Origin: Cordylochernes scorpioides
Lineage: Eukaryota; Arthropoda; Arachnida; Pseudoscorpiones; Chernetidae
Assembly: GCA_030710605.1 (NCBI GenBank)
Contig: CP092882.1
Span: 17,542,316-17,606,315 of the forward strand
DNA: 64,000 nucleotides
Direction of reading: 5' to 3'
Of this stretch, positions 1-64,000 are shown piece by piece. The translations under genes were made by a program, and so were the position numbers. The number at the start of each line of letters is the position of its first letter. The first letter of the stretch is position 1. Below the pieces are notes generated by a model that was not told the origin of the DNA, did not search any database, and worked only from the letters and a program-made list of their open reading frames with translations.

Positions 1-31
1 TGTGAAACCTTCCAAAATTTATGTTTTAAGT

Positions 32-324
32 GGGGGTCGGTGGAAGGCTGGTTAAACCGTTTGGTTTTCGACCACTACGACCCGGGTTCGATTCCCGCAT
101 TGGACAAAAATGCTCCAATGGCCCACCGATTCTTGCAAAAGTCCAACCCCACCAGCGAGTGCAAGTAACCAAACAGGGCTCTGGCATATTTGTAAGTGCA
201 AAGTCGAACTGCTTTCACATGTGTAGACATGTGGTGCGCTTACAGTAAAAAGCAGTCGCTAACTACCCACCATGATTATCATGGCCTGTACCACGTGTAC
301 TAGGGATAAGCAAAAAAAAAAAAA
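32..324 (+). repeat. tRNA-derived SINE, family S1, full length
   Basis: The head looks tRNA-derived: a GGTTCGATTCCCGC box-B string lies at about 86-99, followed by a body shared with six other copies and a poly(A) tail after GATAAGC. Related copies lie at 19223, 34307, 36325, 36660, 53565 and 54503. Pol III transcription and LINE-driven insertion are inferred from the family type. Confidence 0.8.
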
Positions 325-465
325 TGTTTAAGAGCCTGGAAACCTTTTTTGATAAAGTGACAAATCACAGTTAAGTGAGGGTTGAAAAATGTTTGTAGTT
401 CCTGTAAGCTGTTTATTTTTGGTGCTTACAATGTGGGCACCTTTTGATTACTTTACAATCCCCCA

Positions 466-597
466 TAAGGCAATAAGACCAAATAAATAAATAATGTGTA
501 ACAATGCTGTTACAGAAATGTTGCATGCTATTTTATTTATTTGAATTTGATCTTATTTCTGTTTTTTTAATCTATAAAACAAAAATTGTACCTAATC
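466..597. repeat. M1 palindromic element, degraded
   Basis: The AAGACCAAATAAATAAATA arm is followed by a decayed GTGTGTGACGTTTC-type centre and then the inverted arm, ending near AATTGTACCTAATC. Compare the nearly perfect M1 copy at 3787-3933. Confidence 0.65.
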
Positions 598-990
598 ATT
601 TACAAACCCCCCACTAAGAGAATTAAGAGCATAGAGGATTCAATTTTATTACCTATAGGTTTTCCATTGAGAACTAGATCCACGAGAGATTGTGATTGTT
701 TTAAACTGCAATTTAAACTATTATTTTCCAATACATGCGTTGTAATAATTTTTCAGGTGTATATATTCGCTAAATATCAAAATTTATTAGGAAAAAGTAT
801 ATTGTGCACTTGAACCTTGCTGACAACTTTCTATAATCTATCAGAAAGAAAAAAAACTTAACTGAATATTGCTTTATCATTTTTGGAATTTGGCAGTGAA
901 GGAAATGGAAGTTTGCAGTACTCAGATTGAGAGATAATCAATTGACCCTACTGGAGGAGAGATAAAATTTGGAGAATATGAAGAGGTAAA
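598..990. other. No gene seen
   Basis: AT-rich sequence with no convincing exon and no repeat I can pair inside the window. Confidence 0.5.
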
Positions 991-1005
991 GGTAGATAGC
1001 AATAT

Positions 1006-1256
1006 CAACACAACAAAAAGCTTTTATTTAGGGTCACTGACCCTATACAGGATTCACCAGAGGTATGCATAAGAACAAAGCAGTGAGACAAAGGAAACAA
1101 CGATATAGACAGAAGAAAAAGAATAAGAAAAAACAAGAAAGAGGGAAGCAAGAAAAACAACACAAAAAGAGTAGCAGTAAGAAAGTGAGGAGTGAGTGTC
1201 GCTTGGCCTTCTTCTGAGATAGGGACTTGTGGAAACCATAAAACGCCGTAGCAATA
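1006..1256 (-). mobile_element. 5'-truncated LINE 3' end with TTG-type tail
   Basis: Read on the minus strand, it ends with a GGGTCA/TGACCC hairpin, then AATAAAAGC, then a TTG-rich tail. A 15-bp direct repeat (GGTAGATAGCAATAT) flanks it at 991-1005 and 1257-1271, so the insertion is exact. The same body occurs at 14118-14323 with its own target duplication. The minus-strand hydrophobic reading frame here is a by-product of T-rich sequence. Confidence 0.85.
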
Positions 1257-1271
1257 GGTAGATAGCAATAT

Positions 1272-1689
1272 AGAAATTTTAGAACATCTAAACTCTCTCT
1301 TGTTTGAAGAGTCTTTATTTAATCTTTAAAAATACAAACTATAATGAGAAGGCTCTAAGAAACAACTGTTTTCTAATGAAAAACCTGACTACAAGAAAAC
1401 ACCTTTCTGATCCTTCTAATAGAATGATCTGGAATTAGGAAGTACAAAGAGTATTGTTCAGAACAAGATGAAATGGTGCTTTCATGATAGTTGAATCTCC
1501 ATATCAGAGATGGCACTTACCCTGTTAAAACTACAATATTAAGAACCTATACTTTTAGGAACAAATTTCCCTCCTCCTCTCTCCAAAAAAAATATAGTTG
1601 ATTAAAAAAAAAAACAACTCTTTGATTTTACGATGCACTAGCGGGCCATCTGTTATCAAATTACGAAACTATTTTAGACGCGTAATATT
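1272..1689. other. No gene seen
   Basis: AT-rich, with several A-runs. No paired repeat or coding signal found. Confidence 0.5.
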
Positions 1690-1800
1690 CTTTTTAAAAT
1701 AAAACAATTTCTACTGCCCTTACTGCAATGGAAAAATTAAAGGGAGGGCCTGGCTCATCAGTGGTGAACCCTCCCAGCGGTTTCGCCAGTTTAATTCTTT
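1690..1800 (-). repeat. D element, half copy
   Basis: Shares the block from the CTACTGCCCTTACTGCAATG region to TTTCGCCAGTTTAATTC with the D copies at 17515, 32366, 33544 and 54795. Helix strands GGGAGGG (1742-1748) with CCCTCCC (1769-1775), and CTGGC (1750-1754) with GCCAG (1785-1789), are intact. Confidence 0.75.
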
Positions 1801-1924
1801 GATTTTATGTTCACATGACCAGAATCTAAGACTATAATTCTGAAAATATCACTGTGGGACTATAGAAATGACACCAATAGTTTGACTTACTCAAATTACT
1901 TTTCAATACTTTTTTTTTTTTAAA

Positions 1925-2083
1925 TAGAACCTCCCTGTAAAGGACACCTAATTGCAGAGCCAAAGTATCCTTTGAAGAGAGGTGTCCTCTTACTGGAGAG
2001 TTGCTAAATTGTAAAAATGGTAATTTTGCAAATGAAAACTGTCCTTTGTGGAGAGGTGTCTGCTAAAGGGAGGTTCTACTGTA
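1925..2083. repeat. pogo-A MITE
   Basis: Starts TAGAACCTCCCTGTAAAGG and ends with its inverse, GGAGGTTCTACTGTA. The internal GGACA/TGTCC strings pair between halves. The CAGTAGAACCTC-type end with TA flanks is typical of non-autonomous pogo/Tigger elements; that assignment rests on the ends alone. Confidence 0.75.
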
Positions 2084-2384
2084 CAAAGTTTTTGCTAGTG
2101 TTCATCCTGAAAACTCAAAAGAGGGGAAGATAAAAATGATGCCTAAAAGTGGTGGTTTGACAAAGAGGCCATGACCACCATGGTTCTGACACAGGGAATG
2201 GTTTCTCTATGGATGGATTGAAGTCCCAGGCCATTAGTCCTCATTGAGTGCCTCCACGGACTCATGTTCCAGGAACTCTATAAATGACTCACTCTGAGGT
2301 CATCCATTAAATACCATCATCCTCTCCAGGCCTCTCAACATTTCTGATTTTTGTTGCTCTTATATCATCCCAAGTACACTGGGT

Positions 2385-2718
2385 ATAGAACCTCTCTGTA
2401 AACGACAATACTTAGTTGTAGAGCCATTATGTCCTTTAAGGAGAGTTGTTCTCTCACTGAAGAGTTGCTAAATAATAATTTTAAAAATGTTAGTTTTGGT
2501 AATCAAATCGGAATTCTTTGTCGATAGTTAACCTCTAGTGAGAATGTTCTATTGTGGACAACACTTAGTTGTAAAGCCGATATGTCCTTTGTTGGGAAGT
2601 TTCCTCTTTCTGGAGTTTCTAAATAATAATAAAAATGTTAGTTTTGGCAATCAAATCAGTGTTCTTTGTCGATAGTTATCCTCTTAGTAAGAATTTCCTC
2701 TTGTGGAGGTTCTATTTT
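2385..2718. repeat. Two degraded pogo-A MITE copies
   Basis: Two successive, diverged units of the pogo-A type. Each has an AGTTGTA(G/A)AGCC block and a GTTGCTAAATAATAAT-like middle. The outer end GGAGGTTCTATTTTA is still readable. Confidence 0.6.
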
Positions 2719-2948
2719 ATAATTTTACAAGTACATCATAGAAATAGCATCTTTTTTAAAAATGTTTACAGGGAGCTAAGTTGAGTTAACACTCCGTAGT
2801 AAAGTTGAGTTTTGTGCAAGAATTGGAGAAATGTGTTATTAAAACAACACTCATATGTGTGTGCCCCTCCTGGTTGCTCTATCCCTCTTCTTTCTTTCTT
2901 CTTTTGCCTGGTGATGGTAACAACGCTGTTACTGAAACATTTAATTTG

Positions 2949-3110
2949 ATAAGGCACAATTTGGATTATAGATTATAAACACAAGGTAATAATATAATCC
3001 AAATCCTCATCAATTTTATTGACTTCAATGGACTTAAGAAGTTATTCTTCTGGATTTGGTCTTATTACCTTGTATTTAATTTGGTACTTTTGTTTCTAAT
3101 CTACATCATA
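2949..3110. repeat. M1 element, partly palindromic
   Basis: Begins AAGGCACAATTTGGATTATAG and later runs through the GACTTCAATGGACTTAAGAAG head into GGATTTGGTCTTATTACC. The ribozyme-like centre is missing. Confidence 0.6.
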
Positions 3111-3395
3111 TCCCTCCTCTTCTTCTTTGACATTTAGTATGTTGGAGATATATTTTATAATGCTTCCCCATTTCATTTTATAGAGCTGTAACACGCAAAT
3201 ATATTCTATCCCTCTCTTATTTCTCTATTATGTAGAGCTTGTTGTAATTTTGACGGGGGAATGAATGATGTCCATGTGCAAAAGTAGGACCTCTCGAAAG
3301 ATTATTTAAAAAAAAAATTCATCTTCAAAAGAATATTCTTTTCTGTGTGTGTGTAATCCAATTTATTACCTCTTCTTTTGAGATATAATTGCATA

Positions 3396-3560
3396 CAATA
3401 GAAGCTCCATGAGAGGACAAAACCTCTATACAAAGAACATATTTCATCACCAGAATGGCCATTTTTATCAGCTCTCTTATAAGTAGACACCTCTCTCCCT
3501 AAAAGAGACACTTTAACTCTGCAACAAAGTGTTGTCCTTTAGAGAGAGACTAAGGTTTAT
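3396..3560. repeat. pogo-A MITE
   Basis: Starts with AATAGAAGCTCCATGAGAGGAC and has the paired GAGGTGTC/GACACCTC segments. The right end is diverged. Confidence 0.6.
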
Positions 3561-3600
3561 ACATTCATATCACCTATAATTCAACTAATTATTCAACAAA

Positions 3601-3724
3601 TACAAGAAAATAAGACCTAATCCAAATAATTTAATAGTCTATGACATTTTGGTAACAGCATTGTTTTACTATTAAATTATTTGGATTAGGTCTTCTTGTA
3701 TCTATAATCCAAATTGTGCTTTAT
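3601..3724 (+). repeat. M1 palindromic element
   Basis: The AAGACCTAATCCAAATAATT arm and its inverse flank a shortened centre. The single-copy tail ATCTATAATCCAAATTGTGC lies only on the right. Confidence 0.7.
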
Positions 3725-3786
3725 TAAAAGGTAAATATAGTTTACTTTTTTTTTAATTTCATTCCTTACCAACTATAATATAAACT

Positions 3787-3933
3787 CAAGGTAATAAGAC
3801 CAAATCCAAATAAATAAATAGTGTGTGACGTTTCGGTAACAACGCTGTTACCAAAACGTCACACACTATTTATTTATTTGGATTTGGTCTTATTACCTTG
3901 AGTTTATAATCTATAATCCAAATTGTGCCTTAT
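3787..3933 (+). repeat. M1 palindrome, near-perfect copy with target duplication
   Basis: About 60-bp arms (GGTAATAAGACCAAATCC and inverse) meet at GTAACAACGCTGTTAC. The tail TATAATCCAAATTGTGCCTT is present only on the right. A 14-bp direct repeat CTATAATATAAACT flanks the copy at 3773-3786 and 3934-3947. This length and the one-sided tail fit reverse-transcription-based insertion better than a DNA transposon. Confidence 0.85.
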
Positions 3934-3950
3934 CTATAATATAAACTTTT

Positions 3951-4183
3951 TACAAGAGAAGGAATCAACTGACATCATATTGAAGAAGGAACAAAAGTTA
4001 ACTGCGACGGGTTTCTTTTATTAATGCTGTAAATTCGGCAAGCTTTCAGACTTTGACGTCCTTCGACAGGCAACTTTTGTTGTTAAAAGTTGCCTGTTGA
4101 AGGACCTAAAAGTCCGAAAGAGCTTGCCAAATTTACAACTTTAATAAGGGAGACTCGTCGCTGTTGACTTTTGTTTCTTCTTC
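3951..4183 (-). repeat. Palindromic element F3 with target duplication
   Basis: Arms of about 95 bp meet at CAACTTTTGTTGTTAAAAGTTG. A single-copy tail (about 3951-3980) lies on the left only. The direct repeat AATATAAACTTTT (3938-3950 and 4184-4196) is 13 bp and overlaps the right target duplication of the preceding M1, so F3 came later. The centre contains CCTGTTGAAGGAC and TCCGAAAG strings like those at 29990 and 41330. Confidence 0.8.
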
Positions 4184-4292
4184 AATATAAACTTTTGGCC
4201 GTAATGTCTTAAATTGACTACACAGAATATGCTTTTCTCCTAGGTAAAAAAAGCCATTAAAGCAGTGTATAAAGTTGGCAATGATATGCTAA

Positions 4293-4465
4293 TACAGTAG
4301 AAACTTCCCTGTAAAAAAACACCTAATTGCAGAGCCAAAGTGTCCTTTAGGGAGAGGTGTCCTCTTACTAGAGAGTTGTAAAATAGTAAGAATGGTAATT
4401 TTGGTGATGAAAAAAACTGTCCTTTGTAGCGAGGTGTCCTCTACCGCGATTGTCCTCTATTGTAT
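4293..4465. repeat. pogo-A MITE
   Basis: Begins TACAGTAGAAACTTCCCTG and ends at GATTGTCCTCTATTGTA, with the usual GGAGAGGTGTCCTCTTACT core. Confidence 0.7.
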
Positions 4466-5073
4466 TTGAAAAAATATTCAGCATCAATTATAACTCGCAA
4501 TACTGACCGTAATTCCACAGAAAACTCTTATTCCTCTATGTGTTATTGAATTACAGGATGTTTGACCATTTAGGGGGAAAAAAGAGGAATAGATTGTTTC
4601 ATTATAACTCTCTCTTGAGATGTGTTGAGGCAATGTGTTGAGAATGATGAGACAAGGAGATGCAGAGTAGCTCTTTTCTAAACCATCGTTGGACTCTTCA
4701 AGTGCTCCCATTTTTTGTAGCTGTACAGACAACAAGGGATGGATAGTGTGTTCTCGGCTGCAGGAAACTGGACCACTGACCAGTCCTCCCACACACACCA
4801 AGCTTACACCACCACTCTGTGGCTTATTCCATATGTCTTATAGTGACTTAGAAACAACACAGTCACACACCTCTTTAATTCAATACATCCAAAGGATAGA
4901 TGCTTTCCTGTTGAATTATAGTTAGTTAATGATAAACTAGGCACTATTTGGATTATAGACAATTTGACAATTAAAATAATCTTATTGACATCTTGTCAAT
5001 ACATGCAAAGTGCACAGTCTGCACTATTTAAAAAAAAAGTTAATATGCATTATATATACTATGTACAATGAAT
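4466..5073. other. No gene assigned
   Basis: Overlapping 78- and 105-codon frames on opposite strands (about 4484-4925) have no recognisable domain. A short M1-like fragment lies near 4935-4960. Confidence 0.4.
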
Positions 5074-5190
5074 ATGGCGCCTATGCCAGCGCTGCAGAGT
5101 TTGGTGGAGAATCGTCAGCGGGTCTCCAGCGATACCATGTATTTCGCGATCTACAAAGAATACGTAGATCGCGTACTGAGGAGATGGTGA
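5074..5190 (+). other. GC-rich 38-codon reading frame, possible exon
   Basis: An ATG with A at -3 and G at +4 opens a 38-residue frame (starts MAPMPALQSLVENRQ, ends VDRVLRRW) in a GC-rich patch inside AT-rich DNA. I do not recognise it. It could be a first coding exon, a small protein or a transposon relic. No splice partner could be established. Confidence 0.25.
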
Positions 5191-5454
5191 TGGCGTGGTC
5201 CTCGAGACCAACTGGAAAGATCCAGGACTTCAGATTATAGAGATTTATAGAGAAGTAAGGTGACAATATCCAATCTAAATATTGTATGTGATGTTTTGGT
5301 AACAGCACATTGTACTGGTTTTAAACTTGTTACAGTCTGTTTTTGAAGAGCACCTATACTTCTGGTCTTACTTGAAGGTGTATTAAAGATTGGATTATAT
5401 GATAATGTATAATTTTTGGATTATAGATTTAGAAACACAGCATTGTGTGTGTCA
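5191..5454. other. Degraded repeat remnants
   Basis: Contains TGTGATGTTTTGGTAACAGC, an M1-like string, at about 5287-5306. Nothing else is identifiable. Confidence 0.4.
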
Positions 5455-5590
5455 ACTATGTTTATATAAAATGGCGTACCTGGATCTGTAAAGAAAAACA
5501 ATTTTTTTTTTTTTCTCAAAATATTTCAAGAGGTTGCTCCCTCTCTCTATCAATTTATTGCACAATAAACTTAATTTACAAATTCTTGTA
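5455..5590 (+). repeat. G-family monomer
   Basis: TATAAAATGGCGTACCTGGATCTGTAAAG continues into a poly(T/A) stretch and CTCCCTCTCTCTATCAATTT. The same unit forms the palindrome at 38023-38204 and a diverged copy at 15775-15900. Confidence 0.65.
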
Positions 5591-5687
5591 GATCACATGA
5601 AAACAACTTTGTCATTGATCAAAAAATAATTAATGATAATATTACATTGAAAATGATAATAAATAAAAAAATATATTTTTTTAATGA

Positions 5688-5888
5688 CAACAACAACAAA
5701 AGCCTTTATTGAGGACCTCTCGTCCTATATAGGATTCGCCAGTTTACAGAGTAAGAGAAGAGAACTAAGAACACAGAGAGAAACCTATGATTAGTAGGTA
5801 TAGTATAGTATTTTCTACACTGTGACTATATACAACCGGAACAACAAGCCTTTTACTGGAATCAAAGTCCCATACAGGATTCGTAATT
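5688..5888 (-). mobile_element. LINE 3' end, possibly dimeric, with target duplication
   Basis: Flanked by ATATTTTTTTAATGA at 5673-5687 and 5889-5903. On the minus strand an AGGAC/GTCCT hairpin precedes AATAAAGG and a TTG-repeat tail. A second AGTAAAAGGCTTGTTGTTCC-like end lies inside, as if two units were joined. Confidence 0.75.
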
Positions 5889-5903
5889 ATATTTTTTTAA
5901 TGA

Positions 5904-6297
5904 AAATTAAAGGCTTTTGTAAAATTAGTAATATTTTATATAATGTGTTTTGAAATGTGTTAAGTCAACTCTGCCAAATTTCAGTTCACTAGCATTGCTC
6001 CCTCCAGACTCCATAGATACGATGGAACAATGGGCAGAAGAATGTGTCAGCAGATCAGGTGATCACATTAAGAAGTTGGAGGAGTGGTGTTATAAATTGT
6101 CTTTTTTTTTTTTGACAGCCACGATGACTAGGGATCAAATCCCACATTCTGAACTTTTTTCTGAATTAAAAAAAAAATTGCTTTAATGGATAGTTTTCAT
6201 CTAATTTTTTAAAATTATTATTATTTTAACACACAAAATGTGATATCTCGGCTAGGGATAATTGCGTCGATTTACAAAAATATCTAAATTGTCCATT
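5904..6297. other. No gene assigned
   Basis: A 78-codon frame (5950-6186, +) includes an acidic stretch after a CAAATTTCAG acceptor-like string near 5975. It runs into a poly(T) tract. An exon is possible but unsupported. Confidence 0.3.
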
Positions 6298-6580
6298 TTT
6301 TACCAATTAGCTGTTCTCTATTAAGATGACACCTCTCTCTAAAGGACACTTTGGCTCAGCAACTAGACATTATTCTTTAAAGAGAGGTAGCTTTACTGTG
6401 CCTTTTATACAGTAGAACCTTCATGAGAGGACACTCTTGCTAGGGAACACCTCTCTACAAAGGACAGTTTTCATTGTCAAAATTTTCATTTTTATTAATT
6501 AGCAACTCTCCAGTAAGAGGACACCTCTCTGTAAAGGACACTGCAGCCAGGTGTTGGCCTTTACAGAGAGGTAGTTCAAC
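6298..6580. repeat. Two adjacent pogo-A MITEs
   Basis: A partial copy ending GGTAGCTTTACTGTG is followed by a complete copy that starts TACAGTAGAACCTTCATGAG and ends GGTAGTTCAACTGTAC. Confidence 0.7.
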
Positions 6581-7732
6581 TGTACTACCTTTTATTGGGG
6601 CTTTCAGCCACTGGTCCATGAAGGTTGAAGCCTCATTGATTACCTTTTGTTAGTGAAGGCTGAGTTCCGTGTTGGGGAAAGTATGGAATTCCTTTCAGAA
6701 GGCTTGTGTTATTTTGGAAGCAAACATTTTTTATTTCTACTATCCCATTTTTTTAAAACCACTTGTGGCAACAAATTTACAAAATACCTTTACAGTGGAA
6801 CTACCTGCAGCTTATCAAATAACGAATGTGAACCACAACTAATCCTAAACAAGATACATGTAAATGGTGACATTGTGTAATGACAACATAAACGTTAATT
6901 CAACACTTTCGATAATTTGACTGACTTTTAAAATCAAATTTTGACATATTAGATAATTCTTGTTTAAATACAAATTTATTCCTGAAAATACAATACTTTG
7001 GCTCAGCGGCCATAGTTAGCAATATGTGCACTGTGCTTAAGTCTTAGAAGGCTTCGCAAAATCAACACCAACGATGGATGATTTAGGCCTAACTTTAGTG
7101 GCTACTATAACCAAGGTGAAGAATAGGTGTCTTAGAGTTTTTATTTTCAAATTTTATTTGCCACACCATTGCATTTATTCGCTTAAAGTAATATTTGTAA
7201 TTTTCCTTTGTCCACACACAAATGTATTAATGCAATTTTATCATCACGCTAAGGTAATCATTCAGAAAAAATAAATTAAATTAAAAAGTCCCAATACGGT
7301 ATCAAATTCACATTTTAATTATATTGCCACGTGGAAAATTAGGGAAGACAAAAACTTCAGGAGGAAACAAAATTTATTTCAGGGAAGGACAAACTATCCA
7401 AGGTAAACAAAAGATATGCCACGAGGGAAATTTACAGAGTCGCAAGATATAAAACATAAAAATGACCACTCTGTTAAATAAAAAATAATAAAATTAAGAA
7501 ATACTATGTTACAAAATATTTGATTATATCCTAGAAAAACATCCATGTTGTGATGAAATAATCTAATTTAACCGAAAGCTCTGATCCCTTGGGATGTTGA
7601 GTTGAAGAGGTTAGACTGTATATATTGTGTGCTGTGTATATAACCTCTTTAATTCACCACAACTTCAATTCAACCAGTGAAAAATCTGATATCTTGGAGT
7701 GTTAAAGAAGTTGGACTGTATATATTATTTAA
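6581..7732. other. No gene seen; pogo-like fragments
   Basis: A degraded copy of repeat R or a pogo-like end lies around 6890-7060. TTGAGTTGAAGAGGTTAGACTGTA and similar ends lie around 7600-7720. The 66- to 77-codon frames show no domain. Confidence 0.4.
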
Positions 7733-8168
7733 AAATGCTTATTTTGGATAATAAAGTTTAATTTTCCGATATTTCGTGTGGCAACTCGCTAAACTTCTTC
7801 GGGGAACAAGATTGTTTTGAGAAGCTCGCGTATCAATTCACGAGTACAACTGCTATAAAATATCTAAAACCTACAATTATCATGTTTATGAATATATAAA
7901 GAATAAATAAATATATACATTTAAAATATAAGAATTGAAAATTTATTTATTCTTTATATATTCATATTTTATATATTATTTTATCTTATATTATTAATTA
8001 TATTTATAAACATGATAATTGTAGGTTTTAGATATTTTACAGCAGTTGTACATACTCGTGAATTGATACGCGAGCATCTCAAAACAATCTTGTTCCCCGA
8101 AGAAGTTTGGCGAGTTGCCACACGAAATATCGGAAAATTAAACTTTATGATCCAAAATAAGCATTTTT
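7733..8168. repeat. Large foldback palindrome (about 200-bp arms)
   Basis: Reads outward from AATGCTTATTTTGGATAATAA to the inverse TTATGATCCAAAATAAGCATT, with highly similar arms. The innermost part is an AT-rich loop. The arms contain GAAGAAGTTTGGCGAGTTGCC and ACGAAATATCGG. I found no clear target duplication. Confidence 0.8.
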
Positions 8169-8210
8169 TAATAATTTATTATATGGATTGCTCTATTTTC
8201 AAACATATAT

Positions 8211-8625
8211 TCTATATACAGTTACGAGCGTCATTCCTCATCTCCTAATCAATCAACTCTGTCACCGTTTGCTTTTTTTTGGAATGGCGCCCTCCTATTG
8301 GTTGGCTACGATCACGCCACTTTTGCCCCCCCATCATGCCTCCCTCACTCGCTTTTTCGTTTTTGTAACTATTGTGTTGGAGCGGGTCGCTCCTTAAATA
8401 AATGCATATATTAGTTAATAACTAAATGGAATCCTCTCTTTCTTTTTCCCAGTATGAGACGCCTACGGAAGCCAACAGTACATAGACAGATAAAGCACAT
8501 AGGCTATAGTTATTAACTAACATATGCATTTATTTAAGGCGCCAATTTATAATTGTAACAAATAGTATTTGAATCAAAACATTCAATCGGGTAAAACACG
8601 GGCGTTGCCCGGGTCATTCGGCTAG
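8211..8625 (+). mobile_element. Non-autonomous Helitron, family H1
   Basis: Starts TCTATATACAG. It ends with the hairpin CGGGC-GTT-GCCCG, then a short spacer and CTAG followed by T. These are the classical Helitron 5' TC and 3' hairpin-CTRR ends. No Rep/helicase gene is present. Confidence 0.85.
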
Positions 8626-9059
8626 TATCTAATATATAGAAGCATAGGGCGCCTCTCCCGTCAAAATAAACGTCAAAACCTGATGCCATCTATTGACTGT
8701 CGCCGCAAACTAGCGGCCTCAGGTATATGCTATATATATAGGGATCTCCCATTAAAAATCCCATTAGTGGAACACTTGTAGTAGCCTGTTCTGGTAGATT
8801 AAACTGAGAAAACAGAGAGAGGCTCATTAATAATAAGTCTGATGGCCCTCTTTTTAACCTTTTTTTTTTTTTTCAGTAAGAGGAAGTAGAAAACTTTTTT
8901 TCCCTCTCTTAGGCGCGCGCTCACACAAAATCCTTTTAATTAATGTGAGGAGGGATTGTGTTTCCAGAGAGAGGACTTTGTACCAAAACAGGATTTCCTT
9001 TTTGTGTGCCCGTTTTTTTATTTCTAACTTCTCTTCAAACAGAAGCATGATGATGATGA

Positions 9060-9665
9060 GGCACAATTTGTATTATAGATTAGAACTACAAGGTAATAAG
9101 ACCAAATCCCTATAAATTGTTAGTGTGTGATTTTTCTGTAACAGCTTTGTTACTTATAAATGACTGTGGCGTATAATTATAAAGCTATACAACCAGTTTA
9201 ACCGCATAAGTTTCTTTTATTTATGAAAAATCATTTTTAATTTCAAAGAGAAATAATTTAATATTTCTAACTTTTGGATGACGTATGAAAAGGTTGAATA
9301 TATGAAGAGTGATGGTCTGGAGTGATGGTTTTTATTTTTCCATTCGCCATAACTCTTCATATTTCTCACCCTCCATACGTCATCCATTCATATATAGACC
9401 ATCACTCTTCATATATTCAACCTTTTCATACGTCATCCAAAAGTTAGAAATATTAAATTATTTCTCTTTGAAATTAAAAATGATTTTTCATAAATAAAAG
9501 AAACTTATGCGGTTAAACTGGTTGTATAGCTTTGTTACTATCATCAGACAAATTTATTGAATGTGTTACTCTTGTGTCTGATGATTTTAACAACTCTGTT
9601 AACTGAAACATGACACATTATTTATTTATTTGGATTTGGTCCTTTATTATATTGTAGAAACATAA
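9060..9665. repeat. M1 element interrupted by foldback F1
   Basis: The left part (9060-9154) runs from GGCACAATTTGTATTATAG to the GTAACAGCTTTGTTACT centre. The right part (9540-9665) resumes with ATCATCAGACAAA and ends in TTTGGTCCTTTATTATATTG. Confidence 0.75.
9155..9527 (-). repeat. Foldback element F1, inserted in M1
   Basis: Arms run from CAACCAGTTTAACCGCATAAG to CTTATGCGGTTAAACTGGTTG. A single-copy tail with GACTGTGGCGTATAATTATA is on the left only. AGCTTTGTTACT (12 bp) flanks it at 9143-9154 and 9528-9539. The arms match those of F2 at 52955-53473, but this copy lacks the tRNA-like head. Confidence 0.85.
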
Positions 9666-10091
9666 TGAGTAAGGAGTTTTTCAGTATGAAATCCCAATTC
9701 TTTTGATTAATTCTACACTAATTTTGAGAGTTTGTAGGGAATGTAAATTCTATATGCCAACTTTCTCTCTCTCTCTACAGTTAAAAACTTTTTTATAATT
9801 CCACATTTTTTCAAACCTCTCAACCAAATACATATATTTAACCGACTATAATTCAAATGGGAAAAAAAAAAGAGAAACTTTAATTCAACTACCATTGGAG
9901 GCAGAATTGTATCTAATTTATTTTTATTTCTCAAACCTTATATGTAAATATGTAACCATTGTTAACCAATGCCACATTGTTACTAATCTCCAGGCTGGTC
10001 ATCTACAGACCTTCCAGAATGGTTGGAAGTTTGTTCTACTATGTATCAAGTGAAACTCAACGAGTATCCCTAGTTTTTAAGCAAAATATTT

Positions 10092-10228
10092 AATAACTTT
10101 GTAATAAGACCAAATCCAAATAATTAAATAGTGTGTGACGTTTCGGTAACAGCGTTGTTACCATCTTCAGACAAAAGTACACTATTTAATTATTTGGATT
10201 TGGTCTTATTACCTTGTTTTATAATCTA
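10092..10228 (+). repeat. M1 palindrome, main part
   Basis: The arms AATAAGACCAAATCCAAATAA and inverse surround GTAACAGCGTTGTTACC and CTTCAGACAAAAGTAC. The tail TATAATCTA is cut by a Helitron and resumes as TAATCCAAATTGTACC at 11041. Confidence 0.85.
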
Positions 10229-11040
10229 CTAGCGGATGTACCCGGCTTCGCCCGTGTTTTACCCGAGTAAAGGTTTGTCTAACGAATCTCTCGATAAAGT
10301 GAACATTTTTTCCCGGTCCCTTGAAAAATACTCGATAAGTTGAATAAAATCAATATTAATCGGTACCCGAGTAAAGGTCTGTCTAACGAACATTTGTTAA
10401 AACAATTCTCTATAAACTTATAAAAAGAAATCGATATATTTTGATAATTTGAAACTGATAAAGTGATCATTTTTTCCTGGTCCCTGTGTGCCGTGTCATT
10501 CTGAATTTTGTCTTTCCTAATTTTCTACATTACAAAATCATCGTTTTATCTAGTGAACATTTTTTCCCGGTCCCTTGAAAAATACTCGATAAGGTTGAAT
10601 AAATTCATGGTCGTTTATGGAAGATGGACGAAGTTCCCGGAGGTCATCTTGGGCAAGCACCCGCGAGGCTTTTTTTCTTGTCTACTTGGTATAGCTGTGT
10701 CACCAACTCTGCCCTGATTGGTCGGTGGGTACTTGGACTGTCGGCCGGCGGCCGGGCGAATCCATTCTCTCACGGGGTGGGGCAGACCCAAGGTCATCAG
10801 GAGCAGCAAACCTAAGCCTATCTCCATCTCAATGGTGGCGCTGCTTGCGAGTTAAAGCTACAAATCTGCAAATAACTCTAAGGATATTAAAGATATTCAA
10901 GATATTATTTTTTGTAAACCTTTCCGGGGATATGCCTAATAATATCCCAAATTTTCACGGCGATTGGATGTATGGTTTTTGAATCCATAGAGGACACACA
11001 CACACACAGACAGACAGACATTTAATTTTATATATATATA
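10229..11040 (-). mobile_element. Non-autonomous Helitron, family H2, inside M1
   Basis: Minus-strand orientation: the CTAG end with its GC-rich subterminal segment is at 10229, and the TATATATAAAATTAAATG-type 5' end is at about 11040. The host reads ATCTA/TAATCC across the insertion with no duplication, as expected for Helitrons (A/T target). No replication protein is encoded. Confidence 0.85.
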
Positions 11041-11275
11041 TAATCCAAATTGTACCTTATCTATTTAATAACTATTATTTCTATCCCTTTTTTGTCACTT
11101 TTGTAAGCTACAATTCTATTCTCCTATCCACACACGTTTTTTTTTTTGTTTGTTTCTTTATAGATTAAATAACTAGAGAGTATATTTATATGAGAAAGAG
11201 GGATTACTAGCGATAAGAAAGTCTGCCAGACCAAGCTCTATCAAGGAAGTGACCAATAAATGAAATGATTGCTCA

Positions 11276-11340
11276 ATCACACACAAAGCCTTTATTAAGG
11301 CACCCGTCTTATACAGATTCTCCTCTCTCATTGCCAGAAT
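11276..11340 (-). mobile_element. LINE 3' end fragment
   Basis: CACACAAAGCCTTTATTAAGG followed by CTTATACAGATTC is the same 3'-end design as the elements at 1006 and 14118, but shorter and diverged. Confidence 0.5.
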
Positions 11341-11387
11341 GCAATAATAAAATGAAAAGGAACTCATCTCCTAAACCTGTAACATTA

Positions 11388-13168
11388 TTTAAAGGATACC
11401 TAGTTTCAGAACTAAAGTTTCTTATAGACAGAGGTGTCCTCTCTATTACCACAGACCTGCTAATTGGTAAAAAATGGGAATGGTATTGTAAACTGTCCTT
11501 TATAGAGAGGTTCCCTTAGCAAGTGTGCCCTCTCATAGAGGTTGATTATTTAAAGGATACCTAGTTTCAGAACTAAAGGTTCTTATAGAGAGAGGTGTCC
11601 TCTCCATTACCACAGAGAGCTGCTAATTGGTAAAAAATGGGAACTAGGGTACTGTAAACTGTCCTTTATAGAGAGGTTCCCTTAGCAAGTGTGCCCTCTC
11701 ATAGAGGTTGATTATTTAAAGGATACCTAGTTACAGAACTAAAGTTTCTTATATAGAGAGGTGTCCTCTCCATTACCACAGAGAGCTGCTAATTGGTAAA
11801 AAATGGGAATGGTGTTGTAAACTGTCCTTTATAGAGAGGTTCCCTTAGCAAGTGTGCCCTCTCATAGAGGTTGATTATTTAAAGGATACCTAGTTTCAGA
11901 ACTAAAGTTTCTTATAGACAGAGGTGTCCTCTCCATTACCACAGAGCTGCTAATTGGTAAAAAATGGGAATTCTATGGTGTTGTAAACTGTCCTTTATAG
12001 AGAGGTTCCCTTAGCAAGTGTGCCCTCTCATAGAGGTTGATTATTTAAAGGATACCTAGTTTCAGAACTAAAGTTTCTTATATAGAGAGGTGTCCTCTCC
12101 ATTACCACAGAGCTGCTAATTGGTAAAAAATGGGAATGGTGTTGTAAACTGTCCTATATAGAGAGGTTCCCTTAGCAAGTGTGCCCTCTCATAGAGTTTG
12201 ATTATTTAAAGGATACCTAGTTTCAGAACTAAAGTTTCTTATATAGAGAGGTGTCCTCTCCATTACCACAGAGCTGCTAATTGGTAAAAAATGGGAATGG
12301 TGTTGTAAACTGTCCTATATAGAGAGGTTCCCTTAGCAAGTGTGCCCTCTCATAGAGTTTGATTATTTAAAGGATACCTAGTTTCAGAACTAAAGTTTCT
12401 TATATAGAGAGGTGTCCTCTCCATTACCACAGAGCTGCTAATTGGTAAAAAATGGGAATGGTGTTGTAAACTGTCCTATATAGAGAGGTTCCCTTAGCAA
12501 GTGTGCCCTCTCATAGAGTTTGATTATTTAAAGGATACCTAGTTTCAGAACTAAAGTTTCTTATAGACAGAGGTGTCCTCTCCATTACCACAGAGCTGCT
12601 AATTGGTAAAAAATGGGAATGGTGTTGTAAACTGTCCTTTATAGAGAGGTTCCCTTAGCAAGTGTGCCCTCTCATAGAGGTTGATTATTTAAAGGATACC
12701 TATTTGCAGAACTAAATTTTCTTATAGAGAGAGGTGTCTTCTCCATTACCACAGAGCTGCTAATTGGTTAAAAAATGGGAATTCTATGGTGCTGTAAACT
12801 GTCCTTTATAGAGAGGTTCCCTTAGCAAGTGTGCCCTCTCATAGAGGTTGATTATTTAAAGGATACCTAGTTGTAGAACTAAAGTTTCTTATAGACAGAG
12901 GTGTCCTCTCCATTACCACAGAGCTACTAATTGGTAAAAAATGGGAATGGTGTTGTAAACTGTCCTTTATAGAGAGGTTCCCTTAGCAAGTGTGCCCTCT
13001 CATAGAGGTTAATTATTTAAAGGATACCTAGTTGCAGAACTTATAGAGAGAGGTGTCCTCTCCATTACCACAGACCTGCTAATTGGTTAAAAATTGGAAT
13101 TCTATGGTGTTGTAAACTGTCCTTTATAGAGAGGTTCCCTTAGCAATTGTGTCCTCTCATAGAGGTTG
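11388..13168. repeat. Satellite of about 11 x 163-bp pogo-A-derived units
   Basis: AAAGGATACCTAGTTTCAGAA recurs about every 163 bp (near 11388, 11555, 11719, 11880, 12046, 12207, 12369, 12530, 12694, 12857 and 13018). Each unit holds the pogo-A-like GAGAGGTGTCCTCTCC and AACTGTCCTTTATAGAGAGG segments. Some neighbouring units share private variants such as CTATATAGAGAGG, pointing to unequal exchange. Confidence 0.9.
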
Positions 13169-13680
13169 TATTAGAGAAGCACAGTTTACATCAAATAAGT
13201 GCAAAAAAAGGGTTTGATAAAAATTACAGAGGTACTAAAGAACTGGATTTCAAAGCCTTCCATCTAAAAGAAGAGATTTTAAAAATAAAATGAGACCATT
13301 GTAAAGAGAATCTAGGTGAGGAAATTACTTAAAGGAATTATTGTGATATTTAGTATTTTTTAACCCCTAAATACTTCCCCCCCCAAATGTCTCAGAATCT
13401 TTTCCTGATGACCCCTATAAGATTTCAATTGTTTTGCTGCCTTTGTTAAATCTCACTTCATTCTTGTCTCCCTTTTTTTCACCCACTTTTTTTCCTTCCC
13501 CTTTCTTTTGAAAGCAGATTATTCCTTGAAAGCTCCCAAAACATGAGGTTTTTTTTTGTCTCTCTTGCCTTGAAACTACAAAATAAGTATATCTTTTTCT
13601 CTTTCTCTCACTATATGGTTTTTAAAGAGAAATTCACAATAGTTAACTCATCTGTGGATCATAAGATGATATAAAGTATG
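13169..13680. other. No gene seen
   Basis: Unique-looking AT-rich DNA with T- and C-runs. Confidence 0.5.
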
Positions 13681-13880
13681 ATAAAGCACAATTTAGATTT
13701 TAGATTATAATAAAAGAAAATAAGATCTAATCCCAAATAATTTAATAGTGTGTGACGTTTCGGCAACAGCATTGTCACCATTATCAGACAAAAGAATAAA
13801 ATCCATATATAATCCATAAAAATCCAGCATTGCAGAAACGTCACACACTCTTAAATTATTTGGATTAGGTCTTATTTTCC
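13681..13880. repeat. M1 palindromic element
   Basis: Arms with AAATAATTTAATAGTGTGTG and inverse. The centre GGCAACAGCATTGTCACC is followed by ATTATCAGACAAAAG. Unlike other copies, the loop carries about 40 bp of extra sequence. Confidence 0.75.
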
Positions 13881-13908
13881 TGTATTAAGATATAAAGTAG
13901 TTAGGTGT

Positions 13909-14103
13909 TTGGGAAGAAGTCACTCATATAGTTTCTCCTGTCTCTCCCGAAGATGGTCTTTCATCAGGGCTCCATTTTGGTTGAAAAATCTCCTTGGGAC
14001 TTGGCCTGACATGGCAGCCTCTGAAAAGGGACCTGTTCTAGAGAGAACGTGTTTTGCCATGTTTTTAGGCTCTCGTCTCTCATGGGAGTCTCTACTAAAT
14101 TAC
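13909..14103. other. Unassigned open frame
   Basis: A 68-codon frame (13909-14115, +) with no domain I can name. It runs into the target duplication of the next element. Confidence 0.3.
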
Positions 14104-14117
14104 CATTATAAATAATA

Positions 14118-14323
14118 CAACAACAACGCCTTTATTCAGGGTCACTGACCCTATACAGGATTCACCAGAGGTATGCATAAGAACAAAGCAGTGAGACAAA
14201 GGAAATAACGATATATATACAGAAGAAAAGGGGAAAAAAAAAAAAACAAGAAAGAGAAAGAGGGAAGCAAGAAAAACAACACAAAAAGAGTAGTAGTAAG
14301 AAAGTGAGGAGTGAGTGTCACTT
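14118..14323 (-). mobile_element. LINE 3' end with CAA/TTG tail
   Basis: A 14-bp target duplication CATTATAAATAATA lies at 14104-14117 and 14324-14337. The body matches 1006-1256, with the GGGTCACTGACCC hairpin and a TTG-repeat tail on the minus strand. Confidence 0.9.
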
Positions 14324-14433
14324 CATTATAAATAATAAACTTTTGTTGAAATAAACTTTCGCTGGGTAAACACCTCACTTGGGAAGAACACAGATATGAA
14401 GCCAGGTCATTCAGAGTTAGTTATAGATAATGT

Positions 14434-14806
14434 CTTCTTCTTCTTCTTTCTTATCTCCACTCAATCATATTAGGGTAATCAAGTTGTGACCCTTGATGGT
14501 GTCTGTTTTACAACCATCATGACTGGATGAAGTAAAATGCATCTGCCTTTGTCATTAAGACTGGGAACACTACTCAGTGGCAGGCCGACTTAGCTCCAAA
14601 AGAAATGGCCGCCTCTGACATGAGGAACAGATGCCATGTACAGCTGCACCTAACATGGAGTACAATCGCTGCTCATCTTGTATCCCTGGATTAGGAGCCC
14701 TTACAGAGTACTATCAGCCAGGCCAGCTGAACTCAGGTTTTTTTAGCGAGCTTATTACTGTTCCCCCTCCTCCTTTTTCATTCGGGCTTGGGACCGGCAA
14801 AGGTGG
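14434..14806 (-). mobile_element. Element C (unclassified non-LTR retroposon)
   Basis: Near full length. The GAA-rich tail end (CTTCTTCTTTCTTATCTCC as written) is on the left, and the head GGGACCGGCAAAGGTGG is on the right. Flanks are AGTTATAGATAATGT (14419-14433) and AGTTATAGATATGT (14807-14820), an imperfect duplication. No long frame is open, and no tRNA-type promoter is evident. Confidence 0.8.
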
Positions 14807-14908
14807 AGTTATAGATATGTAAAAACACAAAGACCCAAGTCTATAAAACAAGTAAACCTATCAGCAATGTTTCAGTAAGAGCATTTCTATAATCAACAGA
14901 GACCTCCT

Positions 14909-15041
14909 AGTAGTTGAACCTCACTATAACATGGTCGCTATACTGTTGTTATAACCACAGTTGAAATAATTGAGACTTTAGAATTGTGATGTTATAACCA
15001 TGTTATACATAGAGGCTGTTATAACTAGAGATTCCACTGTA
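14909..15041. repeat. pogo/Tigger-like MITE
   Basis: AGTTGAACCTCACTATAACATGG on the left pairs with GTTATAACTAGAGATTCCACTGTA on the right. Sequence differs from pogo-A and pogo-B. Confidence 0.6.
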
Positions 15042-15269
15042 GTATATTAAGTAATCTGATGTCACTGAAACATCACTTTACTCTTAACGCTGATATCACT
15101 CCATTGGCTAACAGCATTGTTATAAATAAATGTCGCACACAATTTGGTCTTGTTACCATTCCCCCCCTCCCTCATCGCAGTAAGGACAATTAGAAGTGGT
15201 TTATTTGTAAAAAGAATAAAAAATTGTATTAAAATGGTTTAATATATAAACCCCTCTGTGAGAGATATA

Positions 15270-15447
15270 TAATGGTAGAACCTCTCCATGAGAGGACACT
15301 CCTGCTAGATAACACCGCTCTTAAAAGGACAGTTTTCATTGTCGAAATTGCCATTTTTAGTATTTAGCAGCTCTCCAGTAAATGGACACCTAAAGGACAC
15401 TTTTTGTTCTGCAGCTTACTGTCTTTTATAGACAAGTTCTATTGTGT
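15270..15447. repeat. pogo-A MITE
   Basis: GGTAGAACCTCTCCATGAGAGG to GACAAGTTCTATTGTG, with the normal GACAGTTTTCATTGTC interior. Confidence 0.7.
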
Positions 15448-15584
15448 ATGTATCTTTCTGCAGAATGTTTTTCTCTAGATAAGAGATAGTGTTAAAAGGA
15501 AATGTTATAAGCACTCTATTCATGTAAAAAAATATATATTGTAGGTGTTATACATATTTGTAGGCAGTTGTCATTAATTATAAG

Positions 15585-15773
15585 CTCATAGACAAAACTT
15601 AAGAAAATTGTATCTTTTAGCATGTATATCAGGATTCAGACAATAACTCTGAAAGATATTTGATACGCAGTGACTTTTATTGAAGATACAAAATAAAATT
15701 GTCTCCTGTCTCCTTAAATAAAATAGATAACCAGCGATGTCAAAGACTTTCCATTTCCTTTTATCCATGAGTG
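15585..15773. repeat. Tc1/mariner-type MITE
   Basis: CTCATAGACAAAACTTAAG at the left, a weakened inverse ending ATCCATGAGTG at the right. The interior AACTCTGAAAGATATTTGATAC is shared with 27622-27814. Confidence 0.7.
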
Positions 15774-15774
15774 T

Positions 15775-15898
15775 ATAAAAAGGAGACGTACCTGAATTGT
15801 GAAAGAAAAAAAATTATATTTTCTTAATATTTTGAGGGATTGCTCTCTCACTATCATTTTATTGCACACAAAAAAAAAACTGAAAGTAATTTACAAAT
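15775..15898 (+). repeat. G-family monomer, diverged
   Basis: AGGAGACGTACCTGAATTGTG then a poly(A) tract and GGGATTGCTCTCTCACTATC, parallel to 5455-5590. Confidence 0.55.
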
Positions 15899-16425
15899 TA
15901 TAAGGCACAATTTGGATTATTCTATATACAGCTACGAGCATCATTCCTCATCTCCTAATCAATCAGTCAGTTTTCATCTCTGTCACCGTTTGCTTTTTTT
16001 TGGAATGGCGGCCTCCTATTGGTTGGCTACGGTCACGCCACCTTTGCCCCCCCCCCCCCCCCCACTCGCTATTTCGTCTTTGTAACTATTGTGTTGGAGC
16101 GGGTCGCTCCCTAAATAAATGCATATATTAGATAATAACCAAATGGAATCCTCTCTTTCTTTTTCCCAGTAAGAGACGCCTACGGAAGCCAACAGTACAT
16201 AGACAGATAAAGCACATAGGCTATAGTTATTAACTAACATATGCAATTATTTAAGGCGCCAATTTATAATTGTAACAAATAGTATTTGAATCAAAACATT
16301 CAATCGGGTAAAACACGGGCGTTGCCCGGGTCATTCGGCTAGTAGACTATAAACACAAGGTAAATAAGACAAAATAAATAAATAGTGCCTTGTGTTCATA
16401 ATCTATAATCCAAATTGTGTCTTAT
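15899..16425. repeat. M1 copy split by a Helitron
   Basis: Left part GGCACAATTTGGATTA ends at the Helitron. The right part resumes TAGACTATAAACACAAGG at 16343 and closes with ATAATCCAAATTGTGTC near 16420. Confidence 0.75.
15921..16342 (+). mobile_element. Non-autonomous Helitron H1 inside M1
   Basis: TCTATATACAGC start (a preceding T may belong to the element) and CGGGCGTTGCCCG hairpin before CTAG at 16339-16342. The host junction is the same M1 nucleotide step used at 10228/11041 and 17822/18240. Confidence 0.9.
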
Positions 16426-16429
16426 AATT

Positions 16430-16565
16430 TTTATAGACTTCATTGGACCTAAGAAGTTATTCTTCGATTCAGTACTTTTGTCTGAAGATGGTAACAACGC
16501 TGTTACAGAAACGTCACACACTATTTATTTATTTGGATTTGGTCTTATTACCCTGTGTTTATAAT
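16430..16565 (+). repeat. M1 monomer (not palindromic)
   Basis: Shows the unit in simple form: head GACTTCATTGGACCTAAGAAG, then TTTTGTCTGAAGATGGTAAC, AACGCTGTTACAGAAACG and the TTTGGATTTGGTCTTATTACC tail. Useful for orienting the family. Confidence 0.75.
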
Positions 16566-16871
16566 TTACAAATTATTGTATAGATCACATGGGTCGTCTT
16601 TGAACTCAAAGTTGTCAAGTTTGTGTAGGGATCCCATTTGAAACCTATTGTAGATAAGAAAACAAAAGGGATGGCTGATACCCCCACTTAGTAGATCAAG
16701 GTTCCAGAGTGTCAGCGGTAGGTCATTCAGCTGGGAGGTGGTGGTGAGTCACTGATCCTACCTTCTAGTTCAGGGAGAGTCAGTAGAATGGACTGTTGTT
16801 TGATCCCCTGGATTACTATCTCCTTCTGTTCAATCAATTTATCTTTTTTGTAACATTTCCTATATTTAGGA

Positions 16872-17222
16872 ATACAATAGAACCTCCCTTTAGCGAACAC
16901 CTCTCCACAAAGGACAGTTTTCATTTGCAAAAATTACCATTTTTACTATTTAGCAACTCTCTGGTAAGAGAACACCTCTCCCTAAAGGACATTTTGGCTC
17001 TGCAATTATGTATCCTTTACAGGGAGGTAGTTGTACTGTAGTAACAATACTTTGTAGAACCTCCCTTTAGTGGACACCTCTACACAAAGGACAGTTTTCA
17101 TTTGCAAAATTTACCATTTTTACTATTTAGCAACTCTCCGGTAAAAGGACACCTCTCTCTAAAGGACACTTTGGCTCTGTAATTAGGTGTTGTTCTTTAC
17201 AGGGAGGTAGTTCTACTGTAGT
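16872..17222. repeat. Two adjacent pogo-A MITEs
   Basis: Copies 16872-17041 and about 17052-17222 are very similar (CCCTTTAG(C/T)GAACACCTC and GGGAGGTAGTT(G/C)TACTGTAGTA), suggesting local duplication. Confidence 0.75.
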
Positions 17223-17282
17223 AACATGTGTTTTAATATTTAATTCAATTAAAACAAGGTTAACCCCATAATATATAAACAA

Positions 17283-17495
17283 AAAAATAAAATAGAATAA
17301 GACCTAATCCAAATAATTTATTAGTGTGTGACGTTTTGGCAACAACATTGTCACCATCATCAGACAAAAGAATAAGAGGTTTTTATAAATTTCATTTTAT
17401 TCTTTTGTCTGATGATGGTGACAATGTTGTTGCCGAAACATCACACACTAAATTATTTGGATTAGGTCTTATTTTGTTTTATTATAATCTATTGT
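17283..17495. repeat. M1 palindromic element
   Basis: Arms AAGACCTAATCCAAATAATT and inverse. The right half reads CTGATGATGGTGACAATG then TTGTTGCCGAAACATC, so it holds the exact hammerhead-type CTGATGA and GAAAC strings. Confidence 0.8.
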
Positions 17496-17514
17496 TAAAA
17501 TTTTACACAAATAA

Positions 17515-17822
17515 ATTTTTACTGGCAATGCGTTTCTTTTAAATATCATCAAATATTATCTCTACAGACCTTACTGCAATGATATGAGTTATTGAATGAG
17601 AGGGCTTGGCTCATCAGTAGTGAACCCTCTCAGCTGTTTCGCCAAATTAATCTCTAGACCGCTCTACTATTGTATTGGATTGGTTTGGAGTATACCCTGT
17701 ATTTTCTATGGAAGGCAGCTTTAGGGGTGTTTAGTGAACTATGGACATAAGCTTATAGGTCTGTATTTGTGTAAAATTTAAACGATAGATGGCAATTAAA
17801 TTTAATTTACTATTATAATCTA
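17515..17822 (-). repeat. D element, half copy with tail-like flank
   Basis: Shares TTTTACTGGCAATGCGTTTC through TTTCGCCAAATTAATCTC with the palindrome at 33544. It then diverges before a GATAGATGGCAATTAAATTT tail near 17785-17805. Helices: GAGAGGG (17598-17604) with CCCTCTC (17625-17631), TTGGC (17606-17610) with GCCAA (17641-17645). Confidence 0.7.
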
Positions 17823-18239
17823 CTAGCCGAATGACCCGGGCAACGCCCGTGTTTTACCCGATTGAATGTTTTGATTCAAATACTATTTGTTACAATTATA
17901 AATTTGGCACCTTATATAAATGCATGTGTTAGTTAATAACTATAGCCTATGTGCTTTATCTGTCTATGTACTGTTGGCTTCCGTAGGCGTCTCTTACTGG
18001 GAAAAAGAAAGAGAGGATTCCATATGGTTATTATCTAATATATGCATTTATTTAGGGAGCGACCCGCTCCAACACAATAGTTACAAAGATGAAATAGCGA
18101 GTGGGGGGGGCAAAGGTGGCGTGATCGTAGCCGACCAATAGGAGGGCGCCATTCCAAAAAAAAAAAGCAAATGGTGACAGAGATGAAAACTGACTGATTG
18201 ATTAGGAGATGAGGAATGACGCTCGTAACTGTATATAGA
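17823..18239 (-). mobile_element. Non-autonomous Helitron H1 inside an M1 end
   Basis: CTAG with CGGGCAACGCCCG hairpin on the left, GTATATAGA on the right. Host reads TAATCTA then TAGTCCAAATTGTGC: the M1 tail again. About 95% similar by eye to 15921-16342. Confidence 0.9.
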
Positions 18240-18599
18240 ATAGTCCAAATTGTGCTTTATCAAACAAAATAACTTATGCAAAATTAGAGAAAGAAAGAAA
18301 ATACAGTGTTGCCGACTGATTACCTAACTATGAAGAAAAAAATCAAAGAATAATTAATTATTTTACATAAATAAATACAAAGCATGTTACATTTTTAATA
18401 AAGTTTTTTTTTAAAGTCTCCTTTATGAAAGTCTCCAATTTGGATTGTAGATTAGAAATTCAAGGTATCCCAAATGCAGTCAAACTTAATCTTTTATCAG
18501 AATTTTCAGTGAAATTATAGATGTGGTTAAATCAAAGAAAGTAAGTAGCCTTATTGAGAGATTTGAAAATTTGGTTGAATTAAAGTAGGTTTTGAATTA

Positions 18600-18786
18600 C
18601 ATATAAGAAAATAAGCTCTAATCCAAATAAATTAATAGTGTATGATGTTTCGGTAACAGCATTGTTACCATCATTTCTTTTGTCTGATGATGGTAAAACA
18701 ACGCTGTTACCAAAAGTCACACACTATTAATTTTATTTGGATTAGGTCTTATTTTCTTGTAGCTATAATCTATAATCCAAATTGTG
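18600..18786 (+). repeat. M1 palindrome with 15-bp target duplication
   Basis: GTAGGTTTTGAATTA at 18585-18599 and 18787-18801. Arms AAATAAATTAATAGTGT and inverse; one-sided tail TATAATCCAAATTG on the right. Confidence 0.85.
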
Positions 18787-18944
18787 GTAGGTTTTGAATT
18801 ATTGTTGGTTGAATTAAAGAGAGGTTATACTGTTGCACTTTTTTTTTTGTCTGGAATGATAACAATTCTGTTACTGAAATGTCACGAGCAATTTATCTAC
18901 AGTGTAACCAGTTTAATATGACACTTGCAATAATTCAACCAAGT

Positions 18945-19222
18945 TTTCATGTTCCAATCTTCAGCCTGTCAAAAATAACAAATATTAATTTGACCAAATA
19001 ATAATTTGACACCATCGAGAATTCGAGATATTTTTGTAAAATCAATTTTCGACAACGTTATATAATAATTCTTGTTTGAATACGAATATATTTCTATGAA
19101 CACAATAGGTTGGCACGAGGGGGCATGTTTGACAAAGTTAGTCTATGTCACCGTGCGTGTACAATATGTCACAAATATTCACACCTAAATGATGCGATTT
19201 AAGTCTGAATTGTTTCAACTCC
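18945..19222. repeat. Repeat family R
   Basis: Shares ACAATAGGTTGGCACGAG, GTGCGTGTACAATATG and ATGCGATTT-AGTC-GAATTGTTT with 20160-20345. Class unknown. It abuts SINE S1. Confidence 0.55.
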
Positions 19223-19485
19223 TTTTTTTTTTTTTTTGGCTTATCCCTAGTACACGTGGTACAGGCCATGATAATCATGGTGGGTAGAAGTAGGTGACTG
19301 CTTTTACTGTAAGTACGCCACATGTCTACACATGTGAAAAGCAGTTCGAATTTGCACTTAGAAATGTGCCAGAGCCCCGTTTGGTTACTTGCACTCGGTG
19401 GTGAAGTTGGACTTTTTCAAAAATTGGGTCTTTTTTTTTTTTTTTAATTTGAAAAAAGTACTCAATGCGGGAATCGAACCTTGGT
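19223..19485 (-). repeat. SINE S1, minus strand
   Basis: Poly(T) at 19223-19237, then GGCTTATCCCTAGTACACG, and the box-B inverse GGGAATCGAACC near 19471. The tRNA-like 5' part beyond is missing or replaced. Confidence 0.75.
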
Positions 19486-19883
19486 TATGAGTAATATAAT
19501 GCAAGGTTATACCAAGGTATCTCTCTCTTTTTTGAGAAAATACTTGTTTGTTTAACTTTATTTTCTTTTTTTTTTAATTCTCGGGGGAAATAAAACCACA
19601 TTCAGAGAAGCATTGAAACGGTGAGAAATATTGGAAATGGGGTTGTGTTTGTACCCCCCTGTTACTTATCACTTACTTATCATACCATCCACTTATCTCT
19701 GCCATTGTTAAGGGGTGAGGTACACAACAGCCTGTTATCAAGGATGTATACCAAGATAGTTTTGGTTGGTTGGTTGGTTGGCTCCTTCACCATTCTTCTC
19801 TAAAAATCTTACAAGGCCAACTTGGGGGAATCCAGGTAGGAACAAACACCTAATCCAAAAAAAAATGCCTTTATAAAAAAAAA
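19486..19883. other. No gene seen
   Basis: T-rich, with a short TTGG tandem at about 19765-19782. Confidence 0.5.
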
Positions 19884-19895
19884 ATGAAGAAAATA

Positions 19896-20051
19896 TAATA
19901 AAGCACAATTTGGATTGATTATAGAATATAGCTATAAGAAAATAAGACCTAATCCAAATAAATTAATAGTGTGTGACATTTCAGTAACAGCGCGTTGTCA
20001 CTGAAACGTCACACACTTTATTTGGATTAGGTCTTATTTTCTTGTAGCTAT
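19896..20051 (-). repeat. M1 palindrome with 12-bp target duplication
   Basis: ATGAAGAAAATA at 19884-19895 and 20052-20063. The single-copy tail AAGCACAATTTGGATT is on the left, so this copy is in minus orientation. Confidence 0.8.
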
Positions 20052-20159
20052 ATGAAGAAAATAGTTTCAATCTACACTCTCTTTGGCCTTTAATCATTTT
20101 ACATTGAATCATACCCAAATTCAACACTTTACCATAATTTAACAGTTTTTTTTCAAATT

Positions 20160-20345
20160 TGTTGTTACCCTTGTTAGTGTCTATCAAGTCAACTTTGGGT
20201 GACTATATGGAATATATTTCTAGGGATACAATAGGTTGGCACGAGTCTGCCAAAGTTAGCCTATGTGCACCATGCGTGTACAATATGCCACAAATATCCG
20301 CGCCAAAATCATGCGATTTTAGTCCGAATTGTTTTAACCCCTTTT
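20160..20345. repeat. Repeat family R
   Basis: Second copy of the R block (ACAATAGGTTGGCACGAG to TTAGTCCGAATTGTTTTAAC). It is followed by an M1 tail fragment (20346-20400). Confidence 0.55.
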
Positions 20346-20400
20346 TTATTTGGATTAGGTCTTATTTTCTTGTGACTATAATCCAAATTGTGCTCTTTCC

Positions 20401-20847
20401 TAGGTGTTGAATTAAAGAGGTTATATAATACTGTAGCACTTTTTTTGTCTGGAAATGATTCTCCAATTTGATCTGTTATGTGAACATTACTGGCATCTAG
20501 TGACCTTCTGGTAGCTTCCTGGGTCCCTTCCAGCCATCTCATTGGAGATTTTTCTCCGTCTTCTTCTTCCTCCTTCAATGTTTCCCAACATAATTTAGCT
20601 TCATAATTTTCAAATTACTGATTTTTATAAATAATCTATACAATTAACAACATTTCTTTCCTTTTTTTTTTTAGAGTCATAAATTAAAAAATTCTAAGCA
20701 AAAATAATACGTGTACCCTTATTTATTATTTTTACTTATATACACCAGACTGTTCCCTCATCAGCTGGAATTCATCAGCTATCACAAGCCGCCTGTTGTT
20801 GTCCCCCCTCCCAACATTCGCAATGTCTAGGAAATCAGCTATAAGAA
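20401..20847. other. No gene seen
   Basis: Mixed AT-rich DNA. An 89-codon minus-strand frame (20309-20578) overlaps repeat sequence and has no domain. Confidence 0.45.
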
Positions 20848-21196
20848 TGAAAAACCTCCCTGTAAAGACCAACACCTAGCTGCAGAAACAAAAGGAAACG
20901 TGACCAAATCCATATAAATAAATAAATGTGTGACGTTTCAGTAATAACGTTGTTACCGAAATGTCACACACTATTTATTAATATGAATTGGGTCTTGTGT
21001 TAACTTTTGTTTCTAATCTATAATCCAAATTGTACCTAATCACCTAGTTGCAGAGCCAAAGTGACCTTAGGGGAGAATTGTCCTCTTACTGGAGAGTTAC
21101 CATTTAGTAAAAATGGCAATTTTGGTAATGGAAACTGCCCTTTATAAAGTGGTATCTTCTAGCCAAAGTATCCTTTCATGGAAGTTCCACTGTACT
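20848..21196. repeat. pogo-A MITE split by M1
   Basis: AAAACCTCCCTGTAAAGACC starts the host element. It resumes at about 21041 with CACCTAGTTGCAGAGCC, which repeats the CACCTAGCTGCAGAAAC before the insert: a diverged target duplication. Confidence 0.75.
20890..21040 (+). repeat. M1 palindrome nested in pogo-A
   Basis: GTGTGACGTTTCAGTAATAACG and GTTACCGAAATGTCACAC centre; tail TATAATCCAAATTGTACC on the right. Confidence 0.8.
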
Positions 21197-21333
21197 TGGA
21201 GGTGTTGAATTAAAGAGGTTTGAATGTACAGTGGAAACAGGCTATATATAAGAGCAGCTTGGGGGGTTATTAAATTCTAATTTTATAAAGTTTCAAGTCT
21301 AAACTGTGGTTATAAGAACAACAACATGGTTTT

Positions 21334-21389
21334 CTCAAGCTCTACAAGCTTTGATACCCTGATATGATTGAGTAGAGATAAGAAAGAAG
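21334..21389 (+). mobile_element. Element C, extreme 5' truncation
   Basis: Only the last 56 bp of C (CTCAAGCTCTACAAGC to GAGATAAGAAAGAAG) lie between perfect 13-bp repeats ACAACATGGTTTT (21321-21333 and 21390-21402). This defines the 3' end of C and supports target-primed reverse transcription. Confidence 0.9.
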
Positions 21390-21402
21390 ACAACATGGTT
21401 TT

Positions 21403-21964
21403 ACCAGCAGTCCCAGTTTGATGTTTGTTGCAAAACGAGGTTTGGCCGAGTGTGTGGTATTTATAGAATGTATTTTAACATGTGTTTCAACCTCCCCAAA
21501 AAAAAGGTGTTTGTCACTCAAGTTGACAGGCCGTGCTGTTCTCTGAATGCTTCCGGGCATAGGGTGCAGTCTCATTACTGCTGGCCTCTTGCCAGAATTA
21601 ATATCTTACTCCTGGCTACTGATGTCTGAAGGTAGTACTTCATGTACTTAGAATGCTGAGGTACCTTGTTGTTGTTGTTGATAATGCAGGTGTGTGTGTG
21701 TCAACTTCCTTATCTCAATTTCTTGATAGATAGATATATCTTCCCTGCAAGATGGCTTTTGTTGTTGTTGTGTTCAGTACTTCCAATCCAAAACTTAACC
21801 GCCATGCCTCTTCAGCGTTGTTTGTTTCACTCTGTATATATATTTTGAGAGTCCTCCATTTCTTGACCTGTTTCATGTAGTTTAGGAATCTATTGGCAGT
21901 CTCTCAAACTACTTTTAATTCAACACCCCAAAGAATCAGATTATAAATAAATAGCAAAACCTCT
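21403..21964. other. No gene seen
   Basis: Contains short GTT (about 21668) and GTTGTT tracts and a GATA run; no gene or family member recognised. Confidence 0.5.
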
Positions 21965-22090
21965 TTAATTCAATTTACCATAGACTTCAATGGACCTAAG
22001 AAGTTATTCTTCCTATGATGGTAACAATACCGTTAACGAAACATCACACACTATTTATATATTTGGATTAGGTCTTCTTGTTATACAAAA
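21965..22090 (+). repeat. M1 monomer
   Basis: GACTTCAATGGACCTAAGAAG, CTATGATGGTAACAATACCG, TTAACGAAACATCACACAC and TTTGGATTAGGTCTTCTTG in order; not palindromic. Confidence 0.7.
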
Positions 22091-22518
22091 CCATTTCTTA
22101 AACAGGAGTGTGCGTGTTGGCCAACCATTTTTATCTTCCCCCTTGAGATTGAAACTCAATAAGTCAACCTTGGTTCTTTGTCCATGTTGCAATAGAATAT
22201 TTGGAGAGTGATTCACAAGAAATGATTCAACTTTATGGTTTTGGTAGAGGGGAGGGGAGGAGGATGGTTGAAAAAAAAAATAAAAGTAAATAGAGAAGTT
22301 CTCTGATGGCTACAATAAATCACTGAAACTTGAGAACTCCCTGCTATGAGGATATAACCCTGGAAAAACAACCAGTGAATTCTATCTAGGTCCTAGCATT
22401 GAGCCAATACACCATGGAATTATCATGTGGGGGGGGGGGGGTTGATCTGTTTTAAAATAATGTTACAATTTTTGTGGGTGTGTATATATAATAAATAGTA
22501 TAATTAATATTTTATTAC
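22091..22518. other. No gene seen
   Basis: Includes a G-run at about 22430-22441. No coding or paired repeat signal. Confidence 0.5.
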
Positions 22519-23045
22519 ACAGTAAAACCTCTCTGTAAAGGACACCTAGTTGCAGAATCATATGATAGGTGTCCTCTTACCAGAGAGTTCCTAAATAGTA
22601 AAAATGGTAATTTTGAAAAAGAAAACTGTCCTTTGTAGAGAGGTGTCCTCTCATGAAGGTTCTACTGTAATCCCTTTTATTACAGTAGAACTACCTCCCT
22701 GTAAAAGACAACACCTAATTGCAGAGCCAAAGTGTCCTTTAGGGAGAGGTGTCTTCTTTCCAGAGAGTTGCTAAATGGTAAAAATGGTAATTTTGCAAAT
22801 GAAAACTGGCCTTTAAAGAGAGGTGTCCTCTCATGAAGGTTCTACTATAATCCCTTTTATTACAGTACAACTACCTCCCTGTAAAAGACAACACCTAATT
22901 GCAGAGCCAAAGTGTCCTTTAGGGAGAGGTGTCTTCTTTCCAGAGAGTTGCTAAATGGTAAAAATAGTAATTTTGCAAATGAAAACTGGCCTTTGTAAAG
23001 AGGTTTTCTCTAGCATGAGTGTCCTTTCGTGGAGTTTCTACTGTA
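22519..23045. repeat. Three pogo-A MITEs in a row
   Basis: Copies at about 22519-22670, 22681-22851 and 22861-23045. The last two are almost the same and share the linker AATCCCTTTTATTACAGTA, so one is a tandem duplicate. Confidence 0.8.
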
Positions 23046-23222
23046 TTGTTATTATTTTTACAAATAAATTGGTTTGAGATTTTTTTTTGTTGAAAATTTG
23101 AAGATTTCTCCCCACCCCTCCTTATACTTGGGTTAAATACGGAGGATTCTTTAAAAACAGGAAGGTAGAAGGTAATACATTCCTTTTGAGTTCTTGTTGA
23201 AGTTTTTTTTTTTTTCTTGTTA

Positions 23223-23325
23223 AGGCACAATTTGGATTATAGATTATAAACACTAGGTAATAAGACCAAATAAAAAGTGTGTGACATTTTGGTAACAGCG
23301 TTGTTACCATCTTCAGACAAAAGTA
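23223..23325 (-). repeat. M1 monomer, minus
   Basis: AAGGCACAATTTGGATTATAG, GTGTGTGACATTTTGGTAAC, GTTACCATCTTCAGACAAAAG: 5'-truncated single unit. Confidence 0.75.
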
Positions 23326-24389
23326 CTGAATGAGATTTTTTACCACAGCATTTTTAAATAGTTACTGTTACCAAGACTTGATATGCTATATGTTTCACTG
23401 TATATATAGCTATGGGCCAATTTGGACTAAGGTTTGAATCCAAATGACTGTAAAAAAAGACAACAGCATAACCTTGATCTGCATCCTAGATCTTGGCTTG
23501 TGTTCCAATTAAGAAATTGAGAGCTCCTTTTAGGAACAGTGCCATCCTCCCATGGGATGGTAGTTGACAACAAGGTCTTTTCAATTGTCACAACGTCCAT
23601 CTTGGGGCTGTCGCCATTCTTGGAGGACCTTCTAAGTGCTGGGAGGGCAAATTCCAAAGCCAATTACATATGTCGCTAACATAAGGAAACAAAATTTTAT
23701 TATATCATATATATGTTGTACTTTTTACTTTATTGTACAAGTTTCTTTCTTTTCTTCCAAATTGAAACCTAAGAGTGATCTCTCTTTGAATGTTCACCAA
23801 ATCAATTTACTTCCCAACTTTGAAAAATGCCCCGTTAAAATATAAAAAACTGTAAGCAGACATATTTGAGTAGACACAACCCAGCCATGACAAATTTGAA
23901 GAGGCACTTCTTATTGTAAAACAGCACACTCTTTTAATTTCATTTTTTAAAAAAAATTGTTCTATGGAAAGTTTTCACTGCATTATAAATAGATCCTGTT
24001 TCTTTAGTTTTACTACATGTAGAAACAGTGATATATGATAGTGGATATTGCTGCTGCTGTAATGAAGATGCATGGAGACATCTGAGACTCTTCTTTGGAC
24101 ACGACAACAACATGTAGGAATCAGAATAGATATAAATGGATTTATTTTTAAGTTTACAATTTTAAAACAAAATTTAAAGCGAGAAAGTAAAAAGTCTTTT
24201 AAAGTAAAACTTTTCACTAAAGCTTAGAACTAGCTGTAATATTTGAGAGAGAGATCCATACACTAAGATAAAAAATCTACTTTAGAAAACCTGGTAGTGT
24301 AATAGCCACAATGTAAATATTGTGTCAGCCTGCCCAGACCTGCTGTGTGTGCTGCAGGATGATTGCTGCAGCAAGCCACTGCTAGCAAG
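23326..24389. other. Upstream region of aPKC; no promoter identified
   Basis: AT-rich. A 78-codon minus frame (23427-23663) has no domain I recognise. Just before the aPKC start, GCTGTGTGTGCTGCAG at about 24343-24358 could be a splice acceptor for a 5' untranslated exon, or simply part of the 5' UTR. Confidence 0.4.
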
Positions 24390-26165
24390 ATGGGAGACAC
24401 GGAGGGCCCGGAGATCCGGGTGAAGTCGGTGTGCAGCGGGGAGATCATGATCACCTACATCCACCCCCGCATCACACTAGACGACCTGGTCAAGGAAGTC
24501 AAGGACACGTTCAAGCTCAGCCCAGAGAAGCCCTTCACCATGAAGTGGATTGATGAGGAGGGGGATCCCTGCACCGTATCCTCGCAGGACGAGTTGGAAG
24601 AAGCCATCCGCCTCTATGAGGTGAATAAGGACTCTGAAATCACCATTCACGTCTTCCCCAGTGTTCCCCTGGCCCCGGGCCAGCCTTGTCCTGGTGAGGA
24701 CAAGAGCATCTACCGCAGGGGTGCAAGGAGGTGGCGCAAACTCTACAAGATCAACGGCCACATCTTCCAGGCAAAGAGATTCAACAGAAGAGCCTTCTGT
24801 GCACTCTGTGATGACAGAATCTGGGGACTCGGACGCCAGGGCTTTAAATGCCTCAACTGCAAGCTGATGGTGCACAAGAAGTGCCACAAGATGGTGAAGA
24901 AAGCTTGTTGTGAGATCATCGCAGCAGAGGCCAACACCCCTTCCAATGGGGACCAGCATGACTGGAAGAAGATGGCCACACCAACAGCCCGCAAGAGGCA
25001 GCAGCAAAACATGGCAGACACCCTTCAGAGCTTAACCACCACTACCCCTGCCACCCCCAAAGATTCAACCTGCATGCAGAGTGTGGACGAGGTCTCCAGA
25101 GATAAGGACTCGCGGCAATATGTCCTGGAGGACTTTGAGCTGCTCCGGGTCATCGGCAGAGGTTCCTATGCCAAGGTTCTCATGGTGGAGCTGAAGAAGA
25201 CGAGGAGAATCTACGCCATGAAGGTTATTAAGAAGGAGTTGGTGACCAACGACGAGGATATTGAGTGGGTGCAGACAGAGAAGCATGTCTTTGAGACAGC
25301 CTCCAACTATCCTTTCCTGGTGGGGCTTCACTCCTGCTTCCAGACAGCCAGCAGGCTCTTCTTTGTCATAGAGTTTGTCAGAGGTGGGGACCTGATGTTC
25401 CACATGCAGCGGCAGCGCAGGCTGCCCGAGGAACACGCCAGGTTCTACGCGGCTGAGATTTCCCTGGCCCTCAACTTCCTCCATGAGAGGGGCATCATCT
25501 ACAGAGACCTGAAGCTGGACAACGTCCTACTGGACCACGAGGGCCACATAAAGCTGACAGATTACGGCATGTGCAAGGAGGGCATCAGGGCTGGGGATAC
25601 CACCAGTACCTTCTGTGGGACCCCCAACTACATCGCCCCTGAGATCCTCAGGGGAGAGGACTATGGCCTCAGTGTAGACTGGTGGGCCTTAGGAGTGCTT
25701 CTCTATGAAATGTTGGCGGGGAGATCTCCGTTTGACATTGTAGGGGCGGCGGAGAACCCCGACCAGAACACTGAAGACTACCTCTTCCAGGTCATCCTAG
25801 AAAAAACCATCCGTATCCCAAGGTCCATATCAGTGAAGGCTCAATCCATCCTGAAAGGCTTCCTCAACAAGAATCCAGCGGATCGTCTAGGCTGCAATCC
25901 TGAAACAGGATTCCTGGAGATACGGACCCACCTCTTCTACAAGACCATCGACTGGGACCTCCTAGAGAAGAAACAAGTGCCTCCTCCCTACAAACCCAAG
26001 TTGGAAACGGACCGAGATCTGGAGCACTTTGACCCAGCCTTCACCAGCGAACCCGTGCAGCTCACACCGGACGACACCAAAGTCATCGAGAAGATTGACC
26101 AAACAGAATTTGAAGGCTTCGAGTACGTCAATCCACTTCTCATGTCTCTAGAGGATTGCGTATGA
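24390..26165 (+). CDS. aPKC: Atypical protein kinase C (iota/zeta type), intronless
   Basis: A 591-residue serine/threonine kinase of the cell-polarity (PAR) system, close to the family's normal length. Residues 9-92 form a PB1 domain with an OPCA acidic motif near 55-73, used to bind PAR-6. The pseudosubstrate (107-119, [13 protein letters not shown]) precedes one Cys/His-rich C1 domain (124-173). The kinase domain (about 249-517) has GRGSYAKV at 256-263, Lys278, YRDLKLDN with Asp373, DYG at 391-393 and activation-loop Thr407. A turn motif (T559-P560) and FEGFEY hydrophobic motif with acidic Glu578 are hallmarks of atypical PKC. The protein ends in DCV, a possible PDZ ligand. I chose the first in-frame ATG (context GCAAGATGG); an upstream TTG-started extension is less likely. 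The frame has no intron or lesion, and GC content is far above the flanks. A retrogene is possible; function is likely kept. Confidence 0.97.
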
Positions 26166-26458
26166 AGTGCTATCATTGTTTTCTTTATTATTATTCCAAA
26201 TATTATCATTGTGTAAATGGAAAGGAAAACTATGTGGTTGTGAGGAAGTTTTTTTTTTCCTTCTTTGCCACACTTTTTTCTTTTCCATATGATTCAATTT
26301 TTATGAATATATATATATATATACCTTTTTACAATTTTTATTATTATTATTACTTATTCAGGTCTTTTATATATAAATATATATTTTAAAAAGAAATTGT
26401 GTATATTTGTGCCCCCTCTTTGTAAATAAATGCAGGCCTTTAGGGACCAAAAAAAAAA
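26166..26458 (+). promoter_or_regulatory. Likely aPKC 3' UTR with poly(A) signal
   Basis: AATAAA at 26425-26430 is followed 18 bp later by a run of ten A (26449-26458). The run could be the genomic trace of an mRNA tail, or chance in this AT-rich stretch. Confidence 0.5.
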
Positions 26459-27167
26459 GAATATATTTTTTTAAATATAAACTTTTTTTTTAAATCTTTT
26501 TCTACGTGTACCTTATATGGCAAATCTAACGCTATTTCCTGCGCTACCGTCCATTTATGATCTATATGTATGGTCTTAATATATTCTTTTATTTACAAAA
26601 AAAAAAACATTCAATCCCCATTTGGGAAAGCTTTTTACAAAGAAGATATTTTTATATATTTATATAAAAAGCAATATTTTTTTATATAAATCGCTTTAGC
26701 ATGATTTATTTTCTGTATAGCTGAAAATGAAACTTTTTTTTTTTTTCTGAGATTCCAATTTTATACTTTTTTTTTACACTGTTATTTCTTTTTTTCCTTT
26801 TTTTTTTTTTTTTCATATTGATTAAAAAGAACTATATTATGCAGAAGCTATTTTTTTATTTAAAACATGATAGAATTGTGTTTGTTTTTTAATTTGTTGA
26901 ATAGCTCTTTTTTTTTTTTTCATCTTTACTTTCTATTTATCTATTTTTTTAATCCAATCAGCTTTTTTTAATATATATATTTATTCTTTCTTATATTTAT
27001 ATTTCTTTTTATTATTATTATTATTGCCTTTGTGATGCAGATTCCTGTTATTTTGTTTGATTATTTTTTTGTCACATACACTGTATATATAATAACACGT
27101 TTAACCTTTTTTTCTTTTTTTTTTTCTTATCCAAAGAAAGCTATTGTTTTTGGATTATATTATTATT
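26459..27167. other. T-rich low-complexity flank
   Basis: Many T-runs of 8-20 and TTATTA tracts. May extend the 3' UTR if a distal poly(A) site is used. No other signal. Confidence 0.5.
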
Positions 27168-27347
27168 GTTACAGTAGAACCTGTTTGTAAAGGACAATAC
27201 CTTGTTACAAAAATGCCTTTTTAGAAAGAGGTGTGTCCATCTTTAACAGAAAGCAGCTTATTAATGTGTTTTGGAGAATACAAAATGTCCTCTTTGTATG
27301 TAATGAAATGTCCTAAGGTAGTGTCCTCTTATAGAGGTTATACTGTG
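27168..27347. repeat. pogo-A MITE
   Basis: TACAGTAGAACCTGTTTGTAAAGG to CTTATAGAGGTTATACTGTG; interior diverged. Confidence 0.7.
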
Positions 27348-27621
27348 TATATGAATTTCATTTTTTCCTAAATATAATTACAAGCAATATGTATGAACTA
27401 TATATATAAACTAGCTGGGTCTAGTATACAAACAAACTAAAAAAAAAATAATTTAAAATTTGTGGGCGTATTAGTATTTATACTTATTTTTTAAGATAGG
27501 CTAATCATTTTTTTTTTTTTATGATAGTTATTTTTTAGCATTATTAAGTTATCTTCTTTTTATCATTTTATATATATTACTAAACACCCCCCCCCCCCCC
27601 CCCATCATATATCTATATATA

Positions 27622-27814
27622 CACTCATAGACAAAACTTAAGGAAGTTTTACCATGTATATCAGGATTGAGACTAACTCTGAAAGATATTTGATACAGTG
27701 ACCTTTATTGAAGACACACAAGATAACCAAGTTGTGAACAAAATTGCCTCTGTCTCCTATAGTTGATTGGCTACATCAATGACTTTCCAATTTCTTAAGT
27801 TTTGTCCATGAGTG
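27622..27814. repeat. Tc1/mariner-type MITE, intact ends
   Basis: Terminal inverted repeats CACTCATAGACAAAACTTAAG and CTTAAGTTTTGTCCATGAGTG. Tc1-like ends are inferred from the CACTCATAGACAAAACTT pattern. A C-run lies just upstream (about 27586-27603). Confidence 0.75.
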
Positions 27815-28079
27815 TTCATATTGTAAAAGTACAGATGGACGGAGATATTTATGTATTAAAAAGGCGACTCTCTCTTTTAATAAATGTTTTAAAAACTCAA
27901 ATTTATTAAATGTATCAAAATATTGCTTTCAATTTTTTTTTTTTTTTGTGCAGAATGCAATCAATGATCTGAATACACATGTTCTGCATAAAGAATATCA
28001 AAAAGGTTTTAAAATACAAATTGGATTATATATTTTAAAAAAATCACATAGGGTAACAAAACCAAAAAAGTAATTAGAG

Positions 28080-28235
28080 TTGGTGTACGAGTGGGTAACA
28101 CCCTCGATTCCCGACAGTCATGAACCGGGATTGAATCCCGCGTTAACATTTTATTTAATATGTGAATAACCTTCATATATTATTCTAGGTTGCTCTTTTT
28201 GAGCTGTTCTTAATAAAGTGATTTTTAGAACAAAA
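28080..28235 (+). repeat. tRNA-derived SINE, family S2
   Basis: GTGTACGAGTGGGTAACACC (box A-like) and CGGGATTGAATCCCG (box B-like) head, then a body ending TTAATAAAGTGATTTT-AGAAC and an A-run. Second copy at 37890-38262. Confidence 0.7.
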
Positions 28236-28255
28236 AAAAAGTAATTTATATTTCA

Positions 28256-28453
28256 GTACAGTAAAGAACTACCTCTCTGTAAAGGACAATAACAAGTTGT
28301 AGAGAGTCAAAGTGTTCTTTTAGGGAAAGAGGTGTTGTCTTACTGGAGAGCAGCTATTTGGTAAAAATGGTCATTTTGGTGAGGAAAAATTGCCCTTTGT
28401 GGAGAGGTGTTTTCTAAATTGAAGTGTCCTCTCATGGAGTATGTTCTACTGTA
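28256..28453. repeat. pogo-A MITE
   Basis: TACAGTAAAGAACTACCTCTC to GGAGTATGTTCTACTGTA; slightly longer than usual. Confidence 0.7.
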
Positions 28454-29422
28454 ACAGCAACATCACAAGTTCTGTATACTTTTTATTAATCTGAAAAATG
28501 GATGCCTGAATGACCAGTCTTTTGGTGGTACAGCTTGCATCACGCTCACAAGGGCCAACAGCCCAAAACACGTATATGGTTAGCTTTTCGATTAATCAAG
28601 AATGGGTATTTGGCCAATTCTGGAATAATTAAAAATAAATGAATAGTTTGATATTTATTCTGATCGATGGCACCAGCCATCACTTTCAGTTGCATGATAA
28701 GGAGATGCCTTTTTATTAAGACATTGTAACACACACAATGCTGTTACCTATAAATTACCTTTTTGGTTTTGTTACCTTGTGAGATAAATATATTGTAACA
28801 TTACATTTATAATGCATTTAATAAAAGAGGGAGCTTCTTTTTTTTTCTATTATTTGCATATTTATTATCAATATAAACACAGTATAGTAAATACAGTGTC
28901 ATACATGTTTATTAGTTTCCCTTTATTAAAGTCATCAATTTATTTTTTTAGATCCATTGATAAATGCACCTTTTTTTTTTTCTAAGGTCCCAAATCTTTT
29001 ATCTCTACCCTCTCATGAAAGCTTAGAGTGAGTTTTTTTTTTTTTTAAGAATAAAAAAAAAAAAAAAGAGTTACTTTTGTAGAATCTTTTTTAAAATGCA
29101 ATATTAAACAACAGCAACAAAATCTAATGTAATTTTACCAGCTAAAATATGTTGATATTAATTTAGAGTTTTTTTTTTTTTTTGCAATTTATATTTTCTT
29201 TATTACCTACCCTCTCCCCCTCCTTTTTTTTTTTTCTGGAGGGGGTTCTCAAAATTGCTTAAAGAGAAAAATCAGAATACATCATTAAATAATGGTAGCT
29301 CCAATGTTCTTTTTTTCAAAAAATATAAATATTGAAATATTTTGTTTACTGTTTCTTGTTTTTCTGTGTCACATATTTATATATAACGCACCACATAAAT
29401 ATTCTCTGTTATAATGTTTGTA
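28454..29422. other. No gene seen; M1-like remnants
   Basis: M1-like GTTACC fragments at about 28735-28790. The rest is T- and A-rich with long homopolymers. Confidence 0.45.
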
Positions 29423-29597
29423 GTGCAGTAGAACCTCCCTGTAAAGGACACCTAATTGCAGAGCCAAAGTGTCCTTTAGGTGTCCTCTTACCAGAGAATT
29501 ACTAAATAGTAAAAAAGGTAATTTTGACAATGAAAACTGTCCTTTGTAGAAAGGTGTCCTTTAACATGAGTGTCCTTTCATGGAGGTTCTACTGTAT
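29423..29597. repeat. pogo-A MITE
   Basis: GCAGTAGAACCTCCCTGTAAAG to GGAGGTTCTACTGTA, a well-kept copy with a small internal deletion. Confidence 0.75.
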
Positions 29598-29728
29598 ATG
29601 GAAATCTGAATGGATGTAAATATGTTACTCTTAGTAGAAGTGCCTTTAAAACATTATTCTCCTTTCCCCCCCCCTAAAAATCATTTTAAACACAAAATAT
29701 TTATTATCAATTGAAAAACCCTGTAAGA

Positions 29729-30084
29729 TTTATAAATGAGTTAAACGAAGCATCAAGGGCTGCGTATCTTTTATCTCTTAAATTTGTAAAATTTAAAATA
29801 CAAAATGAGATTGCCTTAAACAAAAACATATCATATTACCGCATATTAATTAGATTTAGTTTTATCAAATCATTACACCTGTATGTAAATTTAAACATTT
29901 TAATAATTTTCAATTAAGCCGATATGCAAAACAATAGTTACGTGTATAAAAATCCTATTTCAGACTAGTTGGATAATTGTTTTATTAATTCCTGTAGAAG
30001 GGCGTATGTGCCCGAAAGCTCGTTTTATATTTGTTCCAATAAAAGATACGCAGCCCTTGATGCTTTGTTTAACTCATTTATAAA
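29729..30084. repeat. Element with about 45-bp terminal inverted repeats
   Basis: TTTATAAATGAGTTAAACG and AGGGCTGCGTATCTTTTAT at the left return inverted at 30039-30084. CCTGTAGAAGGGCG then TGCCCGAAAGCTCG (about 29993-30032) resembles the hairpin strings in F3 and at 41320, a pattern known from Penelope-like elements. Confidence 0.6.
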
Positions 30085-30159
30085 ATATTTATTGTTGTTA
30101 GAAAAAAAAGTTGCATAGTTGTTTTACAGTTCTCTTTTATGCTAATGAAATAAATTGTA

Positions 30160-30240
30160 ATAAAAGAAAATAAGACCTAATCCAAAAATGGTTGGGTCTT
30201 ATTTTCTTGTATTATAATCTATAATCCAAATTGTACTTTA
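30160..30240 (+). repeat. M1 short palindrome
   Basis: AAGACCTAATCC joined almost directly to its inverse, then TATAATCCAAATTGTAC tail: an internally deleted copy. Confidence 0.65.
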
Positions 30241-30583
30241 TCATTTTTGATAGACTTCAATGGGCCTAAGAAGTTATTCTTCCTATGAGCTGAAGAAAAT
30301 GAATTCCAAAGTAAATATCAATGTTGATGCCATCACTTGAAGATGCTAATGAAATGTTATTTTTCAGTAAAAGGTAAATATATAAATCTCTGTTAATGTG
30401 ATATTGATGATATATTTGGACATTAATGATGGCTAGTGAAGATAGTTTTGATCTGTATAACAATGTTTTATAAACCTCCGATGTTTTGACAAGATTGACT
30501 TCACCCATCTTTTTGTTGTACTAGTACCATTCTTCTAGAAACCACTGTAAAAATTGCTTAAGAATCAGTTTTTTTATTTTTAA

Positions 30584-30840
30584 TACAGTTAAACCTGTCT
30601 ATAGCGCACCCTCTAAATAGTGCCTTCCTCTCTATGGCGCCCGGTTTTAAATATGTAGTACGATGCGTTTTACATTAAAAGTGACCTGTCTATAACACCT
30701 CCCTCTCTATAGCGCCCGATTTTAAATACGTAGTACAATGTGATTTATATATTTATATATATACATTAAAAGTAACCTCTCTATAGCACCCTATTTTGGC
30801 GAGTCCCAAGAGGGGGGCGCTATAGACAGGTTTAACTGTA
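30584..30840. repeat. pogo-B MITE
   Basis: TACAGTTAAACCTGTCTATAG and CTATAGACAGGTTTAACTGTA ends with internal CTCTCTATAGCGCC repeats; TA flanks. Other copies at 41595, 49311 and 49634. Confidence 0.8.
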
Positions 30841-31824
30841 TTTCAATTCTGTGGCTTTTTCTATATTAAAAATTAAAGCCTATTTCTCACTCATTCCAAT
30901 GGAAAGTGACATTTTCCTTTTTATTAGAAACTGGGTTAAAACTTTAGGCCCAAACTTCAAGCCCTGGCTGCTATAATCTCTCTTGTTGACTCATTTTTGA
31001 TTGAAGAAAATATAACGATTTATTTTTTACTATGATAATTCATCATCGCCATCTTTATTAGGACACCATAATATAAATATTATACTGAGAGATATACAGA
31101 AAAAAAAAAAGATATTGAAGAAAAAAAAAGGGAGAAAGAAATTTCAATTTACATAGTTATATGGTAAATATGCATATTTTATATCTATAAATAGATTTTG
31201 ATATTATATACATAAAGAGAGGTTATAAGTATCTCCTTTTTATATTCAAATATATTCCGATAAGTTCTGGGAGAGGATAGGAAAATATGTGATATAACTA
31301 CCAATCTCTTATACCTATCTATAAACTTATTAATTCCTTTCTTATTTGGATTATGTTCTAACTGACATTAATGGTTAGTGTAGGAAGGTAATCTCAACAA
31401 GTGTTAATTGTGGAGATAATCAACATCACTCAATTAAATGACCTTTCTATTTTTCTGGAAGCTCTGACAATTTTCATTGAAATATTTCTTTTTTTTTTTT
31501 AAGCTTCTTTCCAAAGCCACACTCAGTTTCACTAACTTGCCTTTTTATTTTATAGGTACACCATGAATAGCCTTCAGATATTTTGAATTAAAAATAAACC
31601 ACAGTGTTTGGTTTAACTAATAGAATTCAGTCACTGATATCTTCCTTATTTTGTTCAAGTTAATAGATGACTGACTTGAGATCCTTATGGTTTAGCTTGA
31701 TTTAGAACTGTTTGTATGAATTAAAAAACAACATAAAATATTGAAACTTTATTTACAATTTTTATGGCCCATCTATATTTTTTACAATTTACAACATATA
31801 TGACTACCTTTTATTGACTTTAAA
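30841..31824. other. No gene seen
   Basis: AT-rich unique-looking DNA. Confidence 0.5.
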
Positions 31825-31988
31825 TACAGTAGAATCTCCATGTGAGGACACTCATGCTAGATGACAGTTTTCATTTGCAAAATTACTGCTTTTTACTATT
31901 TAGCAACTCTCTGGTAAGAGAACACCTCTCCCTAAAAGACACTTTGTCTTTGCAATTAGGTGTTCTTAACAAGGAGTTTCTACTGTAT
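31825..31988. repeat. pogo-A MITE
   Basis: TACAGTAGAATCTCCATGTGAG to AAGGAGTTTCTACTGTA. Confidence 0.7.
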
Positions 31989-32264
31989 AATAAATTGTTT
32001 CTTATTTTTTTAGAGAAAAAACTAGAGAGAGTATTGAATTTTTTTTTTAGATATTTTAGGCAAAAGCAGTAAAGCTTGAAGAGTTAACCTTTTATCTTTA
32101 ATGACCACACACATGTTGGCAATTGGAATATAGAATGATTGTGTTAAGAAGGAATTATATCTCTTAAGATTAAAAAATATGTCCTAATTTAAAAAATGAA
32201 ATGAAATTTTTAAAGAAAATATTTCAATTCTTTAATAAAACTGAATGTCATGAGTTTAAAAAAA

Positions 32265-32701
32265 TACAGTAAAACCCTCTATTATGAACTCCATTGGGAC
32301 TGAACCTGTGGTTCACTATAGCCATAGTTAACTGTATTATCACAAAGCAATAACGCGTTATCTATACATTTAAAAGCACGAATGTTTCTTTTATACATAA
32401 TACAAACTTCTACTGCCCTTACTGCGATGAAAGCGTATATAAGCAGAATGATCCAATACAGTATTAGAGCTCTGAGAAGCGGTCTGGTGGATTAAATTGG
32501 CGAAACCGCTGGGAGGGTTCACCACTGATGAGCCAAGCCCTCCCAATATATTTTTTCATCGCAGTAAGAGCAGTAGAAGTTTGTATTATGCATAAAAGAA
32601 ACATTCGTACTTTTAAATCCTTTCATTTTAACTCTATTATAAGCTTCATTATAAGGAAAAGTTTGCAATAACCCCGATTTGTTTTAGCAAGGTTTTACTG
32701 T
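32265..32701. repeat. pogo/Tigger-like element hosting a D palindrome
   Basis: TACAGTAAAACCCTCTATTATG on the left and AGCAAGGTTTTACTGTAA on the right are inverted ends. The middle (32366-32622) is a D element. Confidence 0.7.
32366..32622. repeat. D palindrome
   Basis: Arms AAGCACGAATGTTTCTTTTAT and inverse enclose CTACTGCCCTTACTGCGATG. One inner half keeps TTGGC (32497-32501), GGGAGGG (32511-32517), GCCAA (32532-32536) and CCCTCCC (32538-32544). Confidence 0.75.
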
Positions 32702-32839
32702 AATTTGTGCAAGAAGAAAAATATATATATTTATACCTTATAAAATGATGCTGCTGAACTTTGTTGTGTTTTAATAACAATTTAATGAGAGATATAAAAG
32801 GAGTTTAAAATAAACAAGATTAGAAGCAAGTCTTGTGTT

Positions 32840-33243
32840 GTATTCTTCTTTCTTATCTCCACTCAATCATATTAGGGTATCAAGCTTGTAGAGCTTGTTG
32901 ATGATGTCTGCTGGGGATGAGTAGAGCTCATCAATGGATGAGTAAATACAGTCAATAATGTGTTTGACAACCATCATGACTGGGTGAAGTAGAATGCCTT
33001 TGTCATTAAGACAGAGAGCACTATTCAGTGACAGGCTGACTTAGCTCCAAAATACATGGCCGCTTCTGACATGAGGAACATACGCCATGTGAAAACGCTC
33101 CTAACGTGGAGTACAAATGCTGCTCATCCTGGATCAGGAACCCTTACAGGGTACTATCAGCTGAACCCAGGTTTTTTACTGAGCTTGTTACTGCTCCCCC
33201 TCTTCCTTTTTCATCCGGGCTTGGGACCGGCAAAGGCGGAATT
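32840..33243 (-). mobile_element. Element C, near full length
   Basis: Target duplication AAGTCTTGTGTT (32828-32839) and AAGTGTTGTGTT (33244-33255). Contains an extra GGATGAGTAGAGCTCATC palindromic block also seen at 45296. Confidence 0.85.
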
Positions 33244-33543
33244 AAGTGTTGTGTTCTGATTGCAGTCAGTGAACACACACACAGCTCCATATTTTCCCCC
33301 CTATGAAAACACTAAAATGACTTAACCTTCAATCACTGACATGAAACAAAATTTTGTTGTTACAATCTGGATTGTATCCTCATTATCTAAGGCAGATTTA
33401 GGTTGTTTCTTTCAAATGTTATTGTCAAATTTTGAACTTTTTAGATACCTTCTATTTTTATATTGTGTTTTTTTACATATTGGTTGCTTCAAATCTCAGA
33501 CACCATAAATTCAACTCTCTTCAGCACAACACCTTATATCTAT

Positions 33544-33861
33544 AAATTTACTGGCAATGCGTTTCTTTTAAATATTTTCTCTACAGACCTTACTGCAATG
33601 ATATGAGTTATTGAATGAGAGGGCTTGGCTCATCAGTAGTGAACCCTCTCAGTGGTTTCGCCAAATTAATCTCTAGACCGCTCGGCGAAACCGCTGAGAG
33701 GGTTCACTACTGATGAGCCAAGCCCTCTCATTCAATAACTCATATCATTGCAGTAAGGTCTGTAGAGATAATATTTGATGATATTTAAAAGAAACGCATT
33801 GCCAGTAAATTTATTTGTGTAAAAAAAAAATTTAATGATAGATGGCAATTAAATTTAATTT
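33544..33861 (+). repeat. D palindrome with tail and target duplication
   Basis: About 130-bp arms (ACTGGCAATGCGTTTC and inverse). A tail of about 50 bp ending GGCAATTAAATTTAATTT lies on the right only. A 13-bp duplication ACCTTATATCTAT is at 33531-33543 and 33862-33874. Confidence 0.9.
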
Positions 33862-33874
33862 ACCTTATATCTAT

Positions 33875-34140
33875 CCTTTTAAATTTATATAATTTGTCAT
33901 TTCTCTCTTGAAATATTTACATATTTACAGAATTTCTCTTCTTAAAAGAACAAATCAGCACGTGGAATCAATACATATATACATTAGAGTCTCCCATGAA
34001 AAACCACCCAAAAAATATGACCTCAATATCTCATGGAGACGGTCTCTCGTCAGAGACTCATTTATGATAAGTTATGATTAATTCTTTCAGCGCAAAAAAA
34101 AATTGGTGTTTTACTTTATCATTTATGTAATCTACACAGT
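33875..34140. other. No gene seen
   Basis: AT-rich, no paired repeat found. Confidence 0.5.
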
Positions 34141-34252
34141 GATAAAGCACAATTTGGATTATAGATTATAATACAAGAAAATACCTATTCCAAATAATTC
34201 ATGTTATGTCTGATGATGGTGACAATGCTGTTGCCAAAACGTCACACACTGA
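34141..34252. repeat. M1 fragment
   Basis: AAAGCACAATTTGGATTATAG, then GTCTGATGATGGTGACAATG and TTGCCAAAACGTCACACAC. Confidence 0.7.
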
Positions 34253-34306
34253 CAGTGGGTTGCTGAAATGTTGGAATAAAGTATTTGTTGAAGTAAATCA
34301 ACTCAG

Positions 34307-34590
34307 GGGGTCGGTGGAAGGATGGTCTAAACAGTTGGTTTTCGACCGCTACAACCCGGGTTCGATTCCCACATTGGGCACTTTTTTCTGATTAAAAAAA
34401 AAAAGCTCCAATGGCCCTCGATTCTTGCAAAAGTCCAACCCCACCAGCGAGTGTATTAACCAAATGGGGCTCTGGCACATTTGTAAGTGAAAAGTCAAAC
34501 TGCTTTTCACATGTGTAGACATGTGGTGCACTTACAGTAAAAGCAGTTCTACCCACCATGATTAAAACAAAAAATGATAAGCAAAAAATT
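34307..34590 (+). repeat. SINE S1
   Basis: GGTCGGTGGAAGGATGGTC head, GGTTCGATTCCCACATTGG box B, and an A-rich ATAAGCAAAAAA tail. The 3' part is internally shortened. Confidence 0.8.
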
Positions 34591-35149
34591 TCAACTCAAA
34601 CATTAAATATTGTTGGTGACCTGATGTACCGGGAGAAAGCATTCGAGAAGTATTTTTAATGTTTATTCACAAACTAAAAGTTTGGAGGAAAATAACTTTC
34701 TAACTAAATATTATTGTCTTAAATAATCAGACATCATATCGCCACACTGTAAGATTCAAAGGACCACGTTACCCTGTTTTTCCTTTGTGTCTTAAATAAT
34801 CTAAAAACAAAAGTATGCAAAATTCAACGATATAAAAGTATGTAAAATAATTATAGAAAACAAAATTATGTAAAAAATAATTATACATGAAAGTTATTAA
34901 AAATAAATAAGTTGTAAAAAGTTACAATTGAATCCATAAGAAAAGATGTGGACAGTAAGTTAAAATGGGACATGTAAGACTTCAGCAGCCCCCAACAATA
35001 TTATTAAAATATTAGTTTTTTAAAAATAAAAGATACACAATTAGTTGTACACATAAAATTTTATTTATAAGGTTCTTTTAAAAATTTCTAAAAGAGTTTG
35101 TTTTGAGCAGATAAAGTATTTGCATAATTTATATTCTGTTTCAACTTGA
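34591..35149. other. No gene seen
   Basis: AT-rich unique-looking DNA. Confidence 0.5.
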
Positions 35150-35375
35150 TACAGCAGACTCTCCTATAACGCGATAAAAAAAAATTGCGACAAATTTATT
35201 TATACAACGTGAATTTTCGTATGACACGTTATAAAATACATGATATTTGTCACTAACAATTTACCTTAACAACATTCGCCTTATACAAGTTTTATTTCGG
35301 AACAACGCGAATTCCTATAGTGCGATTTCATACAACACGGAACACATTAATTGCGTTATAGGAGAGTTTACTGTA
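35150..35375. repeat. pogo/Tigger-like MITE
   Basis: TACAGCAGACTCTCCTATAACGC on the left and GCGTTATAGGAGAGTTTACTGTA on the right; a third distinct terminal sequence with the same CAG...CTG design. Confidence 0.75.
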
Positions 35376-35514
35376 TTTTGAATGATGTGCTATGATCTAG
35401 TGGCTGACACTTGTAGTATTGGGTGGCAAATATACAAATTTGATATTTTTCAACTCCAGTCTTATGTTCTTTGAGTAAAGTAACTTTCCTACTTTATCAT
35501 TGTGTGCGAATATG

Positions 35515-36003
35515 TATTGATAAGGCACAGTTGGGATCAATCAGTACTTTTGTCTGAAGATGTTAAAAATACTGGTACCGAAATGTCACACACCATTTAT
35601 TTATTTAGATTTGGAACTCTGCATTTGCCGGTCCCAAGCCAGGATGAAAAAGGAGGAGGGGGAGCAGTAACAAGCTCACTAAAAAACCAGGGCTCAGCTG
35701 GCCCGGCTGATAGTACCCTGTAAGGGCTAATCCAGGGATACAGCATGAGCAGCGTTTGTACTCCATGTTAGGAGCGGCTGCACATGGCGTCTGTTCCTCA
35801 TGTCAGAGGTGGCCATTTCTTTTGGAGCTAAGTCGGCCTGCCACTGAGTAGTTCTCCCAGTCTTAATGACAAAGGCAGACGCATTCTACTTCACCCAGTC
35901 ATGATGGTTGTCAAACAGACACCATCAAGGGTCACAATTTGATACCCTAATATGATTGAGTGGAGATAAGAAAGAAGAAGATTTGGTCTTATTTCTTTGT
36001 GTT
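35515..36003. repeat. M1 element split by element C
   Basis: TTTTGTCTGAAGATG and ACCGAAATGTCACACACC up to TTTAGATTTGG, then element C, then ATTTGGTCTTATTTCTTTG. Confidence 0.7.
35615..35978 (+). mobile_element. Element C inside M1
   Basis: AGATTTGG is duplicated at 35607-35614 and 35979-35986. The head lies at the left (CATTTGCCGGTCCC) and the GAAAGAAGA tail at the right. Confidence 0.85.
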
Positions 36004-36324
36004 TAGGCTTATGTATTGTTCATATGTGAGTGTCATTCATACTTGAAAGTATGTGATGAAAGCTTTCTATCACATACGTACTTTGTAATACCCAAGATTG
36101 TCAAATAGATCAACCTAGAGTAATTGTCTCCTAAAAGTTTGGTTAAAAATCAAAAATTTCATTTTTTTGTAACTTTTATCCCCAACTGAAGGATCCTTAT
36201 TTTCTTCTAATTGTAATGACTTATTGAAATCTACAGATAAAATGGCCTCATTCATCCAAATGAAAATATTCTCAAGTGAATAATTCTTGCGTAATTATTG
36301 AGGATGGTATTTTGGCATTTCATG
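36004..36324. other. No gene seen
   Basis: A short imperfect palindrome around 36030-36090 (AGTATGTGATGAAAGC); otherwise plain. Confidence 0.45.
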
Positions 36325-36640
36325 AGGGGTCGGTGGAAGAATGGTCTAAACCGTTGGTTTTCTACTGCTACGACTCGCATTCGATTCCCGAATTGGACAT
36401 TTTTTCTGATTAAAAAAAAAATGCTCCAATGACCCCCGATTCTTGCAAAAGTCCAACCCCACCACCGAGTGCAAGTAACCAAACAGGGCTCTGGCACATT
36501 TGTAAGTGTAAAGTCGAACTGCTTTTCACATGTGTAGACATGTGGTGCACTTACAGAAAAAGCAGTCGCCTACATCTACCCACCATGATTATCATGGCCT
36601 GTACCATGTGTACTAGGGATAAGCAAAAAAAAAATAGTGT
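36325..36640 (+). repeat. SINE S1, full length
   Basis: GGTCGGTGGAAGAATGGTC to GGATAAGC plus A-run; box B reads ATTCGATTCCCG. Confidence 0.8.
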
Positions 36641-36659
36641 AGTAGATGAGAGGTAGAAT

Positions 36660-37175
36660 CCTCCGTTCTCTACAGCCAGGATCGATGGACACTCTTTCCA
36701 ATTAAAAAAAAATTGCTTCAATAAATTTTTGCAAAAATCCAACCCCACCAGTGAGTGCAAGTCAGGTCTCTAGCACACTTGTGAGTGCAAAAGTCAAACT
36801 ACATTCCACATGTGTAGATATAGATGGGAAAATTTCCGGGAGGAAATTGATCCATAGAAGCACCCTATGCTTCTATGTATAGACATGTGATACACTTACA
36901 GTAAAACAAGTTGCTAACCTTACCCAGCATGATAAAGCACAATTTGGATTATAGATTATAAACACAAGGTAATTAAGACCAAATAAATAGTGTGTGATGT
37001 TTCTGTAACAGCGTTGTTACCATCTTCAGATTTTCCACTTTTGTCTGAAGAAGGTAAAATGCTGTTACCGAAACGCCACACACTATTTATTTATTTGGTC
37101 TTATTACCTTGTGTTCACTACCCAGTATGGTTAACATAACCTGTATCTCACATGTACTAGGTATATAAAAAAAAT
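36660..37175 (+). repeat. SINE S1, diverged, split by M1
   Basis: AAATCCAACCCCACCAGTGAG and CACATGTGTAGATATAG mark the left part. CCCAGTATGGTTAACATAACC and ACATGTACTAGG mark the rest after the M1 insert. A Helitron-like TGCTTCTATG fragment sits in it near 36840-36885. Confidence 0.65.
36932..37118 (-). repeat. M1 palindrome inside SINE S1
   Basis: TACCCAGCATG (36921-36931) and TACCCAGTATG (37119-37129) flank it. Tail AAGCACAATTTGGATTATAG on the left only. The right half has GTCTGAAGAAGGTAAAATGC and GTTACCGAAACGCC. Confidence 0.8.
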
Positions 37176-37231
37176 TATATTGTCACACACACACACACAA
37201 ATAAACATACTTAAAACAATTTATTTTTAAA

Positions 37232-37578
37232 ATACACCCATACCTCGCTTTGCGTCGGGGTTACATTACAAAAAAACATGACGCAAATTGAAACGACACA
37301 AAGTGAAAATAAATTTTCTATAGAAAACCATTTAATGATCGAAGATAAAATTGTATTAAATTTGCGTTGATTTTTAGTTAGAAAGGGAATCCCCAAATTT
37401 TGATGGCAAGGCGCAATCAAAAACAAAGGTGTTGCCATATTTTAGAAAAAAAAAATTAAAGACTTGAATCCAAAACAACGCAACTTCGAAAATCTAACGA
37501 CGCACAGTAAAAATTAAGTAGCGACGCAACTTCGAAAAAAATGCAAAACGAAACGACGCAAAGCAAGGTATTGGTGTA
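37232..37578. repeat. Terminal-inverted-repeat element, about 350 bp
   Basis: TACACCCATACCTCGCTTTGCG on the left, and GACGCAAAGCAAGGTATTGGTGTA on the right. The internal CGACGCAACTTCGAAAA is repeated. Tigger-like by its style; class unproven. Confidence 0.65.
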
Positions 37579-37889
37579 GTTTAAAAAATTTTAATTTTTT
37601 TTTTTTTTATGTTTTTTGAAATAAATGAGAGAGTAATAAGGGCTGATTCTCACAATAAGAAATCAAATAAAGACCGCCTCAACTTGAAACTTGTGCTCAA
37701 ATACCATTTGGGCCAATATACTGACTAAACAAGCAAATTCCTAAATAGACAAAAGAAGTTTAATAATAAATTAGGCTTGTAACAAAGATATAATAAATGG
37801 CTTTATTAAACAAAAATAAGGTTTTAATATCAACACTTTGAACAAATATAATAATAAATGCATTCTGCAAGAATCTTAATATACAAAAA
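37579..37889. other. No gene seen
   Basis: AT-rich. Confidence 0.5.
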
Positions 37890-38262
37890 TCGTTGGTGTA
37901 TGAGTAGGTAACACCCTCGATTCCCGACAGTCATGAACCGGGATTGAATCCCGCGTTAACATTTTGTTTAATGTGTGAATAACTTTCACATATTATTTAT
38001 TGTTGCAAATATCATAAACTAGTTTGAGTCAAAAGGCGATCCATTGACTAAGATTATATAAAAGGGCGTACCTGGATCTGTAAAGAAAAAAAAAATATTA
38101 ATAATTTTTTCTCTAAAATTGATAGAGGGAGCAATCTCTCGAAATATTTTGAGAAAAAAAAAATTTTTTTTTTCTTTACAGATCCAGGTACGCCCTTTTA
38201 TATAATCATAAACTAGGTTGTTCTTTTTGAGCGGTACCTAATAAAGTGATTTTGGAACTGGA
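37890..38262 (+). repeat. SINE S2 split by palindrome G
   Basis: Same head as 28080. The body runs to ATCATAAACTAG, and resumes at 38217 with GTTGTTCTTTTTGAGC and AATAAAGTGATTTT. Confidence 0.75.
38023..38204 (-). repeat. Palindrome G with target duplication
   Basis: ATCATAAACTAG (12 bp) at 38011-38022 and 38205-38216. A single-copy tail (about 38023-38052) on the left, then TATAAAAGGGCGTACCTGG and its inverse CCAGGTACGCCCTTTTATA. Confidence 0.85.
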
Positions 38263-38504
38263 TCTTAATATATGTGCTAGTGAAAATAAGGACACAGCAA
38301 CAACAAAATAAGGTAGAAAGATGAAATCCAGACAAACTGTACTGACACCTAGGTAATATAATTGTTACTATCTTCAGACAAAAGTAATAAATGGTGTAGT
38401 GGTAGTCATTCAGGAATGTTAAGGGACAACACTGGATTACCAAAATGTCTGGTAAATACAATTTATATTGTTTTCTATCCTCAATTGAAAAATAAAATTC
38501 TTCT

Positions 38505-38757
38505 TCAACTTTCTTATCTCCACTCAATCATATCAGGGTATAACTCCGCCTTTGCCGGTCCCATGCCTGGATGAAGGCGGTCATTTCTTTGGGAGCTAAG
38601 TCGGCCTGCCACTAAGTAGTGCTCCCAGCCTAATAAGGAGTACAAATGCTGCTCATCCTGTATCCCTGGATTAGGAGCCCTTACAGAGTACTATCAGCTG
38701 AACCCAGGTTTTTCCCCCTCCTCCTTTTTCATCCTGGCTTGGGACCGGCAAAGGCAG
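38505..38757. mobile_element. Element C, internally rearranged
   Basis: Opens with the minus-strand C tail (CTTATCTCCACTCAATCA), switches to plus-strand head (GCCTTTGCCGGTCCC) and plus-strand middle, then back to minus strand to GGGACCGGCAAAGGC. It looks like an inversion of part of one C copy. The flank AATTTTCAATTTTTATT matches that at 45700, so both sites share an older repeat. Confidence 0.65.
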
Positions 38758-38853
38758 AATTTTCAATTTTTATTTGTCATTATCTGGAATTTCACATTTT
38801 CATAACATTTTAGTTCTGTTTAGAATGAAATATATTTTCCATTTTATATTTAA

Positions 38854-39512
38854 CTAGCGGATGTACCCGGCTTTGCCTGGGTTTTACCCGAGTAAAGGTT
38901 TGTCTAATGAACATTTGTTAAAACAATTCTCTATAAACTTATAAAAAAAATAATAGATATATTTTGATAATTTGAAACTCGTAAATTTGAATCTCTCGAT
39001 AAAGTGAACATTTTTTCCCGGTCCCTGTGTGCCGTGTCATCCTGAATTTTGTCTTTCCTAATTTTCTACATTACAAAATCATCGTTTTATCTAGTGAACA
39101 TTTTTTCCCGGTCCCTTGAAAAATACTCGATAAATTGAATAAAATCATGGTCGTTTATGGAAGATGGACGAAGTTCCCGGAGGTCATCTTGGGCAAGCCC
39201 CCGCGCACCAGGACCTCTTGACCCCTCTGATTGGTCGGTGGGTGCTTGGACTGTCCATCCGGCCGGCGGCCGGACGATTACATTCTCTCGACAGGGGGTG
39301 GGGCAGACCTAAGCCTATCTCCGTCGCAAGGTGGCACTGCTTGCGAGTTAAAGCTACAAATCTGCAAATAACTCTAAGGATATTCAAGAAATTATTTTTC
39401 AAAAACCTTTCCGGGGATATACCTAATAATATCCCAAAATTTCACGGCGATTGGATGTATGGTTTTTGAATCTATAGAGTACACACAGGCAGACATTCAT
39501 TTTTATATATAT
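38854..39512 (-). mobile_element. Helitron H2, tandem copy 1
   Basis: CTAGCGGATGTACCCGGC at the left (element 3' end), CATTTTTATATATATA at the right (5' end). The next copy starts one base later. Confidence 0.85.
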
Positions 39513-39513
39513 A

Positions 39514-40193
39514 CTAGCGGACGTACCCGGCTTCGCCCGAGGTTTTACCCGAGTAAAGGTTTTTCTAACGAACATTTGTTAAAACAATTATCTATAAACT
39601 TATTTAAAAAAAAAAGATACATTTTGATAATTTGAAACTCGTAAATTTGAATCTCTCGATAAAGTGAAAATTTTTTCCCGGTCCCTGTGTGCCGTGTCAT
39701 CCTGAATTTTGTCTTTCCTAATTTTCTACATTACAAAATCATCGTTTTATCTAGTGAACATTTTTTCCCGGTCCCTTGAAAAATACTCGATAAGTTGAAT
39801 AAAATCAATATTAATTGGTTCCCTCGGTAATTGGAAGTTAAAGGAATAGTATCTTCGCCTTGTAATTGTATCATTATTCTTGTCTCAAATAAATTGCTGT
39901 GTCATCCTGAGATAATCTTACATTTGATAAATAATCTTTAAGATAATAAACTTAGTGATAATAAAACTTATAGATAAAAAAACTTGTTATCATCGTCGCA
40001 ATGGTGGCGCTGCTTGCGAGTTAAATCTACAAATCTGCAAATAACTCTAAGGATATTCAAGATATTCAAGAAATTATTTTTCAAAAACCTTCCCGGGGAT
40101 ATACCTAATAATATCCCAAATTTTCACGGCGATTGGATGTATGGTTTTTGAATCTATAGAGTACACACAGACAGACATTCAATTTTATATATA
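39514..40193 (-). mobile_element. Helitron H2, tandem copy 2
   Basis: CTAGCGGACGTACCCGGC to GACATTCAATTTTATATATA. Lacks the GC-rich GGCCGGCGGCCGG block of copy 1 and has a different middle. A short leftover 5' end (about 40194-40229) separates it from copy 3. Confidence 0.85.
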
Positions 40194-40229
40194 TACAGAC
40201 ACACAGACATTCAATTTTATATATATAGA

Positions 40230-41239
40230 CTAGCGGATGTACCCGGCTTCGCCCGAGGTTTTACCCGAGTAAAGGTTTGTCTAACGAACATTTGTTAAAA
40301 CAATTCTCTATAAACTTATAAAAAGAAAGATATATTTTGATAATTTGAAACTCGTAAATTTGAATCTCTCGATAAAGTGAACATTTTTTTCCCGGTCCTT
40401 GTGTGCCGTGTCATCCTGAATTTAGTCTTTCCTAATTTTCTACATTACAAAATAATCGTTTTATCTAGTGAAAAATTTTTCACGGTCCCTTGAAAAATAC
40501 TCGATAAGTTGAATAAAATCAATATTAATTGGTTCCCTCGGTAATTGTAAGTTAAAGGAATAGTATCTTGCCTTGGAATTGTATCATTATTCTTGTCTCA
40601 AATAAATTGCCGTGTCATCCTGAATTTTGTCTCTCCTAATTTTCTACATTACAAAATCATCGTTGTATCTAGATACATCATATATAAGGTTAAATGCAAA
40701 CAAATAAATTTATTATAAAGAAAATAAAGTCTCCAGGGCTAAGTTACGTGAATGAGAAGGTAAGTTCCACATTCGGCCAAATATCTCCCCGTCTCCCGTG
40801 TTTCCTTTTAGATATCAACAAATTAACGTACGTGAATAAATAAAAATATTATTGATTTCTAGCTGAAGAAAATAATTGGAATAACGTTTTATTTAACCCC
40901 ACAATTATTTAATCTTTTTAAACCACAATTATTTAAACTTTTTAAAATAAAGTACAATACTTAAAATAAAATATGTTTCTTATACAATCTAAAATTAGAA
41001 AATAAACTTTTAAATCGGTAACCTCAAGGAGATAGCACTAAAGCACTAATATTTGAATCAGTTTTACCTAATATATTAGCCCTGAAAGACCCAAGGTCAT
41101 CAGGCGTGGACCAAAACCTAAGCCTATCTCGGTCTCAATGGTGGCGCTGCTTGCGAGTTAAAGCTACAAATCTGCAAAAAACTCTAAGGATATTCAAGAT
41201 ATTCAAGAAATTATTTTTCGTAAACCTTTCCGGGGATAT
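40230..41239 (-). mobile_element. Helitron H2, tandem copy 3, 5' end lost
   Basis: Begins CTAGCGGATGTACCC. It carries about 400 bp (roughly 40690-41085) not found in the other copies, possibly captured. It stops at CTTTCCGGGGATAT, so the TC end is missing. Confidence 0.75.
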
Positions 41240-41419
41240 TTAATTAATAGGCTAATCCCTTAATAGAATGTTAAAAAATCAATAAGCTTGAGGGATGAGT
41301 ATCTTTAGCAAATAAATTTATTTCAAGCTTTTGGGCTCAACCGCCCTTCGACAGGAAATTTACGCTACTGACGTTTTCGGATCTAATCCATATATATACA
41401 CACGAAGAAGCCGAAAATT
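41240..41419 (-). repeat. Penelope-like fragment (tentative)
   Basis: On the minus strand, CCTGTCGAAGGGCGGTTGAG is followed by CCCAAAAGCTTGAAATAAAT. This CTG..GAAGG-hairpin-AAAGCTTG string is of a kind seen near ends of Penelope-like elements; assignment is from memory of that pattern. Confidence 0.4.
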
Positions 41420-41594
41420 GACAGGTTTAACTGTATGACACCAAGTTATAAACTGCTTCAACCTTGACAGCCAGTTCATTCCCTGCTCTGTCCCTGAACA
41501 AAATAGACAGTAGGTTGACTTTTAGGGTTGACTTGATATACAGACAGAATTATCCTTGGAAATTATAAATTTTTAACATTTCTTTTTAAATATA

Positions 41595-41685
41595 TACAGT
41601 TAAACCTGTCTATAGCGCCCTCTCTTGGGACTCACCAAATCAGGCGCTATTTAGAGAGGGGGCGCTATAGACAGGTTTAATTGTA
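41595..41685. repeat. pogo-B MITE, short palindrome
   Basis: TACAGTTAAACCTGTCTATAG to CTATAGACAGGTTTAATTGTA with most of the interior deleted. The counterpart at 49311 is longer, so this copy lost sequence after the duplication. Confidence 0.75.
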
Positions 41686-42040
41686 ATTTAAATCTCAATC
41701 CCTTTTACTGCAATGAATAAAATTTGAAAGAGGGCATGGTTCATCATATCATTCTTTCAAAACATCCATTCACTGTATTCAATAGCAAATGAATCTACCA
41801 CCTGATAAGTATACCTTCCCTGTACCATCAGGACCCAATGCCAGTAAGTCTGGAGTAGAGAGAGGAGTAGAATTCATTGGAGTATCTAGATGTCTGTTGA
41901 TGGTACATCTGATGTAGGTAGGACATTTAGCTGGACATAGTGGGACAGCCTTGGGTACCAGGAGTTCAGAACTCCAGACATACTTTACCTGTCCCGTCCA
42001 GGGTCACCCTCCCCCCCGCCACTTTGAGGCAGTTAACAGG

Positions 42041-42403
42041 TCTGTAAACCGACTCCCAGCCAACAGCTCTGTCACAGTGCAATGGCTTCCAGCTCACGTT
42101 GGAATTCCTGGAAATGAGCTAGCAGACTCTCTGGCAAAGGCTGGAGCTCTTGGCCTACCTGAAGCCAGGGAATCTACCACCCAGCTAGACGAAAGAGACT
42201 TCCTCCGTACCATCAAAACCCAATGTCTGCAGGAATGGAAATCTAATGCTGCACATGACTGGTACAGAGCAAGAGAGACAAGCACTGGTTCTGTCCTCCC
42301 AAGAGAACAACAATCTTTGATTTCCAGACTTAAGTCTGGTCATCTATGGACAATGACTTTCAAGAATGATTGCAAGGTTTTCCCACTATGCAATTGCTGA
42401 ATC
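42041..42403 (+). pseudogene. Jockey-type LINE ORF2 fragment, RNase H region
   Basis: The frame encodes SVNRLPANSSVTVQW, then LPAHVGIPGNELADSLAKAG, the C-terminal His/Asp part of an RNase H domain, and a linker. It stops in an unrelated-looking end. A related fragment is at 63665. The frame's upstream 90 bp (from 41951) is not RNase H. Confidence 0.8.
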
Positions 42404-42587
42404 AGCAGCACAATACCTAAATCAGACCTTGATGTTGATTCTTTCAAATGCCTAAAAAAAAAAAAGAAACACCCAGGCAAAAATACAGGAGTCAACATCC
42501 CATCATTGGTATCTGAACCAAATGCCTGGAGCTATTCTGGAATGTGGGATGAACTGACAAGCAGCAACCTGTATTTCCAGGCTTGAA

Positions 42588-42755
42588 ACTGACCATACAA
42601 GACCACTCCTCTTCCAGGATGGTGTAAAGACCTTCCCACAATGCACCATCTGCAGGACAAAAGAGGCCTCACCAGACCACCTCTTGGAATGTATGGGAGC
42701 CTCAAGACAAGACCTATATTCCAACCCTACCAAGATTGTAAATTTTATTCTATGA
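42588..42755 (+). pseudogene. LINE ORF2 C-terminal zinc-knuckle fragment
   Basis: Reads ...FPQCTICRTKEASPDHLLEC..., a CxxC...HxxxxC motif typical of Jockey/I-type ORF2 ends, then a stop at 42753-42755. The 184-bp stretch before it (42404-42587) interrupts the ORF2 fragment. Confidence 0.75.
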
Positions 42756-43693
42756 ATTTAGACTCCATGACCTTGTATAATTATACAATGAGATAATAAA
42801 ATGCAAATTTTTTTTTGAACATATAAAAATTAAAAAGATGTGAAAATGATTTTAAATTGTCTTGCATGTTTGTGAATAGTGCATTTGACCAAATAAAATT
42901 TTAAGTCATACAATATTTTTTTTCAAAATTTTTAACAATCTATTGCAAATTCTGTATTTTAAAAGCAAATATAAGTCTAGACAATTTTATAAAATTGATT
43001 CAAAACCTTTTAGAATTAGCAACCTTCGCATCAACATCATACATGTAAACAAATAGACGCCATTTCCTTAAATGTAAAGATTTAAAATGCTAAATATATA
43101 AATTGACTATGATATCACATACTTTTCAATTATTTTTTTTATAATTAGTTATTAAATAATATTTTGTAATAGATTATTTTAAAATTAATATTTCATATAA
43201 ACTAATTTTGAAAAATGTTTATATTTAACGTTTCTTTTACAAAGCATATACATTTCGATGAAAAATATAAATAGTTTTTTAAAAATGCGATAGATGGCGC
43301 CAAAATATTAAATAAATCAAAAATTATCCTGCTTATAATATAAAACATTTTATATTTAAAGATATACTATTTACTTTTTATTCAAAATAGATATTTTAAT
43401 GTATATATTATATTAAAATATAATATATTTCATTAAATACCCGTTTACAAATAATTACAAATTATTGACCCTCTGAAAATAAATTTTAAGAATTTGGTTA
43501 CTTAAGCTCGAATGAGCTTGCACTCGCTGAATTTTTGCCGTGTCTCTTTTTTTTAAAAGAGACGCTTATTATATTGATTTAAAAAAAGTGGTTCCTTTAT
43601 TTTTCTAATAAAGTGCTATTTTAAAAGCATTTTGAAATTTTGCAAGTATTTGACTTTTATCACTTCTCTTCCTTAAGCGGGTTTCTTATCTAT

Positions 43694-44115
43694 TCTATAT
43701 ACAGTTACGAGCGTCATCATCTCTGTCACCGTTTGCTTTTTTTTGGAATGGCGGTCTCCTATTGGTTGGCTACGATCACGTGGCTACGATGGCGCCGCCA
43801 CTACGCGAGACACTTTGTTTTTGACTTTGCCCCCCCCCACTCGCTTTTTGGTTTTTGTAACTATTGTGTTGGAGCGGGTCGCTCCTTAAATAAATGCATA
43901 TCAGTTAATAACTAAATAGAATCCTCTCTTTCTTTTTCCCAGTAAGAGACGCCTACGGAAGCCAACAGTACATAGACAGATAAAGCACATAGGCTATAGT
44001 TATTAACTAATATATGCATTTATTTAAGGCGCCAATTTATAATTGTAACAAATAGTATTTGAATCAAAACATTCAATCGGGTAAAACACGGGCGTTGCCC
44101 TGGTCATTCGGCTAG
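43694..44115 (+). mobile_element. Non-autonomous Helitron H1
   Basis: TCTATATACAGTTACG start, hairpin CGGGC-GTT-GCCC-, CTAG at 44112-44115. It sits at the inner edge of the left inverted arm. Confidence 0.85.
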
Positions 44116-44119
44116 TATA

Positions 44120-44373
44120 TCTATATATATAAAATTGAATGTCTGTGTGTCCTCTATGGATTCAAAAACCATACATCCAATCGCCGTGAAAATTTGGGAT
44201 ATTATTAGGCATATCCCCGGAAAGGTTTACAATTAATATCCTTAGAGTTATTTGCAGATTTGTAGCTTTAACTCGCAAGCAGCGCCACCTTGCAACGGAG
44301 ATAGGCTTAGGTCTGCCCCCCGCCCCGCCCCCCGTCCGGCCGGTCAGTCCAAGTTCCCACCGCCCAATCACCC
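44120..44373 (+). mobile_element. Helitron H2, 5' part
   Basis: TCTATATATATAAAATTGAA is a textbook Helitron 5' end. It runs through the GCCGTGAAAATTTGGGATAT block and CAGTCCAAGTTCCCACC, then stops at the mariner junction. Confidence 0.85.
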
Positions 44374-44592
44374 CACCCGCTGTACTCACCAGACTTAGCG
44401 CCGTCGGACTACCACCTTTTCACATCTTTAGGACACGCCCTAAAAAAACAGGAATTTTCTAACTCAGACATGCTCCGAAAATGGCTTGTTGACTGGTTCG
44501 ACTCAAAAGAAATAGAATTTTTCAGACAAGGAATTCGAAAAATGCCTGAAAGGTGGTCCGAGTGTATAGCTAATCAGGGCAATTACTTTTAA
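44374..44592 (+). pseudogene. Mariner transposase, C-terminal 72 residues
   Basis: Opens HPLYSPDLAPSDYHLF, which includes the last catalytic Asp of the mariner DD34D triad, and ends WSECIANQGNYF with a TAA stop. The frame is intact over this piece, but everything upstream is missing, so it is inactive. The right terminal repeat appears to end GACCTGG at 44672, before TA. Confidence 0.9.
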
Positions 44593-44672
44593 TAAAAAAT
44601 CTTTTGTTGTATAGAATTGGTGAACTTTTGAATTCACTGAAAATTTTCGCGTTTCATACTAATAGACCTGGT
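44593..44672 (+). mobile_element. Mariner 3' flank and end
   Basis: From the stop codon to CTAATAGACCTGG; the following TA joins ACTAAAAGTTA of the T1 element. Confidence 0.6.
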
Positions 44673-44891
44673 ATACTAAAAGTTAATTATGAAAATAAAA
44701 AAATAAATACAAAAAAGTACATACAATGGTTTCAATTAATATCATCAATTTATATTACAAAGCAATTTTATAAAAATATTATTTTAGAGAGTTAGATGAT
44801 TAGCTAATCATCTAACCTTAATTCAACACTTCCTTTAATTCAACCGAAAGCTCTGATCCCTTGGGGTGCTGAATTAAAGAGGTTCGACGGT
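44673..44891 (-). mobile_element. Tigger-like element T1, terminal part
   Basis: Matches 55603-55815 in inverse, including the palindrome GTTAGATGATTAGCTAATCA and the end GAGGTTCGACGGTA. Confidence 0.8.
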
Positions 44892-45280
44892 ATGTATATA
44901 ATAAAGTAGCTCTCTCTCTCTAATATAACCACTGAGCTAAGAAAACATATTCACTTTATTACCTTAACCCTGATTGGCTGGTTAAGATAATGTGGTAGTG
45001 GAGAACCAATCAGTGTGCAAATAATTCTGGAGATTTTGCAAAACCCTTGTTGATCTCATGAAAACAAAGCCCATGACAAACTAATGAAGGTCAACAGCCC
45101 GGAATGAGCACATATTTTTTTATAAGGGAAATTGTTTTTGCCTATAATTGGAATTGGAAAAAAAAATTAGTTGATTTTATTATTGTCAATATATGATGAC
45201 ACACCTGGGTTTTTCTCTTTTTTTGGAGCACCCTGTAAAGTCATTTTGAGTTGGAATTTGTTGATATTTTATCTGAAGCC
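44892..45280. other. No gene seen
   Basis: AT-rich spacer between the inverted arms. Confidence 0.5.
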
Positions 45281-45295
45281 ATTTTCAATTTTATT

Positions 45296-45699
45296 ATCTC
45301 CACTCAATCATATTAGTGTATCAAGCTTGTAAAGCTTGAGAGTTTTGATGGTGTCTGCCGGGGAAGAGTAGAGCTCATCAATGGATGAGTCAATACAGTC
45401 AATAATGTGTTTGACAACCATCATGACTGGGTGAAGTAGAATGTGACTGCCTTTGTCATTAAGACTGGGAGAACTACTCAGTGGCAGGCAGACTTAGCTC
45501 CAAAAGAAATGGCCGCCTCTGACATGAGGAACAGACGCCATGTGCAGCTGCTCCTAACATGGAGTACAAACGCTGCTCATCCTGTATCCCTGGATTAGGA
45601 GCCCTTACAGGGTACTATCAGCCGAGCCCAGGTTTTTTACTGAGCTTGTTACTGCTCCCTCTCCTCCTTTTTCATCCGGGCTTGGACCGAAAAGGCGGA
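45296..45699 (-). mobile_element. Element C, near full length
   Basis: ATTTTCAATTTTATT at 45281-45295 and ATTTTCAATTTTTATT at 45700-45715 flank it. Contains the ATCAATGGATGAGTCAATAC block shared with 32840. Confidence 0.8.
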
Positions 45700-45854
45700 A
45701 TTTTCAATTTTTATTTGTCATTATCTGGTATTGCACATTTTAGCTCTGTTTAGAATCAAATATATATTATCCATATGATATTTAATAAGAAAACCTGCTT
45801 AAGAAAACGAAGAGATAACAGTCAAATACTACAAAAATTTCAAATTGCTTTTAA

Positions 45855-47133
45855 CCCGGCATTGCGCGCGCCGGGTGAAAATTACCCATGGCAACATTTG
45901 AATGGAGAATTAACCAATAAAAAATCGGTTGGCGAAGATGTGGTTTCGTTTAGCTTCCTGACTCATCAATTAGTCTAAAGTTTTGGTTTCACATTTTGAC
46001 AGCTCCCACTGAAATTCCATCTATTGTCACCGTCGGGTAAAAAATACCCGGCGCGCGCACTCACGTAATTTTTTTGTTGCATTTTTTTAATAACATTTTT
46101 TAAAGTGAGATAAATAATTCGAATTAATAATTTAAAAAATAACTATAATAGGTTGATATATTTATCAGCCTATAATTCTATATAAAATTAAGGGAAGAAG
46201 GTCATATTTTTTAGATCAAGAAGAGATTATTGTAGAGGGTGATATTGAAGAAGATCATCTAAATGAACATTTTTATGGAAGTGACACTGGAATATATTCA
46301 GATATGGGAATTTTGTGGAATATGGGAATTATCCCACAAACACATTTTTATATAGGGAGAGCCTCGAAAATCAAATGGTTCAAAAATTGTCCTTCACAAA
46401 CAGTAAAGCTGAGAACGCCTAATGTCATTACACATTTACTAGGCTTGAAAGGTGAAGAAGCAAAAAATTAAAATACAGCTTTAGAAGCTCTTTTGAAGAA
46501 AATTCTTGAAATGTTTGGCCCTTGAACTCATCAAAGAGCAACTAAATCAAAGAAAAATCATTTCTTCACTGCCTAAAAGACTATTAAAATTTTCCTTTTT
46601 TTACAGATAAGTTAACTTAAATCATAAATGTATACTCTAAATATTTATTTCAATTATTTTTTAGAAGGCACTTCAAGCCATAAAGAAGGTCAGGAACCGC
46701 AAGATAAAGCTTCCTACCAGATGTAGTGTGTCCCTCCAGTAAGGACAGGAAGACCTCGACTTTGTGCCATAAATGTGCAAAGCCAATTTATAAAGGACAT
46801 ACAATTGCAGTTTGCAATGATTTGTCTAAAATATCCTCATGGAATTTTATATATTTAATATTGAAAAGGAGCAATAGTTTCATATTTTATATGCCATTAC
46901 CAATTTTGAGGATTATTCAAGAATAGTTTTTAAAATGTTTAATCTGTGTAAAAAATATAAATATTTTATTAATAATTGCCTTTTTTGAAAATTAAAATGT
47001 TGTTACTTTGAAATAGAAAAGGTTTTGTTTTTCCTCAGTTAATATTTATATTCAAAATATGTAATTTTAATATCGGGTAAATTTCACCCAGCGCGCGCAA
47101 GTACGTTACATTTTTAGCGCGCGCGCTCGAGGG
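45855..47133 (+). mobile_element. piggyBac element, internally deleted
   Basis: TTAA at 45851-45854 and 47134-47137 flank CCCGGCATTGCGCGCGCCGG... and ...GCGCGCGCTCGAGGG. TTAA targets with CCC/GGG ends are the family signature. Both ends are CG-rich against an AT-rich interior. Confidence 0.9.
46346..46923 (+). pseudogene. piggyBac transposase remnants
   Basis: 46346-46471 encodes FYIGRASKIKWFKNCPS and TPNVITHLLGLKGEEAK, like the N-terminal part before the catalytic domain. 46671-46923 encodes IKLPTRCSV and, after a shift at about 46726, CPSSKDRKTSTLCHKCAK followed by GHTIAVCND: the C-terminal cysteine-rich zinc-binding domain. The catalytic DDD core is absent. Confidence 0.8.
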
Positions 47134-48004
47134 TTAAAATAGTTTTTATTAGAAAAATAAATGAACCACTTTTTTTAAATTCATAATAAGCGTCTCTTTT
47201 AAAAAGAGACACGGCAAAAATTCAGTAACCGAAAATTTGAAAATCGAATTTTTAAAATTTATTTTTAGAAGGTCAATAATTTTTAATTATTTGTAAACGG
47301 GTATTTAATGAAATATACTGTCTTTTGATATAATATTTACATTAGAATATCTATTTTAAATTAAAAGTAAATAGTATATATCAAAAAATAAAATATTTTG
47401 TATTATAAGTAGGATAATTTCTGATTTATTTAATATTTTGGCGCCATCTATCGCATTTTTAAAAAACTATTTATATTTTTCATCGAAATATATATGCTTT
47501 GTAAAAGAAACGTTAAATATAAACATTTTAAAAATAAAATTAGTTTATATAAAATATTAATTTTAAACTAATCTATTATAAAATATTATTTTAAAACTAA
47601 TTATAAAAAATAATTGAAAAGTATGTGATACCTTTGTCAATTTATATACTGTATTTAGCATTTTAAATATTTACATTTAAGGAAATGGCGTCTATTTGTT
47701 TACATGTAGGATGTTGGTGCGAAGGTTGCTAATTCTAAAAGGTTTTGAATCAATTTTTTAAAATTGTCTAGACTTATATATGCTTTTAAAATACAGAAAT
47801 TGAAATTCATTGTTAAAAATTTTGAAAAAAAAAAATCGTATGACTTAAAATTTTCTTTGATCTAATGATCTAATGCACTATTCACAAACATGCAAGACAA
47901 TTCAAAATCAGTTTCACATCTTTTTAATTTTTATATGTTCAAAAAAAATTTGCTTTTTATTATCTCATTGTATAATTATACAAGGTCATGGAGTCTAAAT
48001 TCAT

Positions 48005-48560
48005 AGAATAAAATTCACAATATTGGTAGGGTTGGAATATAGGTCTTGTCTTGAGGCTCCCATACATTCCAAGAGGTGGTCTGGTGAGGCCTCTTTGTTC
48101 CTGTAGATGGTACATTGTGGGAAGGTCTTTACACCATCCTGGAAGAGGAGTGGTCTTGTATGGTCAGTTTCAAGCCTGGAAATACAGGTTGCTGCTTGTC
48201 AGTTCATCCCACATTCCAGAATAGCTCCAGGCATTTGGTTCAGATACCAATGATGGGATGTTGACTCCTGTATTTTTGCCTGGGTGTTTCTTTTTTTTTG
48301 TATTTGAAAGAATCAACATCAAGGTCTGATTTAGGTATTGCTGCTGATTCAGCAATTGCATAGTGGGAAAACCTCGCAACCATTCTAGATAGTCATTGTC
48401 CGTAGATGACCAGACTTAAGTCTGGAAATCAAAGATTGTTGTTCTCTTAGGAGGACAGAACCAGTGCTTGTCTCTCTTGCTCTGTACCAGTCATGTGCAG
48501 CATTAGATTTCCATTCCCCCCCCCCCCCTCCCCAAGACCTGTTAACTGCCTCAAAGTGGT
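48005..48560 (-). pseudogene. LINE ORF2 fragments, mirror copy
   Basis: Inverse counterpart of 42041-42755. CAGTAGA-to-TTTGTTCCTGTAG changes and a C-run (about 48516-48528) replacing much of the RNase H region make it more damaged than the left-arm copy. Confidence 0.7.
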
Positions 48561-48649
48561 GGGAAGGTGACCCTTGGACAGGACAGGTGAAGTATGTCTG
48601 GAGTTCTGAACTCCTGGTACCCAAGACATGAATCCCACTATGTCCAGCT

Positions 48650-49045
48650 TCTCTTCTTCTTTCTTATCTCCACTCAATCATATTAGGGTGTCAAGCTTGT
48701 AAAGCTTGAGACTTTTGATGGTGTCTGTTGACAACCATCATGATTGGGTGAAGTAGAATGTGCCTGCCTTTGTCATTAAGACTGGGAGCACTACTCAGTG
48801 GCAGGCCGACTTAGCTCTAAAATAAATGGCCGCCTCTGACATGAGAAACAAACGCCATGTGCAGCCGCTCCTAACATGGAGTACAAACGCTGCTCATCCT
48901 GTATCCCTAGATTAGGAGCCTTTACAGGGTACTATCAGCCGGGCCAGCTGAGCCCAGGTTTTTTACGAGCTTGTTACTGCTCCCCCTCCTCCTTTTTCAT
49001 CCGGGCTTGGGACCAGAAAAGGCGGACTATGCGGACAAAGACTAA
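48650..49045 (-). mobile_element. Element C inserted in right arm
   Basis: GTCCAGCT at 48642-48649 and 49046-49053. The undisturbed site (TGTCCAGCTAAATGTCC in inverse) is visible in the left arm near 41920-41940. Confidence 0.85.
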
Positions 49046-49310
49046 GTCCAGCTAAATGTTAACAGTCGTATTCCTACCTACATCAGATGTATCATCAACA
49101 GACATCTAAATACTCCAATGAATTCTGCTCCTCTCTCTACTCCATTCTAACTGGCATTGGGTCCTGATGGTATGGGAATGGTATACTTTATCGGGTGGTA
49201 GATTCATTTACTATTGAATACAGTAAATGGATGTTTTGAAAGAATGATATGATGAACCATGCCTTCTTTCAAATTTTATTCATTGCAGTACAAGGGATTG
49301 AGATTTAAAT

Positions 49311-49493
49311 TACAATTAAACCTGTCTATAGCGCCCCCTCTTTAAATTGCGCCTCCCTCTCTATAGCACCTGATTTTAAATACGTAGTACGATGCAATTT
49401 ACATTAAAAGTGACCTATCTATAGCACCCCCTCTCTCTATAGCACCCTATTTTGGTGAGTCCCAAGAGAGGGCGCTATAGACAGGTTTAACTG
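49311..49493. repeat. pogo-B MITE
   Basis: TACAATTAAACCTGTCTATAG to CTATAGACAGGTTTAACTG; counterpart of 41595-41685. Confidence 0.75.
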
Positions 49494-49633
49494 GATATAT
49501 TTAAAAAGAAATGTTGAAAATTTCCAAGGATAATTCTGTCTGTATATCAAGTCAACCTGCTGTCATTTTGTTCAGGGACAGAGCAGGGAATGAACTGGCT
49601 GTCAAGGTTGAAGCAGTTTCTAACTTGGTTTCA

Positions 49634-49798
49634 TACAGTTAAGCCTGTCTATAGCACCCCTTCTAAATAGCGCCTTCCTCTCTATAGCGCCCTATTTTAA
49701 ATACGTAGTACGATGCGATTTACATTAAAAGTGACCTGTCTATAGCACCCTATTTTGGTGAGTCCCAAGAGGGGGCGCTATAGACAGGTTTAACTGTA
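49634..49798. repeat. pogo-B MITE
   Basis: TACAGTTAAGCCTGTCTATAG to CTATAGACAGGTTTAACTGTA. The outer boundary of the inverted duplication falls inside it. Confidence 0.75.
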
Positions 49799-50327
49799 TA
49801 TAATACATAATGAATGTTTTAAAGTTTTGATTTAATTATGTGCAGGTGAACATTTGTTTTTTACACACAGTCTGTATTTATCTAATTGACATTGTAAACC
49901 AGTAGAATAGCATTGTTGCTTGAAAACTTACTTATCCAATAAAATAAAATTTAAAAAAAGATACAAATTGTTACATTTTTAGATCATATTTTTGAAATTT
50001 AACTTGGTTTCCTTCTATTCCATCTTATCCTAAGGTCTGTTTCATGACTAAGTGCAGTCTTATGCCTTCCTGTCCATGATCCATCTTGGGCACATCCACC
50101 ATGGGCACATCATGGCAGATCTGACATTGAGTCTTCAACGCAACCTGTTCTCACAGCCTGCAAGAACTTGTGCAAACAGTGGACCACCTTCATTTCAACT
50201 GTCCAGCCTTCCTGTTGCATAGGTTACAAACATCTCTGTTACTCAGAGTACAAGACCTCTGCCAGCCCTACATCCCTCTTCCCAAACTGGGCTTGCAACT
50301 CCCTGGGTTTACCCCCGCAGCTATTGA
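49799..50327. other. No gene assigned
   Basis: A 64-codon frame (50168-50362, +) with several Cys has no recognisable domain and runs into element C. Confidence 0.4.
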
Positions 50328-50717
50328 CTAACTCCCCTTTGGCTGATTCCAAGCCCGGATGAAAAAGGAGGAGGGAGAGCAGTAATAAGCTTGCTGAAAA
50401 TCTGCGTTCAGCTGGCCTGGCTGATAGTACCCTGTAAGGGCTCCTGATACAGGATGAGCAGCATCTGTACTCCACATGGCGCCATTTCTTCATGTCAGAG
50501 GCGGCTATTTTATATTGGAGCTAAGTTGGCCTGCTACTGAGTAGTGCTCCCAGTCTTAATGAAAAAAACAACGCATTCTACTTAACTCAAATCATTATAG
50601 ATGTCAAATCTTCTTTGTGATGAGCTTTACTCATCTTCAGCAAACACCATCAAAAGTCTCAAGCTCTACAGGCTTGATACCTTAAAATGATTGTTGAGGG
50701 TAGATAAGAAATAAGAC
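50328..50717 (+). mobile_element. Element C
   Basis: CCAAGCCCGGATGAAAAAGG to GGGTAGATAAGAAATAAGA. It has an unusual CTTCTTTGTGATGAGCTTTACTCATCTTC insert-like hairpin near 50605-50640. No clean target duplication seen. Confidence 0.75.
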
Positions 50718-50788
50718 CCCTTAAGCAAACTGTTCTCTCCATAACTAGAACTTACTTCTAGACTGTGGCAGTACAGCCAAGGTATAGT

Positions 50789-50874
50789 AGAACAACCTCC
50801 ATTAGAAGACACTTCTGCTAGAGAACATCTCTCTACAAAGTACAGCTTTCACCCCCAACACTGCCATTTTTATT
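50789..50874. repeat. pogo-A MITE, left part
   Basis: GTAGAACAACCTCCATTAGAAG and ATCTCTCTACAAAGTACAGC; cut by the following LINE end. Confidence 0.6.
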
Positions 50875-50890
50875 GATATATCGATTAGAA

Positions 50891-51218
50891 AAAGCCATGG
50901 TCCACCTGTGCTGTGTGAGCAGAAGAGCTTAAATTGACTGTTCCTTTATATGTATGTTCCATATGTAAATAGTACCTGTTTTTTTTTCCTCTTTTCGCTC
51001 TCCACTTCTTCCATCCATATTTCCAAATCCATATTCTTATTTTCCATAGGATCATTCAAATAATAATCTGTATATATTTATCATGTATATATAATCCTTC
51101 TCCATTTTTACCCCTTTGTATATTTCCCACTTTCATGGGTTTCTCCGTCTTGTAACCCTAAGGAGAATCCTCTGTAAGACCAGTGTGTCTTAATAAAGGT
51201 TTTTGTGTGTGTGTGTGT
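50891..51218 (+). mobile_element. LINE 3' end with TG-repeat tail
   Basis: GATATATCGATTAGAA (50875-50890) and GATATATTGATTAGAA (51219-51234) flank it. The end reads AAGACCAGTGTGTCTTAATAAAGG then TTTTTG and (GT)n: an AAGAC/GTCTT hairpin before AATAAAGG, as in the 1006 family. Confidence 0.8.
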
Positions 51219-51433
51219 GATATATTGATTAGAACATAAGGTAACAAAGCCGAATCTAAATCAATTAATATCAAATCAATATCATCACTACTATAATGAT
51301 GATAATTTTTATTCTCACAACTGAGAGAGTTCCACGACCTCTGAGAGGAGAGACAGAACTATTGATCTCTGGATAGATACATTTGTTTGAGGTGTAAAAG
51401 TTCATGCTTTCATTTCTTATGTATAGATTGTTC

Positions 51434-52585
51434 GTGGTGGTGTCTTGTCCATGGAGCAGATCAGATCGGTCCGTTCACCCTGATCACAATACCGGCCAAC
51501 TGAGGTGGTGGTGTCTTGTTCATGGAGCAGATCAGATCGGTCCGTTCACCCTGATCACAATACCTGCCAGCTGAAGTGGTGGTGTCTTGTTCATGGAGCA
51601 GATCAAATCGATCCATGCACCCTGATCACAATACCGGCCAGCTGAGGTGGTGGTGTCTTGTCCATGGAGCAGATCAGATGGATCCATGCACCCTGATCAC
51701 AATACCGGCCAGCTGAGGTGGTGGTGTCTTGTCCATGGAGCAGATCAGATGGATCCATGCACCCTGATCACAATACCGGCCAGCTGAGGTGGTGGTTTCT
51801 TGTCCATGGAGCAGATCAGATCGGTCCGTGTACCCTGATCACAATACCGGCCAACTGAGGTGGTGGTGTCTTGTCCATGGAGCAGATCAGATCGGTTCGT
51901 GCACCCTGATCACAATACCGGCCAACTGAGGTGGTGGTGTCTTGTCCATGGAGCAGATCAGATCGGTCCGTGCACCCTGATCACAATACCGGCCAGCTGA
52001 GCTATTGGTGTCTTGTTCATGGAGCAGATCAAATCGATCCGTTCACCCTGATCACAATACCGGCCAGCTGAGGTGGTGGTGTCTTGTCCATGGAGCAGAT
52101 CAGATCGGTCCATGCACCCTGATCACAATACCTGCCAGCTGAAGTGGTGGTGGTTTCTTGTCCATGGAGCAGATCAGATCGGTCCATGCACCCTGATCAC
52201 AATACCTGCCAGCTGAGGTGGTGGTGTCTTGTCCATGGAGCAGATCAGATCGGTCCATGCACCCTGATCACAATACCGGCCAGCTGAGGTGGTGGTGTCT
52301 TGTCCATGGAGCAGATCAGATCGGTCCATGCACCCTGATCACAATACCTGCCAGCTGAAGTGGTGGTGGTTTCTTGTCCATGGAGCAGATCAGATCGGTC
52401 CATGCACCCTGATCACAATACCTGCCAGCTGAGGTGGTGGTGTCTTGTCCATGGAGCAGATCAGATCGGTCCATGCACCCTGATCACAATACCTGCCAGC
52501 TGAGGTGGTGGTGGTTTCTTGTCCATGGAGCAGATCATATCAGTACGTTCACCCTGATCACAATACCAGCCAACTGAGGTGCCTT
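51434..52585. repeat. Minisatellite, about 16 x 71-bp units
   Basis: TGTCTTGTCCATGGAGCAG recurs every 71 bp (51441, 51512, 51583...), with occasional 74-bp units carrying an extra GTG. Each unit has CCTGATCACAATACCGGCC and CAGCTGAGGTGG. Variants (GGTCCGTGC, GGATCCATG) cluster in neighbouring units. Confidence 0.95.
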
Positions 52586-52941
52586 GTCCGTATGTATGTT
52601 GATTGTTTGTTATTGCCTTATAACTAATTGATATCAATTTGTCCATTGCTTTTTTAGAATCCTTTAGATTTCAAAAATGTGAACTTTGGATAGCAATGTG
52701 TGATGATTGTATAATAGTGGTGAAAACCTTGATTTAATTAACATTGGTTAGGTATCAGAAACTTCTCATGTGAAGCTGTGTGTATTTAACCATTTCAACA
52801 AGTTTTGGTCAATGTGGACTGGGGATAAAATAACTTTCATTCTCTAGTGTATGATGTAATTTTGTACAAAATCATTCCTTTTTTACCTTGTCCTTTATTG
52901 ATCCTTTTATTCAATAAATATATAGTTGGGTGATAAATTTA
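52586..52941. other. No gene seen
   Basis: AT-rich. Confidence 0.5.
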
Positions 52942-53134
52942 TATTTTAATTTGTTATAAAGAGGACTGCGGCGTATGATTATAAACAACACTTAAAGTTT
53001 CACCGCATAAGTTTCTTTTCTGTGAAAAATCAATATTTATTTCAAAGAGAAATATTTACTATTTCTAACTTTTTTGGATGAAGTATGAAAGGGTGAAAAT
53101 ATGAAGAGTAATGGCGAACGGAAAAATAAAAGTG

Positions 53135-53206
53135 TCCAGGGGCGGGAATTGAACCCACAACCTTCCGCTTACTGGGCAGATGCCATGTCCACTAGGCTAC
53201 CCTGGA
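53135..53206 (-). tRNA. tRNA-Thr(AGT)-like head of the F2 SINE
   Basis: On the minus strand it folds as a full cloverleaf: TCCAGGG/CCCTGGA acceptor, GCC/GGC D-stem, TCTGC/GCGGA anticodon stem with loop CCAGTAA, and GTGGG/CCCGC T-stem with loop TTCAATT. The loop has C rather than T before the anticodon, and it is inside a retroposon, so it is most likely not a working tRNA. Confidence 0.6.
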
Positions 53207-53261
53207 CGTATTTTTCCGTTCGTAAATAATACTTAAAGTAACTTATAATACATTATATTTA

Positions 53262-53327
53262 TAGCCTAGTGGACATGGCATCTGCCCGGTAAGCGGAAGG
53301 TTGTGGGTTCGATTCCCGCCCCTGGAC
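53262..53327 (+). tRNA. tRNA-like head, second arm, acceptor missing
   Basis: TAGCCTAGTGGACATGG (box A) and GGTTCGATTCC (box B) are both consensus-like. The 5' acceptor strand is absent; the anticodon position reads GGT. A pseudogene head of the facing SINE copy. Confidence 0.6.
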
Positions 53328-53564
53328 ACTTTTATTTTTCCGTTCGCCATTACTCTTCATATTTTCACCCTTTCATACTTCATCCAAAAAAGTTAGAAAT
53401 AGTAAATATTTCTCTTTGAAATAAATATTGATTTTTCACAGAAAAGAAACTTATGCGGTGAAACTTTAAGTGTTATTTTAATTTGTATTTCTTTTAAAAA
53501 AAAAGAGGTAATTTTTAGAAATTTCTTTAGGAAAATTTTAATTTTCCAAAATAATATAGTATTT

Positions 53565-53662
53565 TTGCTTATCCCTAGTACACGTGGTACAGGCCATGAT
53601 AATCATGGTGGGTAGAAGTAGTAGACTGCTTTTACTGTAAGTGCACCACATGTCTACACAAA
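53565..53662 (-). repeat. SINE S1, 3' half
   Basis: GCTTATCCCTAGTACACGTGG to GCACCACATGTCTACAC; 5'-truncated. Confidence 0.75.
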
Positions 53663-53683
53663 AATAATATCTTCTCTATAAAA

Positions 53684-54215
53684 CTGCAACACAGTATAAC
53701 TTCATGATAGAGGACACTCCTGTTAAAGGACACTCACTAAAGGACAATTTCCACAGCCAAATTTCCACATTTGTAGCAATTAATAGCTCTTTAGTAAGAG
53801 GACTTCCTCTAACCTCCACCTTTGTCAGTCCCAAGCCCGGATGAAAAAGGAGGAGGGGGAGCAGTAACAAGCTCGCTAAAAAACCTGGGCTCAGCTGGCC
53901 CGGCTGATAGTACCCTGTAAGGGCTCCAGGGATACAGGATGAGCAGCGTTTGTACTCCATGTTAGGAGCGGCTGCACATGGCGTCTGTTCCTCATGTCAG
54001 AGGCCGTCATTTCATATTGGAGCTAAGTCGGCCTGCCACTGAGTAGTGCTTTCAGTCTTAATGACAAAGGCAGATGCATTCTACTTCACTCAGTCATGAA
54101 GATAAGAAAGAAGAAGAGAAGAAAAGGACTTCCTCTTACTAAACTTCCAACTTTCTTCCTAAAGGACACTATGCAACTAGGTATTGTCCTATACAGAGAG
54201 GTATATTCTACAACA
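53684..54215. repeat. pogo-A MITE split by element C
   Basis: CTTCATGATAGAGGACACTCC up to GAGGACTTCCTCT, then AGGACTTCCTCTTACTAAAC to GAGAGGTATATTC after the insert. Confidence 0.7.
53821..54124 (+). mobile_element. Element C inside pogo-A
   Basis: AGGACTTCCTCT (12 bp) at 53809-53820 and 54125-54136. Tail GATAAGAAAGAAGAAGAG on the right. Confidence 0.9.
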
Positions 54216-54502
54216 TATCCCAAAGTAATTTGTAAAGAAAACAGCTCCAAGGCTGAACTCCTTGTTTAATGGAGTAGCAGCAGGGGAATGACACAATAAA
54301 AGATAGAGGCTGCCTGGCCAGCATTCATAGTTATTCAAATTAAAGATACTTCAGCCAGTAAAGTTTTACTGGCCAAAGTATCTTTAATTTGAAGAACAAT
54401 AAAATGTTTGATCCTCAGATGCTGTTTTTTATTGTTTGTTTACCTTAATGTTTAATACACTTCCCTCTTTTTAAAAAACAACATTAACAATTTTTTTTAA
54501 TA
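54216..54502. other. Short palindrome, otherwise plain
   Basis: AAATTAAAGATACTTCAGCC and its inverse meet near 54360. Confidence 0.4.
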
Positions 54503-54757
54503 TTCCTAGCACACATGGTACAGGCCATGATAATCATGGTGGGAAGAAGTTGGCACATGTGAAAAGCAGTTTGACTTTTGCAATTACAAATGTGTCAGAG
54601 CCCCATTTGGTTACTTGCACTCGCTGGTGAGGTTGGACTTTTGCAAGAATCGGGGGCCATTTTTTTAAATTAGAAAATAGTGCCCAATGCAGGATTCAAT
54701 CCCGGGTCGTAGCGGTTGGAAACCAATGGTTTAGACCATCCTTCCACCAACCCACAA
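54503..54757 (-). repeat. SINE S1, minus strand
   Basis: CCTAGCACACATGGTACAGG to GGTTTAGACCATCCTTCCACC, with box B inverse GGATTCAATCCCGG. The poly(T) and some 3' sequence are short. Confidence 0.8.
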
Positions 54758-54794
54758 GATTAACATGATGCATTAGTACACCATCGTCATAAGA

Positions 54795-54990
54795 AATTTT
54801 AACTATTTTTAACACATTGATTCTTTTTAAAAAATAAAATAATTTTCTACTGCGATGATAAATAGCCCAATGCAATATTACAGCAGTACGGTAGATCAAA
54901 CTGGCGAAACCGCTGGGAGGGTTTACCACTGATGAGCCAGGCCCTCCCATTAATTTTTCATTGTAGTAAGGGCAGTAGAAAATTATTTTA
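54795..54990. repeat. D palindrome
   Basis: AAAAATAAAATAATTTTCTAC and inverse as arms. Inner helices CTGGC (54901-54905) with GCCAG (54936-54940), and GGGAGGG (54915-54921) with CCCTCCC (54942-54948). Confidence 0.8.
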
Positions 54991-55150
54991 TTTTTTAGAA
55001 TTATTTAGAATCCATGATATTTGTATATATCAAATATATATTTAAACTATTTATACACCCAACCCCCTCCAATTTCTCCTCCCCCCTCCTATATATTCTA
55101 TTTATTAAGCCCTAAAATAAAATAATATAATAATAAAATAAATAAACAAG

Positions 55151-55490
55151 AACTGGAGGATCCCACCTAAGCACAGTTGGTACAGTGGAGTGAACCCAGG
55201 AGAAGCTCTGAAGATCAGAAATAGACAGCATCAAACAACACTAACAAGATTTAGAACAGGCCATCTCAAGCCATTGAAGATAGAAAATAATAACAAAATT
55301 TATCCCACTTGCCCAAAATGTAGCTTGACACCTGCAGCTCCAGAACACATTTTGGCTTGCATTAGATGCACTAAACAGGACCTTTGGGAGAGGCCGCTGC
55401 TCATCATAAAACAGCTCGAGGAGCATGAACTCATGGAATTCGTGTAATCTTTACACAAGGGGATAAGAAACAACAACAACAACAATAAAA
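55151..55490 (+). pseudogene. LINE ORF2 C-terminus with CAA tail
   Basis: Reads in frame WRIPPKHSWYSGVNPGEAL... to CPKCSLTPAAPEHILACIRC and stops at 55445-55447. CxxC...HxxxxC plus RFRTGHLK are hallmarks of Jockey-like ORF2 ends. A short 3' UTR ends in (CAA)n at about 55470-55487. It is 5'-truncated: the RT domain is absent. Confidence 0.85.
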
Positions 55491-55602
55491 GTATAAAAAA
55501 AAAAAAATCTAATAGCACTTATTTTTTTGTTTGGTGCTATTAAAAAATATATAATAAAATATATAAAAATAATAAGAAAAAAAATATATATATCCCTATA
55601 TA

Positions 55603-56680
55603 CAGTCGAACCTCTTTAATTCAACACCCCAAGGGATCAGAGTTTTCGGTTGAATTAAAGGAAGTGTTGAATTAAGGTTAGATGATTAGCTAATCATCTA
55701 ACTCACTAAAATAATATTTTTTTAAAATTGCCTTGTAATATAAATTAATGATATTAATTGAAACCATTGTATGTACTTTAATTTATTCATTTATTTTTAT
55801 GACTAACTTTTAGTATCAGGGACAAAATGGCATTAATACATATTTTTGAAACACAAATAATTACAAATAATATTTTATTCTAATTGAAGAATATAGCAGT
55901 TGATAGGAAATAAATATGGAAAATAAAAAGAAAATTTAAAAATAATATTTTAAAAGAATCATGAAGATCTTTTTTAAAATTCCTTTATAGATGTCTGTTT
56001 TTGCACTGAAATCCTATTCAGGATGTATTCCAGATGGTCTATTTTAAAAAAACATGCATGCCTTTCTTCCTCTGGAATGTGTTTTAAATAACAAAGAGTT
56101 TTTATTGTATTAAGGGCATCCACTGCTGCTGCAGGTGTTATTGATTTTGTGTTTAAATCTTTTATAATAACACGGAAATGGAATATTGAAATAAAATGCT
56201 ATCATAATCATTGTGGCTACATTTATGAATATTTATTTATTTGAAGGGAAATTATTTGTAAATTTTAAAATAACTAAAATATTTCAATGCTGAAAATTAA
56301 AAAGAAAATAATATTATTAATTAGCGACACGATTCCTAATTTCCTGCGTAAAAAATAAACAACACACGCGACATTGCGCAACAGCACTGCAAAGTGAAAC
56401 GTAAACTAACAGAAACCAAAAGTGCGCATGCGTGATCCTATTGGTGCCCGCCGTCGTCGCTGCCGTAATACCTTTTTAGCGGTAAAGTTGTATGTAAAAA
56501 AAAACATTCAAATGTTGAAATTCGAATTTTAAAATGATCAAACTATCGGAACTGTCGTATTATCGATACTGTCGAATTATGGTTTGTTATTTGATAGGCC
56601 GGAGGTCGGGACATCAGAATATGGTAGAATTAAGGTAGGGTGTCGAATTTGCGTTTGTCGAATTAACGAGGCTATACTGT
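55603..56680 (+). mobile_element. Tigger-like element T1, about 1.1 kb, non-coding
   Basis: CAGTCGAACCTCTTTAATTCAACA at the left, GTCGAATTAACGAGGCTATACTG at the right, TA at both sides. The subterminal palindrome GTTAGATGATTAGCTAATCA is kept. No transposase frame. Confidence 0.7.
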
Positions 56681-56681
56681 A

Positions 56682-57382
56682 TATAAAAGTCAGTGTATGT
56701 ATGTGTGTTTGTCCCTATGTCGACTATACACGTCCACAATACGTAACTAATCTGACTGAAATTTTAACAGTATATAGAGTAGAATCTGGAAAAACTTATA
56801 GTGAAAACTTCAGGTCTCTATCCCGAATATTCTTCGAGTTATTTGCAAATTGCGTTGCAAATTTGCCTTTTCGCTCGCAAGCAGCGCCTCTAGCGGGGAA
56901 GATGGGAAGTAATATCAGCTGACCTAATGTACATGTAAAACGTGTTTTGACAGGACATAGAGAAAAATCAGGAAAAGATATTTATTGGATTTTTAGCCAA
57001 TAAAAAATAAAATTGACAGGTTCAGGGAAAAAATAGTTATTTTTTTAGTCAGAAAATGATGATGACAAAATTGCTGTATCATGTTTGATTATCAGATACA
57101 AAATTATATCAGGAAAAATTCCAAAAAGCTGAGACCACGGGTGAAGCCAGTTCATTTTTAGTGTGCAGGAACAAAATTCTAACAGAAAAACATTCATTCG
57201 AGCAGAAGACACAAAGCCAGATCATCTCTTTATAAAAATATTGCTTCTCTGACACAAAGTTTGGAGCGGGACGTTTCACAAAAGTGACATCCACGGTACC
57301 AATTTATAATTGTAACGAATAGTATTTGAATAAAAACATTTAATCGGGTAAAACCTGGGTGTTGCCCGGGTCATTCGGCTAG
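56682..57382 (+). mobile_element. Helitron with H1-type 3' end
   Basis: TATATAAAAGTCAGTGTATG start abutting T1. The 3' part (ATTGTAACGAATAGTATTTG to GGGTGTTGCCCGGG...CTAG at 57379-57382) is H1-like, but the 5' half differs and resembles H2 in its TTATTTGCAAATTGCG/GCAAGCAGCGCC block. A chimeric or third subfamily. Confidence 0.7.
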
Positions 57383-57789
57383 TATATATATATATATATA
57401 TATAATAGTTTCTATAATAGTTTCAAATTTCACAATATTTATTGATTTGATAATGTTACTAATGATTACCTTATATGACCCAATGATGATGAACCAGGTG
57501 GGAGATTGGGTTGAGAAAGGAAGAGACTAAGAATTAAGGGGAGTACTTTTATTTAAACAACTAGAGAGTATATGTACAAAATGGTGAGATCCTACAAAAT
57601 GGTGGCTGCTATACAAGTAAGTCACTTCCACGGCAAGGAAAACTCGCTGGAACAACAACCCGTGGTTAGACACACATCATCAATCAATCAGGAGGGATTC
57701 AATTGAAGAATATTTACCTTTCTTAAAATATAATAACTGGCAGTTTAACTAGAATAACATGAGATCACATCCAAATAGTTAAACTTCAT
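57383..57789. other. No gene seen
   Basis: AT-rich with a TA microsatellite at its start. Confidence 0.5.
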
Positions 57790-57799
57790 GATGTTTCAG

Positions 57800-58155
57800 T
57801 TTTAAACTCCACCTTTGCCGGTCCCAAGCCCGGATGAAAAAGGGGGAGCAGTAACAAGCTCACTAAAAAACCTGGGTTCAACTGGCCCGGCTGATAGTAC
57901 CCTGTAAGGGCTCCTAATCCAGGGATACAGGATGAGCAGCGTTTGTACTCCATGTTAGGAACGGCTGCACATGACGTCTGTTCCTCATGTCAGAGGCGGC
58001 CATTTCTTTTGGAGCTAAGTCGGCCTGCCGCTGAGTAGTGCTCCCAGTCTTAATGACAAAGGCAGGCACATTCTACTTCGCCCAATCATGATGGGGACAC
58101 CATCAAAAGTCCCAAGCTTTACACCCTAATATGATTGAGTGGAGATAAGAAAGAA
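57800..58155 (+). mobile_element. Element C
   Basis: GATGTTTCAG (10 bp) at 57790-57799 and 58156-58165. Head TTTTAAACTCCACCTTTGCC, tail GAGATAAGAAAGAA. Confidence 0.9.
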
Positions 58156-58165
58156 GATGTTTCAG

Positions 58166-58205
58166 AAACAGCATTGTTACCCTATCTTCAGACAAAACTA
58201 CTGAA
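58166..58205 (-). repeat. M1 fragment
   Basis: AAACAGCATTGTTACCCTATC then TTCAGACAAAACTACTG. Confidence 0.5.
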
Positions 58206-58379
58206 TGAGTAAAAAATATACATCACCAAATTTATTTTTAAAGAGTTGGTTGTACAGTAGGACTACCTCCCTGTAAAGGGAAACACCTAGTTGCAGAGCC
58301 AAAGTGTCCTTTAGGGAGAGGTGACCTCTTACCGGAGAGTTGCAAAATAGTGAAAAATGATCATTTTGACAATGAAAAC

Positions 58380-58611
58380 TGTTGAAATTGGTAAACAAAT
58401 CAATTTATAATAATCTGTGATGTAAAATATGTTCCTTTTTGACTAAGTTTGTTTTTGTTTATGTTGTAGTAATAGCTTAGAATATAGAAGCTCAATTCTT
58501 TCTTCATTTGTTAAGTTAATTAGATTGTTTAACCTCTCCTTGTATTTGAATAATAAATTTGTTTAAATTAATAAGCTGCAGTTATGCTAAATTAAAATTC
58601 AAAATACAACA
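58380..58611 (+). repeat. Copia 5' LTR
   Basis: 232 bp, begins TGTTGAAATTGG and ends AAAATACAACA. AATAAATTTG near its end could include the poly(A) signal. Confidence 0.95.
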
Positions 58612-58613
58612 AC

Positions 58614-58623
58614 TGGTAGCAGA
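58614..58623 (+). other. Copia primer-binding site
   Basis: TGGTAGCAGA, two bases after the LTR, is complementary to the 3' end of animal initiator-Met tRNA. Confidence 0.75.
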
Positions 58624-58702
58624 AGCCTGGTTAATTGTTATTGCGTAAGAAGAAAGCGCCGATTTTTGAAAGAAAGGTTGAGTACGATTATATATTTTTA
58701 AA

Positions 58703-59642
58703 ATGGCAGAATATTTTTCGATGAATAGAATAGAGCCACTGACATCTTCAAATTACCACATATGGGGGTTTAAAATATCAGCAATTTTGAGAAGCAAAAA
58801 ATTGTTCAAAAAAGTGATCGAATCGCCTAAGCCTAACCGTGGAATGGCAGATTCAAAGGAAGAAGAATTTTTCAAAGAATGGGAGGATAAAAATGATGAG
58901 GCGTTTGGAATAATAATAGTAAATTTGTCACCTGAGCAGGCTGGCATATTTATAGGAGAGACAAATGCTAAAACTGTGTGGGATGAACTGAAGCGTATCC
59001 ATACTGGAAATATTGAAGATAAAATAATCGACATTGGACTTGAATTGAAAAATATTCAAATGAGGAAATAATGAAGGCATTGAAGCCTACATAACAAGGG
59101 CCAGAAATATTGCATCCAGAAGTGCTAACTTGGGACAGCCTATTTCACCAAGGGAAATGGTGTATCATGTAGTGAGAGGTTTGTTGCCAAAGTTTGAAAA
59201 TATAGCAGCGGTTTTACGACCACAACGATCTGCGAGTCTCGAGGAAGTTTTTCAGGCACTTCAAGAGGAAGAAATGAGGCTAAACTCAATGGGATTTCCT
59301 AAAGAAGGTCAATATGAAAAAGCTGTTAAAGCTCGAAATGACCGAGGGATACAAAGAACATGCAAATTTGAAGGGAAATGTCATACATGCGGAAAATTTG
59401 GGCACATGTCAAGAAACTGTTGGCATCGTCAAGATAAAGCGAACTTCAATAAACCAAAATGCAAATATCCACAAAATAATATGCAAACTAAGTCTTCATC
59501 ATCTTGTAAAAATAACTCAAGGGAACATGCTAATGTAGCGAATGGTTCTGCTAACACTGAACATGCGTTTACTTCAGCGGAAATGATCTACTCTTCTTCA
59601 CATCTACCTGAGAGAGGAGGATGCACACATTTGGAACCTTGA
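58703..59642 (+). pseudogene. Copia gag, one frameshift
   Basis: ATG at 58703 opens gag (MAEYFSMNRIEPLTSSNYH). The frame closes at 59069-59071 and continues one frame on (NEGIEAYITRARNIAS). A CCHC zinc knuckle, CHTCGKFGHMSRNC, lies near 59387-59428 and would bind the element's RNA. A further shift follows just before 59642. Confidence 0.9.
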
Positions 59643-62600
59643 TTCAGGATGCACTTCACACATGTCTCCTAGAGAAGATTGGCTTATCAACAAGATTCCT
59701 ATTGACAGTGAAATTAACCTTGCAGAAGAAGAAAGGTTCATAAAAGCTGAAGCACGAGGTGACGTGAAATTGTCTACATACACAAGTGAAGGTAAGCAAG
59801 ATATTTGTATTAAGGATGTACTCTATGTGCCTAGACTTAAATCTAATCTTCTTTCTGTCAGATGTCTGGTTAATAATGGAAATAAAGTATATTTTGAGAA
59901 AGGAATAGCTAAAATTTATAACTGCAAAGGAGATTTGATAGCTGAGGCTAATGAAGAAGATAGAATGTTTATAATTAAAACTTTACCTAGAAATTTGTTA
60001 AGCAATAAAGATAATTGTTTAAAAGCAGAAGATAAATGTTCAGTCAAGACAATGTGGCATAGAAGACTAGGACACTTGAACGAAGAATATTTGGATAAAA
60101 TGATGAAGAATAATATGGTAAAAGGACTTAATTTTGATTGTCAACATCTCGAAAAATGTGAACCATGTATCCTTGGTAAACTAACCCAAAACCCTGTCAA
60201 AGCTATAGAGAATAATCATTCTGAAAGGCCATTAGAACTTATACACATGGATCTCTGTGGTCCTATGCCAACCAAATCACTGGGTGGTGCAAACTATCTG
60301 TACGTTATTGTGGATTCGTATAGTAGACGTATCTTTGTATACTTCTTGAAATCAAAGGAAGATGCATTTGATTTTTTTGTAGAATTTAAAAATCATCGAG
60401 AAAATGAAACTAATGTTAAAATCAAAAATGTTAGATCGGACAACGGAACTGAATTTGCAAATAAAAAATTTCATGAGTTTTTCAGAAATGAAGGAATACA
60501 CCATCAAAGAACAGTTCCATATTCACCACAAAGCAACGCAATTGCAGAACGAACCAATCGCACCCTTCTAGATTGGGCTAGAACTATGTTATTTGATGCT
60601 AAGTTACCAACTGAGTTTTGGGCGGAAGCCATTGCAACAGCCGCTTATTTGAAGAATTGCACACCGACCAAGAATGATAACATGAAAACTCCCATAGAGA
60701 AATGGACTGGACACAAACCATCAGTAGCACATTTAAAAATCTTTGGAAGTCTTGCCTACTATTATTACATTCCTAAAAATCAAAGAAATAAATTTGACTC
60801 TAGAGCAAGAAAAGGAATATTCACCGGTTACTCCAGACAAAGAAAAGCTTATAGAATATATGATCCACAAGATGGAAAAATACACGAAGTTCAAACTGTC
60901 AAATTTGATGAAAATTCAAATGGCTCTGATCTCTTAACTTCTAATGTTTTTGACCAACATGTCCAAGATCATATTATCTATAGAAATGAACAACATGAAT
61001 CAGATTTCTTTCAAATTACACATACCATGGGCTCTACTCCAGAAGAGCTAAATACTCCAGACAACCCTGAACCAATACCTGAATCATTAGGATTACCCCG
61101 AAAACCCGGACATATTGCAGGAAGAACTAATGAAGATATTCAGGCAAAGCATCTCATCAATCTACAAGAGCAGGAAGAGAGGCTGAGAGCAAGTGGTGTA
61201 AGACGATCTGAAAGAATAAAAGAAAGAAACGCAGCCAATGTAACCGAACTATCTTCAACTTCCATGAACATACCTAAAACATATCGAGAAGCCATGAACA
61301 CCCCATTTTCAGACCAATGGAAAGAAGCAATGGAAGAGGAATTCCATTCCCTAACTTCACATAATGTTTGGACCCTTGTACCCAAACCAGAAAATGAAAA
61401 CCTGATAAAAGGAAAATGGATTTTTAATATAAAAATGAATCCAGATGGAAGCATTGACAAAAGAAAGGCTAGATTTGTTGCAATGGGGCATAATCAAAAA
61501 CCTGGCGTGTGATGAAGCTGGACTCTTTAAGAACATTGATTGCCATTGCATCACAGCAAAACATGAAAATTGAACAATATGATGTTAAAACTGCCTATCT
61601 CAATGCGGAACTAAAAGACGATGTGTACCTGGAACAAACTGAAGGATTTGTTCAAGCAGGACAGGAAAATAAAGTATGTAAACTAAACAGAAGTTTATAT
61701 GGTTTACCACAATCCGGAAGATGCTGGAATGAAAAAATTAACCAAATTTTTAATGATATTGGACTCAGACGTTTAGAAAGTGAACCATGTGCATACATCC
61801 TTCAAGAGAGAAGAGGAGAAAACTCTAATAATTGGGATTTATGTAGATGATTTTCTCATTATTGGATCGGATAGTACCATAATTAACAGAATAGTTAAGC
61901 AATTGGATAAGCAAATTGTCATTGTTCGAAAAGAAAAGCCTATATTTTTTCTTGGAATCAAAATTGAGGAAAAAGAAAATTGTTTCGAACTTTCACAAGA
62001 AGCCTATGTAGAAAAGATTTTGAAGAAATTTAACCTTGAAGAATGTAATCCAGTAAAAACCCCTGGTGATCTTAATCAAGATCTGGATAATCACCCTGAT
62101 TCTTCTCCTGTGGACCCTAAACTTTACCAAGAAATGATAGGTTCCTTGATGTATTTATCAGTGGGAACAAGGCCCGATATAACATTTTATGTTAGTCAAC
62201 TCTCCCAATACAACAAGGATCCCAAAGTCATTCACCTTACTGCACTTAAAAGAATATATAGATACTTGAAGGGAACAAAAAGCTACAAGTTATGCTTTGA
62301 CAGAATAAGAGGAAAAATTGAAGTCTTTACAGATGCTAGTTGGTCCTCAACTAAAGACTCAAAATCCTTTTCAGGATATTTAACTAAATTAGAATCTTCA
62401 CTACTTAGTTGGAAATCTCAAAAACAACCACTGGTAGCCCTGTCAACATGCGAAGCGGAATTAATGGCTATCTGTGAGGGCACTAAAGAGTTAAAATGGT
62501 TTATGAACTTTCTTTCTGAAATAGGTCATCAATCATGTGTTGAAATACCACTTGTTCTGAAGAAAGACAGTAAATCAGCAATAGACTGGATTAAAGGAAC

Positions 62601-62790
62601 ATCTCATCATTGTAGAACCAAGCACATTAACAGAAAATATTTCTTCGTGAAAGATGAAGTCTCAAAGGGAAATTTGAGGATCTCCTTCGTGAACTCAGAA
62701 GCTCAAGAAGCGGATCTTCTCACCAAGAGGCTGCCGGGAGACAGAATTCAGAGACTGCTTGTAAATATGGGACTTCTTTTTGGGACCTAA
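59643..62790 (+). pseudogene. Copia pol: protease, integrase, RT, RNase H
   Basis: Protease motif LDSGCTSHM opens the region. Next come the GAG-pre-integrase HHCC zinc finger (WHRRLGHL ... CEPCILGK), the integrase D-D-E core (MDLCGP, RSDNGTEF, IAERTNRTLL), and the RT start GKWIFNIKMNPDG. The frame breaks at 61512 with apparent loss of about ten codons before KLDSLRTL. RT continues (YDVKTAYLNAEL, SLYGLPQSGRCW) and shifts again at about 61830 to give IYVDDFLII. RNase H has FTDASW, STCEAELMAI and KHINRKYFFV, with a stop at 62788-62790. Confidence 0.92.
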
Positions 62791-62805
62791 TTTTGATTTG
62801 CTCAC

Positions 62806-62818
62806 CAAAGAGGGGAGT
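62806..62818 (+). other. Copia polypurine tract
   Basis: AAAGAGGGGAGT directly before the 3' LTR, the usual plus-strand primer. Confidence 0.8.
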
Positions 62819-63050
62819 TGTTGAAATTGGTAAACAAATCAATTTATAATAATCTGTGATGTAAAATATGTTCCTTTTTGACTAAGTTTGTTTTTGTTTA
62901 TGTTGTAGTAATAGCTTAGAATATAGAAGCTCAATTCTTTCTTCATTTGTTAAGTTAATTAGATTGTTTAACCTCTCCTTGTATTTGAATAATAAATTTG
63001 TTTAAATTAATAAGCTGCAGTTATGCTAAATTAAAATTCAAAATACAACA
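62819..63050 (+). repeat. Copia 3' LTR
   Basis: 232 bp; I see no difference from the 5' LTR. Confidence 0.95.
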
Positions 63051-63119
63051 AAAACTGTCCCTTATAGATAGGGGTCCTCTAGTGGGAGTATCCTCTCTTG
63101 GAGGTTCAACTGTATCTTT

Positions 63120-63265
63120 ATCAGTTTACAAACATGCTATGATATTTTTTTCCTCATTCAGAAGAATTTTTGTCAAAGAAGGTAACGATACTGTTACTGA
63201 AACATCCCCACCAATTTATATATTTGCATGTGGTCTTGTACCTTATGTTTCTAATCTATATTCCA
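63120..63265 (+). repeat. M1 monomer, diverged
   Basis: GAAGGTAACGATACTGTTACTG, AAACATCCC and TTTGCATGTGGTCTTGTACC, then TCTATATTCCAAATTTTAC. Confidence 0.55.
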
Positions 63266-63664
63266 AATTTTACATGAACAAGATCACAAATAAGTAAGGT
63301 ATATGTGAAATCTGACTCTAGGTGTACTGCTGTATTGTTGAATACTTGCTACATTATCCCTTGTGTGTGTAATTTTATTTAGAATCTCAAAATGGAGGAT
63401 CATTCATGCTCTACAGCAGGTCAACTTCACTTTGTGTTTGTCACTCTCTTGCATAGATTTGATTGCATAGGTTTACGTAGGTTAACACATTGTGACTGTA
63501 TACACACAAGTTATGTGCAACAGGTTCACAATTCACTTGCACATATTGCCAGATGGTTTGTACAGGGTATTGTACTTTGCTTACCCAGGTTTACACAGGC
63601 TGATACATTGTTTATGCAGGCTGACACATTGTATACGCAGGGTGACATATGATTGGGTAAAGTA
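63266..63664. other. No gene assigned; short internal repeats
   Basis: An 86-codon frame (63392-63652, +) contains repeated GGTTTACGTAGGTTAACACA/GGCTGATACATTG-like phrases (about 63468-63645), suggesting a short degenerate repeat rather than a gene. Confidence 0.4.
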
Positions 63665-64000
63665 AACTCTGACTCAAGAGCAGCCATTTATACCCTTCAA
63701 AGCTGCTTCTCCAGTCAAGAACCTCTCATCAAGAGCATTGCTAAGTCTGTAAACCGACTCCCAGCCAACAGCTCTACCACAGTGCAATGTCACAGCTCAC
63801 GTTGGAATTCCTGGTAATGAGCTGGCAGACTCTCTGGCAAAGGCTGGAGCTCTTGGCCTACCTGAAGCCAGAGAATCTACCACCCAACTAGACGAAAGAG
63901 ACCTCCTCCGTACCATCAAAACCCAATGCCTGCAGGAATGGAAATCTAATGCTGCACATGACTGGTACAGAGCAGGAGGGACAAGCACCGGTTCTGTCCT
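63665..64000 (+). pseudogene. Jockey-type LINE RNase H fragment, runs off the window
   Basis: NSDSRAAIYTLQSC is the RNase H Asp motif. IKSIAKSVNRLPANSS follows, matching 42041. A 2-bp loss at about 63789 (CAATGTCACAGC against CAATGGCTTCCAGC) breaks the frame before the PAHVGIPGNELADSL region. Sequence continues beyond 64000. Confidence 0.8.

What the first reader, a model, noticed from the sequence alone, without database searches (positions are those of the whole stretch)
3773..4196. Shared snap-back retroposon architecture in at least five unrelated families
Elements M1 (3787, 18600, 19896, 36932), F1/F2 (9155, 52955), F3 (3951), D (33544) and G (38023) have unrelated sequences but one design: near-perfect palindrome, a 20-50 bp tail present on one side only, and direct target duplications of 11-15 bp. 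Each palindrome arm stops where the tail begins. Cut-and-paste MITEs have symmetric ends and short fixed duplications, so this suggests reverse transcription starting at the tail, with the unit then copied back on itself or an inverted dimer RNA. At 3773-4196 two families lie end to end, one inserted in the other's target duplication. I do not know a named element class with exactly this form; partial inverted copies are known for Penelope-like elements and LINE twin priming.
Basis: partly seen in the sequence, partly recalled or inferred. Interest (0 to 1): 0.88.

Follow-up and report, generated by a model that had tools for sequence, protein, structure and literature searches.

The report
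Palindromic retroposons made by two-ended priming
Several families of short jumping elements in this eukaryotic DNA look like mirror images, probably because reverse transcription started from both cut ends of the target at two spots about 30 bases apart on the RNA, as expected of the little-understood Penelope-like retroelements.

Summary
The architecture is real. Nineteen elements in the window (12 of family M1; F1, F2, F3, D, D2, P32341, G) have head-to-head arms, a tail on one side, and flanking duplications of 10-16 bp. Flank matching gives 16 of 19 scores of 10 or more, against 0 of 342 mismatched pairings. The two arms start a median 31 nt apart (21-49).

Snap-back and inverted-dimer copying are not supported: centres differ between copies of one family, and in 9 of 22 elements the tail-less arm holds element sequence that the tailed arm lacks. 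One M1 copy shows a tandem template (15902-16562).

Best reading: non-autonomous retroposons, probably moved by a Penelope-like element (PLE), made when both target 3' ends prime on the RNA at two adjacent internal sites. A purified PLE cuts and extends both strands and starts at two sites flanking the "tail" (PMC11167929); an Adineta Penelope has inverted pLTRs and a 31-bp tail (PMC3846280). M1 has a hammerhead-like core, F1 a tRNA-Thr head. F1, F2, F3, D, D2 and P32341 share AAAAGAAAC, so the families are not wholly unrelated. No PLE gene was found and no genome was available: the enzyme is inferred.

The parts
3773..3947 (+). M1 element 3787-3933 with its 14-bp target duplications (3773-3786, 3934-3947); tail at right; centre inside the stem-II hairpin
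3938..4196 (-). F3 element 3951-4183 with 13-bp duplications, the left one overlapping M1's right duplication; 31-nt tail at left
452..611 (+). M1 element 465-598, duplications of 13 bp with 1 mismatch
2939..3083 (-). M1 element 2949-3073, duplications of 10 bp; tail-less arm runs from M1 into the U1 module
9041..9667 (-). M1 element 9053-9655 (F2 nested inside), duplications of 12 bp with 2 mismatches
9144..9539 (-). F2 element 9155-9528 nested in M1, 11-bp duplications, 31-nt tail at left; tail-less arm longer than tailed arm
10087..11073 (+). M1 element 10099-11061 interrupted by a Helitron-like insert (about 10229-11039), duplications of 12 bp; tail-less arm reaches 44 nt further 5'
13668..13899 (-). 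M1 element 13679-13888, 11-bp duplications; tailed arm longer, with filler at the junction
15888..16576 (-). M1 element 15902-16562 (Helitron-like insert about 15918-16343), 14-bp duplications; tail-less arm reads through M1, U1 and an upstream M1 tail: template RNA was tandem or circular
17277..18272 (+). M1 element 17291-18261 carrying D2 and a Helitron-like insert in its tail; duplications of 14 and 11 bp (indel)
17480..17822 (+). D2 element 17492-17810 nested in the M1 tail, 12-bp duplications; long tail-less arm, short tailed arm
18585..18801 (+). M1 element 18600-18786, 15-bp duplications
19884..20063 (-). M1 element 19896-20051, 12-bp duplications
20873..21054 (+). M1 element 20887-21040, 14-bp duplications with 1 mismatch
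36921..37129 (-). M1 element 36932-37118, 11-bp duplications with 1 mismatch
34141..34252 (-). M1 copy with a non-overlapping inversion (antisense from about 67 to 118, then sense from about 71 to 0, counted from the 3' end): the ordinary twin-priming form; no clear duplication
32328..32640 (-). P32341, D-related element 32341-32627, 13-bp duplications with 1 mismatch, 27-nt tail at left, 9 extra bases at the other end
33531..33874 (+). D element 33544-33861, 13-bp duplications, 49-nt tail
38011..38220 (-). G element 38027-38204, 16-bp duplications with 1 mismatch, 28-nt tail at left
52942..53486 (-). F1 element 52955-53473, 13-bp duplications, 33-nt tail at left
53132..53207 (-). tRNA-Thr (AGT)-like 5' head of F1 in the tailed arm (second, 5'-shortened copy 53262-53319 + in the other arm)
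23221..23344 (-). linear, non-palindromic M1 copy

Best explanation
These are short non-autonomous retroposons whose palindromic form arises anew at each insertion by two-ended target-primed reverse transcription. An element RNA (tandem or circular for at least one M1 copy) is held by a reverse transcriptase-endonuclease, probably of a Penelope-like element. The enzyme makes a staggered cut of about 10-16 bp in AT-rich DNA. One target 3' end primes at the distal start site on the RNA and gives the tailed arm; the other primes about 31 nt upstream, often helped by a few bases of microhomology, and gives the tail-less arm. Both cDNAs run towards the RNA 5' end, stop at different places and are joined there, giving head-to-head arms. 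Fill-in of the staggered cut gives the target duplication. Shown here: arms, tails, duplications, start-site offset, variable centres, a tandem template for one copy. Inferred: the enzyme class, the order of steps, and whether one or two RNA molecules serve as template.
For: Nineteen elements with 10-16 bp duplications and one-sided tails; duplications about 22% GC against 35% for the window. Offset between arm starts: 21,25,27,27,28,29,29,29,31,31,32,32,33,33,35,36,38,41,49, median 31. Tails of 10101, 15900 and 17287 were joined across inserts and are off by a few nt (the 21 is 15900); the 25 belongs to a copy whose tail ends about 8 nt short. The tail-less arm continues by complementarity into the target duplication by 1 or more bases in 11 of 19, by 2 or more in 9, by 5-8 in 4. 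Centre test: of 22 elements 15 have 15 or more unpaired central bases; 9 match the tail-less side (M1 2899, 3599, 10101, 15900; F2; D; D2; P32341; G; two of these, 10101 and 15900, also match the other side more weakly), 3 the tailed side only (464, 13681, 34142), 1 is ambiguous (F1), 2 match neither (9056, 17287). Own arms are closer than re-paired arms (mean 0.151; 1 of 10000 re-pairings as low), while same-side arms are not closer between copies than opposite-side arms (0.228 vs 0.220). 15902-16562 reads M1-U1-M1 tail in one arm. Published biochemistry: the Anolis PLE protein cuts and extends both strands, starts at two adjacent internal RNA sites with the tail between them, prefers AT-rich DNA, and its hammerhead cut lies 85-92 nt upstream of a start site (my arithmetic from +26 and +111-118; PMC11167929, section 3 read whole). 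M1 has a hammerhead-like core whose presumed cleavage site lies 75 nt upstream of the 3' start (my count). An Adineta Penelope has an inverted pLTR 37 bp shorter than the direct ones and a 31-bp tail; TSDs of 8-10 bp are given for three inserts (PMC3846280, passages and Discussion).
Against: No PLE reverse transcriptase or GIY-YIG domain was found in the window: Pfam scan of 45 of 51 ORFs of 85 aa or more (the other six are antisense to the kinase or Copia frames); shorter or broken frames were not scanned. No genome was available to look elsewhere. The M1 hammerhead is not reported by Rfam (whole window, 16400-16600 at lax threshold), has an extra U between the CUGANGA core and stem II, and the same pattern is absent from D, F1, F2, F3 and G. 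Tail length is 49 in D but 27 in D2, so the second start site is not fixed in that family. In only 2 of 13 M1 copies is the own partner the closest arm for both arms; arms are short and old. Microhomology is absent in 8 of 19, and 8 of 19 have 1-9 extra bases at the tail-less end. The elements were picked for having a one-sided tail, so the absence of two-tailed or tail-less forms is not a test.
Confidence: 0.67

Rival explanations
1. Ordinary LINE twin priming on SINE-like RNAs: a LINE enzyme primes at the RNA 3' end, and the second target end primes internally by microhomology on the same RNA; no Penelope-like element is involved.
For: M1 34142 has the plain non-overlapping inversion; microhomology at the tail-less end in 11 of 19; L1 5' inversions show such microhomology and L1 TSDs peak at 14-16 bp (PMC2912911, passages); F1 has a tRNA head as SINEs do.
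Against: Second starts cluster 21-49 nt (median 31) from the first in all 19 elements instead of spreading; arms overlap widely; the 3' ends of M1, F1, F2, F3 and G as printed are not A-tails or simple repeats; PMC2912911 heads a section with 5' inversion being frequent for L1 but rare for Alu and SVA.
Confidence: 0.2
2. Snap-back: one cDNA is made from the tail and then copied back on itself.
For: Head-to-head arms; self-priming was proposed for Penelope palindromes (PMC3846280 Discussion); the centres of M1 3773, 19896 and 20886 have 0-4 unpaired bases and lie in the self-complementary stem II, where a cDNA could fold back.
Against: In 9 of 22 elements the tail-less arm extends into element sequence absent from the tailed arm, which a copy of the tailed arm cannot contain. 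It does not explain the offset of about 31 nt or the microhomology with the target.
Confidence: 0.06
3. Inherited palindrome: the template RNA is an inverted dimer, copied as such.
For: Many copies of M1 share the palindromic form.
Against: Centres range widely within M1 and differ between F1 and F2 and between D and D2; linear copies exist; no side-specific clustering of arms.
Confidence: 0.03
4. Cut-and-paste MITEs or foldback elements with worn ends.
For: Inverted arms; a palindrome without end duplication, 7720-8179, occurs nearby.
Against: Asymmetric ends in the 19 (chosen for it), duplications varying from 10 to 16 bp, tRNA head, tandem template, one arm longer than the other.
Confidence: 0.03

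Closest known systems
Penelope-like elements, inverted pLTR with tail (Adineta vaga Penelope; Anolis Poseidon PAc)
   Same: Head-to-head terminal units, a tail of 31 (30-40) bp on one side, palindromes at the junction, variable TSDs, AT-rich targets, two RNA start sites flanking the tail, hammerhead upstream (PMC3846280, PMC11167929).
   Different: No coding capacity seen and only 125-519 bp here; the whole element consists of the two arms; several sequence families including a tRNA-headed one; TSDs 10-16 rather than 8-10 bp.
Animal non-LTR retrozymes (type I hammerhead, circRNA)
   Same: M1 unit about 163 nt (my count), 31-32% GC, tandem template in one copy, TSDs longer than 4 bp, CUGANGA/GAAA core; PLEs are the proposed mobilisers of retrozymes (PMC7229834 section 13, PMC7761336 passages).
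   Different: The M1 hammerhead has an extra base at stem II and hardly any stem III, is not reported by Rfam, and M1 copies are palindromes; no M1 tandem array was listed.
LINE twin priming (5' inversion)
   Same: Second target end primes on the RNA with microhomology; inverted 5' part; TSDs of similar length (PMC2912911 passages).
   Different: Here the second start lies in a zone about 31 nt from the first, so the arms overlap over much of their length.
tRNA-derived SINEs
   Same: F1: tRNA-Thr-like head, body, TSD.
   Different: Tail and two-ended architecture are those of PLE ends; a LINE partner was not looked for (no library).

Membership tests
Penelope-like element ends (pLTR type) | Tail of 30-40 nt present on one of two inverted terminal units | tested here: met
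   19 of 19 have a one-sided tail, but they were chosen for it; what is tested is its length: median 31, range 21-49
Penelope-like element ends (pLTR type) | Variable TSDs at AT-rich sites | tested here: met
   10-16 bp; about 22% GC against 35% for the window
Penelope-like element ends (pLTR type) | Reverse transcriptase with GIY-YIG endonuclease, own or in trans | tested here: inconclusive
   None in 45 of 51 ORFs of 85 aa or more scanned in the window; rest of the genome not held
Penelope-like element ends (pLTR type) | Minimal type I hammerhead near the start sites | tested here: inconclusive
   Core-like pattern in M1 (8 of 9 window sites, all one family; mean 0.75 sites per window in 40 order-1 simulations, maximum 3); stem II keeps 124 WC and 14 GU of 161 pairs over 23 sites, 6 A-C and 17 other; no Rfam match; pattern absent from D, F1, F2, F3, G
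Animal retrozyme | Tandem units of 150-450 bp | tested here: inconclusive
   One copy, 15902-16562, whose arm spans M1-U1-M1 tail, unit about 163 nt; but no tandem DNA array of M1 listed
Animal retrozyme | Self-cleaving type I hammerhead | not testable with these tools
   Needs an in vitro cleavage assay; sequence has an extra U after CUGANGA
Animal retrozyme | Abundant circular RNA | not testable with these tools
   No transcriptome held
tRNA-derived SINE (F1 only) | Pol III tRNA-like head | tested here: met
   Rfam tRNA 53.7 bits and ARAGORN tRNA-Thr
tRNA-derived SINE (F1 only) | 3' end shared with a partner LINE | not tested
   No LINE library or genome available
MITE (cut-and-paste) | Identical inverted ends with one fixed short TSD | tested here: not met
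   Asymmetric ends, TSD 10-16

The most novel reading that the evidence does not exclude
A guild of otherwise different small RNAs (a retrozyme-like circle, a tRNA-Thr SINE, and families sharing an AAAAGAAAC 3' motif) parasitises a Penelope-like enzyme, and the palindromes are the normal product of obligatory priming by both target ends at two RNA start sites. This would make inverted pLTRs of PLEs a product of double target priming rather than of self-priming.
Probability: 0.45. Interest if true: 0.78.

Novelty: new variant of a known kind. Interest (0 to 1): 0.62.

Why it matters
How Penelope-like elements insert is unsolved. Their inverted, palindromic ends had been put down to self-priming (PMC3846280), and an in vitro study found two start sites and cutting of both strands but left the later steps open (PMC11167929). 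Short non-coding elements that keep both junctions, both start sites and the cDNA join within 125-519 bp are natural records of single events. They argue for priming from both target ends and give a test that any genome with such elements can repeat. A tRNA-headed SINE using a PLE would also widen the set of enzymes known to move SINEs; I saw none described in the titles and abstract beginnings listed (15 of 44, 9 of 9 and 7 of 7 papers shown). Long near-perfect hairpins scattered through a genome are also potential sources of double-stranded RNA (general knowledge).

Tried and rejected
No genome is held for the window. Collection scans for exact pattern matches gave nothing: M1 tail in viral contigs and genome contigs, the D 5' region in both, the F1/F2 3' motif and the M1 stem II region in viral contigs. 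Rfam at a lax threshold gave nine sub-threshold matches for the D hairpin, four of the first four rows microRNA-like, and nothing for M1 16400-16600. A full hammerhead in D (CGAAAC before CTGATGAG) was considered and dropped: the order is wrong and there is no room for stems I and III. Degenerate hammerhead look-alikes in F3 and G were seen by eye and not counted. The single-strand fold of the M1 core favours stem II plus a different 5' hairpin (z -1.8), which neither proves nor excludes a dimeric hammerhead. Tail comparisons: of 21 pairs, M1-F1 0 of 500 shuffles as good, M1-F2 3, M1-G 3, F1-F2 0; the other 17 gave 27 to 404, so a common tail for all families is not shown. The arm test is weaker than hoped: 2 of 13 copies have mutually closest arms. 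Rows left out: one search gave 36 M1-like clusters; one search used 20 regions (19 copies; 16469 belongs to 15900), one search used 13 copies, another the 12 with duplications, and those 12 plus 3599, 30150 and 34142. 3599 and 30150 are palindromic with a tail but without a duplication that I could find; linear or fragmentary copies were not used.

Papers: PMC11167929 section 3 read whole; PMC3846280 passages and Discussion; PMC7229834 one section and one passage; PMC7761336, PMC6155905, PMC8490949, PMC3899998 and PMC2912911 passages only; the rest search listings. Lunse 2017 and Cervera 2014 were not held and are known to me only as cited in those passages.

Full report
What is there. The window is eukaryotic: a 600-aa atypical protein kinase C-like reading frame (PB1, C1, kinase domains), a Copia element and many repeats, with no genome held for it. 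A self-comparison gave 25 self-centred palindrome rows, several of them short or overlapping. Un-nesting later insertions and searching for relatives gave ten more. Three M1 tails are split by Helitron-like inserts at what reads by eye as one and the same TCTA^TAATCC site, and one M1 tail also holds D2. In all, 19 elements have duplications of 10-16 bp: 12 exact, 5 with 1 mismatch, 1 with 2, 1 with an indel (coordinates checked, which showed that I had D2 two bases off; it is 17492-17810). Own flanks match with scores 7-15; flanks of different elements never exceed 9 in 342 pairings. For F2-in-M1 and D2-in-M1 the target stretch is found uninterrupted in other M1 copies, so these duplications were made at insertion.

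Two start sites. I call the arm that ends in the tail T and the other N. Measured from the last base before the duplication, N starts a median 31 nt inside T in the 19 elements (range 21-49). M1 15900 (21) lost a few tail bases at the join across its insert, and M1 18600 (25) has a tail about 8 nt shorter. D (49) and D2 (27) differ, so the site is not rigid. At the N end the element often continues by complementarity into the target duplication: 8, 5, 5 and 5 bases in M1 3773, F3, F2 and M1 17287, 2 or more in 9 of 19, none in 8. This is what a target 3' end annealing to the RNA would leave.

Why not snap-back or an inverted dimer. If N were copied from T, N could not contain element sequence that T lacks. 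Of 22 elements examined, 15 have 15 or more unpaired bases at the centre. In 9 of these the extra sequence continues the N side: M1 2899, 3599, 10101, 15900, F2, D, D2, P32341, G (10101 and 15900 also match the other side, more weakly, because stem II is self-complementary). In 3 it continues the T side only (464, 13681, 34142), 1 is ambiguous (F1), and 2 match nothing (9056, 17287). So in those 9 both arms were read from RNA independently. The centre also differs between copies: near stem II in M1 3773, 19896 and 20886, further 5' in 17287 and 10101, at the tRNA in F1 and inside the body in F2. An inherited palindrome would also make same-side arms of different copies more alike; they are not (0.228 against 0.220), while arms of one copy are closer (0.151; 1 of 10000 random re-pairings as low). 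Against this stands that only 2 of 13 copies have mutually closest arms. M1 34142 shows the ordinary non-overlapping inversion known as twin priming.

The template. M1 15902-16562, after leaving out its Helitron-like insert, reads in its N arm antisense M1, antisense U1 module, and an antisense M1 tail. The RNA was therefore tandem or circular, with a unit of about 163 nt (my count), and a tail was internal in it. M1 contains CTGANGA, one extra base, a 7-bp stem II, GAAA, and CGTC with a self-complementary ACGT. The pattern (with GAAA or AAAA allowed) occurs at 9 sites in the window, 8 of them in M1, that is in one family; simulated windows hold 0.75 on average and at most 3. Over 23 aligned sites stem II keeps 124 Watson-Crick and 14 G-U pairs, with 6 A-C and 17 other mismatches. 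Rfam does not report it. I call it hammerhead-like. F1 has a tRNA-Thr-like head in both arms, the second one shortened.

How unrelated are the families? F1 and F2 are one family. AAAAGAAAC occurs 14 times in the window on both strands, 10 of them in the arms of F1, F2, F3, D, D2 and P32341, upstream of the tail. M1 and F1 tails align better than all of 500 shuffles, M1-F2 and M1-G better than 497 of 500 (21 pairs tested). This suggests a shared recognition region, as between SINEs and their partner, but not one tail for all.

Mechanism and enzyme. The simplest account is two-ended target-primed reverse transcription: both 3' ends of a staggered cut prime on element RNA, one at the distal and one at a site about 31 nt upstream; the cDNAs run to the RNA 5' end or stop early and are then joined. 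A purified Penelope-like protein from Anolis does the needed parts in vitro: it cuts and extends both strands, prefers AT-rich DNA, and starts at two adjacent sites inside the RNA, the sequence between them being the genomic tail (PMC11167929). In Adineta, Penelope inserts carry inverted pLTRs; the example described has a 31-bp tail, an inverted copy shorter by 37 bp and a 9-bp TSD, others 8 and 10 bp, and palindromes at the junction are called consistent (PMC3846280). That paper inferred self-priming; the present elements argue for priming from both target ends. Whether others have proposed this I cannot say: the 15 papers shown by each (of 131; of 2,569) name no such proposal in title or abstract beginning, and most subscription journals are not held. 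The enzyme is inferred. No PLE domain was found in 45 of 51 ORFs of 85 aa or more, and LINE twin priming with a preferred second site remains the main rival.

Verdict. The elements are best called a new variant of a known kind: non-autonomous, PLE-type palindromic retroposons. Interest lies in what they say about how PLEs insert, and in a tRNA-headed family of this form.

Noticed in passing
15918-16343, 17823-18240, 10229-11039: Three Helitron-like inserts (ending CTAG after a GC-rich hairpin in two of them) sit at the same TCTA^TAATCC position of three different M1 tails, which suggests a site preference; read by eye, class name recalled.
   Followed up: partly
3014-3050, 16428-16465, 21975-22012, 30245-30282: U1 module (ATAGACTTCAATGGACCTAAGAAGTTATTCTTC) joins M1 at different points and follows an M1 tail at 30245; it may be part of the tandem unit or a captured RNA (which also listed one weak match at 5599).
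   Followed up: partly
33600-33760, 32480-32560, 1707-1795, 54890-54991: D family 5' region holds two crossing complementary pairs (TTGGC/GCCAA and GAGAGGG/CCCTCTC), a possible pseudoknot at the RNA 5' end; by eye.
   Followed up: no
7720-8179: 460-bp palindrome without end duplication, probably a different kind of element.
   Followed up: no
48655-50716: Inverted repeat of about 2 kb with arms of some 370 bp, 73% alike.
   Followed up: no
11384-13173: Tandem array of 11 units of 161 bp, 94% matches, with GGTGTCCTC motifs like dispersed repeats elsewhere.
   Followed up: no
51434-52581: 71-bp minisatellite, 16 copies.
   Followed up: no
24363-26165: Atypical protein kinase C-like gene with PB1, C1 and kinase domains in one 600-aa reading frame.
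   Followed up: no
58682-62790: Copia-type LTR element with gag, integrase and RVT_2 domains split over several frames.
   Followed up: no
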